Below, one piece after another: positions 1-64,000 of a stretch of 64,000 bases of DNA. Location of the stretch: positions 437,001 to 501,000 of the forward strand of contig NZ_AP027266.1 of assembly GCF_036322625.1 (NCBI RefSeq). The letters are read 5' to 3'. The notes beneath the pieces are model-generated. The model made no database searches, was not told the DNA's origin, and worked only from the letters and a program-made list of their open reading frames with translations. Made by a program: the position numbers and the translations under genes. Each line of letters begins with the position of its first letter. The first letter of the stretch is position 1. This DNA is from Roseicyclus marinus (GTDB lineage: Bacteria > Pseudomonadota > Alphaproteobacteria > Rhodobacterales > Rhodobacteraceae).

Positions 1-92
1 TGCCACATGGGCAAGAGCCTAGCACGGGGGCAGGGCGCGCGCCAAAGACTGTCGGGCGGCGCGGTGAGGCGGGGCTCTTTGCCGGATCGCGG

Positions 93-1961
93 TCAGGGCG
101 TGTCGTCGCTGTCCCAATCCGCCCGGGTGATGCCGAATTTGCGCATCCGGGAATAGAAGGTGGTTGCGGGAATGCCCATCAGCTCGGCGGCACCTGCGCG
201 CCCGGACACCTTTCCGACGGTTTCGCGCAGGCAATCGATCAGGGCGCGGCGCATGTCGGCCTCGAGGTCGGCCTCGGTCCGGATCGTGCGGTTGGTCTGG
301 CGCGACCGCGTGTCGGGTGTGCCGAGATCGACGATCAGCTTGCCCCCTTGCGACACGATCACGGCGCGTTCGATCACGTTGCGCAATTCGCGGACATTGC
401 CCGGCCAGTCGTATCCCATCAGCCGTTCCATCACGTTCTGGGTGATCACGGGCGGCTTGCGGTTCATCCGTTTGGCGGCAAGGCCCAGAAGATGCGCGGC
501 AAGGGCGGGGATATCCTCGCGTTTTTCGCGCAGGGGGTGGCAGAAGACCGGAAAGACGTTGAGCCAGAGGTTCAGATCCTCGCGCAGGCGGCCTGCCGCG
601 ACCTCGCGGTCGAGCGGTTTGGTCGAGGCGGCGATCACGCGCACATCGAGGCTGCGGCCGCGCGTGTCGCCAAGGCGTGTGACCTCGCGCTCTTGCAGGG
701 CGCGCAGCAACTGGCCCTGAACCTCGGGCGGCAATTCCTCTACGTCATCGAGAAAGAGGGTGCCGCCATGGGCCAGTTCCAGCTTGCCGGGTTTGTCCCG
801 CAACGCGCCGGGATAGGCGCCCCGGATCTGGCCGAACAATTCCGCCTCCATCGCGCCGGGGGCGACGGAGCCGCAGCGCACATGGATCAGGGGACGCCTG
901 CGCCGGGGGCTGGCGTTGTGGATCGCATGGGCCACAAGCGCCTTGCCGGTGCCCGCCTCGCCCGAGATGAGGACGGTCGCATCCGTGCCCGCCACCAATT
1001 CGACGCGCATGAGCAATTGGCGGACCGCCTGCGAGGTTCCGATGATGTCATGATGGGCGCGTTCGGTGGTGATCGCCTCCTGGAGGTAGGCGTTTTCCTG
1101 TTCGAGGCGGTCGCGCAGGCTGGCAATCTCGGCCAAAGCGTCGTGGAGGCGTTTCTCGTTTTCCTTGCGCTCGGTGATGTCGCGAAAGATCACGACGGCG
1201 CCGGCCAGCACCTGTTGGTCGTAGATCGGGGTGGAGACGTATTCGACCCGGATCGGGCACCCGTCCTTGCGCCAGAACACCTCGTCCTCGATCCGGTTCA
1301 CCTGTTCGAAGCGGAAGGAGCGGTAGATCGGGCAATCATGGGAATGGTAGATCTCGCCGTCGATATGGTGGTGGTGGATCATGTCGTGGATCGGCTTGCC
1401 CAAGAGATCCTCGGTCGTCCAGCCCAGCATTTCCTGGGCGGCGCGGTTGACGAAGGTGGTCTTGCCCTCGGCGTTGACGCCGTAGATGCCTTCGCCCGCC
1501 GCGTTGAGGATCAGCTGGTTCTGGTGTTCCAGTTCGGCAAAGAAATCATGGGCGCGTTTCCATTCCTCGATGCCCGCACGATGCAGGCGCACGGTTTCCA
1601 CCATCTGCGCGCGGCGTTCCAGCTCGTCGAGGTCGAGCAGCATCACGAAGACATGGGTATCGGCCGCGCGGATGCGGCGGGCGCGCAATTCGCAGGGCAG
1701 GGGGTGGCCGTCGACGAGCAGGTCCGCGTCGCGTGTCCAGGCCTCGCCGCGGTGGTCCACCTCTTCGATGAAGACGATGAAGCGGGGGAGCGCGGGACCC
1801 AGCCAGGCGGAGAACACCGCGCCCGGTTCCGCGCCCGCGCCGAGCATCCGGCGGGCGGCGGCATTCAGCGTGGTGATGCGGTCGGTGGCGGTGTCGAGCA
1901 CCAGTGCCGCCTCGGGCACGGTGGCGACCAGCGAATCGAATGTGAGCGGCGTGTCGAGCAT
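93..1961 (-). CDS. PAS-AAA+-Fis regulator of the sigma-54 activator family, with degenerate catalytic motifs
   Basis: This is an enhancer-binding-type regulator of about 622 residues, and it probably controls the divergent cyanate operon. A poorly conserved N-terminal sensor is followed by a PAS domain (about 147-266) with a His/Cys-rich stretch (HHHH, then HSHDC). Next come a short coiled coil, an AAA+ domain (about 305-500) and a Fis-type helix-turn-helix at the C terminus. Walker A is GEAGTGKA. The sigma-54 contact loop reads GAYPGA instead of GAFTGA, Walker B is LFLDD instead of LFLDE, and the second arginine finger in REDLxxR is Trp (REDLNLW). I chose the ATG at 1961; a TTG at 1982 is also in frame, and neither has a clear ribosome site. 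The fold is certain. Whether it activates sigma-54 is doubtful; it may act on sigma-70 promoters, as known for Rhodobacter capsulatus NtrC. Confidence 0.85.
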   Translation of the reverse strand: MLDTPLTFDSLVATVPEAALVLDTATDRITTLNAAARRMLGAGAEPGAVFSAWLGPALPRFIVFIEEVDHRGEAWTRDADLLVDGHPLPCELRARRIRAADTHVFVMLLDLDELERRAQMVETVRLHRAGIEEWKRAHDFFAELEHQNQLILNAAGEGIYGVNAEGKTTFVNRAAQEMLGWTTEDLLGKPIHDMIHHHHIDGEIYHSHDCPIYRSFRFEQVNRIEDEVFWRKDGCPIRVEYVSTPIYDQQVLAGAVVIFRDITERKENEKRLHDALAEIASLRDRLEQENAYLQEAITTERAHHDIIGTSQAVRQLLMRVELVAGTDATVLISGEAGTGKALVAHAIHNASPRRRRPLIHVRCGSVAPGAMEAELFGQIRGAYPGALRDKPGKLELAHGGTLFLDDVEELPPEVQGQLLRALQEREVTRLGDTRGRSLDVRVIAASTKPLDREVAAGRLREDLNLWLNVFPVFCHPLREKREDIPALAAHLLGLAAKRMNRKPPVITQNVMERLMGYDWPGNVRELRNVIERAVIVSQGGKLIVDLGTPDTRSRQTNRTIRTEADLEADMRRALIDCLRETVGKVSGRAGAAELMGIPATTFYSRMRKFGITRADWDSDDTP

Positions 1962-1993
1962 GGCCGAAGTGTAGTGCTGCAACGCGGCAGGGC

Positions 1994-2028
1994 ATCACGA
2001 TATTTCGTAAATTACGAAAATTCGTGAT
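1994..2028. promoter_or_regulatory. Nested 35-bp palindrome, probable operator
   Basis: Two concentric inverted repeats share a centre at 2011. The outer arms are ATCACGA (1994-2000) and TCGTGAT (2022-2028). The inner arms are TTTCGTAA (2003-2010) and TTACGAAA (2012-2019). Only two base pairs break the symmetry. It lies about 33 bp upstream of the regulator start and 138 bp upstream of the cyanate transporter gene, in an AT-rich stretch. It is likely the binding site of the divergent regulator or of another dimeric factor. Confidence 0.75.
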
Positions 2029-2083
2029 ATTTGCAGATGATGCGATCTATCTAACCATTGGAAATAAATGGAAATTCATAAAA

Positions 2084-2100
2084 TGCCTAAATGTTAGGCA
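2084..2100. promoter_or_regulatory. TGCCTAA-ATG-TTAGGCA inverted repeat
   Basis: A perfect 7+7 inverted repeat with a 3-bp spacer, 66 bp upstream of the first cyanate operon gene. It is a second candidate operator in the same intergenic region. The right arm continues into GGCAC, which weakly resembles a -24 element, but no matching -12 element follows. Confidence 0.6.
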
Positions 2101-2165
2101 CATGCTTTTCCCTTGGGCGATCGGCTTTCATGATGGGGACAGACATTCAACACAGGGGATGAGCC

Positions 2166-3551
2166 ATGTCCGTCAAGAGCCTTGGGAACCCGTTCTCAGA
2201 CAAGACCGATCTTCGCCATGGTGCCGATTGCGGTTGCGATGGTTGCGCGGCCCATGCGCAGGCCGAAGCTTCCCGCGCCGTCACCACGATGTCCGCCGAG
2301 CAGATGGTCGAACGGGCCATCGAAAGCGCCGTGGTGCGGTCTGTTTTCGGCCATAACGACATCCAGCGCCGCGCCTTCATGGGGATGCTGGGCGGCGGCA
2401 CCTTTGCCTCGATCCTGGCTTCGGTCTTTCCGATGGATGCGGCCAAGGCCGCGATCCTTGACAATCTCGGGCCGCCGGAAAAGCCGGACCTGAACATCGG
2501 TTTCGTGCCGATCACCTGCGCCACGCCGATCATCATGGCCCAGCCCATGGGGTTCTACGAGCGCTACGGCCTGAATGCGCAGGTCATCAAGACCGCCGGT
2601 TGGGCCGTGGCGCGCGACAAGTCGCTGTCGGGGGAATATGACGCGTCCCACATGCTGACGCCCATGCCCTTGGCGATGACGCTCGGCGCGGGGTCGGTCG
2701 CGGCGCCTTACATCATGCCGGCGGTCGAGAACGTCAACGGGCAGGCCATCGTCCTGCACAATGACCACCTCGACAAGCGCGACCCGAGCCAGTGGCGCGG
2801 CATGACATTCGGCGTGCCCTTCGAATATTCGATGCACAATTTCCTGCTGCGCTACTACGTGGCGGAATTCGGGCTGGACCCCGATACCGACATCCAGATC
2901 CGCGTCGTGCCCCCGCCCGAGATGGTGGCGAACCTCCGGGCCGGGAACCTGGACGGGTTCCTGTCGCCCGACCCGTTCAACCAGCGCGCGGTCTGGGAAG
3001 GGATCGGGTTCATCCACCTGCTGACCAAGGACATCTGGGAAGGGCATCCGTGCTGCGCCTTTGCCGCGCCCCTGTCCTTTGCGACGGAGCTGCCCAACAC
3101 CTATGGCGCGCTGTTGAAGGCGATCATCGACGCGACGCAATATGCCAGCGATCCGGCCAACCGCGAGGAGATCTCGGCCGCCATCGCGCCGGAGAATTAC
3201 CTCAACCAGCCGGTCGAGGTGATCCAGCAGGTTCTGACCGGCACCTTTGCCGATGGTCTGGGCAATGTGCAGCGCGTGCCCGACCGGATCGATTTCGACC
3301 CGTTCCCGTGGCATTCCATGGGCGTCTGGATCCTGACGCAGATGCGCCGCTGGGGCTATATCGAGAACGACATCGATTACCGCGCGGTGGCCGAGCAGGT
3401 CTACCTTGCGTCGGATGCGCGGCGGATCATGGAAGATCTGGGCTACGAGGCCCCGACCGAGACCTATCGGACCCATACGATCATGGGCAAGACCTTCGAT
3501 CCGGCGGATCCGGTGGGCTATATCGACAGCTTCGCGATCCGGCGGACCTGA
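2166..3551 (+). CDS. cynA: NrtA/CmpA-family ABC substrate-binding protein, probably for cyanate
   Basis: A 461-residue periplasmic binding protein of the nitrate/bicarbonate/cyanate (NrtA/CmpA) family. It would capture cyanate for the permease and ATPase encoded next. A twin-arginine motif (RRAFMGML, residues 68-75) and hydrophobic stretch indicate Tat export. No lipobox is evident. The mature domain starts near residue 105 (LNIGFVPITCATPI). It carries an unusual 67-residue region ahead of the Tat motif, with CxCxxC at residues 22-27. A purine-rich AGGGGATGAG precedes the ATG. It is first in an operon of four genes ending with cyanase, which is the main reason for naming cyanate; nitrate or a related anion cannot be excluded from this protein alone. 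Confidence 0.85.
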   Translation: MSVKSLGNPFSDKTDLRHGADCGCDGCAAHAQAEASRAVTTMSAEQMVERAIESAVVRSVFGHNDIQRRAFMGMLGGGTFASILASVFPMDAAKAAILDNLGPPEKPDLNIGFVPITCATPIIMAQPMGFYERYGLNAQVIKTAGWAVARDKSLSGEYDASHMLTPMPLAMTLGAGSVAAPYIMPAVENVNGQAIVLHNDHLDKRDPSQWRGMTFGVPFEYSMHNFLLRYYVAEFGLDPDTDIQIRVVPPPEMVANLRAGNLDGFLSPDPFNQRAVWEGIGFIHLLTKDIWEGHPCCAFAAPLSFATELPNTYGALLKAIIDATQYASDPANREEISAAIAPENYLNQPVEVIQQVLTGTFADGLGNVQRVPDRIDFDPFPWHSMGVWILTQMRRWGYIENDIDYRAVAEQVYLASDARRIMEDLGYEAPTETYRTHTIMGKTFDPADPVGYIDSFAIRRT

Positions 3552-3554
3552 GCC

Positions 3555-4388
3555 ATGGCAAGCCTCAGCATCAACCAGCGTGGCGCGCTTTTGTCCGTGG
3601 TGATCCTGGTCGTCGGCCTCCTGTTCTGGGAGGCCGCGATCCCGCCGCAGCAATTGGCGACCGAGATGACGGAATACGAACGGCTGATGGGGGGCGGCGC
3701 ACCGCGTGCCGCCATCCCGCCGCCCTCCGACATCCTGGCCAAGGCCTGGGAGGAATTGTCGAACCCGTTCTACGATGCAGGCCCCAACGACAAGGGCATC
3801 GGCATCCAGATCGGCTATTCGATCTACCGCGTGCTGTCGGGCTACCTGCTGGCGGCGGCGGTGGCGATCCCGCTGGGGTTCCTGATCGGCATGTCGCCCG
3901 TGGCCTATCGCGCGCTCAACCCGTTCATCCAGGTGCTGCGCCCGATTTCGCCCTTGGCCTGGATGCCGCTTGCGCTGTTCGTCATCCGCGACAGCGAGGC
4001 GAGCGCGATTTTCGTCATCTTCATCTGTTCGATCTGGCCCATGCTGCTCAACACCGCCTTTGGCGTGGCGGGCGTGCGAAAGGATTGGGTCAACGTGGCG
4101 CGAACCCATGAGCTGGGCGCCTTGCGCACGGCATTCCAGGTCATCTTGCCTGCTGCCGCCCCCACCATCGTCACGGGGATGCGGATTTCCATCGGGATTG
4201 CATGGCTTGTGATCGTGGCGGCCGAGATGCTCGTGGGGGGAACCGGCATCGGCTATTACGTCTGGAACGAGTGGAACAATCTCGACCTTACGTCGGTGAT
4301 CTTCTCGATCCTCATGATCGGCATTGTCGGCATGGCCCTGGATAGCGCCTTTGGCGCGCTCCAGCGGGTCGTGGCCTACGCGGAATAA
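3555..4388 (+). CDS. cynB: ABC permease, NrtB/CmpB family (cyanate uptake)
   Basis: A 277-residue inner-membrane permease subunit of the binding-protein-dependent type. A hydrophobic segment is visible at about 12-30 and further ones from about 90 to 270. The cytoplasmic EAA-like loop (ELGALRTAFQVILPAAAPTIVTG) is the contact site for the ATPase. It starts 3 nt after the stop of the binding-protein gene and is followed 14 nt later by the ATPase gene, so the three are co-transcribed. By family it belongs to nitrate/taurine/cyanate-type importers; cyanate is inferred from the downstream cyanase. Confidence 0.88.
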   Translation: MASLSINQRGALLSVVILVVGLLFWEAAIPPQQLATEMTEYERLMGGGAPRAAIPPPSDILAKAWEELSNPFYDAGPNDKGIGIQIGYSIYRVLSGYLLAAAVAIPLGFLIGMSPVAYRALNPFIQVLRPISPLAWMPLALFVIRDSEASAIFVIFICSIWPMLLNTAFGVAGVRKDWVNVARTHELGALRTAFQVILPAAAPTIVTGMRISIGIAWLVIVAAEMLVGGTGIGYYVWNEWNNLDLTSVIFSILMIGIVGMALDSAFGALQRVVAYAE

Positions 4389-4402
4389 GGAGGACAGGAC
4401 CC

Positions 4403-5305
4403 ATGGCAAAACCCTTTCTCAGCGTGGAACGCCTGACCCAGACCTACCCGGATGCCGCGGGCGGTCAGACGACGGTGTTCGAGAATGCCAGCTTCGGGAT
4501 CGAGCGGGGGGAATTCGTCTGCATCCTCGGTCATTCCGGCTGCGGCAAGTCGACGATCATGAACATTCTTGCCGGTCTCGCCTCGCCCACATCGGGGGTG
4601 GTGACGATGGACGGGGCCGAGGTATCGGGCCCGTCGCTGGACCGGGGCGTGGTGTTCCAGAACTATTCGCTTCTGCCCTGGCTGTCGGCGTTGAAAAACG
4701 TCTCCTTCGGGGTGCAGGCGCGGCACAAGGATTGGTCCAAGGCCGAGGTGGAGGCGCATTCGCGCAAATACCTGGCGATGGTGGGGCTGGAGGGCGACGT
4801 GGTTCTGCGCAAGCCCAGCCAGTTGTCGGGGGGCATGCGGCAGCGCGTGTCCATCGCGCGCGCCTTTGCCAACCAGCCCAAGCTCTTGCTGCTGGACGAA
4901 CCCTTCGGGGCGCTGGATGCGCTGACGCGGGGCACGATCCAGGAGGAATTGCTCAAGGTCTGGAGCCAGACGGAACAGACGGTGTTCATGATCACCCATG
5001 ACATCGACGAGGCGATCCTGTTGGCCGACCGCATCTTGTTGATGACGAACGGCCCCTATGCCCGCGTCGCCGAAAGCGTCGAGATCACGATCCCGCGTCC
5101 GCGTAACCGGACCGAGATCATCGAGCATCCGAACTATTACCCGATCCGCAACCACCTGGTGCAGTTCCTCGGGCAGCGGTCCAAGGCGCTGTCCGGCCAG
5201 CCTTCGGGCGGCGAGACGCAATCGCCCGAGACCGTCGTGATCGACAAGACAAAGCCCGCCGGCGACCCCGAACCCGAGGCCCGGCTGCGCGCCGTCAACG
5301 AGTGA
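4403..5305 (+). CDS. cynD: ABC ATPase, NrtD/TauB/CynD type
   Basis: A 300-residue ATP-binding subunit that energises the cyanate importer at the cytoplasmic face. It has Walker A (GHSGCGKS), Q-loop (FQNYSLLPW), signature (LSGGMRQR), Walker B (LLLLDEPF) and H-loop (MITHD). The C-terminal 40 residues are a charged extension beyond the usual domain. The start has a good ribosome site (AAGGAGGACAGGACCC). It sits between the permease and cyanase genes of one operon. Confidence 0.9.
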   Translation: MAKPFLSVERLTQTYPDAAGGQTTVFENASFGIERGEFVCILGHSGCGKSTIMNILAGLASPTSGVVTMDGAEVSGPSLDRGVVFQNYSLLPWLSALKNVSFGVQARHKDWSKAEVEAHSRKYLAMVGLEGDVVLRKPSQLSGGMRQRVSIARAFANQPKLLLLDEPFGALDALTRGTIQEELLKVWSQTEQTVFMITHDIDEAILLADRILLMTNGPYARVAESVEITIPRPRNRTEIIEHPNYYPIRNHLVQFLGQRSKALSGQPSGGETQSPETVVIDKTKPAGDPEPEARLRAVNE

Positions 5306-5336
5306 CGCCGCCCCATTCGCAAGAGGAGAGACAGCG

Positions 5337-5807
5337 ATGAAAGACACGTTCGAACGCCCCGTCATGATGACCATGGAAGACGTGACCGTCATGATCCTGT
5401 CGGCCAAGAAACAGGCCGGCCTGACCTGGGAAGGCATTGCCGACAGCATCGGCATGTCGCCCGTCTGGACCCATTCGGCCTGCATGGGGATGAATGCCTT
5501 TCCCAAGGACAAGGCCGAGCTTCTGGTGGCCAAAATGGGCCTGCCGCAAGAGGCGGTTTCCGTCATGACCGAGCCGCCCACCAAGGTCTGGTCGCAGGCC
5601 GTGCCGACCGATCCCTGCATCTACCGCCTCTATGAGATCGTCGGCGTCTACGGGCCGACCATCAAGGCGCTGATCGAGGAGAAATTCGGTGTGGGCATCA
5701 TGTCGGCCATCGATTTCGACATGCAGATCACCCGCGTGGAAAACCCCAAGGGCGACCGGGTGAAGCTGGAAATGTCGGGCAAGTTCCTGGGCTACAACAG
5801 CTGGTAG
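5337..5807 (+). CDS. cynS: Cyanase (cyanate hydratase)
   Basis: A 156-residue cyanase that converts cyanate and bicarbonate to ammonia and two CO2 in the cytoplasm. Length matches the family. The three catalytic residues known from the E. coli enzyme are present as Arg97 and Glu100 (IYRLYEIVG) and Ser123 (GIMSAIDF). The N-terminal half is the usual helical DNA-binding-like domain. A strong ribosome site (AGAGGAGAGACAGCG) precedes the ATG. It is last in the operon, so imported cyanate can serve as a nitrogen source. Confidence 0.97.
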   Translation: MKDTFERPVMMTMEDVTVMILSAKKQAGLTWEGIADSIGMSPVWTHSACMGMNAFPKDKAELLVAKMGLPQEAVSVMTEPPTKVWSQAVPTDPCIYRLYEIVGVYGPTIKALIEEKFGVGIMSAIDFDMQITRVENPKGDRVKLEMSGKFLGYNSW

Positions 5808-5843
5808 GCGCACCCGATCCGGTGCCCGAACCCCCAAAAGACG

Positions 5844-5867
5844 ATCGGCGGGCCATGGCCCGCCGAT
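5844..5867. terminator. Perfect 24-bp palindrome between convergent genes
   Basis: The 12-bp arms (ATCGGCGGGCCA and its complement) form a GC-rich hairpin between the cynS stop and the end of the convergent TRAP permease gene. The T-tract is weak, so it may act as a bidirectional terminator or mRNA end stabiliser. Confidence 0.6.
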
Positions 5868-5900
5868 TGCCGTTTCAGCGTGGCGCTCAGTCCATGGCGC

Positions 5901-7193
5901 TCAGGCCATGGTCGTTCCGAGCCAGAGCGTCAGGGCCGGAAAGGCCAGCAAGAGCAAGAGCCGCACGAGGTCGACACCGACGAAGGGCACAAGCCCCCGG
6001 AAGATGCGGGCGACCGGCACATCGGGCAAGACCGCTTTCAGGACAAAGACATTCATCCCCACGGGCGGCGTGATCAGCGCGATTTCCGTGACCACGATGA
6101 CAAGGATGCCGAACCACACGAGATCGAAGCCCTGGGCCACCACGATGGGCGCGAAGAGCGGCACGAAGATCAGGATGATCGCCATCGAATCCATCACGCA
6201 GCCCAGCACGAGAAACACCGCAAGGATCACGAGGATCAGCGCCATCCCCTCAAGCCCCGTCGCCTCGACCAGGCCCAGGACACCGGCGGCAAGACCGGAC
6301 AGCGTGAGCAGCTTGGACAGCATCAGCGCACCGAACAGCACCGTATAGAGCGAGATCGAGGTATAGGCCGTGTCCACGATGACCCGGCGCAGCATCCGCC
6401 ATGACATCCGTCCGCCGATCACCGCCACGACAAGCGCGAGGCCCGCGCCCATCCCGGCGGCTTCGGTGGGCGTGAAGAGCTTGGCGTAGAGCCCCCCGAT
6501 GATCAGCCCGAAGATCAAGAGGAAGGGCCAGACGCCCGCCAGCGACCGCCAGCGTTCGGACCAGCCGCTTGCCGCGCCCTGCGGGGCCTCGGACGGATTG
6601 CGCGCGGCGATGAGCCGGATCACCACCAGGTAGAGCGCAAGCCCGATCAGCCCCGGCACGACACCCGCGACGAAGAGATCGCCGATATTGGTCTGGGTCA
6701 GGATGCCGTAGACCACCATGATGATCGACGGCGGGATCAGGATGCCCAGAGTGCCGCCCGCCGCGATCGTGCCAGCCGCCAGCGATTGCGAATAGCCGTA
6801 GCGCTTCATGCTGGGATAGGCGACCTTGGCCATGGTGGCGGCTGTCGCGTAGCTCGAGCCGCAGACCGCCGAAAAGCCCGCGCAGGACATCATGGTCGAG
6901 AGCGCCAGCCCGCCCCGCACATGGCCGACAAAGGCATGGGCGGCGCGGAACAGGTCCTGTGCGATGCCGGTCTTGGCGATGATGTTGCCCATCAGGATGA
7001 ACATCGGCACCACGGCCAGATCGTAGTTCAGCACCGCATCCGAAATCGTGAAGGGCAGGAGTTGAAAGGCGACGTTCCAGTTCACCGCGAAGCCGATGCC
7101 CGCCACCGACACTGCCTGCAGGGCAAAGCCCAGGGGAACGCGCAGAAAGGCCAGCAGGATCGCCGCGGCCATGGATATCGTTCCGACGATCAC
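5901..7193 (-). CDS. dctM: TRAP transporter large membrane subunit (DctM family)
   Basis: A 430-residue, very hydrophobic membrane protein that forms the translocation channel of a sodium-coupled TRAP importer. Family hallmarks include the LLGCVMDS-type segment (VLGCVMDSMAI) and ITPPVGMNVFVLK near the C terminus. The GTG at 7193 overlaps the stop of the small-subunit gene (GTGA), showing translational coupling. The window gives no direct clue to the substrate; DctM proteins usually carry C4 or other organic acids. Confidence 0.92.
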   Translation of the reverse strand: MIVGTISMAAAILLAFLRVPLGFALQAVSVAGIGFAVNWNVAFQLLPFTISDAVLNYDLAVVPMFILMGNIIAKTGIAQDLFRAAHAFVGHVRGGLALSTMMSCAGFSAVCGSSYATAATMAKVAYPSMKRYGYSQSLAAGTIAAGGTLGILIPPSIIMVVYGILTQTNIGDLFVAGVVPGLIGLALYLVVIRLIAARNPSEAPQGAASGWSERWRSLAGVWPFLLIFGLIIGGLYAKLFTPTEAAGMGAGLALVVAVIGGRMSWRMLRRVIVDTAYTSISLYTVLFGALMLSKLLTLSGLAAGVLGLVEATGLEGMALILVILAVFLVLGCVMDSMAIILIFVPLFAPIVVAQGFDLVWFGILVIVVTEIALITPPVGMNVFVLKAVLPDVPVARIFRGLVPFVGVDLVRLLLLLAFPALTLWLGTTMA

Positions 7194-7690
7194 AGCGGAT
7201 CCTCCTCGTGATTGTCCGCGGGGTCGACCATCGGTCCGGTGATGGCGATGGCGGCTGCGGCAAGGGCGGAGAGGGCGAAGCTTGCCCCGATGAAGAGGTA
7301 GAGCGGCCCGCGCGGCAGGCGCAGCGCCTGGCTCACCTCGGAGATGCGGGCGGCATTGAGGCCGTGGCGCAAGAAGAGCCAGGCCAGAAGGCACAGGATG
7401 CCCACCACCAAGAGGGCGATCAGCGCCCGCCACCAGCCCATCCAGGCCTGGCCGATCAGCCGGTCGAACAGGTCGATGGTCAGATGCGCGCCCGCGACCG
7501 TCACCAGCGGCAGGCCGCAAAAGACCACGAGCGCCATCAGATGTTCGGTGATGTCATGTGCGCCGTAGATCGGGGCGCCGAAGAGGCGGCGGCCGATGAC
7601 ATCGGCAAAGGTCAGCACGACCATGGACATCAGGACGATGGCCATGACCGTCTCGACCGCGCGCCGCAGCGCCCAGGCGGTTGAAAGCAT
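7190..7690 (-). CDS. dctQ: TRAP transporter small membrane subunit (DctQ family)
   Basis: A 166-residue protein with about four membrane segments and the DctQ signatures VIGRRLFGAPIYGAHDITEHLM and the following GLPLVTVAGAHLTIDL. It links the binding protein to the large channel subunit. The ATG at 7690 has an ideal ribosome site (GGGAGGATACCCAC). An in-frame extension further upstream runs through a repeat element and is not believable. The gene is separated from dctP by 222 nt holding the repeats. Confidence 0.9.
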   Translation of the reverse strand: MLSTAWALRRAVETVMAIVLMSMVVLTFADVIGRRLFGAPIYGAHDITEHLMALVVFCGLPLVTVAGAHLTIDLFDRLIGQAWMGWWRALIALLVVGILCLLAWLFLRHGLNAARISEVSQALRLPRGPLYLFIGASFALSALAAAAIAITGPMVDPADNHEEDPL

Positions 7691-7750
7691 GTGGGTATCC
7701 TCCCCCGAAAGCGGGACGGGGATGGACCCGTCCCTTTGCGGCCCGATGCC

Positions 7751-7911
7751 TTGGAGCGCGGCGCGTTCATTCGCAGTCACGCGTCGCGCTCCAACCTTCT
7801 GATTTCGCATGTCCGGGGAGCCCAAAACCGGTTCCCACTTTTGCGCGACATGCTTCTTGATTTCGCATGTCCGGGGAGCCCAAAACCGGTTCCCACTTTT
7901 GCGCGACATGC
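7751..7911. repeat. Stem-loop repeat element, one long copy plus a tandem second hairpin unit
   Basis: A first hairpin (TTGGAGCGCG... with ...CGCGCTCCAA, 7751-7794) is followed by a 47-bp unit at 7807-7853. That unit starts GCATGTCCGG, contains AAAACCGGTTCCCACTTTTG and ends CGACATGC. The same 47-bp unit recurs identically at 7865-7911, giving a 58-bp period. A third, slightly diverged copy with its own first hairpin lies at 33951-34043. GCATGTC/GACATGC can pair as a terminal stem. The right end sits 1 nt from the dctP stop codon. It may act as a 3' UTR stabiliser or partial terminator between dctP and dctQ. Confidence 0.85.
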
Positions 7912-7912
7912 T

Positions 7913-8938
7913 CTATTCGGCGGCCAGCGCCTCGTAGGTTTCCATGTAGAAACCCATCATGGTCGCGGGGTCGGCGACGCCTGCCTCGGCTGCGGCGACG
8001 ATCCAGTCGGCGACCATCGCGTCGCGGATCGTGTCCACCGCCGCGATCAGCTCGGGAGAGGCTTGCGTGATGGTGTGACCGGCGGCGGCCAGCGCCTCGG
8101 TCGCGGCGGGGCTTTGCAGGTCGAACTGGCGGCCCCAGGTGGCCGAGAGCGTTTCACCCGCGATGGCCTCGATCGCGGCCTGATCGGCGGGGGCGATGCT
8201 GTCCCAGCGGGCGCCGTTCATCACCACGAAGAAGGTCGCGTCATAGAACCCGTCGGGGAAGATCGTGTGATGGGTCAGCGCATCCTCAAGGCGGAAGTTC
8301 ACGACCGATTCCATCGTGTGCAGCGATCCGTCGATGACGCCGCTTTCCAGCATCTCGTAGGCGCGCGTGGCGGGGGCCGCGACCGGCACGGCACCCAGTT
8401 CGGTCAGGAGCCGTTCCTGGATCGGGCCGCCCATGCGGAATTTCTGCCCGGCGATATCCTCGGGCGTCAGCATCTGGGCCGAGCCATGGTGCAACTGGCC
8501 CCCGCCGAACATGCCGACGGCCAGCATCTCGACCCCGTCAAAGACCGGCAGATCGGCCAGATGGGCTTGGTAGGTCCGCCAGAGCGCCACGCTTTGTGCC
8601 TCGCCATTGGTGCCGGCATTGGGGAATTCCGCGAACCACAGCGACACGAAACGTTCGGGTTCATAGGTGAAATTGCCCCAAGCGATGTCGGCCACACCGG
8701 TGCGCGCCAGTTCCCAATGCTGCGCGGGGCCGCCCAGCGGCGCGGGCAGGATGGTGACGGTCACGCGGCCTTCGGTCACTTCGGCAACCTGTTCGGCGAA
8801 GGGCACCAGAACATCGGTGTGCAGGAAATGCGTCGGCGGAACCCAGGACGACATCGTCAGGTTCTGGGCGCTGGCGGCCCCTGTCATGAGCGCCAGTGCC
8901 GTGGCAAGCGCGGTGGTGCGGCGTAGGGTGCAGGTCAT
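7913..8938 (-). CDS. dctP: TRAP transporter periplasmic binding protein (DctP family)
   Basis: A 341-residue solute receptor for the TRAP system. It has a Sec signal peptide (LRRTTALATALALMTGAASAQ), then a DctP fold with the typical segments GQKFRMGGPIQERLLTELGAVPV and YEMLESGVIDGS. It starts at an ATG preceded by GGGAGATCCAACC. The order P, repeat, Q, M on one strand is standard, and it is divergent from the MarR regulator. The ligand is unknown; the neighbouring benzoate genes make an aromatic or related acid possible, but that is only context. Confidence 0.92.
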   Translation of the reverse strand: MTCTLRRTTALATALALMTGAASAQNLTMSSWVPPTHFLHTDVLVPFAEQVAEVTEGRVTVTILPAPLGGPAQHWELARTGVADIAWGNFTYEPERFVSLWFAEFPNAGTNGEAQSVALWRTYQAHLADLPVFDGVEMLAVGMFGGGQLHHGSAQMLTPEDIAGQKFRMGGPIQERLLTELGAVPVAAPATRAYEMLESGVIDGSLHTMESVVNFRLEDALTHHTIFPDGFYDATFFVVMNGARWDSIAPADQAAIEAIAGETLSATWGRQFDLQSPAATEALAAAGHTITQASPELIAAVDTIRDAMVADWIVAAAEAGVADPATMMGFYMETYEALAAE

Positions 8939-9023
8939 GGTTGGATCTCCCTTGGCGATGGCCCCTGTCGCGGCCTGACCGCCGCTCCTCCGGCGGGTCG
9001 GTTTCGGCGTTGCGATAGTTGCA

Positions 9024-9061
9024 GTTTGAGAATAATGTGCTGAGACTGTTGCATGCTGAGA
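9024..9061. promoter_or_regulatory. Promoter region with repeated TGAGA half-sites
   Basis: TGAGA occurs at 9027-9031 (as TTTGAGAAT), 9041-9045 and 9057-9061, between the divergent dctP and MarR genes. TTTGAGAAT also forms part of the palindrome at 9601-9631, so this is a candidate autoregulatory site for the MarR protein. Confidence 0.45.
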
Positions 9062-9083
9062 TAAAGGCGGCGATGATGCCCAA

Positions 9084-9099
9084 GGTATCGGGTGATACC
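9084..9099. promoter_or_regulatory. GGTATC-N4-GATACC inverted repeat, copy 1
   Basis: An inverted repeat with GGGT as spacer, just upstream of the chosen MarR start. The same 16 bases plus a following G occur at 22806-22822 between the catechol dioxygenase gene and the divergent enol-lactonase operon. Confidence 0.6.
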
Positions 9100-9129
9100 G
9101 AAAGCACGGGCACAGCGGGGCGGGGCAGG

Positions 9130-9600
9130 ATGAGCGGTCAGAAAACCTTTCGGAACGAGCGGCTTACCTACAAGCTCAACATCGTTGCCGATCAGGCCAT
9201 CGCGGCGAACGACCAGATTTTCCTGCGCGAGACCGGGTGCAGCATCCGCGAATTGCGGGTTCTGCGCCTGATCGACGACACGCCCGGCACCAGCTTTCGC
9301 GACATTGCCCGCGTCACGGGATTCGAACGCAGCCTGACCTCGCGCCTGATCCAGTCGCTGATCGGGGCGGGGTTGATCGAACGCAAGAACGCGCCCGATG
9401 ACGCCCGCGTCTTCGAGCTGCACACCACCGAGAAGGGCCAGGAGGCCCGCCGCATCGCGCGCGGTGTCTCGGACAGGTTGGAGGCGATCCTGACCGATCC
9501 CCTGTCCCGGGCCGAGCTGGACACGCTCAACACGCTTCTGGAGCGGCTGGCAGCCTGGGTCAGTTCGGATGCGTATCGTGAGCGGCTCTTGGAGGAGTAA
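9130..9600 (+). CDS. MarR-family transcriptional regulator
   Basis: A winged-helix regulator of about 156 residues. It has the MarR pattern: a helical N terminus, recognition helix in SFRDIARVTGFERSLTSRLIQSLIGAGLIER, then the wing KNAPDDARVFELHTTEKG. I used the ATG at 9130. Upstream ATGs at 9073, 9076 and 9019 are in frame, but they would place the GGTATC-N4-GATACC site inside the gene. It is divergent from the TRAP operon and precedes the DadA/benzoate cluster. A 31-bp palindrome begins at the base after its stop codon. It is likely an aromatic-responsive repressor. Confidence 0.85.
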   Translation: MSGQKTFRNERLTYKLNIVADQAIAANDQIFLRETGCSIRELRVLRLIDDTPGTSFRDIARVTGFERSLTSRLIQSLIGAGLIERKNAPDDARVFELHTTEKGQEARRIARGVSDRLEAILTDPLSRAELDTLNTLLERLAAWVSSDAYRERLLEE

Positions 9601-9634
9601 TTCTCAAGTCAAGATAATCTTGATTTGAGAATGA
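9601..9634. promoter_or_regulatory. 31-bp palindrome, probable MarR-type operator
   Basis: The arms are TTCTCAA-G-TCAAGAT (9601-9615) and ATCTTGA-T-TTGAGAA (9617-9631), centred on A9616 with one mismatched pair. The stretch 9608-9634 matches 22829-22855, upstream of the catechol dioxygenase and enol-lactonase genes, at 21 of 27 positions without gaps. It sits about 200 nt upstream of dadA, before the riboswitch. Confidence 0.7.
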
Positions 9635-9667
9635 GTATCCGCTACACGGGCCCCGCCATACCAGCCG

Positions 9668-9780
9668 TCCCGCGAGAGGCCGAGATCATCGGCGCCGAAG
9701 GAGCAACCCCCCGGAACCTCTCAGGCAAAAGGACCGGGACGCGCAGGGCGATCTGAAGCGGGAGAAAGAACACCCGCAAC
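9668..9780 (+). ncRNA. Glycine riboswitch (single aptamer with ghost-like hairpin)
   Basis: The core matches the gcvT/glycine aptamer: GCGAGAGG, then CGCCGAAGGAGCAA, then CCTCTCAGGCAAAAGGACCG, closing with GGACGCGC. Only one full aptamer is visible. The small hairpin GCGGG...CCCGC at 9759-9777 fits a ghost aptamer of singlet glycine riboswitches. It ends about 58 nt before the DadA-like gene. By family it senses glycine and usually turns on glycine-using genes. Confidence 0.85.
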
Positions 9781-9791
9781 AGAGGGGAAAC

Positions 9792-9807
9792 CCCGCCGCA
9801 AGGCGGG
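9792..9807 (+). promoter_or_regulatory. Hairpin in riboswitch expression platform
   Basis: CCCGCC-GCAA-GGCGGG forms a tight hairpin between the aptamer and the dadA ribosome site (GGGAGG, 9827-9832). No U-tract follows, so control may be at translation initiation rather than termination. Confidence 0.5.
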
Positions 9808-9837
9808 CATGAAACCCTTTGGTCGCGGGAGGTTCAC

Positions 9838-11100
9838 ATGACCAAGATAGCCGTAATCGGCGCCGGCATCACCGGCGTCTCCACCGCCTCGTCCCTGATG
9901 GACCGGGGCCATGATGTCACGATCTTCGACCGCAACCGCTATGCGGCGATGCAGACATCCTTTGCCAATGGCGGGCAGTTGTCGGCCTCGAACGCCGAGA
10001 CGTGGAACCGCTGGGCCACCGTCTTCAAGGGCATGCGCTGGATGATGATGCGGGGCGCGCCCTTGCTCGTGAACCCCAAGCCCAGCTGGCACAAGTACAG
10101 CTGGATGGCCGAATTCATCGCCGCCATCCCCCAGTATCGCGACAATACCATCGCGACCGCCCGCATGGCAATTGCCGCCCGTGGCCTGCTCAAGGAAAAG
10201 GCCGCGCGCTACGGCTTCGACTTCAACGCCGAGGATCGGGGCATCCTGCACATCTATACCGACCGCGCCGAATTCGACCATGCGGGGCGGGTGACGGCGC
10301 TGTTGGCGGAGGCGGGTCTGACGCGCCGCGCCGTGACGGCCGAAGAGATCCGCAGTCTCGAGCCCGCCATCTCGGGCGATTTCGTCGGCGGCTATTATAC
10401 CGACAGCGATTTCACCGGCGATATCCATCGCTACACCATGGGTCTGGCCCAGGGCATCGCGGGCGAGGGGGCCGATCTGCGCTTTGGCACCGAGATCGAG
10501 ACGCTGGCCCATACCGGCGCCGGTGTGCGGGTGACATGGGTCAACGGCGCCGATCGTCAGGCCGAGGATTTCGACGCCATCGTGATCTGCGCCGGGGTGG
10601 AAAGCCGCCGCTTTGCCGCGATGCTGGGCGACCGGGTGAATGTCTACCCGGTCAAGGGCTATTCGATCACCGTCCGCCTCGATGACCCGGCAAGCCAGGA
10701 GGCCGCGCCCTGGGTCAGCCTGCTCGATGACGAGGCCAAGATCGTCACCAGCCGGCTTGGCCGCGACCGGTTCCGCATCGCGGGCACGGCGGAATTCAAC
10801 GGAACGAACCTCGATATCCGCGACGATCGCATCCGCCCGCTTGTCAAATGGTGCGAGCGATTCTTTCCCGGTGTCAGCACCGAACATGCGATCCCATGGG
10901 CGGGCCTGCGCCCGATGATGCCCAACATGATGCCCAAGGTGGGTGCAGGCCGTCGCCCGCGCGTCTTCTACAACACCGGCCACGGGCACCTGGGCTGGAC
11001 GCTGTCGGCGGCCACCGCCGAGATGCTGGCCGAAGCCGTCAGTGCGGATGCGGCCCTTGCCCCCGTCCGCCCGCAATCCCTGCGGATGGCGGCGGAGTGA
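9838..11100 (+). CDS. DadA-like FAD-dependent amino acid dehydrogenase/oxidase
   Basis: A 420-residue flavoprotein of the DAO/DadA family. The N-terminal dinucleotide motif is VIGAGITGVSTASSLMDRGHDVTIFDR, and the C-terminal FAD contact is PWAGLRPMMPN...NTGHGHLGWTLS. It would oxidise an amino acid to an imine or keto acid. The glycine riboswitch directly upstream suggests glycine or a related amine as substrate or signal, rather than D-alanine. It is followed by 102-141 nt with a GC hairpin and then by muconate cycloisomerase on the same strand, so it may head the benzoate operon. Confidence 0.85.
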   Translation: MTKIAVIGAGITGVSTASSLMDRGHDVTIFDRNRYAAMQTSFANGGQLSASNAETWNRWATVFKGMRWMMMRGAPLLVNPKPSWHKYSWMAEFIAAIPQYRDNTIATARMAIAARGLLKEKAARYGFDFNAEDRGILHIYTDRAEFDHAGRVTALLAEAGLTRRAVTAEEIRSLEPAISGDFVGGYYTDSDFTGDIHRYTMGLAQGIAGEGADLRFGTEIETLAHTGAGVRVTWVNGADRQAEDFDAIVICAGVESRRFAAMLGDRVNVYPVKGYSITVRLDDPASQEAAPWVSLLDDEAKIVTSRLGRDRFRIAGTAEFNGTNLDIRDDRIRPLVKWCERFFPGVSTEHAIPWAGLRPMMPNMMPKVGAGRRPRVFYNTGHGHLGWTLSAATAEMLAEAVSADAALAPVRPQSLRMAAE

Positions 11101-11104
11101 CCGC

Positions 11105-11140
11105 CCTGCGGCAGGCCCGCGCGTCCGGGTCTGCCGCACA
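11105..11140 (+). promoter_or_regulatory. GC-rich inverted repeat between dadA and catB
   Basis: TGCGGCAG and CTGCCGCA, with inner CCCG/CGGG pairing, can form a stem just after the dadA stop. There is no T-tract. It could dampen read-through or protect the 3' end of the dadA transcript. Confidence 0.4.
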
Positions 11141-11202
11141 TCGCGCCTCAGGGTATCGACCAAGACCCGGCGCGTCATCGACAGATCACACCCCCCGCAA
11201 GC

Positions 11203-12387
11203 ATGGTCCGGCTCAAAGCAACGCCAGACACGGTGACCCAAGTGACCACGATCGACCGCATCGAAACCCTCATCCTCGATATCCCCACGATCCGTGGGCA
11301 TGTCCTGTCGATGGCGACGATGCGGACCCAGACCGCCGTTCTGGTGCGCATCCGGTTTTCCGACGGCTCCGAAGGTTTGGGCGAGGGCACGACCATCGGC
11401 GGTTTGAGCTATGGTCCCGAAAGCCCCGAAAGCATCCGCTCGGCCATCGACACCTATCTGGCACCTGCCCTGACGGGCCGCGCCGCCGATGATGTGAACG
11501 GCGCGATCCAGCTGATGGACCATGTCGCGCGCGGCAACCGCATCGCCAAGACCGCCGTTGAAATCGCGCTCTGGGATGGTCTGGGCAAGCGGCTGGGCGT
11601 GTCGGTCGCGCAGCTGTTCGGCGGTGCCGTCCACAGCCGCCTGCCGGTGGCCTGGACGCTTGCCTCGGGCAATTCCGACACCGACATCGCCGAGGCCGAG
11701 GCGATGATCGCCAAGGGTCGCCACAACATCTTCAAGCTCAAGATCGGCAAGCGCTCCGTCGCCGAGGATGTGGCCCATGTCGCGCGGATCAAATCCGCCC
11801 TGGGCGATGCCGCCAGCATCCGCGTGGATGTGAACCAGACCTGGACCCTGGCCGATGCCCGTCGCGGGCTGCCCGCGCTGCAAGATGCCGGGTGCGCCCT
11901 GGTCGAACAGCCCGTCGCGGCCCGCTATCTCAATGCCATGGCGGAGCTGACCCGCGCCTACGAGATCGCGGTCATGGCCGACGAGGCGCTGAATGGTCCC
12001 GAGGATGCGCTGGCCGTGGCCAGCCGGGGGGGCGCCGATGTCTTTGCGGTCAAGATCGCGCAATCGGGTGGCCTCAAGCGCGCGGCCGAAGTCGTGGCGA
12101 TCGGGCAGGCCGCAGGGCTTGGCCTGTACGGCGGCACGATGCTGGAAACCGGTCTCAGCACGGCGGCGGCATCGCAATTGTTTGCCACGGTCGAGCGGCT
12201 GGATTGGGGAACCGAGCTGTTCGGACCGCTGCTTTTGACCGCCGACATCCTGGCCCAGCCCATCATCTACCGCGATTTCCATGTCGAGGTGCCGCAAGGC
12301 CCCGGCATCGGTGCAGCCCTCGACCCCGACAAGATCGAATTCTACCGCCGCGACCGCACGACCCGCGTCGCGGCGGCGGGCGCATAG
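11203..12387 (+). CDS. catB: Muconate cycloisomerase
   Basis: An enolase-superfamily enzyme that lactonises cis,cis-muconate to muconolactone. The catalytic set is present: Lys178/Lys180 (FKLKIGK), metal ligands Asp209 (VDVNQ), Glu235 (VEQP) and Asp260 (ADEA), Lys284 (VKIAQSGG) and the late ETGL segment. The ATG at 11203 gives 394 residues. A GTG at 11242 would give 381 and the family-like beginning [15 protein letters not shown] cannot choose firmly. It lies directly ahead of benA, so benzoate oxidation and muconate lactonisation are co-expressed. Confidence 0.93.
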
Positions 12388-12422
12388 CCCGCAAGACCAC
12401 GCCAAAAGGGAGGAGACCCGCC

Positions 12423-13805
12423 ATGTTCACGCAAAGCACACTCGACGACCTGTCCAACCGTCTTGACGGCATGGTGCAGGACGATCCCGAAAACGGCATT
12501 TTCCGTGCCCGGCGGGACATGTTCACCGATGCCGAGCTTTTCGAGCTGGAGATGAAGCACATCTTTGAAGGCAACTGGATCTACATGGCCCATGAAAGCC
12601 AGATCCCGAACCCCGGCGATTATTTCACCCTGCACATGGGCCGCACGCCTGTCGTCATCACCCGCGACAAGGACGGCAATCTGAACGCGCTGGTCAATGC
12701 CTGCTCGCACCGGGGCGCGATGCTGTGCCGGTTCAAGCGGCGCAACCAGAAGACCTTCACCTGCCCGTTCCACGGCTGGACCTTTTCCAACACCGGCAAG
12801 CTCTTGAAGGTGAAGGACCCGAACGGCGCGGGCTACCCCGAGCAGTTCAACAAGGACGGCAGCCACGATCTGACCAAGGTCGCGCGGTTCGAGAATTATC
12901 GCGGCTTCCTGTTCGGTTCGCTCAATGCCGATGTGAAACCGCTCGAAGAATATCTGGGCGAGGCGCGGCACATGATCGACATGATCGTGGACCAGGCCGA
13001 CGACGGGCTCGAGGTGCTGCGCGGCGCGTCCACCTATACCTATGACGGCAACTGGAAGCTTCAGGCCGAAAACGGGGCCGATGGCTATCACGTGTCCTCG
13101 GTGCACTGGAACTACGTCGCCACCACCGCCCACCGGACCGAGGATGGGAAAGAGGACCAGATCAAGGCGACCGACGCCTCCAAATGGTCCAAGCAGCGCG
13201 GCGGTTTCCATTCCTACGAGAACGGTCACCTGCTCTTGTGGACGCAATGGGCCGATCCGACCAACCGCCCCAACTATCCGCGCCTGGCGGAATGGACGGA
13301 AAAATACGGGCAGACCAAGGCCGAATGGATGGTGGGCGTTCTGCGCAACCTGTGCCTTTATCCCAACGTCTTCCTGATGGATCAGTTTTCCAGCCAGATC
13401 CGCGTGTTCCGCCCCATCAGCGTCGACCAGACCGAGGTGACGATCTACTGCATCGCCCCCAAGGGCGAGCCGCAGGAGGCCCGCACCCGCCGCATCCGCC
13501 AGTACGAGGATTTCTTCAACGCGTCCGGCATGGCGACCCCCGACGACACCGAGGAATTCCGCGCCACCCAGCGGGGCTATGCAGGTGCCGCGCATGCCAA
13601 GTGGAACGACCTGACGCGCGGTGCCACCCAGTGGATCCAGGGGCCCGACGAAGACGCGAAAGCCCTGGGCGTGAACCCGATCCTGTCCGGCGCCCGGACC
13701 GAGGACGAGGGGCTTTTCGTCATCCAGCACAGCCAGTGGACCGAGCGGATGGCGGACGCCATCGCCAAGGAACGCACCACCGCCCCCGCCGTCGCGGCCG
13801 AATGA
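12423..13805 (+). CDS. benA: Benzoate 1,2-dioxygenase, alpha (large) subunit
   Basis: A 460-residue Rieske oxygenase subunit. With BenB and BenC it adds O2 to benzoate to form the cis-diol. The Rieske ligands are Cys94/His96 (CSHRG) and Cys114/His117 (CPFHGW). The mononuclear iron site lies in [15 protein letters not shown]. The ATG at 12423 follows a strong ribosome site (AAGGGAGGAGACCCGCC); the open frame continues upstream over catB but that is not used. The close family also contains toluate and anthranilate dioxygenases. The BenD and cat genes nearby favour benzoate. Confidence 0.93.
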
Positions 13806-13819
13806 GGAGGGACCAGACA

Positions 13820-14335
13820 ATGACCATCACCACACCCATCCGTGCCGAGATGACCTTTGACGAGATCCAGGCCTTTCTGCATGCCGAGGCCCGCGCGCTC
13901 GATGATCGCGACTGGGATACCTGGCTGAGCTTCTACCACAAGGATTGCCCCTTCTGGATGCCCGCATGGGATGACGAGGACCAGCTGACCGAAGACCCGG
14001 CGAACGAGATGTCCTTGATGTATTACCCCAACAAGCAGGGGATCGAGGATCGCGTGTTCCGGATCAAGACCGACCGGTCCTCGGCCACGTCGCTGCCCGA
14101 GCCGCGCACCAACCACAACCTGTCGAATATCGAGGTTGTGGAGCGCGACGGCACGACGATCCGGCTACGCTTCAACTGGCTGACGCTGTCCTACCGCTAC
14201 GGCAAGACGGATCAGCATTGGGGCACGTCCTATTACACGATCGACACCGCCGAAGGGCGGCCGCTCATCACCGACAAGAAGGTGGTGCTGAAGAACGACC
14301 GTATCCACCACGTGATCGACGTCTACCACATCTGA
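13820..14335 (+). CDS. benB: Benzoate 1,2-dioxygenase, beta (small) subunit
   Basis: A 171-residue ring-hydroxylating dioxygenase beta subunit (NTF2-like fold) that packs with BenA. It contains the family segments LHAEARALDDRDWDTWLSFY and RTNHNLSNIEV. The ATG at 13820 has GAGGAGGGACCAGACA just upstream and starts 14 nt after benA. Length is normal. It has no catalytic role of its own. Confidence 0.92.
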   Translation: MTITTPIRAEMTFDEIQAFLHAEARALDDRDWDTWLSFYHKDCPFWMPAWDDEDQLTEDPANEMSLMYYPNKQGIEDRVFRIKTDRSSATSLPEPRTNHNLSNIEVVERDGTTIRLRFNWLTLSYRYGKTDQHWGTSYYTIDTAEGRPLITDKKVVLKNDRIHHVIDVYHI

Positions 14336-14409
14336 TCCCCGCCAGCCGGGGCTGACCGCGCCGCGCGCGCCCGAGGAGGGGCCGCGCGGCCAAGGGAGGA
14401 GTTTGCCAA

Positions 14410-15432
14410 ATGTCCAGCTACAACATCGCGCTCAATTTCGAGGATGGCGTCACCCGCGTCATCACCTGTGACGGTGACGAAAAGGTGACCGACGCCGCGT
14501 TCCGGCAAAAGATCAACCTGCCGATGGATTGCCGCGACGGGGTCTGCGGCACCTGCAAATGCTTCGCCGAAAAGGGTGAGTACGAGCTCGAATTCTACAT
14601 GGACGAATCCATGTCGGACGAGGAAGCCGCCGAAGGCTACGTGCTCACCTGCCAGATGGTTCCGCAAAGCGATTGCGTGATCCGCGTGCCGGCCTCGTCG
14701 GCCGTGTGCAAGACCGCGCCCGAGGCGGTGCAGGGCGAGGTTCTGGGCGTTGACCGCCTGTCGGACACGTCCTTTGGCCTGCGGGTGAAACTGGCTCGGC
14801 CCATGGGCTTTTTGCCCGGCCAATACGTCAACGTCACCGTGCCGGGCACGAAGGCGCATCGGTCCTATTCCTTTTCGTCGGCCCCCGGCAGCGACGAGGC
14901 GAGCTTTCTCATCCGCAACCTGCCCGGTGGCGTGATGAGCGGCTATCTGGCCGAGCGCGCGCAACCCGGCGATGCCGTCACGCTGACGGGTCCGATGGGC
15001 GCGTTCTACCTGCGCCCCGTCACGCGGCCCCAGCTGTGGCTTGCGGGCGGCACGGGGCTTGCCCCCTTCCTGTCGATGCTGGAGCAGCTGGCCGAGCAAG
15101 GCAGCGACCAGCCCGTGCGGCTCTACTACGCCGTCACCCGCGCCGCCGATCTGGTGGAGCTGGACCGCGTTCAGGCGCTGGCCGCCCGGATCGGCAAGGT
15201 CGAGGTCATCACGATCCTTGCCGCAGCCGAGGATGATCACCCGAAAAAGGGCTTCGTCACCGACCACCTGACTGCCGATGACCTGAACGCGGGCGATGTG
15301 GATGTCTACCTTTGCGGTCCGCCGCCGATGGTCGATGCCGTACGCGCCCATTTCACCACCCTGGGGATCGAGCCCGCCAACTTCTTCTACGAGAAGTTCA
15401 ACCCCACCGAAGCCGAGGCCGTCGCGGCATGA
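14410..15432 (+). CDS. benC: Benzoate dioxygenase reductase
   Basis: A 340-residue NADH-dependent electron-transfer protein for BenAB. The N-terminal plant-type ferredoxin domain binds a 2Fe-2S cluster with Cys41, Cys46, Cys49 and Cys81. The FAD domain carries RSYSFSSAPG, and the NAD domain carries the LAGGTGLAPFLSML and CGPPPMVDAV motifs. It is preceded by a ribosome site GGGAGGAG and overlaps benD by four bases (ATGA). Confidence 0.95.
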   Translation: MSSYNIALNFEDGVTRVITCDGDEKVTDAAFRQKINLPMDCRDGVCGTCKCFAEKGEYELEFYMDESMSDEEAAEGYVLTCQMVPQSDCVIRVPASSAVCKTAPEAVQGEVLGVDRLSDTSFGLRVKLARPMGFLPGQYVNVTVPGTKAHRSYSFSSAPGSDEASFLIRNLPGGVMSGYLAERAQPGDAVTLTGPMGAFYLRPVTRPQLWLAGGTGLAPFLSMLEQLAEQGSDQPVRLYYAVTRAADLVELDRVQALAARIGKVEVITILAAAEDDHPKKGFVTDHLTADDLNAGDVDVYLCGPPPMVDAVRAHFTTLGIEPANFFYEKFNPTEAEAVAA

Positions 15433-16205
15433 CCCGGTTCGCCGACAAGGTGATGGTCGTCACGGGGGCCGCCCAAGGCATCGGTCGCCGTGTCGCCGAA
15501 CGCGCGGCGGGCGAGGGCGCGCGCGTTCTGGTCGTCGACCGCTCGGACCACCGCAATGACGTGGTGGCCGCGATCCGCACGGCCGGTGGCGAGGCGGAGG
15601 CTTTTGCCGCCGATCTGGAAACGTGGGACGGCTGTGCCGCGGCGATGGCCGAGGCGGTCCGCCATTGGGGCCGGATCGACATCCTGATCAACAACGTGGG
15701 CGGCACGATCTGGGCGAAGCCGTTTGAGCATTACGAGCCGAACCAGATCGACGCCGAAATCCGCCGGTCGCTCTTCCCGACGATCTACTGCTGCCGGGCG
15801 GCGCTTGACCACATGTTGCCGCAGGGCGCGGGCGTGATCGTCAATGTCTCGTCCATCGCCACCCGTGGCCTGAACCGCGTGCCTTATGCAGCGGCCAAGG
15901 GCGGCGTGAACGCGATCACCGCAAGCCTTGCCTGGGAAGTGGCCGAACGCGGCATCCGCGTGGTGGCGACCGCACCGGGCGGCACCGAAGCCCCCCCGCG
16001 GCTCACGCCCCGCAACCCGAATGCGGCACAGGAACAGCCACAGGATTGGTACCAGACCATCGTCGATCAGACGATCCAGTCCTCGCTGATGAAACGCTAT
16101 GGAACGCTCGACGAACAGGCAGGCCCGATCCTGTTCCTGGCGTCGGACGATGCCTCCTACATCACCGGCGTCACGCTGCCGGTCGGCGGGGGCGATCTTG
16201 GCTAG
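15429..16205 (+). CDS. benD: Benzoate cis-diol dehydrogenase (SDR)
   Basis: A 258-residue short-chain dehydrogenase that converts 1,6-dihydroxycyclohexa-2,4-diene-1-carboxylate to catechol and CO2. It shows the NAD motif TGAAQGIG (residues 12-19), NNVGG, the catalytic Ser in NVSS, and Tyr/Lys in YAAAKGG. The ATG overlaps the benC stop. Its position after benABC identifies the substrate; the fold alone would not. Confidence 0.93.
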   Translation: MTRFADKVMVVTGAAQGIGRRVAERAAGEGARVLVVDRSDHRNDVVAAIRTAGGEAEAFAADLETWDGCAAAMAEAVRHWGRIDILINNVGGTIWAKPFEHYEPNQIDAEIRRSLFPTIYCCRAALDHMLPQGAGVIVNVSSIATRGLNRVPYAAAKGGVNAITASLAWEVAERGIRVVATAPGGTEAPPRLTPRNPNAAQEQPQDWYQTIVDQTIQSSLMKRYGTLDEQAGPILFLASDDASYITGVTLPVGGGDLG

Positions 16206-16252
16206 GCCCGGGGAGGGGCCGACCACCTAATTCAACCGGAGGAACCACCACA

Positions 16253-17428
16253 ATGAAACGCGCAACCCTGGCGACCCTTGCGGCCGCCACCACCCTCGCT
16301 TTGCCTGCCGCTGCCGACACGGTCGATATCGGCGTGCTTTTGCCCTTTTCGGGCGTCTATGCCGCGCTCGGCAACGAGATCGAGGCGGGCTTTGCCCTGG
16401 GCCTCGAGACCTATGGCAACGACCTCGATGTCGAGATCATCCTCCACCGCGAGGATACCGAGGTGACGCCCGCCACGGGTCTTGCCCGCACCCGCAAGCT
16501 GATCTTGCAAAGTGACGTGGACGCCATCGTCGGTGTCGTGTCTTCGGGCGTGCTGGGCGCCGTGCGCGACATGGTCGACGGCGCGGGCGTGCCGCTGATA
16601 GTCGCCAATGCGGGCAATGATGCCGCCACCGGGGTCGATTGCAGCCCGTGGATCACCCGCGTGTCCTTCTCCAACAGCCAGGTGAACCGCCCGATGGGCC
16701 GCTGGATGGCCGAGCAGGGGATCGAAACGGTCTATACGCTTGCCCCCGATTACGCCGCCGGTCGCCAGATGATCGAGGGCTTCACCGGGGCCTTTGTCGA
16801 GGCAGGCGGCACCATCGTCGGCAGCGACTACACGCCCTTCCAGCAGACGCAGGATTTCGGCCCCTATATCGCGCAGGCGCAGGCCTCGGGTGCGGATGCG
16901 CTTTTCGTCTTCTACGCGGGCGGGGAGGCGATCTCCTTTGTCAATCAATACGCAAGCTTTGGCGCGGGCGATGATCTGCCGCTTTACGGCTCGGGCTTCC
17001 TGACTTCGCAGCTCTATGTCGATGCGCAGGGACAATCGGCCGAGGGCGTGATCACCGCGCTGCATTACGTGCCGACCATCGACAATGCCGAGAACGCGGC
17101 CTTTGTCGCGGCGTTCCGCGATGCCACGGGCCGGGTGCCGTCGGAATATGCGGTGCAGGGCTATGACGCCGCCCGCGCCCTGATCGAGGCGCTGGAAACC
17201 GGCGCACGCGACCGCGAAACTTTGGGCGCGGCGCTGCGTCAGGTCAGCTTCGACGGCCCGCGCGGCGCGCTGTCCATCGATCCGGCGACCAACAACGTGG
17301 TCCAGCCGATCTACGTCTATGAAACGGTTCAGGGTGCCAACGGCATGACCCAGACCGTTCTGGCGCAACTGCCGGCCGAGGCCGATCCGGTGAACGGCTG
17401 CCAGATGCCGTCCTTGCCCACGAACTGA
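16253..17428 (+). CDS. ABC binding protein of the branched-chain amino acid/aromatic acid type
   Basis: A 391-residue periplasmic receptor of the LivK/amide-urea family. The signal peptide is MKRATLATLAAATTLALPAAA, followed by VDIGVLLPFSGVYAALG. The ATG at 16253 has a strong ribosome site (CCGGAGGAACCACCACA). It follows benD and precedes four Liv-type genes, so benzoate or another aromatic acid is the likely ligand; this is inference from context. A strong terminator separates it from the permease genes, which would favour excess binding protein. Confidence 0.85.
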   Translation: MKRATLATLAAATTLALPAAADTVDIGVLLPFSGVYAALGNEIEAGFALGLETYGNDLDVEIILHREDTEVTPATGLARTRKLILQSDVDAIVGVVSSGVLGAVRDMVDGAGVPLIVANAGNDAATGVDCSPWITRVSFSNSQVNRPMGRWMAEQGIETVYTLAPDYAAGRQMIEGFTGAFVEAGGTIVGSDYTPFQQTQDFGPYIAQAQASGADALFVFYAGGEAISFVNQYASFGAGDDLPLYGSGFLTSQLYVDAQGQSAEGVITALHYVPTIDNAENAAFVAAFRDATGRVPSEYAVQGYDAARALIEALETGARDRETLGAALRQVSFDGPRGALSIDPATNNVVQPIYVYETVQGANGMTQTVLAQLPAEADPVNGCQMPSLPTN

Positions 17429-17436
17429 GCCCCGGC

Positions 17437-17467
17437 GGGCCGCCCGACACGATCGGGCGGCCCTTTT
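17437..17467 (+). terminator. Intra-operon rho-independent terminator/attenuator
   Basis: A stem GGGCCGCCCGA / TCGGGCGGCCC (17437-17447 and 17453-17463) with loop CACGA, followed by TTTT. It lies between the binding-protein gene and the first permease gene of the same importer. Partial read-through would give more receptor than membrane parts. Confidence 0.8.
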
Positions 17468-17491
17468 CCCATGCTGTCACGAGGCGTTGCC

Positions 17492-18361
17492 ATGACCCAA
17501 GACCTGTCGTTCTGGACCTTGCAGACGCTGAACGCGTTGCAACTGTCCATGCTGCTTTTCCTGCTCTCCATCGGCCTGACGGTGATTTTCGGGCTGATGC
17601 ATTTCGTCAACCTTGCCCATGGGGCGCTTTATGCGCTGGGGGCCTATATCGCGGCGAGCATCGCAGGCGTTGCGGGGTTCTGGGTCGCGATCATAGCCGC
17701 CCCTGTCGGCGTCGCGCTGGTGGGGGTCGTGCTTTACGGCGGGTTGATCCAGCGGATGCGCAAATCCGGGCCGATGGCGCAGGTCCTGGTGACCTTCGGG
17801 CTTATTTTCGCGCTCCTTGATCTGACGCGCATCTTCTGGGGCGATCTGGCGCTGGCCATGTCCATGCCGCAGGTGCTGTCGGGGCAGGTCGATCTTTTGG
17901 GCGTGAGCTATCCGGCCTATCGCCTGTTCATCATCCTGCTCGGGGGCGCGATTTTCGTAGCACTCGCGCTGGTGCTGTCGCGCACGCAGATCGGTGCGAT
18001 GATCCGCGCGGGCGTCGACAATGACGCGATGGCTGCCTGCCTTGGCATCAACGTGGAGCGGCTGTTTTTCGTCGTCTTTTGCGTGGGTTGCGCGCTGGCG
18101 GGACTGGCCGGTGCGGTCGCTGCACCGCTCCTTAGCGTGACGCCCGGCATGGGTCTGCAGATCCTGATCCCCACGCTGATCGTGATCGTGATCGGGGGCC
18201 TTGGCTCGCTCAAGGGCGCGGTCGCGGGGTCGCTGATCTACGGGTTCGTCCAGACATTCGGCGCGGTGCTCGCGCCGCAGCTTGCCTCCGTTCTCATCTA
18301 CGCGCTCTTGGCCGCGGTCCTCGTGATCAAGCCGGTGGGCCTGTTCCCCGCGAAAGGATAA
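17492..18361 (+). CDS. livH: ABC permease, LivH type
   Basis: A 289-residue inner-membrane permease with the LivH signatures GLTVIFGLMHFVNLAHGALYALGAY near the N terminus and GIAVERLF-like GINVERLFFVVFCVGCALAGLAGA in the middle. The ATG at 17492 is preferred by alignment to the family start; an in-frame ATG at 17471 adds seven residues. It ends 4 nt before the second permease gene. It works with the other Liv-type subunits here, probably importing an aromatic acid. Confidence 0.9.
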   Translation: MTQDLSFWTLQTLNALQLSMLLFLLSIGLTVIFGLMHFVNLAHGALYALGAYIAASIAGVAGFWVAIIAAPVGVALVGVVLYGGLIQRMRKSGPMAQVLVTFGLIFALLDLTRIFWGDLALAMSMPQVLSGQVDLLGVSYPAYRLFIILLGGAIFVALALVLSRTQIGAMIRAGVDNDAMAACLGINVERLFFVVFCVGCALAGLAGAVAAPLLSVTPGMGLQILIPTLIVIVIGGLGSLKGAVAGSLIYGFVQTFGAVLAPQLASVLIYALLAAVLVIKPVGLFPAKG

Positions 18362-18365
18362 CCGC

Positions 18366-19370
18366 ATGTTCCGTCACACCCCTCTTCGCTACGCGGTTCT
18401 GGCCATCCTTGCGGTTGCCGCGCTCGTCCAAACCTTTACGGCAGGTTACTTTGGGCTCGAAATTCTTATCGAAATCCTAATCCTGTGCCTCCTTGTTCTG
18501 GCGCTTGACCTGGTCGCGGGCTTCGGTGGCATGGTCTCGCTCTGCCACGGCGCGCTGATGGGCGTGGGGGCCTATGCCTTCGTCGCGCTGGGCACTCTGG
18601 CGGGGCTCGATCCGTGGCTTGCGGCGCTGGCCGCCGTGGCCATCACCGCCGCGATGGCCTGGGTCATCGGCGCGATCTGCGCGCGCAGCCATGGCATCTA
18701 TTTCATCATGGCGACGCTGGCCTTTGGGCAGATGGCCTATTCCTACGTGTTTGAATCGCCGCTGTTCGGGGGCGATGACGGAATGGGCGGAATTGACCGG
18801 TTCGATCTGGGCGCCATCGGTCTTGACCTGAACGACAGCCGGACCTTTGCGCTTTTCTGTCTTGCCGTCGTCGTGCTGGCCTATCTGTTTTCCGTCGCGA
18901 TCCTGCGCTCGGGGCTGGGCCGGTCGCTCTCGGGCGTCATGCACAACGAGAAGCGGATGAAGGCGCTGGGGCTGAACACCTGGCGGATCAAGGCCGATGT
19001 CTTTGGCCTGTCGGGCATCATCGCGGGCGTGGCGGGTGTTCTGGCCGCGCAGCACATCATGTTCATTTCGCCTGGCCTTCTGAACTGGACCGTGTCGGGC
19101 GAGGCGCTGGTCGTCGTCATCCTGGGCGGGCTGGGCACGCTGGTGGGACCGTTGGTGGGTGCTGCGGCCTTTGTCGTGATGAAGCACGAGCTGGGCGAGA
19201 TCACGACCTATTGGCACCTTGTCGTCGGCGTCATCCTGATCGCCGTGGTGATGAGCCGGGCCAATGGCATCTTTGGCTGGGTCGAGGCGCGCTGGGGGGC
19301 TGCCATAGAACGCCGCCTGACGGACGCCACCCGCAGCCCCGCAAAAAAGGAGGTTTCGACCGATGCTTGA
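18366..19370 (+). CDS. livM: ABC permease, LivM type
   Basis: A 334-residue membrane protein with the LivM hallmarks LDLVAGFGGMVSLCHGALMGVGAYAF and SHGIYFIMATLAFGQMAYS. It pairs with LivH to form the channel. Its end overlaps the ATPase gene by 8 nt, showing coupling. Length and hydrophobicity are normal for the family. Confidence 0.9.
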   Translation: MFRHTPLRYAVLAILAVAALVQTFTAGYFGLEILIEILILCLLVLALDLVAGFGGMVSLCHGALMGVGAYAFVALGTLAGLDPWLAALAAVAITAAMAWVIGAICARSHGIYFIMATLAFGQMAYSYVFESPLFGGDDGMGGIDRFDLGAIGLDLNDSRTFALFCLAVVVLAYLFSVAILRSGLGRSLSGVMHNEKRMKALGLNTWRIKADVFGLSGIIAGVAGVLAAQHIMFISPGLLNWTVSGEALVVVILGGLGTLVGPLVGAAAFVVMKHELGEITTYWHLVVGVILIAVVMSRANGIFGWVEARWGAAIERRLTDATRSPAKKEVSTDA

Positions 19371-20106
19371 GACGCGCAACCTGACCAAGAGCTTCGGCGC
19401 GGTGCATGTCACGCGGTCCGTCTCGCTCAAGCTGGAACGTGGCGAGCGGCGGGTGATCCTGGGCCCCAACGGGGCGGGCAAGACGACGCTGTTCAACCTG
19501 CTGGTGGGCGAGTTGACGCCCGATGGCGGCAGCGTCCACCTGGCGGGCGAGGATGTGACGGCGCTGTCCGTTCCGCGCCGCGCGCGCCGCGGCCTGTCGC
19601 GGAGCTACCAGAAGAACACGCTGTTCGACGGTCTGACGGTCGAGGAAAACCTGGCGCTGGCCGCCGCCGTGCCGACGGGCCATGCCACGCGGCTGTGGTC
19701 CGACAGCCTGCGCCAGCCGGAAATCCGGCAAACCGTGGCCGAGGTGGCCGAACAGGTGAACCTGATGCCCCACCTGCATGCCCGCGTGTCGGAAATCAGC
19801 TATGGCGTGCGCCGCCAGCTGGAGGTGGGCGTGGCGCTGGCGACCCGTCCGCTGGTCCTGTTGATGGACGAGCCGACAAGCGGCGTGGGGCCGGAGATGT
19901 CCAAGGGGTTCCATGACCTGTTGAACAACCTGCCGCGCGATCTGACGCTTTTGATCATCGAACATGACATGGACCTTGCCTTTGCCGTGGCCGACACGAT
20001 CACCGTCCTGAATTACGGCGAGGTCGTTTTCGACGGCCTGCCCGAGGAGGCGCGTGGATCGAAGCTGCTCAAGGACATCTATCTGGGGAGTTGGGAAGAT
20101 GCTTGA
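19363..20106 (+). CDS. livG: ABC ATPase, LivG type
   Basis: A 247-residue ATPase with Walker A (GPNGAGKT), the LivG-type SRSYQKNTLFDGLTVEENL region, Walker B (VLLMDEPTSGVG) and H-loop (LLIIEHDMDLAF). The signature region reads EISYGVRRQLEVG, lacking the usual LSGGQ (typically LSYGxQRxLE in LivG). This is normal for LivG. It overlaps both neighbours. Confidence 0.93.
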   Translation: MLETRNLTKSFGAVHVTRSVSLKLERGERRVILGPNGAGKTTLFNLLVGELTPDGGSVHLAGEDVTALSVPRRARRGLSRSYQKNTLFDGLTVEENLALAAAVPTGHATRLWSDSLRQPEIRQTVAEVAEQVNLMPHLHARVSEISYGVRRQLEVGVALATRPLVLLMDEPTSGVGPEMSKGFHDLLNNLPRDLTLLIIEHDMDLAFAVADTITVLNYGEVVFDGLPEEARGSKLLKDIYLGSWEDA

Positions 20107-20797
20107 TCTGAACGCCGTCTCGTCGGGTTATGGCGAAACGCAGGTGCTGCATGGCCTGAGCCTCAGGGCGGAACAGGGAAGGGTTCTTGCCATCCTCGGG
20201 CGCAATGGCGCGGGCAAGTCGACGACGCTCAAGACCATCATGGGCCTGTTGCCGACCAAGGGCGGTGCGATCACCTTCGAGGGGCGCGCGATGCCTGCCC
20301 GGCCCTTTGACGTGGCGAAATCGGGCATCGCCTATGTGCCCGAGACGCGCGACATCTTTCCGTCGCTCACCGTGCGCGAGAACCTCGAGATCGCGGCGGC
20401 CCGGTTCGGGGGCAAGGGGGCGGAATGGACGCTTGACCGGGTGGTCGACCTGTTCCCGCGCCTGGGCGAGCGGATGAAGAACGGCGGCGCGGAATTGTCG
20501 GGCGGGGAACAGCAGATGCTGGCCATCGCGCGCGGCCTGTTGATGAACCCGCGCCTGTTGATCCTGGACGAGCCGACCGAAGGATTGGCCCCGATCATCG
20601 TCAAGCTGATCCATGACAAGCTGATGGATCTGAAGCGCGCGGGCCTGTCCATGGTTCTGGTGGAACAGAATTTCGGCTTTGCCACATCGCTGGCCGATGA
20701 CGTGGCCGTGGTCAGCAAGGGGCAGGTGGTCTGGTCCGGCAGCCCTGCGGAAATCCGCGCCGATGAAGAGGCGCAGCACCGCTGGCTTGGCGTGTGA
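20099..20797 (+). CDS. livF: ABC ATPase, LivF type
   Basis: A 232-residue ATPase with Walker A (GRNGAGKS), LivF-specific YVPETRDIFPSLTVRENLE, signature ELSGGEQQMLAIAR, and Walker B LLILDEPTEGLAP. The ATG at 20099 lies inside the end of livG. It is the last gene of the long plus-strand run that begins at dadA or catB and is followed by a terminator. Confidence 0.94.
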   Translation: MLDLNAVSSGYGETQVLHGLSLRAEQGRVLAILGRNGAGKSTTLKTIMGLLPTKGGAITFEGRAMPARPFDVAKSGIAYVPETRDIFPSLTVRENLEIAAARFGGKGAEWTLDRVVDLFPRLGERMKNGGAELSGGEQQMLAIARGLLMNPRLLILDEPTEGLAPIIVKLIHDKLMDLKRAGLSMVLVEQNFGFATSLADDVAVVSKGQVVWSGSPAEIRADEEAQHRWLGV

Positions 20798-20806
20798 TCC
20801 ATGATG

Positions 20807-20838
20807 GGGCGGGGCCGGACCCCCGCCCTATTCTTTTA
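20807..20838 (+). terminator. Rho-independent terminator after livF
   Basis: The stem GGGCGGGG / CCCCGCCC (20807-20814, 20821-20828) with a 6-nt loop is followed by TATTCTTTT. It closes the ben/liv operon, and overlaps the end of the convergent LysR gene. Confidence 0.75.
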
Positions 20839-21726
20839 CAAGATCTTGCGCGCGACTTTCTGGGCGAGTTTCACGAAATTCGCCACATGCACGCCCTGTT
20901 CGTCGAGCCGGTAGCTGACCGACAGGGCGGTGCGCGCGATCTCGGGCTCGATACGCAGGAATTTCATTCCCTTGCGGGGGGCATTGGCCACGGATTCGGG
21001 CACGATGCACACGCCCTCGCCCACCGAGACGAGGCCGAGCGCGGTTTGCAGATCCATGCACCAGACGCGCATCGGAACCATGAACCCCGCCGCCTCGCAG
21101 GCATTCAGGACGAAATCGGCGTAACTGGGGCGGGGATATTCGGGATATAGGATCAGGTTGTGGGTCTGCAGCCGTTCCAGTTTCGCCACCGTGCGGCCAC
21201 CGGTATCGACGACATCGGGCAGCGCCAGGATCAGCTTTTCCTCGAGCAATTCGCGGGTGACGAATTCGGCGTCCTGGAGCGCGGGCCGGGCAAAGGCCAC
21301 GTCGATCTCGCGCGAGACGAGCGCGCGGTGCAGCTGCGCGTTGTTCATCGGGATGAGGGACAGGTTCACCTCGGGGTAATTGGCGCGGAAGGATTTGATG
21401 ATGTTGGGCAGGATGCCAAAGGTCGCGGAGCCCACGAAGCCGATGCGCAAGCGCCCCTCGGCCCCCTGGCCGAGCCGCCGCACCTCGAGCCGTGTATCTT
21501 CCATCTGGGCCAGGATCGACTTGCCGCGCGCCAGCAGGCGTTCGCCCGCCTGGGTCAGCGTGATCGCGCTGCGGCCCCGGTTGAACAGGATCGCGCCCAG
21601 TTCTTCCTCCAGCTGCTTGATCTGGCGGCTGAGGGGCGGTTGCGCCATGTCCAGCCGTTCGGCGGCACGGCCGAAATGCAATTCCTCGGCCACGGCGACG
21701 AAATAGGTCAGTTGACGGAAATTCAT
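20836..21726 (-). CDS. LysR-family regulator, CatR/BenM-like
   Basis: A 296-residue LysR regulator with the helix-turn-helix in HFGRAAERLDMAQPPLSRQIKQLEEELGAILFNR. The effector domain starts with GRLRIGFVGSATFGILPNIIKSFR. The AQPPLSRQI recognition segment is typical of the CatR/BenM/CbbR branch, whose members sense cis,cis-muconate or benzoate. Placed between the ben/liv operon and the catechol dioxygenase gene, it is a good candidate activator of both. It lies downstream of the dioxygenase gene on the same strand but behind a terminator. Confidence 0.85.
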   Translation of the reverse strand: MNFRQLTYFVAVAEELHFGRAAERLDMAQPPLSRQIKQLEEELGAILFNRGRSAITLTQAGERLLARGKSILAQMEDTRLEVRRLGQGAEGRLRIGFVGSATFGILPNIIKSFRANYPEVNLSLIPMNNAQLHRALVSREIDVAFARPALQDAEFVTRELLEEKLILALPDVVDTGGRTVAKLERLQTHNLILYPEYPRPSYADFVLNACEAAGFMVPMRVWCMDLQTALGLVSVGEGVCIVPESVANAPRKGMKFLRIEPEIARTALSVSYRLDEQGVHVANFVKLAQKVARKIL

Positions 21727-21762
21727 CGCGCGTCCTCCTTGGGCGTTGCGGGCGTCATAGCC

Positions 21763-21797
21763 AAAAAAGAAGGCCCCCGGATGGAAATCCGGGGGCC
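21763..21797 (-). terminator. Strong terminator after the catechol dioxygenase gene
   Basis: The stem GGCCCCCGGAT / ATCCGGGGGCC (21772-21782, 21787-21797) with a 4-nt loop is followed on the minus strand by CTTCTTTTTTGG. It separates the dioxygenase transcript from the downstream LysR gene. Confidence 0.9.
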
Positions 21798-21820
21798 AGT
21801 CTCAGGGAGAGGTCCGGGGG

Positions 21821-22696
21821 TCACTCGGCCGCGACGGCCTGTTCGGCGGCCGCTGCCTTGAGCACGAAGTCGAAGGTGAAATGCAGGTCCGTGCCCAGCT
21901 CCTTGGCGGCGGGCTTGAACTTGCCGATAAGGCTTTCCTTGACGGCGAAGACGCTGTCTTCGTCCAGCCACTTGCTGTCGGCGTCGTAGATCTGGCTGAT
22001 CAGCGGGCGATAGCCATCGCGCGAGATGATGAAGTGCATGTGGCCGGGGCGGTTGGGGTGGTGGCCCATGAAGCGCAAGAGCTCGCCCGCGGTTTCGTCA
22101 TCGGGGATCGGGTAGGGCACGGGGCGCACGGCGACAAAGGCGTAATGGCCGTTCTCATCCGTCTCGAAGCGGCCGCGCAGGTTGTATTCCGGCTGGTCGG
22201 GGTCGAGGTTTTCGTAGATGCCGTTGGGCGCATCTTCCCAGACATCGAGCGTGACGCCCGCGATGCCATTGCCGGCTTCGTCGCGGATATAGCCTTCGAA
22301 CCAGACGGTTTCCTCGTTGTCGTAATGCTTCTGGATGGTGGAGGCACCCTTGGGCAGGACCGGCGGGTTCTCGCGGTAGAAGGGGCCCAGAACCGTCGAT
22401 TCGCTCTCGTTGCCTTCGACGGGGTTGGTCATCATGTCGACCAGAACCTCGATGCCCAGGATGTCGCCGAGCAAGATGAATTCCTGCCGGTTGTCGTTGC
22501 AGAGCTTGCCGGCGCGGGCGAGGTAATCGCAGGCGGCGAGGAATTCGTGGTGCTGCAGCTTCACGTCCTTCACGAAGCCATGCAGGTGGCGGATCAGCGC
22601 GGTCGCGATCTCGCGCTCACGGTCGGTGATGTCGCCATGCTTGCCAAGGCTCGCGATCACGACGTCGGTGATGTTCTGTTCGTTGACGATGCCCAT
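21821..22696 (-). CDS. catA: Intradiol ring-cleavage dioxygenase (catechol 1,2-dioxygenase type)
   Basis: A 291-residue non-haem Fe(III) dioxygenase that cleaves catechol to cis,cis-muconate. The four iron ligands can be placed at Tyr161 (NGIYEN), Tyr195 (RPVPYPIPD), His219 and His221 (RPGHMHF). An N-terminal helical dimerisation domain precedes the ESTVLGPFY segment. The ATG at 22696 has an ideal ribosome site (CCAGGAGGAGATTGCAACC). The sequence also resembles the hydroxyquinol dioxygenase branch. The ben and catB genes favour catechol. It is divergent from the enol-lactonase operon. Confidence 0.88.
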   Translation of the reverse strand: MGIVNEQNITDVVIASLGKHGDITDREREIATALIRHLHGFVKDVKLQHHEFLAACDYLARAGKLCNDNRQEFILLGDILGIEVLVDMMTNPVEGNESESTVLGPFYRENPPVLPKGASTIQKHYDNEETVWFEGYIRDEAGNGIAGVTLDVWEDAPNGIYENLDPDQPEYNLRGRFETDENGHYAFVAVRPVPYPIPDDETAGELLRFMGHHPNRPGHMHFIISRDGYRPLISQIYDADSKWLDEDSVFAVKESLIGKFKPAAKELGTDLHFTFDFVLKAAAAEQAVAAE

Positions 22697-22805
22697 GGTT
22701 GCAATCTCCTCCTGGCATGGTTGCGTCGGGTCACGGGGATGGCCCAGCGGCCCCCGTTGCCCGACATCCTGCGTCCGATGCCAGTCTCCTTCCCATGCCT
22801 GCCAC

Positions 22806-22821
22806 GGTATCGGGTGATACC
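22806..22821. promoter_or_regulatory. GGTATC-N4-GATACC inverted repeat, copy 2
   Basis: It is identical to the site at 9084-9099, here inside CGGTATC-GGGT-GATACCG. It lies 110 bp upstream of the catA start and 137 bp upstream of the divergent operon, so one factor could control both directions and the MarR/TRAP promoter. Confidence 0.6.
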
Positions 22822-22828
22822 GTATCAT

Positions 22829-22855
22829 GTCAAGATGATCTCATAGTGAGAATGA
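22829..22855. promoter_or_regulatory. Probable MarR-type operator at catA/catD divergent promoter
   Basis: It contains the inverted repeat TCTCA-TAG-TGAGA within GTCAAGAT...TGAGAATGA. It matches 9608-9634 at 21 of 27 positions. The conserved blocks are GTCAAGAT, ATCT and TGAGAATGA. Confidence 0.65.
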
Positions 22856-22957
22856 TTTTGCCATGTCCGGGTATCGGCCCATACCCGCCCCGGCATGGAG
22901 GCGGCGGCGGCGGCATGGCACGAGGAGGGGGATAGTCCGCAAGATCCGGAGGCTTTG

Positions 22958-23338
22958 GTGCTTACGACCTTTCAAGAGGTTCAGGAAAGCCTGAACGCGA
23001 CCCCTCACCTGCTGCGCCTCGGGCGGCTGTTTTCGGAAACCGTGCTGGTCGAGGTCGACGGGCAGGAGATCTACCTGAGCTTCGATCAAGGCCGCATCGC
23101 CAGCGTGACCGAGGGGCCCAGCCGCAAGACGCCCTGGCGGTTCGCGCTGCGCACCGATGGCGCGGCGCTGGAAGAATTCTGGCGCGCGCGGCCCGAGCCC
23201 GGATTTCACGACATCTTTGGCCTGGTGAAGATCGGGCGGGGGCGGATCGACGGCGATATCCTGTGCCTTGTGAAGAACCTGCGGTTCTTCAAGGAGGTCA
23301 TGGGTCTGGCCCGCATGGACGAGGGGAAAGCAGCATGA
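22958..23338 (+). CDS. SCP2-like small protein in the beta-ketoadipate operon
   Basis: About 126 residues, resembling an SCP2 sterol-carrier-like domain: a beta-rich start (ETVLVEVDGQEIYLSFDQGRI) and the C-terminal GLVKIGRGRIDGDILCLVKNLRFFKEVMGLARM. The GTG at 22958 has GGAGG five bases upstream. An ATG at 22895 would give 147 residues but lacks a ribosome site. It overlaps the next gene by ATGA, so it is the first gene of that operon. It stands where a muconolactone isomerase might be expected but does not resemble one. Function unknown; a hydrophobic ligand or acyl-CoA binding role is possible. Confidence 0.7.
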   Translation: MLTTFQEVQESLNATPHLLRLGRLFSETVLVEVDGQEIYLSFDQGRIASVTEGPSRKTPWRFALRTDGAALEEFWRARPEPGFHDIFGLVKIGRGRIDGDILCLVKNLRFFKEVMGLARMDEGKAA

Positions 23339-24192
23339 GTTTCGAGCCGATCACCGGGCGCTACCTGACCGTCAGCGTCGCGGGCGCGCCGCGCCGCATC
23401 TATGTCGAGGAAGCGGGCGCGGGCCGCCCGGTTTTGTGCCTGCACACGGCGGGGGCCGATACGCGGCAATGGCGGCACCTGATGAACGATGCCGCCGTGA
23501 CGGCGGGCAATCGCCTGATCGCCTTCGACATGCCCTGGCATGGCAAATCGCTGCCGCCCGAGGGCTGGGAGGTGGAGGAATACCTGCTGACAACAGAGGC
23601 CTATATCGAAACCGTTCTGGCCGTGGTCGATGGGATGGGGCTGGACCGCCCCGTGCTGGCGGGCTGTTCCATGGGCGGGCGTATCGCGCTGCAACTGGCA
23701 GCCCTCCACCCCGAGACATTCAGCGGCTTCATCGCGATCGAGGCGTCGGATTTCCAGCCTGCCTGGTATGATATCGACTGGTTCCACCGCCCCGATGCCC
23801 ATGGCGGCGAAATGGGTGCGGCGCTGGTATCGGCCAATATCTCGCCCCATGCGCCGCGCGTCGAACGCTGGAACACGCTGTGGATGTTCATGCAGAGCGG
23901 GCCGGGCGTGTTCCGCGGCGATCTGAGTTTCTACACCAAGGATGACAGCCTGATCGGGCGCCTGTGCCGGATCGATACGTCGAAAACGCCGGTGCATCTG
24001 TTGGTCGGGGCCTATGACCTGACCTGCACGCCCGAGGATGCGCGCCGCACCGCCGCCGCCATTCCCGGCGCCAGCATCGCGGTGATGGACGAGCTGGGCC
24101 ATTTCCCGATGAGCGAACACCCCGAGGGGTTCCGCCCCTTTTTCCTCGATGCGTTGGCGCGGATGCCCGTGGCGCGCGCCGATGCCGCCTGA
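23335..24192 (+). CDS. catD: Alpha/beta hydrolase, probable 3-oxoadipate enol-lactonase
   Basis: A 285-residue alpha/beta hydrolase that probably opens 3-oxoadipate enol-lactone to beta-ketoadipate. The nucleophile Ser112 lies in GCSMGG, the acid in VGAYDLTC, and the His in DELGHFPMSEHP. The oxyanion-hole region is LHTAGAD. It is translationally coupled to the SCP2-like gene, and the BKACE gene follows after 13 nt. The lactonase role follows from catA/catB nearby; the fold by itself is generic. Confidence 0.78.
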   Translation: MSFEPITGRYLTVSVAGAPRRIYVEEAGAGRPVLCLHTAGADTRQWRHLMNDAAVTAGNRLIAFDMPWHGKSLPPEGWEVEEYLLTTEAYIETVLAVVDGMGLDRPVLAGCSMGGRIALQLAALHPETFSGFIAIEASDFQPAWYDIDWFHRPDAHGGEMGAALVSANISPHAPRVERWNTLWMFMQSGPGVFRGDLSFYTKDDSLIGRLCRIDTSKTPVHLLVGAYDLTCTPEDARRTAAAIPGASIAVMDELGHFPMSEHPEGFRPFFLDALARMPVARADAA

Positions 24193-24205
24193 AAGGACAA
24201 GGATC

Positions 24206-25060
24206 ATGACCAATCCCTGCATCATCTGCGTGGCCATCACGGGCTCGCTGCCCACCAAGGCGAACAATCCCGCCGTGCCGATCACGGTTTCGGAACAGGT
24301 GGAATCCACCCATGAGGCCTTCGAGGCCGGGGCCACCATCGTCCACGCCCATGTCAGGAACGACGATCAGACCCCCTCGTCCGACCCCGAGAAATTCGCG
24401 CGGCTCAAGGAAGGTTTGGAGAAACATTGCCCCGGCATGATCATCCAGTTCTCGACCGGTGGTCGCTCGGGCGCGGGTCAGGCGCGGGGGGCGATGTTGC
24501 CGCTCCGCCCCGACATGGCGTCGTTGTCGGTGGGATCGAACAATTTCCCCACGCGGGTCTATGAGAACCCGCCGGAGCTGGTGGATTGGCTGGCGTCCGA
24601 GATGCTGACCTACGATGTGAAGCCCGAGATCGAGGCCTTCGACCTCAGCCATATCCTGAAAGCCAAGGACATGGCCGACAAGGGCCAGTTGGCCGGCACG
24701 CCCTACGTGCAATTCGTGATGGGGGTGAAGAACGCCATGCCCGTGGATCGGGAGGTCTTTGATTTTTACATCAAGACCGTCCATCGCCTGTTCGGCGACA
24801 ACGCGCCTTGGTGCGCCGCTGGCATCGGCCAGCAGCAGTTGACCCTCAACGAATGGGCCATCGCGGCGGGCGGCCATGCGCGCACGGGGCTGGAGGATAA
24901 CGTGCGGCTCGACCGCGACCGGCTTGCGCCGTCCAACGCCGCCCTCGTCCGCCGCGCGGTCGAGATCTGCGACAAGAACGAACGCCCCGTCGCCACATGG
25001 GAAGAGGCGCGCAAGATCCTTGGCCTGCGTCTGCCCGCCAAGGCGGAGGTTGCGGCATGA
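24206..25060 (+). CDS. BKACE (DUF849) beta-keto acid cleavage enzyme
   Basis: A 284-residue TIM-barrel enzyme of the BKACE family. These Zn enzymes condense a beta-keto acid with acetyl-CoA to give acetoacetate and a new acyl-CoA. The N-terminal [22 protein letters not shown] is typical, and zinc-ligand histidines are His47 and His49 (IVHAHVRND). Other family segments are QFSTGG and [14 protein letters not shown]. Between an enol-lactonase-like gene and a SCOT-type transferase, the expected substrate is beta-ketoadipate, giving succinyl-CoA plus acetoacetate. The ATG at 24206 is used; its stop overlaps the next gene. Confidence 0.9.
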
Positions 25061-25761
25061 AAAAGCTCTACGCTTCCGCGGCGGATGCGCTCGACGGTGT
25101 TCTGTTTGACGGCATGCTGATCGCGGCGGGGGGCTTTGGCCTCTGCGGTATTCCGGAACTGCTGATCGACGGGATCGTGGCATCGGGCGTCAAGGATCTG
25201 ACCGTGGCGTCGAACAACGCGGGCGTCGATGATTTCGGCTTGGGCAAGCTTTTGGCCACCCGCCAGATCAAGAAGATGATGTCGTCCTACGTGGGCGAAA
25301 ACGCCGAATTCATGCGCCAGTATCTGAGCGGAGAGCTGGAGCTGGAATTCAACCCCCAAGGGACGCTGGCCGAGCGCATGCGCGCGGGCGGCGCGGGGAT
25401 TCCCGGTTTCTACACCAAGACGGGCGTCGGCACGGTCATCGCCGAGGGCAAGGAAGTGAAGACTTTCGACGGGCAGGATTACATCCTCGAACGCGGGATC
25501 TTCGCCGATCTGTCGATCGTCAAGGCTTGGAAAGCGGATGAGACGGGCAATGCGGTGTTCCGCAAGACGGCCCGCAACTTCAACCCGCCTGCTGCGATGT
25601 GCGGAAAGATCTGCATCATGGAGGTGGAGGAGATCGTGCCGACGGGATCGCTTGACCCCGACACGATCCACCTGCCCGGCATCTATGTGCATCGCCTGAT
25701 CCGAGGGCAGCACGAGAAGCGGATCGAGCAAAGAACAATCCGTCAGAGGGAGGGCGCCTGA
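25057..25761 (+). CDS. scoA: 3-keto-acid CoA-transferase subunit A (SCOT type)
   Basis: A 234-residue class I CoA-transferase alpha subunit. The segments [63 protein letters not shown] and the ending HEKRIEQRT are those of succinyl-CoA:acetoacetate transferases rather than PcaI. It would activate acetoacetate with succinyl-CoA. It overlaps the BKACE stop (ATGA) and abuts the B subunit. Confidence 0.9.
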
Positions 25762-26388
25762 ATGCCTTGGGACCGTAACCAGATGGCCGCCCGCGCCGCG
25801 AAAGAACTGCGTCAGGGCATGTATGTGAACCTTGGCATCGGCATCCCGACGCTGGTGTCGAACTACATCCCCGAGGGCATGACCGTGACCCTGCAATCGG
25901 AAAACGGGATGCTGGGCATGGGCCCCTTCCCCATCGAGGGGGAAGAGGACGCCGACCTGATCAATGCGGGCAAGCAGACCATCACCGAACTGCCCCACAC
26001 CGCCTATTTCGACAGCGCGACAAGCTTTGGCATGATCCGGGGCGGCAAGATCGCCATGGCGATCCTCGGCGCGATGGAAGTCAGCGAAAAGGGCGATCTG
26101 GCGAACTGGATGATCCCCGGCAAGCTGGTGAAGGGGATGGGCGGCGCGATGGATCTGGTCGCGGGCGTGGGCCGGGTTGTCGTCGTGATGGATCACGCCA
26201 ACAAGCATGGCGAGAGCAAGGTTCTGAAGGACTGCACCCTGCCCCTGACGGGCACCGGTGTGGTGGATCTGATCATCACGAACATGGGTGTGCTGGAGGT
26301 GGTCGAGGGTGGTCTGAAAATCCTCGAACTGGCCGATGGCGTGACCGAGGCCGATCTGCGCGCCGCCACGGAAGCCACGCTTGTGTGA
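25762..26388 (+). CDS. scoB: 3-keto-acid CoA-transferase subunit B (SCOT type)
   Basis: A 208-residue beta subunit carrying the catalytic glutamate in [12 protein letters not shown], with the N-terminal [11 protein letters not shown] and the C-terminal [12 protein letters not shown]. It pairs with the preceding subunit, and its ATG lies one base after that gene's stop. It ends the operon that starts with the SCP2-like gene. A matching thiolase is not in the window. Confidence 0.92.
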
Positions 26389-26481
26389 CATCAGGGCGGG
26401 TCGCGGTTTTCAGCGGAGGACAACCCGGCAAAATAGTGGCCCGCGCGGTCGATCCGGGGGGCGGTAACGCGCGGGTTCCGG

Positions 26482-28362
26482 TCAGGTCGCCGGGCGCGGC
26501 ATCGGGGATTGCGGCGGAGCGAGACCCAAGGGCGAAATGCGCAGCGCGCGCAGCGCGTTCAGGATGACGGCCACGTCGATCGCTTCTTGCAACAGCGCGC
26601 CCTGCACCGGCGTGAGATAGCCGAAGGCCGCCGCGATCATGCCAAGCACGGAGAGGCCGATCCCCGCCACGACGCTTTCTAGCGCGATGCGGCGGGACCG
26701 GCGGGCGATCTCGATCCCCGGCGCGATGCGGTCCACCCGGTCCACCAGCAAGACGACATCCGCCGCCTCGGCACTGGCCGCAGCCCCCCGCGCGCCCATG
26801 GCCACCCCCACATCGGCGGCGGCGAGCGCGGGGGCGTCGTTGACGCCATCGCCCACCATCATCACCGGGCCGTTCTTGCGCTCGGTCAGGACCAGCAGCA
26901 CCTTTTCGTCCGGCGTCAGGCTGGCCCGGATGCCGTCGAGGCCAAGGCCTTCGGTCACGCGCGCGGCAACCTCGGCCCGGTCGCCGGTGGCCAAGAGGAT
27001 GCGCGCGACGCCCTGTTGCCGGAGGCCTGCCAGCATCCCGGCCGCACCCTCGCGCAGGGGGTCGGACATGACCAGATGCCCGGCCATGCGCCCATCGACC
27101 GCCACGGCCACCATCACCGACCCCGCCAAAAGATCGGGATGATCGCTTGCCACGCCGCCCGCGCGGCCCGCGACGAAACCTTCGCCGCCCACGATCACCT
27201 GCTGCCCGTCGATGACGCCGATCACGCCTTCGCCGGGGATTTCGGTCACATCCCGGGGGAGGGGCAGGCTCAGGCCCCGATCCTTTGCCGCCGCCACGAT
27301 GGCCTGTGCGACGGGGTGCTTGGAGGCCTGATCGAGGGCTGCGGCATAGCGCAGGATGTCATCGGCGCCCATGCCGTCATGGCTGTCGATGCTGACGATC
27401 CGAGGCCGCCCGTCGGTCAGCGTGCCGGTCTTGTCGAGGATCAGGGTGCGGATGCGGGCCATGGCCTCCAGCGGTTTGGCGCCTTTGACGAGCACGCCGA
27501 AATGCGCCGCGCGCGACAGGCCCGCCACCAGCGCCACCGGCACGGCGAGGATCAGGGGGCAGGGGGTGGCCACGACGAGCACGGCGACGGCGCGGATCGG
27601 ATCGCCCGAGAGCCACCAGGCGGCCAGGGCGATGGCGATGGTCACGGCGAGAAAGCCCAGCGACCAGCGATCGGCCAGCCGCGCCATGGGGGCTTTGGAG
27701 GCCTGCGCCGCCTCGACGAGGCGGACGATCCCGGCATAGGTGCTGTCCTTTGCTTCGCGCGTGGCCTCGAGGTCGAAGGCATCGCCTGCATTGGTCGACC
27801 CGCTCATGGTCTCGGCCCCGTGCGCGAGCCGGACGGGCAGGGATTCGCCGGTCAGCGCCGCCGTGTCGACGAAGGCCGTGGCAGAGGCGATCCGCCCGTC
27901 CACCGGCACCACGTCGCCCTGCCGGATCAGCAGGCGGTCGCCGGGGGCGATGGCGTCGAGCGGCACGTCCTCGAGCCCGCCATCGCGGTGGCGCGTCGCG
28001 GTGCGCGGCACGCGGGAGAGAAGATCGCGCATCTCGCGGCGCGCGCGGCCTTCGGCGAAGCTTTCGAGGAAGGTGCCGCCCGAATACATCACGGCGACGA
28101 CAGCTGCGGCCAGCGTCTCGCCGAAGGTGAGGGCCGCCGACATGGACAGGGCCGCGACGATGTCGAGGCCCATCTCGCCGCGTGCGAGGCTGCGGACGAT
28201 CTCGACCAGCAGCGCGGCCAGAACGGGCACCACGCCCGCGAACCAGACCATCCGCGCCAGATCGGGCAGGCCGCCGGCATGGAGCCCCAGCCCCGCCAGC
28301 AGAGCCGCCAGAGCAAGCCCGAGAAGGAAGGTCTTGAGCCGGTCGGTCTGCACGTGGTCCAA
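26482..28362 (-). CDS. P1B-type heavy-metal ATPase with a TPC motif and no HMA domain
   Basis: A 626-residue transition-metal exporter of the P-type ATPase family. It shows the actuator motif TGES, the membrane metal site TPCP, phosphorylation motif DKTGTLTD, the HP motif (SKHP) and GDGVNDAPAL. There is no N-terminal metal-binding domain, and the usual CPC is replaced by TPC, so the metal cannot be called as Cu or Zn/Cd. The start is uncertain: TTG 28362 or GTG 28353, with GGAG about 15 nt before the TTG. It stands alone and divergent from a LysR gene. Confidence 0.88.
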   Translation of the reverse strand: MDHVQTDRLKTFLLGLALAALLAGLGLHAGGLPDLARMVWFAGVVPVLAALLVEIVRSLARGEMGLDIVAALSMSAALTFGETLAAAVVAVMYSGGTFLESFAEGRARREMRDLLSRVPRTATRHRDGGLEDVPLDAIAPGDRLLIRQGDVVPVDGRIASATAFVDTAALTGESLPVRLAHGAETMSGSTNAGDAFDLEATREAKDSTYAGIVRLVEAAQASKAPMARLADRWSLGFLAVTIAIALAAWWLSGDPIRAVAVLVVATPCPLILAVPVALVAGLSRAAHFGVLVKGAKPLEAMARIRTLILDKTGTLTDGRPRIVSIDSHDGMGADDILRYAAALDQASKHPVAQAIVAAAKDRGLSLPLPRDVTEIPGEGVIGVIDGQQVIVGGEGFVAGRAGGVASDHPDLLAGSVMVAVAVDGRMAGHLVMSDPLREGAAGMLAGLRQQGVARILLATGDRAEVAARVTEGLGLDGIRASLTPDEKVLLVLTERKNGPVMMVGDGVNDAPALAAADVGVAMGARGAAASAEAADVVLLVDRVDRIAPGIEIARRSRRIALESVVAGIGLSVLGMIAAAFGYLTPVQGALLQEAIDVAVILNALRALRISPLGLAPPQSPMPRPAT

Positions 28363-28669
28363 GGGTCTGACATCTCCGAGGGTTGGGCGATCATCGCGGG
28401 CGGGGTCGCCGGACGGCAGCGCGCGCCAGGGTTTCGCGGCCTGGCTGCATCATTGCGCCGGAAGGCCGGGGCGTCGAGACCTGTCTGCCGCGCGGTCGGC
28501 TGTCGGTGCAAAGGCCGCGCGTCGCGGCGGCGGTGGTCGTGCATCGCCCTGGACAGGATCCTGTATTCCCAGGGCCTCCGGGTGGGCAAGGCGGCCAGTG
28601 GCTTGTGTTTTCGCATGGCTGCACGCAGTATCCGGTCAGGGCCGGGGGGCTGTGGAGGAACGCACATAC
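28363..28669. other. 307-nt intergenic region between P-type ATPase and LysR genes
   Basis: A divergent promoter region. The only structure I see is the 12-bp palindrome ACAGGATCCTGT (28553-28564) inside a larger inverted repeat (CCCTGG at 28547, CCAGGG at 28569). No convincing gene or RNA was seen. Confidence 0.5.
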
Positions 28670-29560
28670 ATGTCCTTTGACCACTGGGACGAGATCCGCA
28701 CCGCCTACCAGGTCGCGCGGGTGGGCACCGTATCGGGTGCAGCCGAGGCGCTGGGGGTTCATCACGCCACCGTCATCCGCCATATCGACGCGCTGGAAGG
28801 GCGGCTGGGGGCCAAGCTGTTCCAGCGGCACGCGCGCGGCTACACGCCGACGGAAGCCGGGCAGGATCTGCTCAATGTCGCGGCCCAGACCGATGACCAG
28901 TTCACCCAGCTTGCAGGCCGCATCAAGGGGCGCGGCGACGAGGTGACGGGCGAGTTGATCGTGACCTCGCTCGATGCTCTGTCGCCCCTGATCGTGCCCG
29001 CGATCGGGGATTTCATGGAGCGTCACCCCGACCTGCGGGTCCGGTTGATGACCGATCACCGGCTGTTCCGGCTGGAATACGGGGAGGCGCATGTCGCGAT
29101 CCGGGCGGGAACCCTGCCGGATCAGCCCGACAACGTGGTCCAGCCGTTCTTCACGCAGACGATCCGGTTGATGGCGTCCAGGGATTATGTCGCGCGGTTC
29201 GGCACGCTCGAGCGCGGCAATGTCGAGGATCACCGCTTCATCGGCACGGTCGAGGATTCGCCCCGCGCGCCCTATTACCGGTGGCTCAACGAACATGTTC
29301 CGGCCAGTTCGATCCATTTCCGGGCGACCTCGATGATGGCGGGCAAGGTGGCCGTGGTGTCTGGGATGGGGATCGGCTTTCTGCCGACATGGGAGATGGA
29401 GGGGACCGAGAACCTGGTCGAGGTCTTGCCGCCGCTGGAGGATTGGTCGGCCAGGATCTGGCTGGTCACCCATATGGACCTGCACCGGACGGCCAAGGTC
29501 CAGACCTTCGTGCGGTTCCTGAAGGACAAGGTGAAGACCTGGGGCGTCGATACGCCGTGA
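28670..29560 (+). CDS. LysR-family regulator
   Basis: A 296-residue LysR regulator. The helix-turn-helix spans VARVGTVSGAAEALGVHHATVIRHIDALEGRLGAKLFQR. The effector domain includes VRLMTDHRLFRLEYGEAHVAIRAG. The ATG at 28670 has TGGAGGAACGCACATAC upstream. Its stop overlaps the GTG of a DMT-family transporter gene, which is its likely partner or target. The inducer is unknown. Confidence 0.88.
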   Translation: MSFDHWDEIRTAYQVARVGTVSGAAEALGVHHATVIRHIDALEGRLGAKLFQRHARGYTPTEAGQDLLNVAAQTDDQFTQLAGRIKGRGDEVTGELIVTSLDALSPLIVPAIGDFMERHPDLRVRLMTDHRLFRLEYGEAHVAIRAGTLPDQPDNVVQPFFTQTIRLMASRDYVARFGTLERGNVEDHRFIGTVEDSPRAPYYRWLNEHVPASSIHFRATSMMAGKVAVVSGMGIGFLPTWEMEGTENLVEVLPPLEDWSARIWLVTHMDLHRTAKVQTFVRFLKDKVKTWGVDTP

Positions 29561-30459
29561 CCGCGCGGGCGCAGCTTTCGGTGGAGGCGCGGCACGGGCA
29601 TCTGGCGATGCTCACGTTTTCGGCGCTTGTGGCGGGATCCTTCTCGCTCGGCGGGCAGGTGGCCAACGAGATCGACCCCGCCGCGCTGAACGCGGTGCGC
29701 TTTGCCATATCGGCGGCGGTGGTGGGTGTGGTCATCGCGGCGCGGGGCGAGGGGGCGGCGACGCGCGCGGCCTTGGCGGCACCCTGGCGCTACGCGATCC
29801 TGGGCGGGTTTTTCGCGCTCTATTTCGTGACGATGTTCGTGGGGCTGAAGACGGCACCGCCGGTGTCGGCGGCGGCGGTGTTCACGCTGACGCCGGTGAT
29901 GAGCGGGGTCTTCGGCTATATCCTGCTGCGCCAGATCATGGGTGCGCGCATCCGGCTGGCGCTGGCGCTGGGGGCGATGGGCGCGTTGTGGGTGATCTTT
30001 CGCGCGGATCTGTCGGCGCTGATGGCCTTCGAGATCGGGCGGGGGGAGGCGATATTCTTTTGGGGCTGCATGGCGCATGCGGCCTATACGCCGATGGTGC
30101 GGGTGCTGAACCGGGGCGAGCCGATCCTGAGCTTCACCTTCTGGACGCTGTCGGCCACGGCGGTGATCATCGGGATCTGGGGCCGGGCCGAGATCGTGGC
30201 GACGGATTGGGCGGGGTTGCGCCCGCTGGTCTGGGTGACGCTGGGCTATACGGCCATCGCGGCGTCGTCGATGACGGTGTTCCTTGTGCAATTCGCGTCG
30301 ATGCGGCTGCCGTCGTCCAAGGTCATGGCCTATACCTATCTGACGCCGAGCTGGGTGTTGCTCTGGGAATTGGCGCTGGGCCAGCCGATGCCGCCCGTGA
30401 TGGTGCTGGGGGGGATCGGGTTGACGGTTCTGGCGCTGGGGTTGTTGTTGAAGGAATAG
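29557..30459 (+). CDS. EamA/DMT-family transporter
   Basis: A 300-residue membrane protein with about ten hydrophobic segments in two EamA-like halves, typical of drug/metabolite exporters. The GTG at 29557 overlaps the LysR stop (GTGA); ATG 29608 is an alternative. The coupling suggests the LysR protein controls it. Substrate unknown. A cluster of short palindromic repeats follows. Confidence 0.85.
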   Translation: MTARAQLSVEARHGHLAMLTFSALVAGSFSLGGQVANEIDPAALNAVRFAISAAVVGVVIAARGEGAATRAALAAPWRYAILGGFFALYFVTMFVGLKTAPPVSAAAVFTLTPVMSGVFGYILLRQIMGARIRLALALGAMGALWVIFRADLSALMAFEIGRGEAIFFWGCMAHAAYTPMVRVLNRGEPILSFTFWTLSATAVIIGIWGRAEIVATDWAGLRPLVWVTLGYTAIAASSMTVFLVQFASMRLPSSKVMAYTYLTPSWVLLWELALGQPMPPVMVLGGIGLTVLALGLLLKE

Positions 30460-30494
30460 GGTGGGGTGTGCCCTGTGCGGGGGTAGTGTTGATT

Positions 30495-30618
30495 GGTGCG
30501 CCTGAAGGCGCACCCTACCCAGACGGTGGGCAAGACTGTGTAGGGTGTGCCTTCAGGCGCACCGATCCCGACAGAAAAGACGTGAGGCGCGAAGGGTATG
30601 CCGCGCACGGCGCACCCT
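30495..30618. repeat. Cluster of short palindromes with CACCCTAC tails
   Basis: GGTGCGCCT-GA-AGGCGCACC followed by CTAC (30495-30518); the inverted form TAGGGTGTGCCTTCAGGCGCACC split by its centre (30541-30563); and a third unit ending GGCGCACCCTAC just before 30620. A related palindrome, GGTGGGCA-GGAT-TGCCCACC with CTAC, lies at 32385-32408. They sit between the DMT gene and the convergent ArsR gene. Confidence 0.7.
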
Positions 30619-30955
30619 ACTCGGGGGTGGGGGCAGAGCCCAGTTCGCGTTCGAGGAAGGCTTCGAAATCGTCGAGGTTGACCGGCTCGAACTGGCCGAA
30701 GGATTGCATCCAGACAGAGGCCGGTTTGAGCGCGTCGGGATCGAGTTTGCACCATTTCACCCGGCCGCGTTTTTCCTGAACGATCAGACCCGCCGTGGCG
30801 AGGATGGCGAGGTGTTTGGAGATCGCGGCGAGCGACATCTCGAAGGGATGGGCGACATCGGTGACGGCCATGTCATCCTCGAGCAGCATGCGCAGGATCT
30901 CGCGCCGCGTGGGATCGGCGAGGGCGGCAAAGACGATGTCGAGCGAGGCGGCCAT
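30617..30955 (-). CDS. ArsR-family transcriptional regulator
   Basis: A 112-residue winged-helix repressor with the ArsR pattern ALADPTRREILRMLLEDD, recognition helix SLAAISKHLAILATAGLI and wing QEKRGRVKWCKLDP. The subgroup with this layout often controls a neighbouring AHSA1/SRPBCC gene, but none is present here. No obvious cysteine metal site is seen. A perfect palindrome upstream is the likely operator. Confidence 0.87.
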   Translation of the reverse strand: MAASLDIVFAALADPTRREILRMLLEDDMAVTDVAHPFEMSLAAISKHLAILATAGLIVQEKRGRVKWCKLDPDALKPASVWMQSFGQFEPVNLDDFEAFLERELGSAPTPE

Positions 30956-30986
30956 GCGCGCCAGTAGACCCCGTCCGGCGCAATCG

Positions 30987-31002
30987 TCAACCGATCGGTT
31001 GA
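30987..31002. promoter_or_regulatory. TCAACCGATCGGTTGA palindrome, ArsR-type operator
   Basis: A perfect 16-bp palindrome 32 bp upstream of the ArsR-family start codon. Its form and place fit an autoregulatory operator. Confidence 0.7.
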
Positions 31003-31185
31003 ATATGCCTGTCACGGCAAAACGGGCCTGTGCGCCCTGCGCGGAGGGAGTGAACGATTTGACGCACCTGGATAAGACCATGCAAAATCAACTATTTGAC
31101 GGAATTTCTCTGCGCTGCGGCGTGCGTTGACTCTGGGCTCTGGCCGGCATAGCGTCCGCCCGAATTCCCGTGGGGGTTTCAATTC

Positions 31186-31524
31186 ATGTCCGGGTCAGAC
31201 GAAGCGGAGCGGTTGAAGGCTCTGGAAGCCCGGATCGCGGCGGCCCGCAAGGCCGAGGCGCCGGAACACCACATGGGCGAGCATTATTCGCAAGCGCAAG
31301 TCGCGTGGCGGATGGTGATCGAGCTGGTCGCCGGTTTGGGGATCGGGTTCGGGATCGGTTACGGGCTGGACGTGCTTTTGGGCACCGGGCCGTGGCTGAT
31401 GGTGATTTTCGTGGTCCTTGGCCTGATCGCCGGGATCAAGACGATGATACGCTCGGCCGAAGAGGTCCAGCGCAAGCAGGTTGACGCGGCCGGGACGGCT
31501 GCGGCGGAACGGGAAAAGGGGTAG
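31186..31524 (+). CDS. atpI: ATP synthase subunit I (AtpI)
   Basis: A 112-residue AtpI protein with a charged N-terminal helix ([19 protein letters not shown]) and two membrane segments ([21 protein letters not shown] and [19 protein letters not shown]). It assists assembly of the c-ring. It is the first gene of the F0 operon, preceded by 183 nt that must hold the promoter. Confidence 0.92.
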
Positions 31525-31528
31525 CGAC

Positions 31529-32377
31529 GTGGCAACCGAGAGCACCAACACCTCGGCTTCGGCAGGCGGCAAGGGCCGCGTGGTGGCTTATGTCCTGATC
31601 GCGGTGGCGGCCGTTCTGTTCGGGCTGGCCTATGCCGATGGCTACAGCGGCCTTGCGATCCACCCGATGGACCAGTTCGAGGTCAAACCGCTGTTCGGCG
31701 AGGGTCCGATCCACTGGTACACGCCCACCAATGCGACGCTGTGGATGGGGCTGGCGATTGCCGCCATCGCGGCGCTGATGGTCATGGGCACCAAGGGCCG
31801 CGCGGTCATCCCGTCGCGCAGCCAGTCGATGGCGGAACTGGTCTATGGGTTCGTGCGAAAGATGGTCGAGGATGTGGCGGGCAAGGATGCGCTGCCGTAT
31901 TTCCCCTACATCTTCACGCTGTTCCTGTTCATCCTGTTCGCGAACTTCCTCGGGCTGATCCCGACGAGCTTCACCACGACCTCGCATATCGCGGTGACCG
32001 CGATTCTGGCGGCGTGCGTATTCCTGACCGTGACGGCTGTCGGTTTCATCAAGAACGGCGTCGGCTTCCTGAGCCTGTTCTGGGTGTCGTCGGCGCCGCT
32101 GGCGCTGCGGCCGATCTTGGCTGTGATCGAGCTGATTTCCTATTTCGTCCGCCCTGTCAGCCATTCCATCCGTCTGGCCGGCAACCTGATGGCCGGCCAC
32201 GCGGTTCTCAAGGTTTTCGCGGGCTTTGCCGGTGCCATGGGGGTCGCGGGCATCGCGCCGATCGTGGGCGTCGTGGCAATCTACGGGCTAGAGGTGCTGG
32301 TGTCCGCCATCCAGGCCTATGTGTTCACCATCCTCACCTGCGTCTACCTGAAGGACGCATTGCACCCGCATCACTGA
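31529..32377 (+). CDS. atpB: ATP synthase F0 subunit a
   Basis: A 282-residue membrane subunit forming the proton half-channels. The essential arginine lies in [14 protein letters not shown]. The probable start is GTG at 31529, four bases after atpI. An ATG further upstream lies inside atpI. The C terminus ([23 protein letters not shown]) is typical for alphaproteobacteria. Confidence 0.95.
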
Positions 32378-32384
32378 ATGTGGT

Positions 32385-32408
32385 GGTGGGCAGGATTGCC
32401 CACCCTAC
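32385..32408. repeat. Short palindrome with CTAC tail in the atpB-atpE gap
   Basis: GGTGGGCA-GGAT-TGCCCACC followed by CTAC, 8 nt after the atpB stop. It belongs to the same family as the cluster at 30495-30618 and would form a hairpin in the operon mRNA. Confidence 0.65.
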
Positions 32409-32444
32409 GGATTTCTCGAACTTCCAACGTAAGGAGATACCATC

Positions 32445-32681
32445 ATGGAAGGCGATATCGCACAAATGGGCCAGTTCATCGGCGCAGGCTTGGCCGCAAT
32501 CGGCTCGGGCGCAGCTGCCATCGGTGTGGGCCATGTGGCTGGCAACTTCCTCGCCGGCGCGCTGCGCAACCCCTCGGCGGCGGCCGGTCAGACCGCCACG
32601 CTGTTCATCGGCATCGCATTCGCCGAAGCGCTGGGCATCTTCGCCTTCCTCGTCGCTCTGCTGCTGATGTTCGCCGTCTGA
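32445..32681 (+). CDS. atpE: ATP synthase F0 subunit c
   Basis: A 78-residue proteolipid with two membrane helices. The polar loop is ALRNP (about 39-43), and the proton-carrying carboxylate is Glu61 in [11 protein letters not shown]. The ribosome site AAGGAGATACCATC is strong, as expected for a subunit needed in many copies. Confidence 0.97.
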
Positions 32682-32770
32682 GCCAGGGCCTTCGAGAGAC
32701 CATCCTTACGTCCGGGGCTCGCGTCGCTTGACGCGGGCCTCGGGGTAGACCCGGTTCCAGGAGGACGACA

Positions 32771-33316
32771 ATGGCCGAAGACGCCGCCCACGCTGCCGCC
32801 GACGCCGCCCATTCCGCTGGGCCCGGCATGCCGCAGCTCGATTTCGCGACCTTCCCCAACCAGATCTTCTGGCTGGTGGTTACGCTGGTCGTCATCTATT
32901 TCATCCTGAGCCGCGTCGCGCTGCCCCGGATCGCCGCGGTTCTGGCCGAGCGGCAGGGGACGCTGACCAATGATCTGGCCGCGGCCGAGGATCTGAAGCG
33001 GAAGGCCGTCGAGGCCGAAGCCGCCTACAACAAGGCATTGGCCGATGCGCGCACCGAAGCGCAGAAGATCGCCGAGGAGACCCGCGCGGGCATCCAGGCC
33101 GATCTGAACGAGGCCATCGCCAAGGCGGATGCCGAGATCGCCGCCAAGGCTGCCGAAAGCGAAGCACGCATCGCCGAGATCCAGGCCGGTGCGGTGCAGA
33201 GCATCGAGGATGTGGCCAAGTCGATCGCGGGCGATATCGCCGCTGCGGTCGCACCGGGCGCATCCGTGGATGCCGATGCCATCGCGAGCGCCGTTTCGGC
33301 GCGTGTGAAAGGGTAA
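32771..33316 (+). CDS. atpG: ATP synthase F0 subunit b'
   Basis: A 181-residue b'-type stator subunit. It has an acidic N terminus, one membrane segment ([24 protein letters not shown], about 36-60) and a long alanine/glutamate-rich coiled coil. It carries a longer, His-rich acidic leader than subunit b. It lies between the c and b genes. Confidence 0.93.
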
Positions 33317-33319
33317 GCC

Positions 33320-33895
33320 ATGATGAAGTCGCTTCTGACGCTGAGCCTTTTCCTTGTTCCCGGTGTGGCGCTTGCCGCCGAGGACAAGCCCCACGGGTTG
33401 TTCGCCCCCTCGCTTGGCAATACCGATTTCGTGGTCCTGATCGGCTTTCTGCTGTTCGTGGCCATCATCTTCTACTTCAACGTGCCCGCGATGCTGGGCG
33501 GTATGCTCGACAAGCGGGCCGAAGGCATCAAGGCCGATCTGGACGAGGCGCGCGCGCTGCGCGAAGAGGCCCAGAGCCTCCTGGCCTCCTACGAGCGCAA
33601 GAGCCGTGAAGTCGCCGATCTGGCTGAACGGATCGTGGCGCAGGCCAAGGCCGATGCGGAAGCCGCGGCAGCACAGGCGCGGGCCGATCTGGAGAAATCC
33701 ATCGCGCGCCGTCTGGCCGCAGCCGAAGACCAGATCGCCAGTGCCGAGGACAAGGCCGTGCGGTCCGTCCGCAACCGCGCTGTCGAGGTTGCCATCGCCG
33801 CAGCAGCCGAAACGCTGGCGAAAAGCCTTGGCGCGTCGCAGGCCAATGGTTTCATCGACGATGCCATCGCACAGGTCGAGCGCCGCTTGCACTGA
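33320..33895 (+). CDS. atpF: ATP synthase F0 subunit b
   Basis: A 191-residue stator subunit with a signal-like leader ([18 protein letters not shown]), membrane segment [19 protein letters not shown], then a long coiled coil. The gene starts 3 nt after the b' stop, and an ATG at 33323 is equally possible. It ends the F0 operon and is followed by a strong terminator. Confidence 0.94.
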
Positions 33896-33922
33896 GCGCC
33901 GCGCAGAACAAGACAGGAAAAA

Positions 33923-33949
33923 CCCCGGATCGCTGATCCGGGGTTTTTT
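33923..33949 (+). terminator. Rho-independent terminator of the F0 operon
   Basis: CCCCGGATC-GCT-GATCCGGGG followed by TTTTTT, 27 nt after the atpF stop. A textbook terminator. Confidence 0.95.
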
Positions 33950-33950
33950 G

Positions 33951-34043
33951 TTGGAGCGCGCCGCGTTTACGCGCCGCTCTCCAACCTTCTGATGTTGCAT
34001 GTCCGGAGAGCGCAAAACCGGTTCCCACTTTTGCGCGACATGC
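33951..34043. repeat. Stem-loop repeat element, third copy
   Basis: The same two-part element as at 7751-7853: TTGGAGCGCG...CTCTCCAA hairpin, then CCTTCTGAT and a 47-bp unit GCATGTCCGG...CGACATGC. The unit has a few substitutions but keeps AAAACCGGTTCCCACTTTTGC intact. On the minus strand it starts 1 nt after the stop codon of the P1 peptidase gene, exactly as the first copies do for dctP. Confidence 0.85.
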
Positions 34044-34044
34044 T

Positions 34045-35034
34045 TTAGCCAAACCGGTCCTGCCATGTCGGCTTGGTGTCGCCCGGTGTGGCCGTGGCGG
34101 CATGGACGCCACGTGCGATGGCGCGGGCAAGGCAGAGCGCCGCCAGATGGCCGAGCATGAGCGGCACGCGCAACGGATCGGCCAAGGGGCGCGCGCCGGT
34201 GGCGGCGGCGAAGACGATGTCGCCATCCATGGGCGTGTGGCTGGGCCAGATCGCGCGGGCCATGCCGTCATGGGCGGCGATGGCCATGCGGGTCGCCTGT
34301 GCCTGTGTCAGGGCGGCATCGGTGGCGATGATGGCGATGGTGGTGTTGCGATCCTCGTGCCCCTTGACCGGGGGAATGGCCTGGGGGTCGAAGGCGGGGG
34401 CCATGCCAAGCCCGCCGAATTCGCCCGCCATCTCGAAAGGGGCGGCCCAGAAATGCGGGTTCTCGCCCATGGTCACGCGCCCCAGCGCGTTGACGGCGAC
34501 GAGCGCGCCGACGGTATACCCCTCCCACATCGCGGAGGCGGAGCCGAGACCGCCCTTGAGATCCGCGATGAGCGCGCCGGTGCCCGCGCCTTCTGAGCCC
34601 ATGGCAAAGGTATCGGCGGCATTGGCAAGCGCCTGGGCGCCGAGGCCTTTGTAGGGGTTTTCGGTCCAATCCTTGTCGCCGCCATTCAGGAGGTCGAAGA
34701 GGATCGCACCGGGGACGATGGGCACCGTCTGGGTGCCGACCGGAAAGCCGCGCCCCATTGCCCGCAGGGCATCGGCCACGCCCGAGGCTGCATCGAGGCC
34801 GAAGGCGGAGCCACCGGAGAGGACGAGGGCATCAGCCTCCTGCACCAGCTTGTCGGGGGCGAGGAGGTCGGTTTCCCGCGTGCCGGGCGCGCCGCCCATG
34901 ACATGGACGGCGGCGGTGAAGGGGCGGTCGCCCACCAGCACGGTCGCGCCGGTCTTGATCCTGTCGTCGCGCGCATTGCCCACGCGCAGGCCCGGCACAT
35001 CGGTGATCAGGTTTCGGGGGCCGGGACGGATCAT
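34045..35034 (-). CDS. P1-family peptidase (DmpA/NylC-type N-terminal nucleophile amidase)
   Basis: A 329-residue self-processing amidase or aminopeptidase. The fold markers are LITDVPGLRVGNA, VMGGAPGTRETDLL and LSGGSAFGLDAASGV. The likely autocleavage site is Asn230/Thr231 (GHEDRNTTIAIIATDA), as in nylon-oligomer hydrolase NylC; DmpA uses a Ser nucleophile. It would release a small amine or amino acid from an amide or beta-peptide. The ATG at 35034 overlaps the preceding gene (ATGA). It is the last gene of a nine-gene operon with a peptide-type ABC permease. Confidence 0.88.
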   Translation of the reverse strand: MIRPGPRNLITDVPGLRVGNARDDRIKTGATVLVGDRPFTAAVHVMGGAPGTRETDLLAPDKLVQEADALVLSGGSAFGLDAASGVADALRAMGRGFPVGTQTVPIVPGAILFDLLNGGDKDWTENPYKGLGAQALANAADTFAMGSEGAGTGALIADLKGGLGSASAMWEGYTVGALVAVNALGRVTMGENPHFWAAPFEMAGEFGGLGMAPAFDPQAIPPVKGHEDRNTTIAIIATDAALTQAQATRMAIAAHDGMARAIWPSHTPMDGDIVFAAATGARPLADPLRVPLMLGHLAALCLARAIARGVHAATATPGDTKPTWQDRFG

Positions 35035-35381
35035 GGCGCGGGCTGATCCGCGACCATGCGGGGCACATGCCCGCGCCATGTGCCCAGACAGGGCAGGGCG
35101 GGTGTATCGGGCAGGGGACAGTCGAGGTCCGGATAGGCGGCGGGCAAGATCAGGAGCAGCGTGTTCCACGCGGCCCCCGCCGCCGCGATTTCATCGGCCG
35201 TGTCGGGATCGAACCGGGCGCGCAGGCGCGTCGCGGGGCGGTCGCGGATGACCTCCACATGCTCGAGGTCCAGATCGGGGCCATGGTCGAGCAGATAGGC
35301 GTAAGCCGCAGGCTGGCCCGCGAACTGGCCCGCATGGACCACGATATCGCAGGGCAGATCGTGGCGGGTATAGCCCGTCAT
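35031..35381 (-). CDS. Hypothetical protein, 116 residues
   Basis: I do not recognise this protein. It is a small soluble protein with a hydrophobic GAAWNTLLLILPAAYPDLD centre and a C-terminal LPCLGTWRGHVPRM. It has no signal peptide or membrane helix. It is coupled by ATGA overlaps to both the SDR gene before it and the P1 peptidase gene after it, so it is surely translated and likely serves the same pathway. Confidence 0.7.
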   Translation of the reverse strand: MTGYTRHDLPCDIVVHAGQFAGQPAAYAYLLDHGPDLDLEHVEVIRDRPATRLRARFDPDTADEIAAAGAAWNTLLLILPAAYPDLDCPLPDTPALPCLGTWRGHVPRMVADQPAP

Positions 35382-36118
35382 ATGCAGCGGCCCCCATCGA
35401 CCTCCATCGCGACCCCGGTGATCATGGAGGCGGCATCGGAACACAGAAACGCCGCCGCCTCGCCCATGTCATCGGGGGTGGAGAAGCGGCCAAGCGGGAT
35501 GGTGGCCAGGAACTTGGCCCGCATTTCCGGCGTATCCTCGCCCATGAAGCTGCTCAGAAGCGGTGTTTCGCCCGCAACGGGGCAAAGCGCGTTGACGCGG
35601 ACGCCTGCGGGGGCAAGCTCGACCGCCATGGTCTTGGTCGCGGTGATCATCCAGCCCTTGGAGGCATTGTACCAGTTGAGGCGCGGACGGGGCGACAGCC
35701 CGGCGGTGGAGGCGATGTTGAGGATCGCGCCGCGGCCTGCCGCCTTCATCCCCGGCACGATTTCGCGCGCGGTCAGGTAGACGGATTTGGCGTTCACGGC
35801 GAGCACGCGGTCGAATTCTTCCTCGGTCACATCCTCCATCGGTTTGGGCAGATGGGTGATGCCCGCATTGTTCACGAGGATGTCGATCTTGCCCCATGCG
35901 TCGTGGGCCGCCTTGGCCATGGCGGCGACGGAGGGGCCGTTTGCCACGTCGACCGTGCAGGCGATGCCGCCGATTTCATGGGCGATGGCCTCGGCCGCGG
36001 CGGTGTTGATGTCGGCGACCATGACCTGCGCCCCTTCGCGGGCGAAGATGCGCGCGATGCCTGCGCCAAAGCCCGAGCCGGCGCCGGTGACGATGGCGGT
36101 TTTTCCGATGAGTCTCAT
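35378..36118 (-). CDS. Short-chain dehydrogenase/reductase
   Basis: A 246-residue SDR with TGAGSGFG (cofactor), NNAGI, the catalytic Ser in NIASTAG and Tyr/Lys in YNASKG. The aspartate in VADIN after the second strand suggests NAD(H) preference. The YNASKG motif with GETPLLSSFMGEDTPE suggests a 3-hydroxyacyl or hydroxy-acid dehydrogenase, but the substrate is unknown. It overlaps its neighbours by ATGA on both sides. Confidence 0.85.
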   Translation of the reverse strand: MRLIGKTAIVTGAGSGFGAGIARIFAREGAQVMVADINTAAAEAIAHEIGGIACTVDVANGPSVAAMAKAAHDAWGKIDILVNNAGITHLPKPMEDVTEEEFDRVLAVNAKSVYLTAREIVPGMKAAGRGAILNIASTAGLSPRPRLNWYNASKGWMITATKTMAVELAPAGVRVNALCPVAGETPLLSSFMGEDTPEMRAKFLATIPLGRFSTPDDMGEAAAFLCSDAASMITGVAMEVDGGRCI

Positions 36119-36525
36119 GATGTCTCCCTCAAGCGTTCGAGTGCCTGCCGCAGATCGTCGGGGATGGGCAGGGCGCGCCGCGCGCCAAGGTCGAAATGGA
36201 CCGAGACGTTTTCGGCTGTAAACACGGTCGCGCCATCCGAGAGGCGCGTCATCACATGGGCGAAGCGGGCGGATTTGGTGCCGACATGCAGGACGCGGCT
36301 GTCCATGCTGAGCACATCGCCCGCCAGCATCTCGGCCCGGTAATCGCATTCGAGCCGGGCGGCGACAAAGGAGCGTTGGGTGCTCGCCATGGTCGCGCGG
36401 TCAAGGCCGGCGAGACCCTGAAGGATGAACATCGCATCCGAAACCGCATCGACATAGGCCGCCACGTTCATGTGGCCGAGGATGTCGCAATCGCGGGCGG
36501 CGACGGGGCGGCAGAGCGTCTGCAT
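36115..36525 (-). CDS. Hotdog-fold thioesterase
   Basis: A 136-residue acyl-CoA thioesterase of the 4-hydroxybenzoyl-CoA thioesterase/YbgC-like group. It shows RDCDILGHMNVAAYVDAVSDAMF (active-site region) and RLECDYRAEMLAGDVLSMDSRV. It would release an acid from a CoA thioester in the operon's pathway. The ATG at 36525 follows the membrane-protein gene by 4 nt. Confidence 0.82.
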   Translation of the reverse strand: MQTLCRPVAARDCDILGHMNVAAYVDAVSDAMFILQGLAGLDRATMASTQRSFVAARLECDYRAEMLAGDVLSMDSRVLHVGTKSARFAHVMTRLSDGATVFTAENVSVHFDLGARRALPIPDDLRQALERLRETS

Positions 36526-36529
36526 CGCC

Positions 36530-37066
36530 TCAGGCCCGGGCAAGGTCGATGGCGCGGGCGCGGCGCATCGGCCAGAAGGCGAGAAGCGCGCCCAGGCCAC
36601 CCGCGACATAGCTGGCGTCATGCATGAAGCCCGCGCGCAGGAAATCGGCCCGGTCGATGCCTTGGGGAAGCGTCAGGACATCGTCGAGGATGCCTGTCGT
36701 CACGGCCGCGATGCCGCCGACAAGCCCCGCAAGGGCTGCAAAGGTGGCAAGGACAAGGACAAGGCCGATCGCCCCGATCCCTGCGGCAAGGTAGCTGCGG
36801 GCATTGGGCACGGTGAACAGGCCATAGAGAAAGGCGGGCAGCCCGACGAGCGCGCCCATCCACCAACTGGCCAGAACCCCGACCTGCGCCGCGCCCATGC
36901 GGGGGGCTGTGGTTTCGGGGATGCCGAATTGGGGGAATTTCACGCCCTCGAAATACTCCGGGCCGACCGAATAGCTGAGCTGGTTATGGAGCGCCCCGAA
37001 GATCGCCGCCGAAGCCGCGGCAAGGGCCATGAGCAGGAAGAAGGTGGGGAATTTGCCGAGCGGCAT
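36530..37066 (-). CDS. Hypothetical membrane protein
   Basis: A 178-residue protein with about four hydrophobic segments (about 8-27, 63-85, 92-118, 153-170). A soluble loop after the first contains HNQLSYSVGPEYFEGVKFPQFG. That segment is also seen in other uncharacterised alphaproteobacterial membrane proteins, as far as I recall. It has a GGAG ribosome site. It lies in the middle of the peptide/amide operon; role unknown. Confidence 0.72.
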   Translation of the reverse strand: MPLGKFPTFFLLMALAAASAAIFGALHNQLSYSVGPEYFEGVKFPQFGIPETTAPRMGAAQVGVLASWWMGALVGLPAFLYGLFTVPNARSYLAAGIGAIGLVLVLATFAALAGLVGGIAAVTTGILDDVLTLPQGIDRADFLRAGFMHDASYVAGGLGALLAFWPMRRARAIDLARA

Positions 37067-37125
37067 GGCGGCTCCGTCATCTGGTTGGGTGCAGCCTAGC
37101 GGCGGCTGCGGGGGGCGTAAATGGC

Positions 37126-38571
37126 TCAGCCGTGATGGGCGGCGACGGTCTTGAGGGTGGTGAAGGCGTAAAGCGCCTCGAACCCCTTTTCGCGGCCATG
37201 ACCCGACAGGCCCGTGCCGCCGAAGGGCAGTTCCACGCCGCCCGCAGCGCCGTAATTGTTGAGAAAGACCTGACCCGCGCGCAGCCGTTTGGCGAGCCGC
37301 ATCTGGCGGCCCCCGTCGCGCGACCAGATCGAGGCGACAAGGCCGTAAGCCGTGCCGTTGGCGATGCGGATCGCGTCCTCCTCATCCTCGAAGGGGAGGA
37401 TGATCTGTACGGGGCCGAAGATTTCCTCTTGCGCCAAGGCGTGATCGGGGCCGGGGCCTGCGATGAGGGCGGGCGCGATGTAATGCCCCCCCTCGGGCAG
37501 GTCGGGGGCCAATTGCCCGCGCGCGAGGATATGGGCGGGGTCGGCCATGGACAGGTAGCGTTCGACGATGCCCTTCTGGCGGGCCGAGATCAGGGGGCCG
37601 GTCCGCAGATCGGCCATTGCGGGGCCGGTCGTCAGCGCGCGATAGGCCTCGGCCATGCGGTCGCAGATCTCGGCATAGCGGGATTTTTCCACGAGGATGC
37701 GGGAGGAGGCGGAACAGGTTTGCCCCGCGTTCTGGATGCCCGCATTCACGAGGAAGGGAAGGGCGGCGTCGAGATCGGCATCGGCAAAGACCAGTTGCGG
37801 GGATTTGCCGCCCAGCTCCAGCGTGACCGGCACCACGTTTTCGGCCGCCGCCGCCTGCACCCGGCGACCCGTGGCGACCGACCCGGTGAAGGAGATGTGG
37901 TGGATGCCCGGATGGGCGGTGAGCGCCGCGCCTGCCTCGAGCCCCAGCCCCGGCACGACGTTCAGCGCGCCGGGGGGCAGGCCCGCCTGATGGGCCAGAT
38001 CGGCAAAGGCGAGCGCGGTCAGGCACGCCTCCTCGGCCGGTTTGAGGACGCAGGCATTGCCGGCGGCCAGCGCACCGCCGACCGAGCGCCCGATGATCTG
38101 CATCGGGTAGTTCCACGGCACGATATGGCCCGTCACCCCATGGGGTTCGCGGAGCGTGTAGACGGTGAAGCCGTTCTGGAAGGGGATGGTTTCGCCCATC
38201 AGCTTGTCGGCGGCGCCCGCGTAGAATTCGCAATAGCGGGCAAGGGCGATCACGTCGGCGCGGGCCTGGGTGAGGGGCTTGCCGACATCCGTCGCCTCCA
38301 TCACCGCCAGTTGGTCGATATGGTCGAGCACCAGCTGGCCGAGCCGGGCCAGGATGCGGCCACGCTCGAAGGCCGGTGTCGCGCCCCATGTGCCTGCGAG
38401 CGCCGTTTCGGCGGCGGTGACGGCGGCGTCGATATCGGCTGCGCCGCCACGGGCGATGCGCGCAACCTCGGACCCGGTGGAGGGGTCGATGACGGGCAGG
38501 GTTTCACCACTGGAGCAGGGCTGCCACTGGCCGCCGATGAACACGCGGGAAGGGTCGAACCAAGGTTTCAT
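37126..38571 (-). CDS. NAD-dependent aldehyde dehydrogenase
   Basis: A 481-residue aldehyde dehydrogenase. The key residues are Asn153 (VPWNYP), Glu252 (LELGGKSP) and the nucleophile Cys286 (NAGQTCSASSR). The FTGS cofactor segment is present. Close relatives include betaine-aldehyde and gamma-aminobutyraldehyde dehydrogenases. It overlaps the ABC ATPase gene by ATGA, and may oxidise an aminoaldehyde derived from the imported substrate. Confidence 0.9.
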   Translation of the reverse strand: MKPWFDPSRVFIGGQWQPCSSGETLPVIDPSTGSEVARIARGGAADIDAAVTAAETALAGTWGATPAFERGRILARLGQLVLDHIDQLAVMEATDVGKPLTQARADVIALARYCEFYAGAADKLMGETIPFQNGFTVYTLREPHGVTGHIVPWNYPMQIIGRSVGGALAAGNACVLKPAEEACLTALAFADLAHQAGLPPGALNVVPGLGLEAGAALTAHPGIHHISFTGSVATGRRVQAAAAENVVPVTLELGGKSPQLVFADADLDAALPFLVNAGIQNAGQTCSASSRILVEKSRYAEICDRMAEAYRALTTGPAMADLRTGPLISARQKGIVERYLSMADPAHILARGQLAPDLPEGGHYIAPALIAGPGPDHALAQEEIFGPVQIILPFEDEEDAIRIANGTAYGLVASIWSRDGGRQMRLAKRLRAGQVFLNNYGAAGGVELPFGGTGLSGHGREKGFEALYAFTTLKTVAAHHG

Positions 38572-40145
38572 GCGGAAAGCTCCGTCTGTGGGGGCAGCCG
38601 TGGTGCGGCGGCAAGCAATTGGCGGGTATAGGGATGCGTGGGGCTGTCGAAAACGGTGCCGGTCGGACCCTCTTCGACGATTTCTCCTGCCTGCATCACC
38701 AGCACCCGGTCGGTGATGGCCCGGACCACGGTCAGGTCATGGGAGATGAAGAGATAAGAGAGACCGAATTGCCCCTGCAACCCTGCCAGAAGATCGAGGA
38801 TGCGGGCACGGACCGACACATCGAGCGCCGAAACGGCTTCGTCGAGGATCAGGATTTTCGGCCTTGTGATCAGGGCGCGGGCGATGGCGATGCGCTGGCG
38901 CTGACCGCCCGAGAATTCATGGGGGTATTTGTCCATGTCGTCGGGCGAGAGCTGGACGGCGCGCAGCGCTTCGGCGACGCGGGCGCGGCGGTCCGCGCCT
39001 TTGGGCGCGTCGGGCAGCAGGTGAAAGGGTTCGGCCACGATGCGGTCGACCCGCCAGCGGGGATTGAAGCTGCCGTAAGGGTCCTGGAACACGACCTGGA
39101 CGCCTGCGCGCGTTCCGTCGGGCATACGGGGCAGGATCGACTGGCCGAAGATGCGGATATCGCCGCCCTGCACCGGGTCGAGCCCCAGAAGCGCACGGGT
39201 GAGGGTCGATTTCCCGCATCCCGATTCGCCCACAAGGCCGAGGCTTTCACCCCGGTGGAGGGTGAAGCTCACGTCGCGGACGGCGGTCACGGGCGGGCCG
39301 CGCCGGAACAGCTGTCGCGGGCCGGGATAGAGCCGGTGGAGGTGTTCGACCACCAGAAGCGGCTCGGGCGCGGGCTGCGGCTGGCGCTCGGGCGCATGGG
39401 AGGAGGCGGCAAAGAGGGCTGCGGTATAGGGATGGCGGCGTTCTGCCAGAACCTGCGCGGTCGGGCCCTGTTCGACGATCTCTCCGGCCTGCATCACGGC
39501 GATGCTGTCGGCCATGTCGGCCACCACGGCAAGATCATGGGTGATCAGGAGCAGCGACAGCCCATCCTCGGCCACGAGGGTCTTGAGCAGGTCGAGGATC
39601 TGGGCCTGTGTCGTGACATCGAGCGCGGTCGTGGGTTCATCTGCGATCAGGAGCTGTGGGTTCAGCGCGATGGCCGCCGCGATGCAGACGCGCTGGCGCT
39701 GGCCACCCGACAATTCATGCGGGTAACGGTCAAGGTCGATCCGCGACAGGCCCACCCGGTCGAGCCGGTCGCGGGCGATCCTGCGCGCCTCGGCCCCGGT
39801 GGCGCGGCCATGGATCACCAGCGTTTCGGCCACTTGCGCGCCGATGCTCTGCACCGGGTTCAGCGCGGTCATCGGCTCCTGAAAGATCATGCCGATCCGG
39901 TTGCCCCGGACCTGGCAAAGTGCTGCTTCGGGCAGGGTCAGGAGGTCTTGTCCGTCGAGCAGCGCTGCACCCGTGGTCTGCGCGCCTTGGGGCAAGAGGC
40001 CCATGAGCGCCAGGGCCGTCATGGATTTTCCCGAACCCGATTCGCCGACAAGGCCCATGATCTCGCCCGGCGCGATGCCGAGCGTGACATTGCGCAGGAT
40101 CGGGGTGCCGTGGATGGACAGCGACAGGCGGTCGATCGCGATCAT
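38568..40145 (-). CDS. Fused double ABC ATPase (DppD-DppF type)
   Basis: A 525-residue protein with two ATPase domains: GESGSGKS / LSGGQRQR / LLIADEPT in the first half and GESGCGKS / FSGGQRQR / ILILDEAV in the second. Both carry the C-terminal oligopeptide motif (HPYTAALF and HPYTRQLL). The pattern is that of Opp/Dpp/glutathione (GsiA-like) importers with both ATPases in one chain. It lies after two Dpp-type permease genes and before the aldehyde dehydrogenase gene. Confidence 0.93.
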   Translation of the reverse strand: MIAIDRLSLSIHGTPILRNVTLGIAPGEIMGLVGESGSGKSMTALALMGLLPQGAQTTGAALLDGQDLLTLPEAALCQVRGNRIGMIFQEPMTALNPVQSIGAQVAETLVIHGRATGAEARRIARDRLDRVGLSRIDLDRYPHELSGGQRQRVCIAAAIALNPQLLIADEPTTALDVTTQAQILDLLKTLVAEDGLSLLLITHDLAVVADMADSIAVMQAGEIVEQGPTAQVLAERRHPYTAALFAASSHAPERQPQPAPEPLLVVEHLHRLYPGPRQLFRRGPPVTAVRDVSFTLHRGESLGLVGESGCGKSTLTRALLGLDPVQGGDIRIFGQSILPRMPDGTRAGVQVVFQDPYGSFNPRWRVDRIVAEPFHLLPDAPKGADRRARVAEALRAVQLSPDDMDKYPHEFSGGQRQRIAIARALITRPKILILDEAVSALDVSVRARILDLLAGLQGQFGLSYLFISHDLTVVRAITDRVLVMQAGEIVEEGPTGTVFDSPTHPYTRQLLAAAPRLPPQTELSA

Positions 40146-40150
40146 GGCGT

Positions 40151-40206
40151 GCCCCCGAATTTTCGTACGAAAATTCGGGGGCAGTGATTTTTCGTACGAA
40201 AAATCA
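40151..40206. repeat. Two tandem perfect palindromes sharing TTTTCGTACGAAAA
   Basis: The first is 32 bp (40151-40182; arm GCCCCCGAATTTTCGT). The second is 22 bp (40185-40206; arm TGATTTTTCGT). Both are perfect and centred on CGTACG. They lie between the permease and ATPase genes of one operon, and the second one overlaps the permease stop codon. They would form two adjacent mRNA hairpins. Confidence 0.9.
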
Positions 40207-41028
40207 TGCCCGCCCCCGGCGCAGCCGCGGGTCGAGCGCATCGCGCAACCCGTCGCCCATCAGGTTCAGCCCCAGCACCATGCCGACGATGGCCAGCCCC
40301 GGCAGCACTGCCAGCATCGGGTTGGTGTAGATCATCGTCTGCGCCTCCGACAGCATCCGGCCCCAGCTGGGCGTGGGCGGCTGCGCGCCAAGCCCCACGT
40401 AGGACAGCGCCGCCTCGGCCAGGATCCCGAGCGAGAACTGGATCGTGGCCTGAACGATCAGGAGGTTCAGGATATTGGGCAAGATATGTTCGGCGCTGAT
40501 GCGGATGCGCCCCTTGCCCGCCGTCTGGGCCGCGCGGATGAAATCGCGCGTCCAGATCGGCAGGGCCGCGCCACGCGCGACACGGGCAAAGACGGGGATG
40601 TTGAAGATGCCGATGGCAAGGATCGCATTGGTGGCCGACGGGCCGTACCGCGCCGTGATCAGGATGGCGATGACGAGCGAGGGAAAGGCAAAGATCAGGT
40701 CATTGCCGCGCATGATGATCTCGTCCAGCCAGCCGCCCCGGTTCGCGGCGGCGGCAAGCCCCAGTGGCACGCCAAGGCAGACCCCGATCCCCACGGCCAG
40801 AACCGCCACCGCGATGGAGGTCTGCGCCCCCACCATCAGCATCGACAGCATGTCGCGCCCCAGATGGTCCGTGCCCAAGAGATGCGCGCCCGAGGGCGGT
40901 TGCAGGCGGCTGGCGATGGCGACCCCGTCGATGGCATGGGGCACCCAGAACAGCGACACGAGCGCGGCCGACAGGAACAGGCCAGACAGGGCCGCGCCAA
41001 GGATCAGGGCAAGGGGCAACCTTGTCAT
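40204..41028 (-). CDS. Oligopeptide-type ABC permease (DppC)
   Basis: A 274-residue permease with the DppC hallmark LLGTDHLGRDMLSMLMVGAQTSI and the ATPase-contact loop REYIRAAQTAGKG-like RDFIRAAQTAGKGRIRISAEHILPN. There are about six membrane segments. The ATG at 41028 overlaps the DppB gene end; a longer in-frame start at 41067 would lie inside it. It is part of an importer whose binding protein is not encoded nearby. Confidence 0.92.
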   Translation of the reverse strand: MTRLPLALILGAALSGLFLSAALVSLFWVPHAIDGVAIASRLQPPSGAHLLGTDHLGRDMLSMLMVGAQTSIAVAVLAVGIGVCLGVPLGLAAAANRGGWLDEIIMRGNDLIFAFPSLVIAILITARYGPSATNAILAIGIFNIPVFARVARGAALPIWTRDFIRAAQTAGKGRIRISAEHILPNILNLLIVQATIQFSLGILAEAALSYVGLGAQPPTPSWGRMLSEAQTMIYTNPMLAVLPGLAIVGMVLGLNLMGDGLRDALDPRLRRGRA

Positions 41029-41032
41029 TCGC

Positions 41033-41974
41033 CTATCCCCGACGCAGGCGCGGATCGACCAGCGCATAGGTCAGATCGACCAGAAAGGTCACGAGGATCA
41101 CGGCAAAGACCAGAAGCATCGTGACCGATTCCACCACGATCAGGTCGCGCTGGGTGATGCCCTGAAAGATCAGCCGCCCCAGACCGGGGAGGAAGAAGAC
41201 ATTCTCGATGATGATCGCGCCCGCGATGAGAAAGGAGAATTGCAGCCCGATGATGGTCAGGACCGGGATCAGCGCATTCCGAAGCGCATGGCGGCGGATG
41301 GCCTGGCCGCGCGTGAGGCCCTTGGCGCGGGCGGTGCGGATGTAATCCTGATCCAGCGTATCAAGGAGCGCCGAGCGCATGACCCGCGCGAGGATCGAGG
41401 CTTGGGGCAGGGCAAGGGCGATGGCGGGCAGGGTCAGCGCCTTGATCGCGGCCAAAGGGTCAGACCAGCCCGGAAAGCCCCCCGCCGAGAACCAGCGCAG
41501 CGTGACGGCGAACAAGAGCACGAGCAGCATGGCGAACCAGAAATTCGGGATGGCGATGCCCAGTTGCGTGGCCCCCATGATTCCGTGATCGGCCCATGTG
41601 CCCCGGCGCGCGGCGGCGATCATGCCCACGGGAAAAGCGATGAGGGTCGAGAGGGTCAGCGCATAGATCGCAAGCGGCAGCGACACCCCGATACGGTCGA
41701 CCACCAGATCGGCGACCGGCACGCGGTAGGTATAGGAAGTTCCGAAATCCCCCGTGACCATGCCCCCCACCCAGTCGAGATAGCGCGCGACCGGCGAACC
41801 GGTCAGGCCAAGCTCGGCACGCAGCGCAGCAAGGTTTTCGGGCGTCGCGTTCAGCCCCATCATGTAGGAGGCGGGATCGCCGGGAATGACCTCGATCAGG
41901 GCGAATATCACCACGCTCGCCACGATCAGGCTGAGGCCGAGGGACAGGGCACGGGTGAGAAGGTATCGAACCAT
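41033..41974 (-). CDS. Oligopeptide-type ABC permease (DppB)
   Basis: A 313-residue permease with the DppB N-terminal pattern (RALSLGLSLIVASVVIFALIEVIPGDPA) and the loop RTARAKGLTRGQAIRRHALRNALIPVLT. It is the first gene of the minus-strand operon running to 34045. No peptide-binding-protein gene precedes it. Upstream is the divergent ethylmalonyl-CoA mutase gene. Confidence 0.92.
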   Translation of the reverse strand: MVRYLLTRALSLGLSLIVASVVIFALIEVIPGDPASYMMGLNATPENLAALRAELGLTGSPVARYLDWVGGMVTGDFGTSYTYRVPVADLVVDRIGVSLPLAIYALTLSTLIAFPVGMIAAARRGTWADHGIMGATQLGIAIPNFWFAMLLVLLFAVTLRWFSAGGFPGWSDPLAAIKALTLPAIALALPQASILARVMRSALLDTLDQDYIRTARAKGLTRGQAIRRHALRNALIPVLTIIGLQFSFLIAGAIIIENVFFLPGLGRLIFQGITQRDLIVVESVTMLLVFAVILVTFLVDLTYALVDPRLRRG

Positions 41975-42048
41975 GGGGGCACGCTACTGCGCGTCGATCC
42001 CTTGGGCCAGAGGGCAGTTGCAGGGTCCTCGTGCCGCATCGCAGCGAA

Positions 42049-42078
42049 TTGACAGGGTCACAATATTCTCAATATACA
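42049..42078 (+). promoter_or_regulatory. Probable sigma-70-type promoter of ecm
   Basis: TTGACA at 42049-42054 and TATACA at 42073-42078, 18 bp apart, 47 nt before the mutase start. The -35 box is a perfect consensus. Confidence 0.65.
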
Positions 42079-42124
42079 CGCCCTGACGAAATCTTATTGC
42101 CGAATTGACGACAGGAGCCTGCCC

Positions 42125-44092
42125 ATGACCGCCCCGACGCGCGACAAACCCTGGCTCATCCGCACCTATGCGGGCCATTCCACGGCCAAGGCATCGAATG
42201 CGCTCTATCGCGGGAACCTGGCCAAGGGGCAGACGGGGCTTTCGGTGGCCTTCGATCTGCCGACGCAGACGGGCTATGACAGCGACCATGTGCTGGCGCG
42301 GGGCGAGGTCGGCAAGGTGGGCGTACCGATCTGCCATCTGGGGGATATGCGGACGCTGTTCGACCAGATCCCGCTGGAGCAGATGAATACCTCGATGACG
42401 ATCAACGCGACGGCGCCGTGGCTTTTGGCGCTCTATATCGCGGTGGCCGAGGAACAGGGGGCCGATACGCGGCAATTGCAGGGCACGGTCCAAAACGACC
42501 TGATCAAGGAATACCTGAGCCGGGGCACCTATATCAGCCCGCCCAAACCCAGTTTGGCGATGATCGCGGATGTGGCGGAATACTGCTATACCAACGTGCC
42601 GAAATGGAACCCGATGAACGTGTGTTCCTATCACCTGCAAGAGGCGGGCGCGACACCGGAACAGGAACTGGCCTTTGCGCTTGCGACCGCCATTGCGGTG
42701 CTGGATGAATTGCGCCCGCGCGTTCCGGCCGAGGATTTCCCGGTTCTGGTGGGGCGTATCTCTTTCTTCGTGAATGCGGGCATCCGGTTCGTCACCGAGA
42801 TGTGCAAGATGCGCGCTTTCGTCGATCTGTGGGATGAAATCTGCGAAGAGCGTTATGGCGTCACCGATCCGAAATACCGCCGGTTCCGCTATGGGGTTCA
42901 GGTCAATTCCCTGGGCCTGACCGAGCAGCAGCCGGAAAACAACGTCTATCGTATCCTGATCGAGATGTTGGCCGTGACCCTTTCCAAAAAGGCGCGGGCG
43001 CGTGCGGTTCAATTGCCCGCATGGAACGAGGCGCTGGGCCTGCCGCGTCCGTGGGATCAGCAATGGTCGATGCGGATGCAGCAGATCATGGCCTTTGAAA
43101 CCGACCTTCTGGAATACCACGATCTCTTCGACGGCAATCCGGCAGTCGATGCCAAGGTGGCGGAATTGAAGCAGGGCGCCCGGGCCGAATTGGCCAATCT
43201 GGATGCCATGGGTGGGGCGATTGCCGCGATCGATTACATGAAGGCGCGATTGGTCGAAAGCAATGCGGAACGCGTGAACCGGATCGAGCGCGGCGAAACG
43301 GTGGTGGTCGGCGTCAATAAATATACGGCAAGCGAACCGTCGCCGCTGATGGGCGAGGATGGCGGGATCATGGTCGTCGATCCGGCCGTCGAGCAGGACC
43401 AGATCGCGCGCCTGCAGGCCTGGCGCGAGGCGCGCGACGCCGGTGCGGTGCGCGCCGCGCTGGCCGATCTGCGGGCCGCGGCGGAAGCGGGCAAGAATGT
43501 CATGCCTGCCTCGATCGCGGCGGCAAAGGCCGGTGTGACCACGGGCGAATGGGCGGGCGTCATGCGGGCCGTGCACGGCGAATATCGGGGCCCGACAGGC
43601 GTATCCAAGGCGATGTCGAACAAGACCGAAGGGCTGGAGGATATCCGCGCCGCCGTGGATGCGGTCAGCGACAGCCTGGGGCGGCGATTGAAATTCCTTG
43701 TCGGAAAGCCGGGGCTTGATGGCCATTCCAACGGGGCCGAACAGATTGCATTCCGCGCCCGCGATTGCGGAATGGAAATATCTTACGAGGGAATTCGCTT
43801 AACCCCCGAGGAAATCGTCGCTTCCGCCAAGGCCGAAGATGCGCATGTGATCGGCCTTTCGATCCTTTCGGGTAGCCATGTCCCTCTTATTGCGGAAGTC
43901 ATGCAACGTCTGCGCGAGGCGGGAATGGATCACGTGCCTGTCATGGTGGGGGGTATCATTCCCGACGAGGATGCGGAAAAACTCAAATCCTTCGGCGTTG
44001 CCCGTGTCTATACGCCCAAGGATTTCGAATTGAACCGGATCATGATGGATATCGTGACCCTTGCCGATCCAGGGCAGATCGCAGCGGAATAG
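42125..44092 (+). CDS. ecm: Ethylmalonyl-CoA mutase (B12-dependent)
   Basis: A 655-residue adenosylcobalamin mutase that converts ethylmalonyl-CoA to methylsuccinyl-CoA in the ethylmalonyl-CoA pathway for acetyl-CoA assimilation. The catalytic barrel begins with DKPWLIRTYAGHSTAKASNALYR and includes FDLPTQTGYDSDH. The C-terminal B12 domain has the base-off motif Asp532-x-His534-x-x-Gly537 and later GGIIP. The single-chain length and N terminus fit Ecm better than methylmalonyl-CoA mutase. Some codon choices near the end are less GC-biased than in the neighbouring genes. Confidence 0.9.
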   Translation: MTAPTRDKPWLIRTYAGHSTAKASNALYRGNLAKGQTGLSVAFDLPTQTGYDSDHVLARGEVGKVGVPICHLGDMRTLFDQIPLEQMNTSMTINATAPWLLALYIAVAEEQGADTRQLQGTVQNDLIKEYLSRGTYISPPKPSLAMIADVAEYCYTNVPKWNPMNVCSYHLQEAGATPEQELAFALATAIAVLDELRPRVPAEDFPVLVGRISFFVNAGIRFVTEMCKMRAFVDLWDEICEERYGVTDPKYRRFRYGVQVNSLGLTEQQPENNVYRILIEMLAVTLSKKARARAVQLPAWNEALGLPRPWDQQWSMRMQQIMAFETDLLEYHDLFDGNPAVDAKVAELKQGARAELANLDAMGGAIAAIDYMKARLVESNAERVNRIERGETVVVGVNKYTASEPSPLMGEDGGIMVVDPAVEQDQIARLQAWREARDAGAVRAALADLRAAAEAGKNVMPASIAAAKAGVTTGEWAGVMRAVHGEYRGPTGVSKAMSNKTEGLEDIRAAVDAVSDSLGRRLKFLVGKPGLDGHSNGAEQIAFRARDCGMEISYEGIRLTPEEIVASAKAEDAHVIGLSILSGSHVPLIAEVMQRLREAGMDHVPVMVGGIIPDEDAEKLKSFGVARVYTPKDFELNRIMMDIVTLADPGQIAAE

Positions 44093-44211
44093 ACTGAACG
44101 TCTGATTTCGGTTTTCGGGCTGAAAGTGTTTCGGTTGCTTATTCTCTTGCCTTTGAAATGACCCTCGTGCATTTCTAGGCCGCATACTTACGTGCAAAAG
44201 GGACCAAGGTA

Positions 44212-44529
44212 ATGGCAAAAGCCATCGAAAACATGTCGCTCGACGAGTTGCAGGCGTATCAAAAAGAAGTGGAAGCCGCGATCAAAGGCTATGAGAAAAA
44301 GCGCAAGGCGGATGCTTTGGCGGCTGTTCGCGAAACCGCGCGGACCCATGGTTTCACCCTCGAGGAGCTGATCGGGGGCAAGGCAACCGGCAAAACCACC
44401 GCGAAAGGCGTGGCAAAATACGCCAATCCCGCCGATCCCTCGCAGACCTGGACCGGCCGTGGCCGCCAGCCCGCATGGGTGAAAGAGGCGCTGGCTGCGG
44501 GCAAATCGCTCGACACCATGGCCATCTGA
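44212..44529 (+). CDS. H-NS/HvrA-family DNA-binding protein
   Basis: A 105-residue nucleoid-associated regulator. It has an N-terminal coiled-coil oligomerisation region ([27 protein letters not shown]) and the C-terminal family motif [13 protein letters not shown] (about 82-95) that binds AT-rich DNA in the minor groove. Related to HvrA/Spb of Rhodobacter. It has its own AT-richer upstream region and is followed 4 nt later by deoD. Confidence 0.9.
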
Positions 44530-44533
44530 CAAA

Positions 44534-45238
44534 ATGACCGTCCACATCGGGGCCGCGCCGGGGGATATCGCCGAAACGGTCCTGATGCCGGGCGATCCGC
44601 TCCGCGCGAAATGGGCGGCCGAGACATTCCTTGAAAACCCCGTTTGCGTGAACGAGGTGCGGGGGATGCTCGGCTTTACCGGGACATGGCGCGGGCATCG
44701 CGTGACGATCCACGGCTCGGGCATGGGAATGCCCAGCCTGTCGATCTACACCAATGAACTGATCCGCGATTACGGGGCCAGGACGTTGATCCGCATCGGG
44801 TCGGCGGGGGCCATGCAGGCCTCGGTCGCTTTGCGTGACATCGTTCTGGCGATGACGGCCTCTACCCTGTCGACCCCGTCGCGGGGGATGTTCCGCGAGC
44901 TGAATTTCGCGCCTTGTGCCGATTACGGGCTTTTGGCGGCGGCCCATGCGGCGGCGAAGGGCAAGGGAATACCCACCCATGTGGGCGGCATCTATTCCTC
45001 GGACGTGTTCTATGACGAGCGGCCCGATCTGAACGAGCAGATGACCCGGCACGGGGTTCTGGCGGTCGAGATGGAGGCGGCGGAACTGTACATCCTTGCA
45101 GCCCGTTACGGGGTCAGGGCGCTGGCGGTTCTGACGATTTCCGACCACCTGCTGACGCATGAGGCACTGCCGTCGTCGGACCGGCAATCGAGTTTCCGCG
45201 ATATGGTCGAGATCGCGCTGGAAGCCGCCTTCGCCTGA
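44534..45238 (+). CDS. deoD: Purine nucleoside phosphorylase, DeoD type
   Basis: A 234-residue hexameric-type phosphorylase that splits purine (deoxy)nucleosides with phosphate. It shows [43 protein letters not shown], the substrate glutamate in [10 protein letters not shown], and the catalytic Asp in [10 protein letters not shown]. It lies opposite a second PNP of the other family (45317-46117), across tandem palindromes. Confidence 0.95.
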
Positions 45239-45242
45239 AGGC

Positions 45243-45311
45243 GCCGAAAAACTCGAGTTTTTCGGCAGGGAAATCTCGAGATTTCCCATGCGGAAAACTG
45301 CAGTTTTCCGC
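45243..45311. repeat. Three tandem perfect palindromes between convergent genes
   Basis: Arms GCCGAAAAACTC (45243-45266, 24 bp), GGGAAATCTC (45268-45287, 20 bp) and GCGGAAAACTG (45290-45311, 22 bp). The centres are CTCGAG, CTCGAG and CTGCAG. Each has a G-rich end followed by an A-run. The set lies between the deoD stop and the end of the convergent PNP gene, so it may terminate both. It is the same design as the pair at 40151-40206. Confidence 0.9.
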
Positions 45312-45316
45312 CCCCC

Positions 45317-46117
45317 TCAGCCCCGCAGCATGCGCCGCAGGATGCGTTCGAGCTTGGCCGCGCCCAGGGGCGCCATGGCCTTGGTATGTTCGTGGCTGAT
45401 CTGTTCGTCCGACAGGCCCGCCGCCTTGTTCGTGATGGTCGAGATCGCCGCCACCCTCAGGCCCAGGAACCGGGCAAGGATCACCTCGGGCACGGTCGAC
45501 ATGCCCACCGCATCCGCGCCCAGCGTCCGGATCGCGCGGATCTCGGCGGGCGTCTCGAAGGAGGGGCCGGAATACCACGCATAGACCCCTTCCATCAGGG
45601 GGATGCCCTCGGCCTCTGCCGCCACCCGGATCGCTGCACGCAGGGCGGGGTCATGCGCCTCGGTCATGGGCACGAAACGGGCATCGGTCTTTTCCCCGAT
45701 CAGCGGGTTCAGGCCCGAGAAATTGATGTGATCGCTGAGCAGCATCAGGTCGCCGGGGTTCAGATCGGGGTGCATCGACCCTGCCGCATTGGTCAGGATC
45801 AGCCGCTCACCCCCCAGCGCCTTCAGCACCTCCAAGGGCAGGCGCATCGCATCGCCCCGGCCGCTTTCGTAGTAATGCGCCCGCCCGCCGAAGATGGCGA
45901 CGCGGCACCCCTCCAGATCGCCGATGACGAGCTTGGGGTTGTGGCCCGACACGCCCGCATGGGGAAAGCCCGACAGATCTGCATAATCGATCGCCACGCC
46001 ATCGACCTGATCGGCGATATGGCCAAGGCCCGAGCCCAGAACCATGCCATAGGCGGGCGGCTCCGCGCCTGCGCGGTCGCGGATGAAACCGGCCAGATCT
46101 TCAGCGTTCCTTGACAT
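45317..46117 (-). CDS. punA: Purine nucleoside phosphorylase, trimeric PunA/XapA type
   Basis: A 266-residue phosphorylase of the trimeric class (guanosine/inosine/xanthosine). It shows LGSGLG, FGGRAHYYESG, LTNAAGSM, the substrate segment AWYSGPSFETPAEIRA, GMSTVPEVI and SxxTNKAAGL. The ATG at 46117 lies 17 nt inside the preceding permease gene. It would act on nucleosides brought in by the ABC importer upstream. Confidence 0.93.
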   Translation of the reverse strand: MSRNAEDLAGFIRDRAGAEPPAYGMVLGSGLGHIADQVDGVAIDYADLSGFPHAGVSGHNPKLVIGDLEGCRVAIFGGRAHYYESGRGDAMRLPLEVLKALGGERLILTNAAGSMHPDLNPGDLMLLSDHINFSGLNPLIGEKTDARFVPMTEAHDPALRAAIRVAAEAEGIPLMEGVYAWYSGPSFETPAEIRAIRTLGADAVGMSTVPEVILARFLGLRVAAISTITNKAAGLSDEQISHEHTKAMAPLGAAKLERILRRMLRG

Positions 46118-47078
46118 AGGGCTCCCCCCCCGCGCGCGGCGGAATGGCCTTGCCCACCAGCCCCGCCAGCACGATGACGACGAGGATATAGGGCAGGGCC
46201 TGCATGAACTGGACGGGCACGATGAACTCGCCCAACTGGATGTTCTGGTAGCGGTTGCCGACCGCATCGAAGAAGCCGAAGAGCAGGCAAGCCGACAGCG
46301 CATACCATGGCCGCCACTTGGCAAAGATGAGGGCGGCCAGCGCGATGAACCCACGGCCCGCGCTCATGTCCTTGACGAAGCCCGCGTTGAGCGCCGTGGC
46401 CAGATAGGCCCCCGCCAGACCGCACAGAACGCCCGCGATCAGAACGGCGGCAAAGCGCAAGCCCACGACCGAAACGCCTGCCGTATCGACAGCGGCGGGG
46501 TTCTCGCCCACGGCCCGCAGACGCAGGCCAAAGCGCGTGCGGTAGAGCACCCACCAGGTCAGCGGCACGATCAGAAGCGCCAGGTAGACGATGATCGAAT
46601 GGCCCGAGATCAGCTCGGAATAGATCTGCCCCAAGGGACCCTGTTGCGCGATGTCGCGGATGCGGCTTGCGGCACCGGGCAGGACGATATTGTCGAACCG
46701 CGCCGCGCCCGACAGTTGCGGGGTGCGCCCGCCTTGCTGGAACCATGTCTGGGCGATGACCACGGTCAGCCCCGCGGCAAGGAAATTGATCGCCACGCCC
46801 GAAATGAGCTGGTTGCCACGAAAGGTGATCGAGGCCAGCCCGTGCAGTCCCGACAGCGCCATGGAGGCCGCGATCCCGGCCAAGAGGCCGATCCAGACCG
46901 AGCCCGAGGTAAAGGCGATGGCCGCCGAGAAAAAGGCGGCGGCAAGGATCTTGCCCTCGAGCCCGATGTCGAAGACGCCCGCGCGCTCGGAATACAGCCC
47001 CGCCAGACAGGCCAGAAGCAGCGGCGTGGCGAGCCGGAGGCTCGAGTCGAGGATCTGGAGGATGGTCAGGAAATCCAT
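46101..47078 (-). CDS. Nucleoside-type ABC permease (second membrane subunit)
   Basis: A 325-residue permease of the BMP-dependent (NupQ/YufQ-like) family. Family segments are YSERAGVFDIGLEGKILAAAFFSA, FRGNQLISGVAINFLAAGLTV and GRGFIALAALIFAKWRP. The ATG at 47078 has GGCGGAG eight bases upstream; a GTG at 47087 overlapping the previous stop is the alternative. It is co-transcribed with the other permease, ATPase and receptor. Confidence 0.92.
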   Translation of the reverse strand: MDFLTILQILDSSLRLATPLLLACLAGLYSERAGVFDIGLEGKILAAAFFSAAIAFTSGSVWIGLLAGIAASMALSGLHGLASITFRGNQLISGVAINFLAAGLTVVIAQTWFQQGGRTPQLSGAARFDNIVLPGAASRIRDIAQQGPLGQIYSELISGHSIIVYLALLIVPLTWWVLYRTRFGLRLRAVGENPAAVDTAGVSVVGLRFAAVLIAGVLCGLAGAYLATALNAGFVKDMSAGRGFIALAALIFAKWRPWYALSACLLFGFFDAVGNRYQNIQLGEFIVPVQFMQALPYILVVIVLAGLVGKAIPPRAGGEPYVKER

Positions 47079-47083
47079 GTCGC

Positions 47084-48202
47084 TCACTCCGCCGGGCTGT
47101 TGTGGGCCTGCGCCTCGCGGCGGCGGCGCAGCGACAGGAAAAAGGCCTGCATCGGCATCCGCACCATGTTGTCGAGCGCGCCGGTGAACAGGATCACGAG
47201 GGCCTGGATGACAACGACCATCTCGCGGCTGATCGCGGGCATCTCGAACTGCAATTCGGCCCCACCCTGGTAGAGCGCGCCGAAGAGCAGCGCGGCCAGC
47301 ACGACCCCGACCGGATGCGATCGGCCCATCAGCGCCACCGCGATGCCGACAAAGCCAGCGCCCTCGACGAAATCGAGGACCAGTCGCTCGGCCTCGCCCA
47401 TCACGACATTGATGGCCATCATCCCGGCCAGCCCGCCCGAGATCAGCATGGTGATCATCGTGATCTTGACCGGGTTGATCCCGGCATAGACAGCGGCTGT
47501 TTCCGAATGTCCGAAGGACCGGATCTCATAGCCGAGCCGCGTCCGCCAGATCAGGAGCCAGACACCGACACAGGCGGCCAGCGCGATGAAGAAAGTGAAG
47601 TTGAGCGGCGCAGAGCCGCCGAAGCCAAGGAAACCCGCGAAATCGGCTGCGGCGGGCAGATGCGTCTCGGCGGCAAACCGGGCGCTTTCGGGGGCCATCG
47701 AGCCTTCGACGCGGAAGACATTCACGAGGAGATAGACCAGAAGCGCCGAGGCGATGTAATTGAACATGATCGTGGTGATCACGATATGGCTGCCGCGCTT
47801 GGCCTGCAGATAGGCGGGCACAGCCGCCCAAGCCGCGCCAAAGGCCGCCGAAAAGATCACGGCAGCAATGAGCGCGATGGTCCAATGCGGCCAGGCGACA
47901 TTGAGCAAGATGATCGCAACGCCAAGCCCCCCGATGGCCGCCTGCCCCTCGCCCCCGATATTGAAGAGCCGCGCGTGAAAGGCCACGGCCACGGCCAGCC
48001 CGGTGAAGATGAAATTGGTCGCGTAATAGAGCGTGTAGCCCCAGCCATAGGCGGAGCCGAACGCGCCCCGCACCATGACCTGCATCGCCTGCCACGGGCT
48101 TTCGCCGATGATCGCCACCACCAGCCCCGACACGACAAGGGCCAGCAGCACGCTGATCAGCGGGATCAGGATGACATCGGCCCATTTCGGCATCTTGTCC
48201 AT
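47084..48202 (-). CDS. Nucleoside-type ABC permease (first membrane subunit)
   Basis: A 372-residue permease (NupP/YufP-like). The hallmarks are KGSHIVITTIMFNYIAS-like AKRGSHIVITTIMFNYIASALLVYLL, FNIGGEGQAAIGGLG and GAGFVGIAVALMGRSHPVGV. It starts one base after the ATPase stop. A charged C-terminal tail RRRREAQA is present. Confidence 0.92.
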   Translation of the reverse strand: MDKMPKWADVILIPLISVLLALVVSGLVVAIIGESPWQAMQVMVRGAFGSAYGWGYTLYYATNFIFTGLAVAVAFHARLFNIGGEGQAAIGGLGVAIILLNVAWPHWTIALIAAVIFSAAFGAAWAAVPAYLQAKRGSHIVITTIMFNYIASALLVYLLVNVFRVEGSMAPESARFAAETHLPAAADFAGFLGFGGSAPLNFTFFIALAACVGVWLLIWRTRLGYEIRSFGHSETAAVYAGINPVKITMITMLISGGLAGMMAINVVMGEAERLVLDFVEGAGFVGIAVALMGRSHPVGVVLAALLFGALYQGGAELQFEMPAISREMVVVIQALVILFTGALDNMVRMPMQAFFLSLRRRREAQAHNSPAE

Positions 48203-48203
48203 C

Positions 48204-49745
48204 TCAGGCGGCCCCCTCGGTTTCGGTCACCCCGGCCATAAGAAGGCCAAGCTCGTTCTGGTCGGTCTGATCGGGCAGGCGTTCGCCCATGATATGGCCA
48301 TCGAACATCACGGCGATCCGGTCCGACAGGCCCATGATCTCGTCCAGTTCCACGGACACGAGCAAGATCGCCTTGCCCTGATCGCGGAGCGCGATGATCT
48401 GCTTGTGGATGAATTCGATCGCCCCGATATCGACGCCCCGCGTCGGCTGGCCGATCAAGAGCAACTCGGGCGCGCGGTCCATCTCGCGGGCCACCACGAT
48501 CTTTTGCTGGTTGCCGCCCGAGAAATTGCGCGCAGGCAGGCGCGGGTTCGGCGGGCGCACGTCGTAACGGGCCATCTTGTCCACGCAATCGGCCTTCATC
48601 GCGGCATGGTCCATCAGGGGGCCGGAATTGAACCGGGCATCCTTGTGATAGCCGAAGGCCACGTTTTCCCAGGCCTCGAAGGGCATGATCAACCCTTCGG
48701 TCTGGCGGTCCTCGGGCACGTGGCCGATGCCGCGCGCGCGCCGCGTCTGGCCGTTCGCCTCTTTGCCCATGATGTCTATGGGAGCACCGAACAGCGTCAC
48801 GCGCCCGCCGGACGCCGCGATCATGCCGCCCAGAACCTCGAGCAACTCGGTCTGTCCGTTGCCCGCAACCCCCGCAATGCCAAGGATTTCACCCCGCCGG
48901 ATCTGGAAGGAGATGCCTTTCACCCGCTCCACGCCGCCCTGCGTGACCCGCAGGTCTTCGACGGACAGGACAACGTCACCGGGCGTTGCGGGTGTCTTGT
49001 CGACCTGCAACAGGACCTTGCGGCCCACCATCATCTCGGCCAGTTCGGCGGGCGAGGTATCGGCGGTTCTGACCGTATTCGTCATCTCGCCCCGGCGCAT
49101 CACGCTGACGGTATCGGTGATCTCCATGATCTCGCGCAGCTTGTGGGTGATCAGGATGATCGTCTTCCCCTCGGCCTTGAGCCGTTCGAGGATGCGGAAC
49201 AATTGATCGGCCTCGGCGGGCGTCAGAACGCCAGTCGGTTCGTCGAGGATCAGGATATCGGCGTGGCGGTAGAGCTGCTTGAGGATCTCGACCCGCTGCT
49301 GGTGACCGACCGACAGATCCTCGATGATCGCGTCGGGATCGACCTTGAGGCCGTATTCCTCGGACAATTCCGTCAAAAGCCTGCGCGCCTTGGCGATAGA
49401 GGGGCGCAGCAACGCTCCATCCTCGGCCCCGAGGATCACGTTCTCGACGACGGTGAAATTCTCGACCAGTTTGAAATGCTGGTGAACCATCCCGATGCCC
49501 GCACGGATCGCGGCCTGGCTGTCGGGGATGGGGGTGAGCTTGCCGTTGATCCAGATCTCGCCTCGGTCGGCCTTGTAGAAGCCATAGAGGATCGACATCA
49601 GCGTGGATTTGCCCGCGCCGTTTTCACCCACGATGCCGTGGATCGTGCCGCGCGCGACGGACATGGAAATGTCCTTGTTCGCCTGCACTGGGCCAAAGGC
49701 CTTGGAAATGCCTCTCAGCTCGATGGCGGGTGCGGATGTGGTCAT
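48204..49745 (-). CDS. Nucleoside-type ABC ATPase with two domains
   Basis: A 513-residue double ATPase (NupO/YufO-like, of the RbsA class). The first domain has GENGAGKS, VGHQQRVEILK and LILDEPT. The second domain starts with LGIAGVAGNGQTEL and has FSGGNQQKIVVAREM. The second domain has a degenerate Walker A (GVAGNGQT), as usual for this family. It drives uptake of purine nucleosides for the two phosphorylases. Confidence 0.94.
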   Translation of the reverse strand: MTTSAPAIELRGISKAFGPVQANKDISMSVARGTIHGIVGENGAGKSTLMSILYGFYKADRGEIWINGKLTPIPDSQAAIRAGIGMVHQHFKLVENFTVVENVILGAEDGALLRPSIAKARRLLTELSEEYGLKVDPDAIIEDLSVGHQQRVEILKQLYRHADILILDEPTGVLTPAEADQLFRILERLKAEGKTIILITHKLREIMEITDTVSVMRRGEMTNTVRTADTSPAELAEMMVGRKVLLQVDKTPATPGDVVLSVEDLRVTQGGVERVKGISFQIRRGEILGIAGVAGNGQTELLEVLGGMIAASGGRVTLFGAPIDIMGKEANGQTRRARGIGHVPEDRQTEGLIMPFEAWENVAFGYHKDARFNSGPLMDHAAMKADCVDKMARYDVRPPNPRLPARNFSGGNQQKIVVAREMDRAPELLLIGQPTRGVDIGAIEFIHKQIIALRDQGKAILLVSVELDEIMGLSDRIAVMFDGHIMGERLPDQTDQNELGLLMAGVTETEGAA

Positions 49746-49830
49746 GGCAACCTCGGCTTTGGGTCCGATGCGGAACGGGCCGCGGCGACTTGCGCACCGC
49801 GGCCCGCGCCGGTGTCACGATCTCAGGGGA

Positions 49831-50826
49831 TCACTGCATCTGCACGGGGCAGCTGCCATCCTCGGTGAAATTGTGGACCATGATCTCGCCCGCGATGATC
49901 TGCGCGCGGGCCGCATCGACGGCGGCCTGCATCTCGGCGGTGATGAGCTCGGCGTTGAATTCGTCGAGCGCATAGCCCACGCCTTCCTCGGCAAGGCCGA
50001 AGACATGGATGCCGGTTTCCACTTCGGGGCCGGTGGTGAAGGCGTCATAGACGGCCACGTCCACGCGCTTGAGCATCGAGGTCAGGACCGAACCGGGGTG
50101 CAGGTAGTTCTGGTTGCTGTCCACACCGATCGAGAAGATGCCTTCATCAGCCGCCACCTGCAGAACGCCCAGACCCGTGCCGCCCGCCGCGGCATAGACC
50201 ACGTCGGAGCCTTGCGCGATCTGGCCACGGGTCAGTTCGCCGCCCCGCACCGGGTCGTTCCAGGCTGCGGGCGTGGTGCCCGTCATGTTGGCGATGACGG
50301 TGACATCGGGGTTCACGGCTGCCGCGCCCTGCGCATAGCCACAGGCAAAGCGCGAGATCAGCGGGATATCCATGCCGCCGACAAAGCTGACCGTCCCTGT
50401 TTCGGACGCCATCGCCGCCAGCATGCCCACAAGGTAGGAGCCTTCATGCTCCGAGAAGATGACCGAGCGCACGTTCGGGGCATCGACCACGCCGTCGATG
50501 ATGACAAAGGTGGTGTCCGGGTAATCGGGGGCCACGACCGACAGCGGCGTCGCCTGGCTGAAGCCCGCCATCACGATCGGGTTCGCACCCGATTCCGCAA
50601 GGCGGCGCATCGCCTGCTCGCGCTGGGCATCGGATTGAAGCTCGATCTCGCGATAGGTGCCGCCCGTCTCCGACGCCCAAAGCTCGGCCCCGTTGAAGGC
50701 GGCTTCGTTGAAGGAGCGGTCGAACTTGCCGCCGAGGTCGAAAATGATCGCCGGTTCGGCCAGCGCGCCCGTGGCGGTCAAGGCCAGCGTGGCGGCGGCG
50801 CCCATCAGCGTCTTCATCATGGTCAT
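49831..50826 (-). CDS. BMP-family nucleoside-binding protein
   Basis: A 331-residue basic membrane protein/Med-type receptor. It has a signal peptide (MKTLMGAAATLALTATGALA) and then AIIFDLGGKFDRSFNEAAFNGAELW, GFSQ, and SEHEGSYLVGMLAAMAS, GGMDIPLI. It has GGGAG before the ATG at 50826; ATGs at 50820 and 50817 are also possible. No lipobox is obvious. It is the first gene of the nucleoside-uptake operon that ends with punA. Confidence 0.93.
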   Translation of the reverse strand: MTMMKTLMGAAATLALTATGALAEPAIIFDLGGKFDRSFNEAAFNGAELWASETGGTYREIELQSDAQREQAMRRLAESGANPIVMAGFSQATPLSVVAPDYPDTTFVIIDGVVDAPNVRSVIFSEHEGSYLVGMLAAMASETGTVSFVGGMDIPLISRFACGYAQGAAAVNPDVTVIANMTGTTPAAWNDPVRGGELTRGQIAQGSDVVYAAAGGTGLGVLQVAADEGIFSIGVDSNQNYLHPGSVLTSMLKRVDVAVYDAFTTGPEVETGIHVFGLAEEGVGYALDEFNAELITAEMQAAVDAARAQIIAGEIMVHNFTEDGSCPVQMQ

Positions 50827-50988
50827 CTGCAAATCTCCCGGTTGGATCGGGCCGCGGCGCATTCCTTGGCTGCGGTCCCCGCATGGACAAAGATCGGTTA
50901 GGATCCTCCACCTTGATTAAGGGCAAAGCGGGCGGGCAGGGTCAACCGGATTCTGCCACCCGTGCCCTGTGCCGGAGATGCCGCAACG

Positions 50989-51438
50989 TCAGTTTTTGAA
51001 GGGTTTGCCGGATTTTTCGGCGCTCAGCGAACAGGTCATCAAGATGGCGTCAACGGCGGCTGTGCCGGGTCTGGCGTAATATCCCCGGCGGCGGCCGCTT
51101 TCCGCAAAGCCCATCCGCGCATAAAGGGCGCGGGCCGGGATGTTGTCTTCGGCCACCTCCAGGAACATCTCCTCGGCCCCATGGCGGGCGGCGATGTCCA
51201 TCGCGGCCACCAGGATCTTGCGCCCCAGCCCATGGCCCTGTGCCGCAGGGTCAACGGCCAGTGTCAAAAGCTCCGCCTCCGGGGCGATGACCCGGATAAG
51301 CGCAAAGCCCATGTCCTCGCCAAAGACGGAATAAGTGGCCGGTGCAGCGTCGAAGGCCGTGAAATCGGCTTCGGACCAGATCTGACCGCGCCCGGCAAAG
51401 GCCGCGGCATGGATCGCTGCCCTCCGTGCCGGGGTCAT
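50989..51438 (-). CDS. rimI: GNAT acetyltransferase, RimI-like
   Basis: A 149-residue N-acetyltransferase. The acetyl-CoA motif is LAVDPAAQGHGLGRKIL, followed by EEMFLEVAEDNIPARALYARMGF and RRGYYARPG, all typical for RimI (acetylates ribosomal protein S18). It overlaps the tsaB stop by ATGA, the common tsaB-rimI arrangement. Confidence 0.92.
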   Translation of the reverse strand: MTPARRAAIHAAAFAGRGQIWSEADFTAFDAAPATYSVFGEDMGFALIRVIAPEAELLTLAVDPAAQGHGLGRKILVAAMDIAARHGAEEMFLEVAEDNIPARALYARMGFAESGRRRGYYARPGTAAVDAILMTCSLSAEKSGKPFKN

Positions 51439-52091
51439 CGGGGCAGAATCACGGGCCCGCCGTCGCGCGCGGGTGCGGCATCGGCAGGCCGCAGGTAGAG
51501 CGGGGCAGGGCGCGGCAGGTCGGCTGCGTCAAAGCGGGTGGCGGTGATCCGGGCGATGGCCGGGGCGGGATTGTCGGGGGCTTGCCGCAGGTTCGCGCCC
51601 AGCCGGGCGGCGATCTCGTCTGCCCGGTCCCCGGTGACGGTCAGGCCGGGCGCGGCCAAGCCGCTGCACTCCCCAAGCGAGACAAGCTCCGGTCCCCGAC
51701 CGCAATCCTCGCCAAAGCGTTGCAGGTAGACGTGGTCGCGCCGCGCATCGATGGCGGCAAGCACAGGTTCGCGTGCCCCCCAAGCCAGCGCCTCCAGGAG
51801 CGACACGCCCACCGCCGGACGCCCCAAGGCCAGTGCCAGCCCCCGCGCCGCCGAAACCGAGATGCGGATGCCGGTGAAATTGCCCGGTCCGATGCCCACA
51901 CCGATGGCGTCCAGATCGGACAGGGCCACGCCACCCTCCGCCACGACCTCGGCCACGAGCGGCATCAGCCGTTCGGCCTGCCCCTTGCCCATCGGCTCCC
52001 AAGCGCTCGCCAGAATGCGCTCGCCCGACAGCAAAGCGGCCGCGCAATGCGCGGCCGATGTGTCGAAGGCCAGGATCAGGGGCTCAGACGT
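51435..52091 (-). CDS. tsaB: tRNA threonylcarbamoyladenosine protein TsaB, with non-ATG start
   Basis: About 218 residues. The N-terminal ASKHA fold begins SEPLILAFDTSAAHCAAALL, then GIGVGIGPGNFTGIRISVSAARGLALAL. TsaB partners TsaD in making t6A in tRNA. No ATG, GTG or TTG exists in frame near the expected start: the codon before SEPL is ACG (52089-52091), where ATG would be expected, and the next candidate is CTG at 52079. It overlaps the nfuA end. I place the start at ACG with low certainty. Confidence 0.85.
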   Translation of the reverse strand, partial: TSEPLILAFDTSAAHCAAALLSGERILASAWEPMGKGQAERLMPLVAEVVAEGGVALSDLDAIGVGIGPGNFTGIRISVSAARGLALALGRPAVGVSLLEALAWGAREPVLAAIDARRDHVYLQRFGEDCGRGPELVSLGECSGLAAPGLTVTGDRADEIAARLGANLRQAPDNPAPAIARITATRFDAADLPRPAPLYLRPADAAPARDGGPVILPR

Positions 52092-52647
52092 TGACAGGAC
52101 GCACCTCGACCACCTCGGGGATGTAGTGGCGCAAGAGGTTCTCGATCCCCATCTTGAGCGTGAGGGTGGACGACGGGCAACCCGCACAGGCCCCCTGCAT
52201 GTGCAGGTAGACCACGCCGCGATCAAACCCGTGGAAGGTGATGTCGCCCCCATCCTGCGCCACGGCGGGCCGCACACGGGTGTCGAGCAGCGTCTTGATC
52301 TGGCCCACGATCTCGGCATCCTCGCCGGAATGCTCGGCATGACCGCCGGTGCCACCGCCCTCACCCTCCATCACGGGGGCGCCCGACTGGAAATGTTCCA
52401 TGATCGCACCAAGGATGGCGGGCTTCACATGTTCCCATGCCATCGCCTCCGCCTTGGTGACGGTGACGAAATCGCTGCCGAAAAAGACGCCGGTCACGCC
52501 CTCCACCGCAAAGATGCGGGCGGCCAGCGGCGATTTCTGCGCCGTCTCGGCGCTGGGGAAATCGGCGGTCCCCATGTCCAGCACGGTCTGGCCGGGCAGG
52601 AACTTCAGCGTGGCCGGGTTGGGGGTGGATTCGGTCTGGATGAACAT
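52084..52647 (-). CDS. nfuA: NfuA-type Fe-S carrier protein
   Basis: A 187-residue iron-sulfur delivery protein. The N-terminal Nfu domain (MFIQTESTPNPATLKFLPG) and the C-terminal NifU-like domain with the cluster ligands Cys154 and Cys157 (GACAGCPSS) are joined by a Gly/Glu-rich linker (about 93-110). It is followed by tsaB and rimI. An iron-control-type palindrome lies about 60 bp upstream. Confidence 0.93.
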   Translation of the reverse strand: MFIQTESTPNPATLKFLPGQTVLDMGTADFPSAETAQKSPLAARIFAVEGVTGVFFGSDFVTVTKAEAMAWEHVKPAILGAIMEHFQSGAPVMEGEGGGTGGHAEHSGEDAEIVGQIKTLLDTRVRPAVAQDGGDITFHGFDRGVVYLHMQGACAGCPSSTLTLKMGIENLLRHYIPEVVEVRPVNV

Positions 52648-52705
52648 GGGGCTTATTCCTTATCGCTCCGCTCAGATATGCGTGCAGGCAGGCTCAGAGT
52701 CAAGA

Positions 52706-52722
52706 TTTGGAACGGTTCTAAA
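52706..52722. promoter_or_regulatory. ICE-like (Irr) box upstream of nfuA
   Basis: TTTGGAAC-G-GTTCTAAA matches the iron control element of alphaproteobacteria (TTTAGAA...TTCTAAA-like inverted repeat) with one mismatched pair. It lies 59 bp upstream of the nfuA start, a sensible place for Irr control of Fe-S assembly. Confidence 0.65.
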
Positions 52723-52828
52723 CTCTGCGCGCCGCAGCCCCGCTCCGGTTCCTATGGGTCCTCGTCCCCGTACTCCACGTGACACGACACGGTCCCGTCT
52801 TCTCTGTTTTCCAAATATCCCGGGGGGT

Positions 52829-52848
52829 CCGGGGGGCTGGCCCCCCGG
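52829..52848. terminator. GC-rich hairpin downstream of uspA
   Basis: CCGGGGGG-CTGG-CCCCCCGG, 38 nt after the end of the minus-strand universal-stress gene, followed on that strand by ACCCCCCGGGATATTT. A possible terminator with a poor U-tract. Confidence 0.5.
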
Positions 52849-52885
52849 CGGGTCGGCGCGCCAAAGGCGCGGCGAAACCCCTGCC

Positions 52886-53341
52886 TCAGGTGATCTGCTC
52901 CAACTGTTCCTTGCTCAGTTCCACAGGCACGATCGTGATCGGCACGGGCAGGGTGCCCGCCTGTTTCACCATCGCCGTGACCAGCGGTCCCGGCCCCGAT
53001 TTGCCCGATCCAGCACCCAGCACCAGCACGCCGATCTCGGGCGCGTCCCGGATATGGGCGAGGATCTCGGTCACCGGCTCCCCCTCGCGGATCACGAGCG
53101 ACGGGTCCACGCCCTGCCGGTCGCGCATCCATTTGGCGAAGACGTTGAAATGCGCCTCGATCCGTTCACGGGCCTCGGCGCGCATCACCTCGGCCACACC
53201 GATCCAGTGGTTGAATTCATCGGGGGGGATGACGGACAGGATCTCCACGCCGCCCTGCGTATGGGCGGCGCGCATCGCGGCAAAGCGCATCGCGTTCAGG
53301 CATTCACGGGTGTCGTCGAGCACGACGAGGAACTTGCGCAT
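52886..53341 (-). CDS. Universal stress protein (UspA family)
   Basis: A 151-residue UspA-fold protein. MRKFLVVLDDTRECLNAMRFAAMRA is the first strand-helix, and the ATP-binding motif is LGAGSGKSGPGPLVTAM, close to the family G-2x-G-9x-G(S/T) pattern. The ATG at 53341 follows GGAAAGGTGACCGG. It probably binds ATP and acts in stress survival; the exact role is unknown. Confidence 0.88.
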   Translation of the reverse strand: MRKFLVVLDDTRECLNAMRFAAMRAAHTQGGVEILSVIPPDEFNHWIGVAEVMRAEARERIEAHFNVFAKWMRDRQGVDPSLVIREGEPVTEILAHIRDAPEIGVLVLGAGSGKSGPGPLVTAMVKQAGTLPVPITIVPVELSKEQLEQIT

Positions 53342-53432
53342 CCGGTCACCTTTCCAAGACCCGCATCCTGCCTTGCGCGTCTGCGCCTGTCCATGCCTGT
53401 CGACAGCGGATGAGCCGGGGCCTTGCAGGTGC

Positions 53433-53648
53433 TCAGCTCGACGAGCCCGAAAAGAAACCCTGCTGGTAATCCATCGAAATGCCGCCCTGTGTCTGGGCAC
53501 TGCCGCGCCGGGTCGCCGCGTCACGCGGGGTGCTGCGCCCGTGTTGGGCGGCATGGTCGGGCCGGATCCGCGTCTCGGTCCGGGGGCTTTGCGCCGGGGT
53601 AGCGCGATCCTTCGGGCCGATGGCCCGTTCGGTGTGTTTGGTCTGCAT
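53433..53648 (-). CDS. Small hypothetical protein, 71 residues
   Basis: I do not recognise it. It is a polar, Arg/Thr/Gln-rich protein (probably disordered) ending in MDYQQGFFSGSSS. The start has a strong ribosome site (AAAGGAGCGTCCC). It lies 91 nt upstream of the universal stress gene on the same strand. The composition could also arise from non-coding GC-rich DNA, so the ribosome site is the main support. Confidence 0.5.
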   Translation of the reverse strand: MQTKHTERAIGPKDRATPAQSPRTETRIRPDHAAQHGRSTPRDAATRRGSAQTQGGISMDYQQGFFSGSSS

Positions 53649-53751
53649 GGGACGCTCCTTTGATCCGCGATCTCGGGTCGCGAGGCGGACTATAGGCCTA
53701 TGCGAGATTGCAAGTCAAACACCGAGATGGCGCTAACTCTGTGCAAATTTG

Positions 53752-54249
53752 CTAAGCGTCCTCGGCCAGCGCAAGAAGCGCCCCCAGATCCATCCTGTCA
53801 TTGACCATGCGCAACGTGCCCTGGGCGTCGCGCGGCCATTCCGTCTCGGGGCGATCGACATAGAGCTCGATCCCGTTGCCGTCCGGATCGCTCAGGTAGA
53901 GCGCCTCCGACACACCGTGATCGGCGGCCCCGTCCAGCTCCACACCCGCCTCCAGCACCCGCTTGAAAGCGCGGGCCAGCGCCACGCGGTCAGGAAAGAG
54001 AAAGGCCGTGTGATAGAGACCCACGGCATGACGCGGCGGGCGCGGCCCCCCAAGGCTTTCCCAGGTGTTCAGGCCAAGGTGGTGGTGATAGCCGCCCGCC
54101 GACAGGAATGCCGCCTGCGCCCCGTAGCGCTGCATCACCTCCAACCCGATTACATCGCGGTAAAAGGCGATGGAACGTTCCAGATCGGATACTTTCAGAT
54201 GGACATGGCCGATGCGCGTCTGGGGATGGGCGGTGTAGGTCTGGGTCAT
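53752..54249 (-). CDS. VOC/glyoxalase-family protein
   Basis: A 165-residue vicinal-oxygen-chelate protein. The first half has IGHVHLKVSDLERSIAFYRDVIGLEV with metal-ligand-type His, then GYHHHLGLNTW. The second half has GLYHTAFLFPDR and VSEALYLSDPDGNGIELYVDRP, a typical His/Glu metal site. It is related to catechol 2,3-dioxygenase-like VOC proteins (CatE type), but a ring-cleaving role is not shown. The ATG at 54249 follows GGAGACCCTGACC. Confidence 0.85.
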   Translation of the reverse strand: MTQTYTAHPQTRIGHVHLKVSDLERSIAFYRDVIGLEVMQRYGAQAAFLSAGGYHHHLGLNTWESLGGPRPPRHAVGLYHTAFLFPDRVALARAFKRVLEAGVELDGAADHGVSEALYLSDPDGNGIELYVDRPETEWPRDAQGTLRMVNDRMDLGALLALAEDA

Positions 54250-54414
54250 GGTCAGGGTCTCCGTTCTTGCCTCCGATATGGCAAATCGGGCGCTTTCTGT
54301 CCTCCCCCGCTGCCGCACCAAACCTGTGCGCACATGGCGTGACGCGAGGTTTCGCACGACAGTCTTGCGCTGGCCCTGCTAGGCTTTCGTCCGATGCGGC
54401 AGAGGGGGGCGCGG

Positions 54415-56046
54415 ATGGATCGGGCGGATGTGATCGTCATCGGCAGTGGCCTGTCGGGATTGGTTGCCGCATGGCACGCCGCAGAGCGCGGGCGACAGGT
54501 GCTCTTGATCGATCAGGAAGGGTCCCAATCCATCGGCGGTCAGGCATGGTGGAGCCTTGGCGGTCTCTTCATGGTCGACACGCCCGAACAGCGCCGCCTG
54601 CACATCCGGGACAGTCGGGACCTTGCCGGGGCCGATTGGGCCCTGTCGGCCGCTTTCGACCGGCCCGAGGATGCCAACCCCAAAGCCTGGGCCGAGGCCT
54701 ATCTCGATTTCGCCTCCGGCCCGATGCGCGCCTATCTGCACGGATTGGGCATGCGCTGGTTTCCGGTCGTGGGCTGGGCCGAACGCCGCTACCGGGCGGG
54801 GCAGGGGCATGGCAACAGCGTGCCGCGCTTTCACATCACATGGGGCACCGGGACGGGGGTCGTGAAACCCTATGCCGCGCGCGTGACGGCGCATCCGCGC
54901 ATCCGCCTGGCCTTTCGCCGCCGCGTCACGGATCTTGTGCTGACGGCGGGCCGTATCGCGGGCGTGGCAGGCGATCTGCTGGCGGAGGATGCCGCCCCCA
55001 TCGGCGCCCCGACCAACCGCCGCGTCACCGGCCGATTCGAGGCGCAGGCCCAAGCCGTCATCCTTGCCACGGGCGGGATCGGGGCAAACCATGACCTTGT
55101 CCGCGCCGTCTGGCCCGTGGACAGGCTTGGGCCCGCGCCCGCGCGGATGGTGGCGGGTGTGCCCGATTACGTCGATGGCGCGATGCTGGGCCTGGCCGAA
55201 GGGGCGGGTGCGGCCATCATCAACCGCGACCGGATGTGGCATTACTGCGAAGGCCTGCAGAACTGGGACCCGATCTGGACCAATCACGGCATCCGCATCC
55301 TGCCCGGCCCCTCCTCAATCTGGCTCGACGCGACGGGCCAGCGGATGGAGCCGCCGTTCTTTCCCGGCTTCGACACGCTCGGCACGCTCAAGCGCATCCT
55401 GCAGACGGGCCATGCCCACAGCTGGTTCATCCTGACCCAATCGGTGATCGAAAAGGAATTCGCGCTCTCGGGCAGCGAACAGAACCCCGATCTGACACGC
55501 GGCGGCTGGCTGTCCGTCCTGCGCGAGCGATTGGGCAAAGGGGCGACACGGGCCGTCGAAGCCTTCAAGGACAGGGGGGCGGATTTCGTCGTGGCCCGCG
55601 ACCTCGATACGCTGGTGGCGGGGATGAACCGCATCACGCCCGAGGCGACGCTCGACCCGGCCCGCATCCACGCCCAGATCGCGGCGCGCGACGCGGCCAT
55701 CGACGGAACAGCCGAGGATGCGCAGGTCACGGCCATTCGCGCGGCGCGGAGCTATCTGGGCGACAAGCTGATCCGCACCGCCAGACCGCACCGGATGCTC
55801 GACCCGGCCCATGGCCCCCTGATCGCGGTGCGGCTCAACATCCTGACCCGCAAATCCCTGGGCGGGCTGCATACCGACCTGTCGGCGCGGGTGCTCAGAC
55901 CCGATGGCTGCACCTTCGACGGGCTTTTCGCCGTGGGCGAGGCGGCGGGCTTCGGCGGCGGCGGGTATCACGGTTACAATGCGCTGGAAGGCACGTTTCT
56001 GGGTGGGTGCATCTTCTCGGGCAAGGTGGCGGGCGAGAGCGTCTGA
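54415..56046 (+). CDS. FAD-binding dehydrogenase (fumarate reductase / 3-ketosteroid dehydrogenase family)
   Basis: A 543-residue flavoprotein. The N-terminal FAD motif is VIVIGSGLSGLVAAWHAAERGRQVLLIDQ. ILATGGIG lies in the middle, and the C-terminal active-site/FAD segment is LGGLHTD...GLFAVGEAAGFGGGGYHGYNALEGTFLGGCIFSG. It belongs to the FAD-dependent oxidoreductase 2 family, in a subgroup annotated as FAD-binding dehydrogenase of unknown substrate. The ATG at 54415 has GAGGGGGG upstream; ATG 54394 is in frame. Confidence 0.87.
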   Translation: MDRADVIVIGSGLSGLVAAWHAAERGRQVLLIDQEGSQSIGGQAWWSLGGLFMVDTPEQRRLHIRDSRDLAGADWALSAAFDRPEDANPKAWAEAYLDFASGPMRAYLHGLGMRWFPVVGWAERRYRAGQGHGNSVPRFHITWGTGTGVVKPYAARVTAHPRIRLAFRRRVTDLVLTAGRIAGVAGDLLAEDAAPIGAPTNRRVTGRFEAQAQAVILATGGIGANHDLVRAVWPVDRLGPAPARMVAGVPDYVDGAMLGLAEGAGAAIINRDRMWHYCEGLQNWDPIWTNHGIRILPGPSSIWLDATGQRMEPPFFPGFDTLGTLKRILQTGHAHSWFILTQSVIEKEFALSGSEQNPDLTRGGWLSVLRERLGKGATRAVEAFKDRGADFVVARDLDTLVAGMNRITPEATLDPARIHAQIAARDAAIDGTAEDAQVTAIRAARSYLGDKLIRTARPHRMLDPAHGPLIAVRLNILTRKSLGGLHTDLSARVLRPDGCTFDGLFAVGEAAGFGGGGYHGYNALEGTFLGGCIFSGKVAGESV

Positions 56047-56099
56047 CGCCGCCAAAAGCCTTTGGCCCATGGGCCGAACCGCGCTTGTCCTCCCCCGAT

Positions 56100-56335
56100 T
56101 GCGACACGCGCGAAACAGCCGGGGACCCCAAGAAAAAAATTCGCGGCCTGCGCAAAATAATCTCTTGCGCGAATATGCGAACGGCCTCATATGCCCGCCG
56201 CAAGACGCCAACGCACGCGCCTCTGTCACGGGTGGTAATCCGGGTCACCGGCCTAACCATCGCAGTTACGTAGCGACGGTAACGTCTCCCTTGGAACTTT
56301 GCGGGGCTTTCGCCCCCGGTCTGTCGGAGATGACC
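56100..56335 (+). ncRNA. Structured leader of the ornithine decarboxylase gene (speF-type RNA candidate)
   Basis: About 235 nt of non-coding sequence. Several hairpins are visible: TCGC...GCGA within ACCATCGC-AGTTACGTA-GCGACGGT (56257-56281), GGGGC-TTTC-GCCCC (56303-56316), and CCGG-GTCA-CCGG (56240-56251). Alphaproteobacterial ornithine decarboxylase genes are known to carry a conserved leader, the speF motif. I infer identity from position and structure only, since I cannot compare with the covariance model. Confidence 0.5.
56191..56238 (+). CDS. Possible 15-residue leader peptide
   Basis: A short frame MPAARRQRTRLCHGW in the ornithine decarboxylase leader, with five arginines. E. coli speF has an ornithine-sensing leader peptide, so an arginine-rich one here is suggestive. 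No good ribosome site precedes it, so the call is weak. Confidence 0.25.
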   Translation: MPAARRQRTRLCHGW

Positions 56336-57505
56336 ATGAACGCTACGATTGCCGATTTCTCGGCCTCCTTTCCCGTTGCCTCGTCCCGTATCGAAGGCTT
56401 CATCGCGGCCCATAGCTTCGACCGTCCGACGCTCGTGCTCGATATCGAGCGCGTCGAGGCGCAGTATCACGGGCTGAACGCGGGTCTGGGCAACGCCACC
56501 ATCCATTACGCGGTCAAGGCCAACCCGGCCGATGCGATCATCGACCGTCTCGTCGATCTGGGCAGCCATTTCGACGCCGCCTCGCGCGGGGAAATCGAGC
56601 TGTGCCTGTCGCATGGCGCGCATCCGCAAGCGATTTCCTTCGGCAATACCGTCAAGCGCCCCTCCGACATCGCCTTTGCGCATCGCGCGGGCATCACGAT
56701 GTTCGCAGCCGATGCCGCCGAGGAGATCGCCAAGATCGCCGAACATGCACCGGGCGCAGAGGTCTATATCCGCCTGCTCGTCGAAGCATCGGGCGCCGAT
56801 TGGCCGCTGACGCGCAAGTTCGGCACCACGCGCGACACCGCGCTGGCGCTGATGGCGCAGGCGCGCGACCTGGGCCTGCGCCCCGCAGGTCTCAGCTTCC
56901 ATGTCGGCAGCCAGACCCGCGATCCCGCGATGTGGGGCGATACGCTCGACCAGGTGGCCGCCGTCTGGCAGGCCGCGGTCGAGGCCGGGTTCGATCTCGA
57001 TCTGCTCAACATCGGTGGCGGCTTCCCGGCCTTCTACGGGGAAGCGATCCCGCATCCGACCGTCTATGCCGCCCGCGTCATGGAGCAGGTGAACGCCCGC
57101 TTCCCCGAAGGCATCCGCATCATGGCCGAACCCGGTCGCGGTCTTGTGGCCGAGGCCGGCATGATCGCCGCCGAAGTGCTGCTGGTCTCCAAGAAATCCG
57201 AGGATGACCTGCACCGCTGGGTCTATCTGGACATCGGCAAGTTCTCGGGGCTTGCCGAAACCATGGACGAGGCGATCCGCTACCAGTTCGTCACCCCCCA
57301 TGACGGCGAGGCGACGGGCCCCTGCATCCTGGCCGGCCCGTCCTGCGACAGCGCCGATGTGCTCTACGAAAAGCGCCCCGTGGCCCTGCCCGTGTCGCTG
57401 AAATCGGGGGACAAGGTGATGATCCGCAATTGCGGGGCCTATACCTCGTCCTATTCCTCGGTGGGCTTCAACGGCTTCCCGCCGCTCGACGTGGTCGTCA
57501 TCTGA
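56336..57505 (+). CDS. speF: Ornithine decarboxylase (alanine-racemase-fold type)
   Basis: A 389-residue PLP enzyme making putrescine from ornithine. The PLP lysine is Lys61 (HYAVKANP), with the HVGSQ segment, GGGFP, EPGRGLVAEAG for phosphate binding, and the cross-subunit catalytic Cys at about 337 (GPSCDSADVLYE). The ATG at 56336 has GGAG seven bases upstream; the ATG at 56330 sits directly on that site. It belongs to the eukaryotic-like group rather than the E. coli SpeC fold. It could also decarboxylate lysine. Confidence 0.93.
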   Translation: MNATIADFSASFPVASSRIEGFIAAHSFDRPTLVLDIERVEAQYHGLNAGLGNATIHYAVKANPADAIIDRLVDLGSHFDAASRGEIELCLSHGAHPQAISFGNTVKRPSDIAFAHRAGITMFAADAAEEIAKIAEHAPGAEVYIRLLVEASGADWPLTRKFGTTRDTALALMAQARDLGLRPAGLSFHVGSQTRDPAMWGDTLDQVAAVWQAAVEAGFDLDLLNIGGGFPAFYGEAIPHPTVYAARVMEQVNARFPEGIRIMAEPGRGLVAEAGMIAAEVLLVSKKSEDDLHRWVYLDIGKFSGLAETMDEAIRYQFVTPHDGEATGPCILAGPSCDSADVLYEKRPVALPVSLKSGDKVMIRNCGAYTSSYSSVGFNGFPPLDVVVI

Positions 57506-57616
57506 CAGGCATGGATGAAAAGGGGGCCGGCATCGCCGACCCCTGTCGCATCTGGCCATGCGGTCCGCTGCGCGTTAAGGGTTGGGTGAAGCCCTAGGAA
57601 GTGGCGCACGCGAGCC

Positions 57617-58537
57617 ATGCAAATCTACCTGCCCATCGCCGAGGTCAGCGTGAATGCCTTCATGCTGCTGGGTCTTGGCGGGCTGGTGGGGGTGCTGTCG
57701 GGCATGTTCGGCGTCGGGGGCGGCTTCCTGATCACGCCCTTGCTGTTCTTTGTGGGAATTCCGCCCGCCGTCGCGGTCGCGACCTCCACCAACCAGATCG
57801 TGGCCGCGTCCTTTTCCGCGCTTCTGGCCCATCTCAAGCGCAAGACCGTCGACATCAAGATGGGGGTCGTCTTGCTGGTGGGGGGGCTGATCGGGGCGGG
57901 CATCGGCGTGCAGGTCTTTGCCTGGCTCACCCGGCTGGGCCAGGTCGATCTGATGGTGCAGCTTTGCTATGTCGTGTTCCTGGGCACGATCGGCGCGATG
58001 ATGCTGGTCGAAAGCCTGCGCGCGCTCCGGCGGGCGCGGCAGGCGGGTGGGGCTTTGCCGATCCGCAAGCAGCGCACATGGATCCATGCCCTGCCCTTCA
58101 AGATGCGGTTTCGCACCTCGGGGCTTTACATCTCGGTCATTCCGCCGGTTCTGGTGGGGCTTTTCGTGGGGCTTCTGGCCGCGATCATGGGCGTGGGCGG
58201 CGGCTTCTTCATGGTGCCTGCGATGATCTACCTTCTGGGGATGCCGACCAAGGTCGTGATCGGCACCTCGCTGTTCCAGATCATTTTCGTGACCGGCTTT
58301 GCGACGCTCTTGCATGCGACCACCAATTATACCGTCGACCTGATCCTTGCCGTTCTGCTGATCCTCGGCGGGGTCGTGGGGGCGCAGATCGGCACGGTGA
58401 TCGGTGTCAGGATGAAGGCCGAACAGCTGCGCATCCTGCTGGCGCTGCTGGTGCTGGCGGTTTGCGGCAAGCTGGCGCTCGACCTGTTGCTGATGCCGGG
58501 CGAGCTCTATTCGCTGGCGGATCGGAGGGCGGGATGA
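57617..58537 (+). CDS. TauE/SafE-family sulfite/organosulfur exporter
   Basis: A 306-residue membrane protein with the duplicated TauE/SafE motif (GGLVGVLSGMFGVGGGFLITPLL and VGLLAAIMGVGGGFFMVPAMIYLLGMPTK). It has about eight membrane segments. It overlaps the following gene by ATGA. Together the pair is often linked to sulfite or sulfonate metabolism, but no such genes are in the window. Confidence 0.9.
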   Translation: MQIYLPIAEVSVNAFMLLGLGGLVGVLSGMFGVGGGFLITPLLFFVGIPPAVAVATSTNQIVAASFSALLAHLKRKTVDIKMGVVLLVGGLIGAGIGVQVFAWLTRLGQVDLMVQLCYVVFLGTIGAMMLVESLRALRRARQAGGALPIRKQRTWIHALPFKMRFRTSGLYISVIPPVLVGLFVGLLAAIMGVGGGFFMVPAMIYLLGMPTKVVIGTSLFQIIFVTGFATLLHATTNYTVDLILAVLLILGGVVGAQIGTVIGVRMKAEQLRILLALLVLAVCGKLALDLLLMPGELYSLADRRAG

Positions 58538-59298
58538 CGGCCGGGCGGCTCTTCGCGATGCTCATCGCGCTTGTGCTGGCAGCCGGGCCGCTCCGTGCCG
58601 AAAGCGTGGTGGCGGGCCTGAGCCAGGAGGCGATTTCCATCACCACGGATTTCGACGGGTCCGAGATCCTGATCTATGGCGCGGTCCGGCGCGACGCGCC
58701 GCCCCCCGGCACCGGGCCGATGCAGGTGGTCATCACCGTCGAAGGCCCCGACCGGTCGGTGACCGTGCGGCGCAAGGATCGCCGCTTCGGCATCTGGATC
58801 AATACAGACGCCTCCGAGATCGACGCCGCCCCCACCTTTTACGCGGTCCAAAGCTCGGCCCCCATGGCCGAGGCGCTCAGCCATACCGAGGATCTGCGCC
58901 ACCGCGTCACGATCCCCATGGCGATCCGCGCGGTGGGCACGGGCCTTTTGGACCAGGATCGGTTCACCGAGGCGCTGATCCGGCTGAACCTCGAGGATGA
59001 CGCCTACCAGTTGAACGAGGGGGCTGTGCGGTTCCGCGAAGAGGTGCTGTTCGACACCTCGGTCCGATTGCCCGCGAACCTGACCGAGGGGGATTACCGG
59101 GCGCGCATCTTCCTGACGCGGGGGGGGGAGGTGGTGGATGTCTACGAACAGACGATCCCCGTGCGCAAGGTCGGGCTGGAGCGTCTGATCTACAGGCTCG
59201 CCCATGAGAACCCGCTGATCTACGGGATCTTGTCGCTCCTCATCGCGGTCGGGGCGGGGTGGATGGCCTCGGCCGCCTTCCGCTACATGCGGGGATAG
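58534..59298 (+). CDS. TIGR02186-type membrane-anchored protein
   Basis: A 254-residue protein with a signal peptide (LFAMLIALVLAAGPLRA), a large beta-rich extracytoplasmic domain (ESVVAGLSQEAISITTDFDGSEILIYGAV) and one C-terminal membrane helix (LIYGILSLLIAVGAGWMASAAF). This is the conserved partner of TauE/SafE exporters in alphaproteobacteria. Function is not known; it may be an accessory to the exporter. Confidence 0.83.
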   Translation: MTAGRLFAMLIALVLAAGPLRAESVVAGLSQEAISITTDFDGSEILIYGAVRRDAPPPGTGPMQVVITVEGPDRSVTVRRKDRRFGIWINTDASEIDAAPTFYAVQSSAPMAEALSHTEDLRHRVTIPMAIRAVGTGLLDQDRFTEALIRLNLEDDAYQLNEGAVRFREEVLFDTSVRLPANLTEGDYRARIFLTRGGEVVDVYEQTIPVRKVGLERLIYRLAHENPLIYGILSLLIAVGAGWMASAAFRYMRG

Positions 59299-59390
59299 GG
59301 CAGGGCGCCTGGTCCCGTCGCTGTCCATGCCCGTCCATAGTCCCTTTGGCGCGGACCGGGTTGAGTTTTCCTGCCAAGATGAAGGGGGGC

Positions 59391-60137
59391 TCAGCCGCGC
59401 CCGACATAGGGCATCTTGGTGGCCATGATGGTCTGGAACAGGATGTTCGAGGACAGCGGCAGATCCGCCATCAGGTGGACCGCGCGGGCGACATCGGCCA
59501 CGTCCATCACATGGGGGGGCGGGTCGCCGCGATCCATCGCCTGTTTGGCCGCATCGCGCAGAAGCTCGGTATCGGCATTGCCGATGTCGATCTGGCTGGC
59601 CGCGATGTCATAGGGGCGGCCATCGAGCGCGATCTGTTTCGTCAGCCCCGTGATCGCATGTTTCGTCGCCGTATAGGGCGCGGCCCCTGCGCGCGGCACA
59701 TGGGCCGAGATCGACCCGTTGAGGATGATCCGCCCGCCCTGTGGCGACTGGCGGCGCATCAGGCCGAACGCCGCGCGGGCGCACAGAAACATGCCCGTCA
59801 GGTTCACATCGACCGCGCGGCGCCAATCCTCCACCGCGATTTCGTCAAGGGGTGCCGTGGGGGTGAAGACGCCCGCATTGTCGAAGAGCACGTCGAGCCT
59901 GCCCGTTTGCTCCGCGAAACGGGCGAAGGCTTCATCGACCGCTGCCGCATCGGTCACATCGAGCGGCATCGGGATGGCCCTTTCGCCATGCGCCGCTGCC
60001 AGCGCTTCCAGACGGTCGGCGCGCCGCGCGACAAGACCGATTGTCCAGCCCGCCGCCAGCATGTGTTCGGCCACGGCCAGGCCGATACCCGAGCTTGCGC
60101 CGGTCACGATCATCGTTTTGGGGGGCATGGTCGTCAT
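59391..60137 (-). CDS. Short-chain dehydrogenase (3-hydroxy acid dehydrogenase-like)
   Basis: A 248-residue SDR with TGASSGIG, VARRADRLEAL (Arg residues favour NADP), DNAGVF, the Ser in NGSISAH and Tyr/Lys in YTATKH. It overlaps the helicase gene by ATGA. The family resembles YdfG-type enzymes; substrate not determined. Confidence 0.88.
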   Translation of the reverse strand: MTTMPPKTMIVTGASSGIGLAVAEHMLAAGWTIGLVARRADRLEALAAAHGERAIPMPLDVTDAAAVDEAFARFAEQTGRLDVLFDNAGVFTPTAPLDEIAVEDWRRAVDVNLTGMFLCARAAFGLMRRQSPQGGRIILNGSISAHVPRAGAAPYTATKHAITGLTKQIALDGRPYDIAASQIDIGNADTELLRDAAKQAMDRGDPPPHVMDVADVARAVHLMADLPLSSNILFQTIMATKMPYVGRG

Positions 60138-61663
60138 GCGCTCTCCTCCGCTTCGAGGGACAGGGGGCTGGCGGGATCGGGCAGGTCCGCGATCCCCAGG
60201 GGACGGCTGGGGCGCGACAGGGCATAGCGCGTCACCCAGATCAGCTTTTCCTCGGCCCTCGTGATGGCGACATAGGCCAGCCGTTTCCACAGCGCCTGTC
60301 CCGCCTCGACCCGACCGGCGCGGGCGGCGGCGTAAAGGTCGGGGGCAAAGACCTGAACGGCGGGCCATTGCGACCCCTGCGCCTTGTGGATCGTCACCGC
60401 CGCCCCGTGCAGAAAGGCCGCCCCCATCCGCGCGGCATAGGGGATGAAGGGTTCTTCCTCGTCCGGTTTCTCGATCTTGACGATGGAGGCGGCGGAAAAC
60501 CGCGGCGCTTCCGCACCGATCACATGCAGGCGCGAAAATCCGGGTTTGGAGCCGGGCCCAAGGTAGATGACGGGCGCCCCCTTGATCAGCCCCCTTGCCT
60601 CCAGATCGATGCGGCGCTTGCGGTGCTTGAGCGGCAATTCGATCCCGTCGCAGATCAGCGGCTCGCCGGGGATCAGCTGATCCTCGGGCGCGCCATGGGC
60701 CCCGCGAAAGGCGGTGATCAGCCGGATGCGCGTGGCATTGCGCCAGACCAGAACGGGCGAGCGCGCCATCAGGTCGCTGTCGGCGCGGCCCGCGATGACC
60801 ACGCGGGGGTCGCGCCGCGCGGCCTCTTCGACCATGCGTTCGAAGCGTTCGAAGCTCAGCTCCGGATCTGCCAGCGCATGGGCCAGGTCGAGGATCGGGT
60901 TGTCGGCATCCTGCCTGTGGATGCGCGCCAGATCGAGCCGGTTCGCCCCCTTGATCTTGTCGAACACCATCTGGCCCGATTGGTTCACGGGGGCCAGCTG
61001 CGCGGGATCGCCGAACAGGATCAGGGTCGGAAAGATCTCGGTCAGATCGTCGAATTGCCGGTCGTCGAGCATCGAGCTTTCGTCGATCAGCCCGATGTCG
61101 AGCGGGTCTTCGCGCCGCTTCCAGCCGGTGATGAAATCCGATCCCCTGAGCCCGGCCGAGGCCAGCGCCGCAGGCACCGATTTCGTCGCCTCGTAAACCT
61201 CGCGCGCGCGGTCAAGCGCGGCATCGGTCAGGGCCTCGATCACGGGGCGTTCGCCCTGACCGGCCAGCCATTCCGCGACCCTTTCGAATTCGGGGTCATA
61301 GACGGGGGTGTAAAGGATGCGGTGGATCGTGGTCGCAGGCACGCCGCGCCCGCGCAGCACGCTTGCGGCCTTGTTCGTGGGGGCAAGAACGGCGGCGGTG
61401 CGGCGATCCTTGCGCCGCCGTCCCTCCCAATCGCCCGAGATGATGTCGACGCCCGCCGCCTGAAGCGCGCGGACCAGTTCCGCCAGCAAAAGCGTCTTGC
61501 CCGATCCGGCCTTGCCCACAACGGCCATCACGCGGCCGCGCCCCTCGGCCATGGGCGTCAGGGTCTCGTTCTCGAGATCCACGCCCATCTCGCGCAGCGC
61601 CTCGGCGATGCGGTCATGGGCCTGGGCCTGATCCTCGGAATAGGCGATGACGGGGGCGTTCAT
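60134..61663 (-). CDS. RecD-like ATP-dependent DNA helicase
   Basis: A 509-residue SF1B helicase. Walker A is GKAGSGKT (about 50-57), with motif Ia LAPTNKAA, motif II IDESSM, motif III FGDPAQLAPV and the C-terminal VTIHKAQGSQW and VAITRAEEKL. It lacks the N-terminal extension of RecD2 and is not next to recB or recC. It is a stand-alone helicase typical of alphaproteobacteria, probably in DNA repair. Confidence 0.92.
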   Translation of the reverse strand: MNAPVIAYSEDQAQAHDRIAEALREMGVDLENETLTPMAEGRGRVMAVVGKAGSGKTLLLAELVRALQAAGVDIISGDWEGRRRKDRRTAAVLAPTNKAASVLRGRGVPATTIHRILYTPVYDPEFERVAEWLAGQGERPVIEALTDAALDRAREVYEATKSVPAALASAGLRGSDFITGWKRREDPLDIGLIDESSMLDDRQFDDLTEIFPTLILFGDPAQLAPVNQSGQMVFDKIKGANRLDLARIHRQDADNPILDLAHALADPELSFERFERMVEEAARRDPRVVIAGRADSDLMARSPVLVWRNATRIRLITAFRGAHGAPEDQLIPGEPLICDGIELPLKHRKRRIDLEARGLIKGAPVIYLGPGSKPGFSRLHVIGAEAPRFSAASIVKIEKPDEEEPFIPYAARMGAAFLHGAAVTIHKAQGSQWPAVQVFAPDLYAAARAGRVEAGQALWKRLAYVAITRAEEKLIWVTRYALSRPSRPLGIADLPDPASPLSLEAEESA

Positions 61664-61725
61664 GGCGCGGACCCTAGCCCGCAGAGGGCGGGAGGGCGAG
61701 AGGCAAACCGCGCAGCGCGCGCCTG

Positions 61726-62043
61726 TCAGCCGCGCCCGATATCCTCCAGGATGCGCGACAGCCGCACCGGGGCCAGATCGGGGGCTTCGGCCTCGATCCG
61801 GTCGGCCCGGCCCGTCAGGGCCAGGGCTGCGGTGCGGGCAAGCGCGCGCGCAGTGTCCGATCCCGAAAAGACCTCTGCGATGGAAGCATCGGCAGCCAGC
61901 AGCGCCCGGATCAGGGCCAGCGCCCGCGTGTCGCGATCAAGGTCGGACAGGCTGTCGAGAAAGACGGTATCATCCCCTTCGGCATGGGTCAGCGCCTCCA
62001 GCACCCGTTCCAGAAGCGCCTCGGTGGCGTCATCGTAGGTCAT
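61726..62043 (-). CDS. Hypothetical protein, 105 residues
   Basis: I do not recognise it. It is acidic and helical (MTYDDATEALLERVLEAL...SDLDRDTRALALIRALLAAD), without signal or membrane segment. The ATG at 62043 follows AAGGAAAAATGC. The next gene downstream on this strand is the RecD-like helicase (62 nt away), so it may share its promoter. Confidence 0.6.
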   Translation of the reverse strand: MTYDDATEALLERVLEALTHAEGDDTVFLDSLSDLDRDTRALALIRALLAADASIAEVFSGSDTARALARTAALALTGRADRIEAEAPDLAPVRLSRILEDIGRG

Positions 62044-62121
62044 GCATTTTTCCTTGCTGCGAGACCGGGGTTCTTCCCGCTTCGGGCGCTTTGCGCCGTC
62101 GGTTTCCATGCAGGCCGAAAT

Positions 62122-62157
62122 AGAAAAGACGCCGCCCGCACTCAACAGCGCGGGCGG
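62122..62157 (-). terminator. Terminator after lldD
   Basis: The stem CCGCCCGC / GCGGGCGG (62150-62157 and 62132-62139, read on the minus strand) is followed there by CGTCTTTTCTA. It ends the lactate dehydrogenase transcript. Confidence 0.75.
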
Positions 62158-62215
62158 AAACAATCATTGCAAAACAATTGGTTAAAATGCGGCGGATAAC
62201 GGCCGTTGATATGCC

Positions 62216-63379
62216 TTACGTCCAGCGGGTGGCGAAATTCTCGGGCAAGAGAAGGTTGTGCCGGCCAAGGTTGGCCACGTCCCGTTCCCCGCAAAGCGCC
62301 ATGGTCGTGTCCAGTTCCTTGTGGATCACCTGCAACGCCTTGGTCACGCCCGCCTCGCCCATCGCGCCCAGACCATAGACAAAGGCGCGGCCGATCATCG
62401 TGCCCTTGGCCCCGAGCGCCAGCGCCTTGAGCACGTCCTGACCCGAGCGGATGCCGCTGTCGAGATGCACCTCGATCTTGTCGCCCACCGCATCCATGAT
62501 CTGCGGCAGCATCCGGATCGAGGACAGCGCGCCATCAAGCTGGCGGCCACCGTGGTTCGATACGACGATGGCATCGGCGCCGACGTCGAGCGCTTTCTTC
62601 GCATCCTCGGGGTCGAGAATGCCCTTGAGGATGACGGGGCCGTCCCACCAGCTGCGGAATTCCTTGATCCGCTCCCAGTCGAGCGAGGGATCGAAGGCTT
62701 CGGCGGTCCAGCTCCCCAGAGATGTCGGATCGGTCACGCCCTTGGCATGGCCCACGATATTGCCGAAAAAGCGCCGCTTGGTCTGCAGCATCTCGAGCCC
62801 CCATGGAACCTTGGTCGCAAGGTTCAGGATCGAGGAGGGCGTCAGTTTCGGCGGCGCGCTGAGGCCGTTCTTCAGGTCCTTGTGCCGCTGGCCCAGGATC
62901 TGCAGGTCGACCGTGATCACCAGCGCCGAACATTTCGCATCCTTGGCGCGGGCGAAAAGCCGCTTCATGAACTCGTCGTCTTTCAGCGTATAGACCTGAA
63001 ACCAGAAGGGTTTGGTGGTGTGGCTCGCCACATCCTCGATGGAACAGATCGACATCGTCGACAGCGTGAAGGGCACGCCGAATTTTTCCGCGGCCCGCGC
63101 GGCCTTGATCTCGCCATCGGCCGATTGCATCCCGCACAGCCCCACCGGGGCCAGCGCCACGGGCATGGTGTAATCCTGTCCGACCATCTTGGCGGCGGTG
63201 GTCCGTCCGGCCATGTCCACCGCGATGCGCTGGCGCAACCGGATCTCGTCGAAATCCGAGCAATTCTCGCGGAAGGTCTGTTCCGTCCAGCTGCCCGTCT
63301 CGGCGTAATCGTAGAACATCTTGGGCACGCGGCGCTTGTATATCCGCTTGAGGTCCTCGATCTCGGTGATGACGGGCAT
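62216..63379 (-). CDS. lldD: FMN-dependent L-lactate dehydrogenase (LldD-like)
   Basis: A 387-residue alpha-hydroxyacid dehydrogenase of the FMN type. It shows KRRVPKMFYDYAETGSW, PVALAPVGLCGM, ITVDL, VILKGILDPEDA, the catalytic His/Arg in SNHGGRQLDG and HLDSGIRSGQD. It oxidises L-lactate (or a similar 2-hydroxy acid) to the keto acid and passes electrons to the membrane chain. GGGGAGGAATACCGAAC precedes the ATG. An operator of the FadR type lies upstream. Confidence 0.9.
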   Translation of the reverse strand: MPVITEIEDLKRIYKRRVPKMFYDYAETGSWTEQTFRENCSDFDEIRLRQRIAVDMAGRTTAAKMVGQDYTMPVALAPVGLCGMQSADGEIKAARAAEKFGVPFTLSTMSICSIEDVASHTTKPFWFQVYTLKDDEFMKRLFARAKDAKCSALVITVDLQILGQRHKDLKNGLSAPPKLTPSSILNLATKVPWGLEMLQTKRRFFGNIVGHAKGVTDPTSLGSWTAEAFDPSLDWERIKEFRSWWDGPVILKGILDPEDAKKALDVGADAIVVSNHGGRQLDGALSSIRMLPQIMDAVGDKIEVHLDSGIRSGQDVLKALALGAKGTMIGRAFVYGLGAMGEAGVTKALQVIHKELDTTMALCGERDVANLGRHNLLLPENFATRWT

Positions 63380-63411
63380 GTTCGGTATTCCTCCCCCCAA
63401 GGCGACCGGAA

Positions 63412-63434
63412 ATTGGTCAGGTTTTTGTACCAAT
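63412..63434. promoter_or_regulatory. ATTGGT-N11-ACCAAT inverted repeat at lldD
   Basis: The inner bases read TTGGTCAGGTTTTTGTACCAA, with a TGGT...ACCA core like GntR/FadR-family sites (LldR-type). It lies 33 bp upstream of the lldD start, and also upstream of the divergent aminotransferase gene. Confidence 0.6.
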
Positions 63435-63522
63435 ACCGGGGCGCGCGATGCAATGCGTCAGTTGCACCCGCCTGCGTGATCTGGGCAGATGGCGCGCGAC
63501 AAAGATGCTCGAGGAAATGGCC

Positions 63523-64000
63523 ATGACCAAGCCGCGTTACACCGATCTTGTCCTGTCGCTGCCCGCGACCGTTCCTTTCGTCGGTCCCGAAACGCAGGAG
63601 CGTGCGCGCGGCGCGGCCTTCGCCGCCCGTCTGGGCGCGAACGAAAGCGTTTTCGGCCCCAGCCCCCAAGCCGTCGCCGCCATCGCCAAATCCGCCTCCG
63701 AGGCGTGGATGTATGGCGACCCCGAGGTGTGGGAGCTGCGCGAAGCGATCGCTACGCATCATGGCGTCAGGGCGGCGAATGTCGTGGTGGGCGAAGGGAT
63801 CGACGGGCTTTTGGGCTATCTCGTGCGGCTTCTGATCGGGCCGGGCGATGCGGTCGTGACCTCCGACGGGGCCTATCCGACCTTCAACTACCATGTGGCG
63901 GGCTTTGGCGGCGCGCTGCACAAGGTCCCCTATCGCGGCGATCACGAAGACCCTGAGGCGCTTTTGGCCAAGGCGCGGGAGGTTGACGCAAAGCTCGTCT
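63523..64000 (+). CDS. HisC-like aminotransferase, cut by the window end
   Basis: The first 159 residues of a fold-type I PLP aminotransferase. They contain RLGANESVFGPSPQAVAAI, WMYGDPEVWELREAIATHHGV, VVVGEGIDGLLGYLVRLLIGPGDAVVTSDGAYPTFNYHVAGFGG, close to histidinol-phosphate-type aminotransferases. The PLP lysine lies beyond the window. The ATG at 63523 follows GAGGAAATGGCC; ATGs at 63505 and 63517 are in frame. It is divergent from lldD. Confidence 0.85.
   Translation, partial: MTKPRYTDLVLSLPATVPFVGPETQERARGAAFAARLGANESVFGPSPQAVAAIAKSASEAWMYGDPEVWELREAIATHHGVRAANVVVGEGIDGLLGYLVRLLIGPGDAVVTSDGAYPTFNYHVAGFGGALHKVPYRGDHEDPEALLAKAREVDAKLV

Follow-up and report, generated by a model that had tools for sequence, protein, structure and literature searches.

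The window analysed here, a stretch of 64,000 nucleotides from Roseicyclus marinus (contig NZ_AP027266.1, positions 437,001 to 501,000), carries one tight forward-strand row at 22958-26388, composed of an ORF of 126 aa, an alpha/beta hydrolase, a BKACE enzyme and the two subunits of a CoA-transferase. Successive genes of the row are spaced by -4, 13, -4 and 0 bases, so that a single transcript is likely. The row is flanked by catB-benABCD, and a dioxygenase and a LysR regulator lie on the opposite strand (Table 1). For the five-gene ABC transporter of the cluster, we infer uptake of aromatic acids as the probable function.

Table 1. Genes of the cluster, with window positions, strand and basis of each assignment
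Feature	Position	Strand	Basis
catB, muconate cycloisomerase	11233..12387	+	TIGR02534 497.4 bits, cut-off 334.95; gene start by codon scoring
benA, benzoate 1,2-dioxygenase large subunit	12423..13805	+	TIGR03229 803 bits, cut-off 781
benB	13820..14335	+	order and annotation as in Sulfitobacter D7 plasmid p5SUD7; ORF call
benC, electron transfer component	14410..15432	+	order and annotation as in p5SUD7; ORF call
benD, diol dehydrogenase	15429..16205	+	short-chain dehydrogenase; order as in p5SUD7
ABC transporter of branched-chain amino acid type (five genes)	16253..20797	+	Peripla_BP_6 263 bits; same five in p5SUD7
LysR regulator	20836..21726	-	PF00126/PF03466; present at this spot in most of 80 named loci
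intradiol ring-cleavage dioxygenase	21821..22696	-	PF00775/PF04444
predicted SCP2-fold small protein, 126 aa	22958..23338	+	no Pfam/NCBIfam match; fold from predicted structure
alpha/beta hydrolase	23335..24192	+	PF00561
BKACE, predicted 3-oxoadipate:acetyl-CoA acetyltransferase	24206..25060	+	NF053568 502.4 bits, cut-off 350
scoA, probable SCOT-type CoA-transferase subunit A	25057..25761	+	TIGR02429 237.4 bits, cut-off 128.5; 326 bits to 3cdk
scoB, probable SCOT-type CoA-transferase subunit B	25762..26388	+	TIGR02428 325.1 bits, cut-off 243.55

This arrangement is not particular to R. marinus. Among 80 named loci retrieved with the small ORF (several on contigs that stop within the cluster, and some overlapping genomes counted in our other samples), the hydrolase lies at most 60 bases from the small ORF in every case, BKACE directly follows the hydrolase in 59, and the order hydrolase-BKACE-scoA is found in 27, a recurrence that makes the gene row more than chance. 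An earlier, sequence-only reading of this DNA had placed the hydrolase, BKACE and CoA-transferase subunits together in an operon, and the genes present at 23335-26388 (+), their tight spacing and the recurrence of the row bear this out.

Taken together, the cluster probably encodes, judging by its sequence, a route from benzoate to central metabolism, in which the SCP2-fold protein and the hydrolase would stand in for CatC and CatD/PcaD, and BKACE and ScoAB would carry out the terminal steps. Based on family models and synteny, BenABCD would convert benzoate into catechol, the intradiol dioxygenase would open catechol to cis,cis-muconate, and CatB would cyclise the latter to muconolactone. The SCP2-fold protein and the hydrolase, acting as a unit, would then lead from muconolactone via the enol-lactone to 3-oxoadipate (beta-ketoadipate), a step for which gene co-occurrence is the basis. 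BKACE would react 3-oxoadipate with acetyl-CoA to give acetoacetate and succinyl-CoA, as indicated by a curated model and by the exchange of its gene between operons; by family membership, ScoAB would pass the CoA of succinyl-CoA on to acetoacetate, and the resulting acetoacetyl-CoA would be split by a thiolase encoded elsewhere in the genome. The net outcome would equal that of PcaIJ plus PcaF, namely 3-oxoadipate and CoA converted into succinate and acetyl-CoA.

Which genes, then, do the work of CatC? The R. marinus genome has no match to PF02426 (CatC, muconolactone isomerase) among the seven candidates scored, and catC is absent from the stretch examined in all 80 named loci; the sequence-only reading was silent both on this absence and on the small ORF at 22958-23338. 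Across 345 genomes of the family, the small ORF and catB occur together in 22, the small ORF alone in two (G005 and G113, where the pair is present without a called catB) and catB alone in three, with the proviso that at most five catB candidates were scored per genome and catB may thus be undercounted. Of the 25 catB genomes, 22 have the SCP2-fold protein and hydrolase as well, and 20 of these 22 have no catC, while catC adjoins catB in two of the three catB-only genomes; within catB genomes, the exclusion between the small ORF and PF02426 reaches p=0.057. Among 49 named genomes with the pair, 47 have no PF02426 match, and the matches in the other two (61 and 52 bits) exceed the cut-off of 26.7 but fall below the 116-139 bits of three catB-adjacent catC genes. 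In four loci (L127, L224, L226 and L228), the SCP2-fold gene and its hydrolase come immediately after catB, which is the position of catC in G023, G130 and G171. From this co-occurrence, we infer that the SCP2-fold protein and the hydrolase replace muconolactone isomerase. This part of the scheme appears to be new, as judged from open-access literature.

In two genomes, G130 and G239, a CatC-like gene exists alongside the pair, and that of G239, with 62.5% identity to the catB-adjacent catC of G023, may be a working CatC. PF02426 genes located away from catB were inspected in seven cases (six strong ones and that of G239); to regard such genes as something other than CatC was considered and dropped, and they are not used as evidence that G239 is devoid of CatC. 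Their products are 38-63% identical to G023 catC; five surpass in this respect the G171 catC that neighbours catB (52.7%), L247 about equals it (52.6%), and L251 is less similar (38%). A short-chain dehydrogenase gene is adjacent, and a LysR gene nearby, in L148 and L246-L249, the dehydrogenase is farther away in L251, and L250 has neither; no catB-like match above 21% identity was found in the stretch around any of the seven.

The small ORF belongs to no Pfam or NCBIfam family at E<=0.001. Its predicted structure (pLDDT 91.4) matches the SCP2 fold in Foldseek (E 1.9e-5) and superimposes on 2cx7 with Z 12.9 and an rmsd of 2.8 over 115 residues, a match that spans most of the chain. The candidate would do the same job as CatC while being unrelated to PF02426. 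It shares the predicted fold with SCP2/UbiJ-type proteins but, unlike these, is paired in its operons with a hydrolase, in the breakdown of aromatic compounds and lactones. Among 11 distant relatives, H84 is kept in eight and D85 in three, a pattern equally compatible with a role in binding and with one in catalysis. The hydrolase, whose predicted structure is less well defined (mean pLDDT 71.6, much of 139-202 below 50), has S112, D228 and H256 invariant in 36 aligned sequences. As it adjoins the small ORF in all 24 small-ORF genomes, as in all named loci, co-occurrence treats the two as one unit and does not assign the isomerase to either member; the SCP2-fold protein as sole candidate for CatC replacement was dropped, L127 carrying the hydrolase as well.

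The pair might instead be just a second enol-lactonase, with muconolactone isomerised spontaneously or by an unrecognised enzyme elsewhere. The description of the hydrolase as enol-lactonase-like in the sequence-only reading holds weakly, since its similarity to the PcaD model TIGR02427 (70.7 bits) is far under the cut-off of 255.85; this similarity, the invariant Ser-Asp-His set, the distant pairs outside catechol operons and the CatC-like gene kept in two genomes with the pair are in line with such a role. However, a PcaD over the cut-off is encoded at 1257k, which would make a second one redundant, and most occurrences of the pair are in genomes lacking catC, so that we consider this explanation unlikely, if a serious one. 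A broader version of the replacement proposal, which we put forward tentatively and hold somewhat less probable than its opposite, is that the SCP2-fold protein and hydrolase form a general butenolide-opening unit, converting an alpha,beta-unsaturated lactone via the enol-lactone into a 4-oxo acid: in catechol operons, muconolactone would become 3-oxoadipate (replacing CatC and CatD), and distant pairs would turn unsubstituted butenolide into succinic semialdehyde. Distant pairs outside catechol operons are located next to genes for succinate-semialdehyde dehydrogenase or AttM/SMP-30 lactonases (rhizobia, Rhodococcus, Peribacillus). If the pair acts on butenolides generally, a family of genes so far seen as a hypothetical protein plus hydrolase (in Alphaproteobacteria, Rhodococcus, Peribacillus and haloarchaea) would gain a chemistry. 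In the literature, one study, on ibuprofen and paracetamol (PMC6063337), is listed for both "muconolactone" and "sterol carrier", and one (PMC11012174) for butenolide terms.

Of wider importance is the lack of a muconolactone isomerase, a gap already recorded in a benzoate-growing bacterium, for which one candidate gene pair can now be named: in the available part of the report, Sulfitobacter D7 is described as growing on benzoate and as having every gene of the catechol branch but CatC (PMC9873259). Its plasmid p5SUD7 shares the R. marinus gene order, small ORF and hydrolase, but the cluster is without BKACE-scoAB, a BKACE being located on another plasmid of D7.

For the terminal steps, the main alternative is that the CoA-transferase works as PcaIJ on 3-oxoadipate and a PcaF-type thiolase completes the pathway, BKACE being accessory or acting on another beta-keto acid. 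TIGR02428 and TIGR02429 merge PcaIJ and SCOT by name and cannot decide between them, and the authors of the Sulfitobacter D7 study, in the part available, attribute PcaIJ and PcaF to that strain (PMC9873259). In addition, R. marinus has a PcaF-type thiolase at 2220k (L029:5824-7026; TIGR02430 680.5 bits, cut-off 597). This thiolase, however, sits in what by eye is an acyl-CoA dehydrogenase operon, with no pca setting. The nearest solved relatives of scoA are SCOTs (326 bits to 3cdk, SCOT subunit A, then 295 and 288), against 190 for AtoD; a PcaI identified by the gene order pcaI-pcaJ-pcaF is about 40% identical to the window scoA and scores 191 bits against 3cdk. No PcaI-type subunit was detected in the genome at E<=1e-70, and the sole other two-subunit CoA-transferase among its PF01144 matches duplicates scoAB at 97% identity (scoB, 97% DNA identity), and no pca genes were seen around this duplicate. 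The pairwise scores support a SCOT-type CoA-transferase in the window. Given also that BKACE is present in all 25 catB genomes sampled, we judge the PcaIJ alternative improbable. The sequence-only reading had relied on motifs of succinyl-CoA:acetoacetate transferases, a claim that agrees with the closest solved structures, although the two family models do not discriminate. It also regarded a complete, benzoate-induced pcaIJF set elsewhere in the genome as counting against it, and no complete set was found, PcaI-type subunits being absent at E<=1e-70; its wording that BKACE and the transferase act instead of PcaIJ/PcaF is only half right as to PcaF, since a PcaF-type thiolase exists.

Another alternative concerns the upper pathway. 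The best solved relatives of the dioxygenase at 21821-22696 are (chloro)hydroxyquinol dioxygenases (208-169 bits, catechol 1,2-dioxygenases reaching at most 118), which could mean that the cluster processes hydroxyquinol, making the lactone steps unnecessary. This hydroxyquinol reading was set aside as very improbable: benABCD and catB share the cluster, no maleylacetate reductase gene was recognised there on inspection of the gene list, PF00775 otherwise matches only the pcaHG pair and a 161-aa ORF at 2854k (74.9 bits) in this genome, and Sulfitobacter D7, with the same cluster, grows on benzoate according to the available text (PMC9873259). From its sequence, the enzyme is probably a catechol 1,2-dioxygenase of hydroxyquinol type; against the model for the proteobacterial catechol 1,2-dioxygenase CatA (TIGR02439, cut-off 392), it scores 147.4 bits.

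That BKACE uses 3-oxoadipate and acetyl-CoA, as the sequence-only reading proposed, is supported by its score over the curated equivalog cut-off of NF053568 ("3-oxoadipate:acetyl-CoA acetyltransferase"). In R. marinus, it shares an operon with a SCOT-type partner in a catechol branch without catC. BKACE of this type is encoded in 239 of the 345 family genomes, including the 25 with a called catB and the 24 with the small ORF. PcaI occurs in seven of these 24 small-ORF genomes, and BKACE and PcaI are found together in 32 genomes; mutual exclusion of the two across the family is not significant (p=0.11) and was dropped as evidence. Given its presence in 239 genomes, BKACE followed by a SCOT-type transferase may be the usual end of the pathway in the family, in which case aromatic degradation annotated as PcaIJ/PcaF may often pass through acetoacetate. 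This route is well supported but not new, as the NCBIfam equivalog exists and the step has been proposed in other bacteria. In Ralstonia/Cupriavidus, a COG3246 beta-ketoadipate cleavage enzyme of the ben-cat regulon was proposed, in the text available, to perform the same kind of reaction (PMC6449761); unlike in R. marinus, an ordinary catBCD lies beside it, and that text mentions no SCOT. Another example is Methylobacterium, where, in the accessible part of the report, a G4 BKACE occurs in pca clusters without pcaIJF and the BKACE step is given as one possibility (PMC8963497), there in the protocatechuate branch.

The gene has also moved between operons. The window BKACE, at 461k, shows 92% DNA identity to the BKACE inside the pcaHG (protocatechuate) operon of R. 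marinus itself, at 179k. In other genomes, the cat copy and the pca copy are 69-77% identical, except for 95.7% in G023, and in the tree the R. marinus pca-operon copy falls among cat copies (the deepest split being weakly supported, 64/86). BKACE also stands beside annotated pcaG in several plasmids, and among 20 further stretches retrieved to inspect second copies (two of them proved to be copies already counted), 11 have it after pcaG. As cat and pca operons share only the steps from the enol-lactone onwards, exchange of one enzyme between them argues for 3-oxoadipate as the BKACE substrate. Use of another beta-keto acid (3-oxoglutarate, for example) would be conceivable, since the BKACE family (Bastard et al. 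2014) is described as promiscuous (PMC4922564), but given the equivalog score and the copying between cat and pca operons there is little to recommend it.

The near relatives of BKACE among solved structures are the DUF849 proteins 3fa5, 3chv and 3no5. In the alignment, the window BKACE and these three relatives have Arg after STGG, where Kce has Ala, and our guess is that this Arg binds the distal carboxylate.

The genome of Roseicyclus marinus is a single contig of 3.55 Mb, and its window (437001-501000) carries, as the sequence-only reading had it, an ordered set of hydrolase, beta-keto acid cleavage (BKACE) and SCOT-type CoA-transferase (scoA, scoB) genes, which a 126-aa ORF completes to a five-gene row with 4-base overlaps between small ORF and hydrolase and between BKACE and scoA. 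An intradiol dioxygenase gene is oriented divergently from this row, and catB, benABCD, a five-gene ABC transporter and a LysR regulator gene lie nearby. The closest named relatives of the small ORF in the genome collection are from Roseicyclus and Roseibacterium (80-82%). Elsewhere in the window, one ORF looks cyanase-like and adjoins an ABC ATPase gene.

Coordinates of the features discussed, in the window or in the named locus
Feature	Location	Position	Strand
Row: 126-aa ORF, alpha/beta hydrolase, BKACE, scoA, scoB	window	22958-26388	+
Small ORF	window	22958-23338	+
Alpha/beta hydrolase	window	23335-24192	+
BKACE	window	24206-25060	+
Presumed cyanase-like ORF	window	5337-5807	
Presumed ABC ATPase	window	4403-5305	
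Second scoA and scoB, two ORFs between	L024 (R. marinus, 2473k)	6509-9705	
Third BKACE	L025 (R. marinus, 843k)	7031-7942	
catA-catB locus without catC or SCP2-fold pair	L134 (G254)	8168-10947	
pcaI-pcaJ-pcaF	L138 (G239)	5289-7884	

Muconolactone is a 2(5H)-furanone, which a double-bond shift and hydrolysis convert into 3-oxoadipate. The R. marinus genome has no gene of the muconolactone isomerase (CatC) family PF02426, and the idea that the small ORF and hydrolase (the pair) stand in for this enzyme, absent from the sequence-only reading, is what makes the locus worth pursuing. In a Rhodobacteraceae sample of 345 genomes, one per genus in the table used, relatives of the small ORF occur in 30 at E≤0.001, of which 24 were retained at E≤1e-40 and six weaker ones dropped. 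Small ORF and catB occur together in 22 genomes, the small ORF without a called catB in two (G005, G113), and catB without the small ORF in three: G023 and G171, where catC adjoins catB, and G254, which has neither catC nor the pair. In this last genome catB is directly followed by a gene read by eye as GST-like (211 aa), which may provide a third way of carrying out the isomerisation. PF02426 is present in 17/345 genomes (16 above cut-off), including two of the 24 small-ORF genomes. The gene of G130 lies on another contig, immediately after its own catB (as does catC in G023 and G171) and with an ordinary catA. The G239 gene lies away from catB, shares 62.5% identity with G023 catC and could well function as CatC. 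G239 also has a second catB locus (L138), with neither pair nor catC beside catB. CatC-like PF02426 genes away from any catB match were seen in seven genomes (L148, L246-L251), five of them with a short-chain dehydrogenase gene beside and LysR nearby.

Among named loci (best 80 of 175 small-ORF relatives from a scan of the genome collection), the hydrolase is adjacent in all 80, a dioxygenase is present in 75, BKACE in 60, the run hydrolase-BKACE-scoA in 27, and catC in none of the retrieved stretches. When 49 of these 80 genomes were searched for PF02426, 47 gave no match and two gave matches of 61 and 52 bits, above the cut-off of 26.7; the three catC genes adjoining catB score higher, at 116-139 bits. 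L127, L224, L226 and L228 share the arrangement catA, catB, small ORF, hydrolase, lysR. The conserved pair, as a unit, is proposed as a putative CatC replacement. The small protein has no Pfam or NCBIfam match at E≤0.001, and its model (pLDDT 91.4) adopts an SCP2 fold (Foldseek E 1.9e-5; Z 12.9 over 115 residues, rmsd 2.8). Its invariant residues across an alignment of 52 close sequences include H84, D85, D100, N107, R109 and K112, but of 11 distant sequences, eight retain H84 and three retain D85. The hydrolase is the better conserved member, because S112, D228 and H256 are kept throughout both its alignments (36 and 11 sequences), and the claim is therefore restricted to the pair rather than extended to either subunit.

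Sulfitobacter sp. D7 provides an anchor. Its plasmid p5SUD7 carries, in the order of the window, catB, benABCD, transporter, LysR, dioxygenase, small ORF (annotated 'hypothetical protein') and hydrolase, but unlike the window it lacks BKACE and scoAB in the cluster, a BKACE being on plasmid p1SUD7 (L235), beside a 3-hydroxyacyl-CoA dehydrogenase-like gene. The authors describe growth on benzoate with no CatC recognised, and assign PcaIJ and PcaF to the strain (PMC9873259). Given this report and the p5SUD7 cluster, D7 completes the pathway with the cluster and without a recognised CatC.

Downstream, the window BKACE exceeds the cut-off of 350 for NF053568 ('3-oxoadipate:acetyl-CoA acetyltransferase') with 502.4 bits and stays under that of the lysine-fermentation model (246 bits against 382); three solved DUF849 proteins of unnamed function are close (525-410 bits), and scoA best resembles SCOTs among solved structures. 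The NF053568 score and this likeness support the earlier proposal that BKACE and a SCOT-type transferase process 3-oxoadipate, which was largely anticipated in print: a BKACE step has been proposed for Ralstonia/Cupriavidus catechol regulons (PMC6449761) and, building on the BKACE family study, for Methylobacterium pca clusters (PMC8963497). The route is probably ordinary in Rhodobacteraceae, because BKACE is found in 239/345 genomes, among them every one of the 25 whose catB exceeds the cut-off. The 24 small-ORF genomes all have BKACE, and seven have PcaI. As CoA-transferase models do not separate PcaIJ from SCOT, PcaI was referenced to a gene-order-defined copy (pcaI-pcaJ-pcaF, by eye) beside the catA-catB locus of G239, to which window scoA is about 40% identical. 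This reference PcaI is matched at E≤1e-70 in 54/345 family genomes and nowhere in R. marinus. One PcaF-type thiolase is present in R. marinus, in an apparent acyl-CoA dehydrogenase operon. Four further full-length thiolases could split acetoacetyl-CoA. The G239 reference genes adjoin catB-lysR-catA without the SCP2-fold pair, and G239 also bears the pair with BKACE-scoAB on a different contig. A third R. marinus BKACE, under both NCBIfam cut-offs listed, lies by eye in an acyl-CoA dehydrogenase/CoA-ligase operon.

A second NF053568 BKACE follows pcaG in the R. marinus pca operon (pcaC and pobA assigned by eye), and shares 92% DNA identity with the window copy, versus 69-77% between cat and pca copies of other genomes, except G023 (95.7%). 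In a BKACE tree of 51 rows, eight of them outside both groups and the deepest split weakly supported (64/86), this pca copy falls among cat copies, apart from other pca copies, and the labels require five changes, two forced by well-supported branches. The catechol and protocatechuate branches have in common only the steps from the enol-lactone onward, so an exchange of BKACE between them would most simply make 3-oxoadipate its substrate. The genes scoA and scoB, adjacent in the window, share 97% DNA identity with the second, split pair (2473k/2476k); with the cluster copies of L152 and L153, the two closest named relatives to have these genes, identity is only 84-88%. Either recent duplication or gene conversion explains this.

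Distant SCP2-fold and alpha/beta hydrolase pairs occur in Rhodococcus, Peribacillus, rhizobia and haloarchaea. Near 11 of these on plasmids (L275-L285), picked by eye from match lists with no random-gene control, annotated succinate-semialdehyde dehydrogenase is found in four (L275, L276, L278, L282), aldehyde dehydrogenase with an SMP-30 lactonase in two (L277, L283), AttM lactonase in three (L280, L281, L285), and none of these in the haloarchaeal L279 and L284. In the boldest reading, such pairs would shift the double bond of a plain butenolide and hydrolyse it to succinic semialdehyde.
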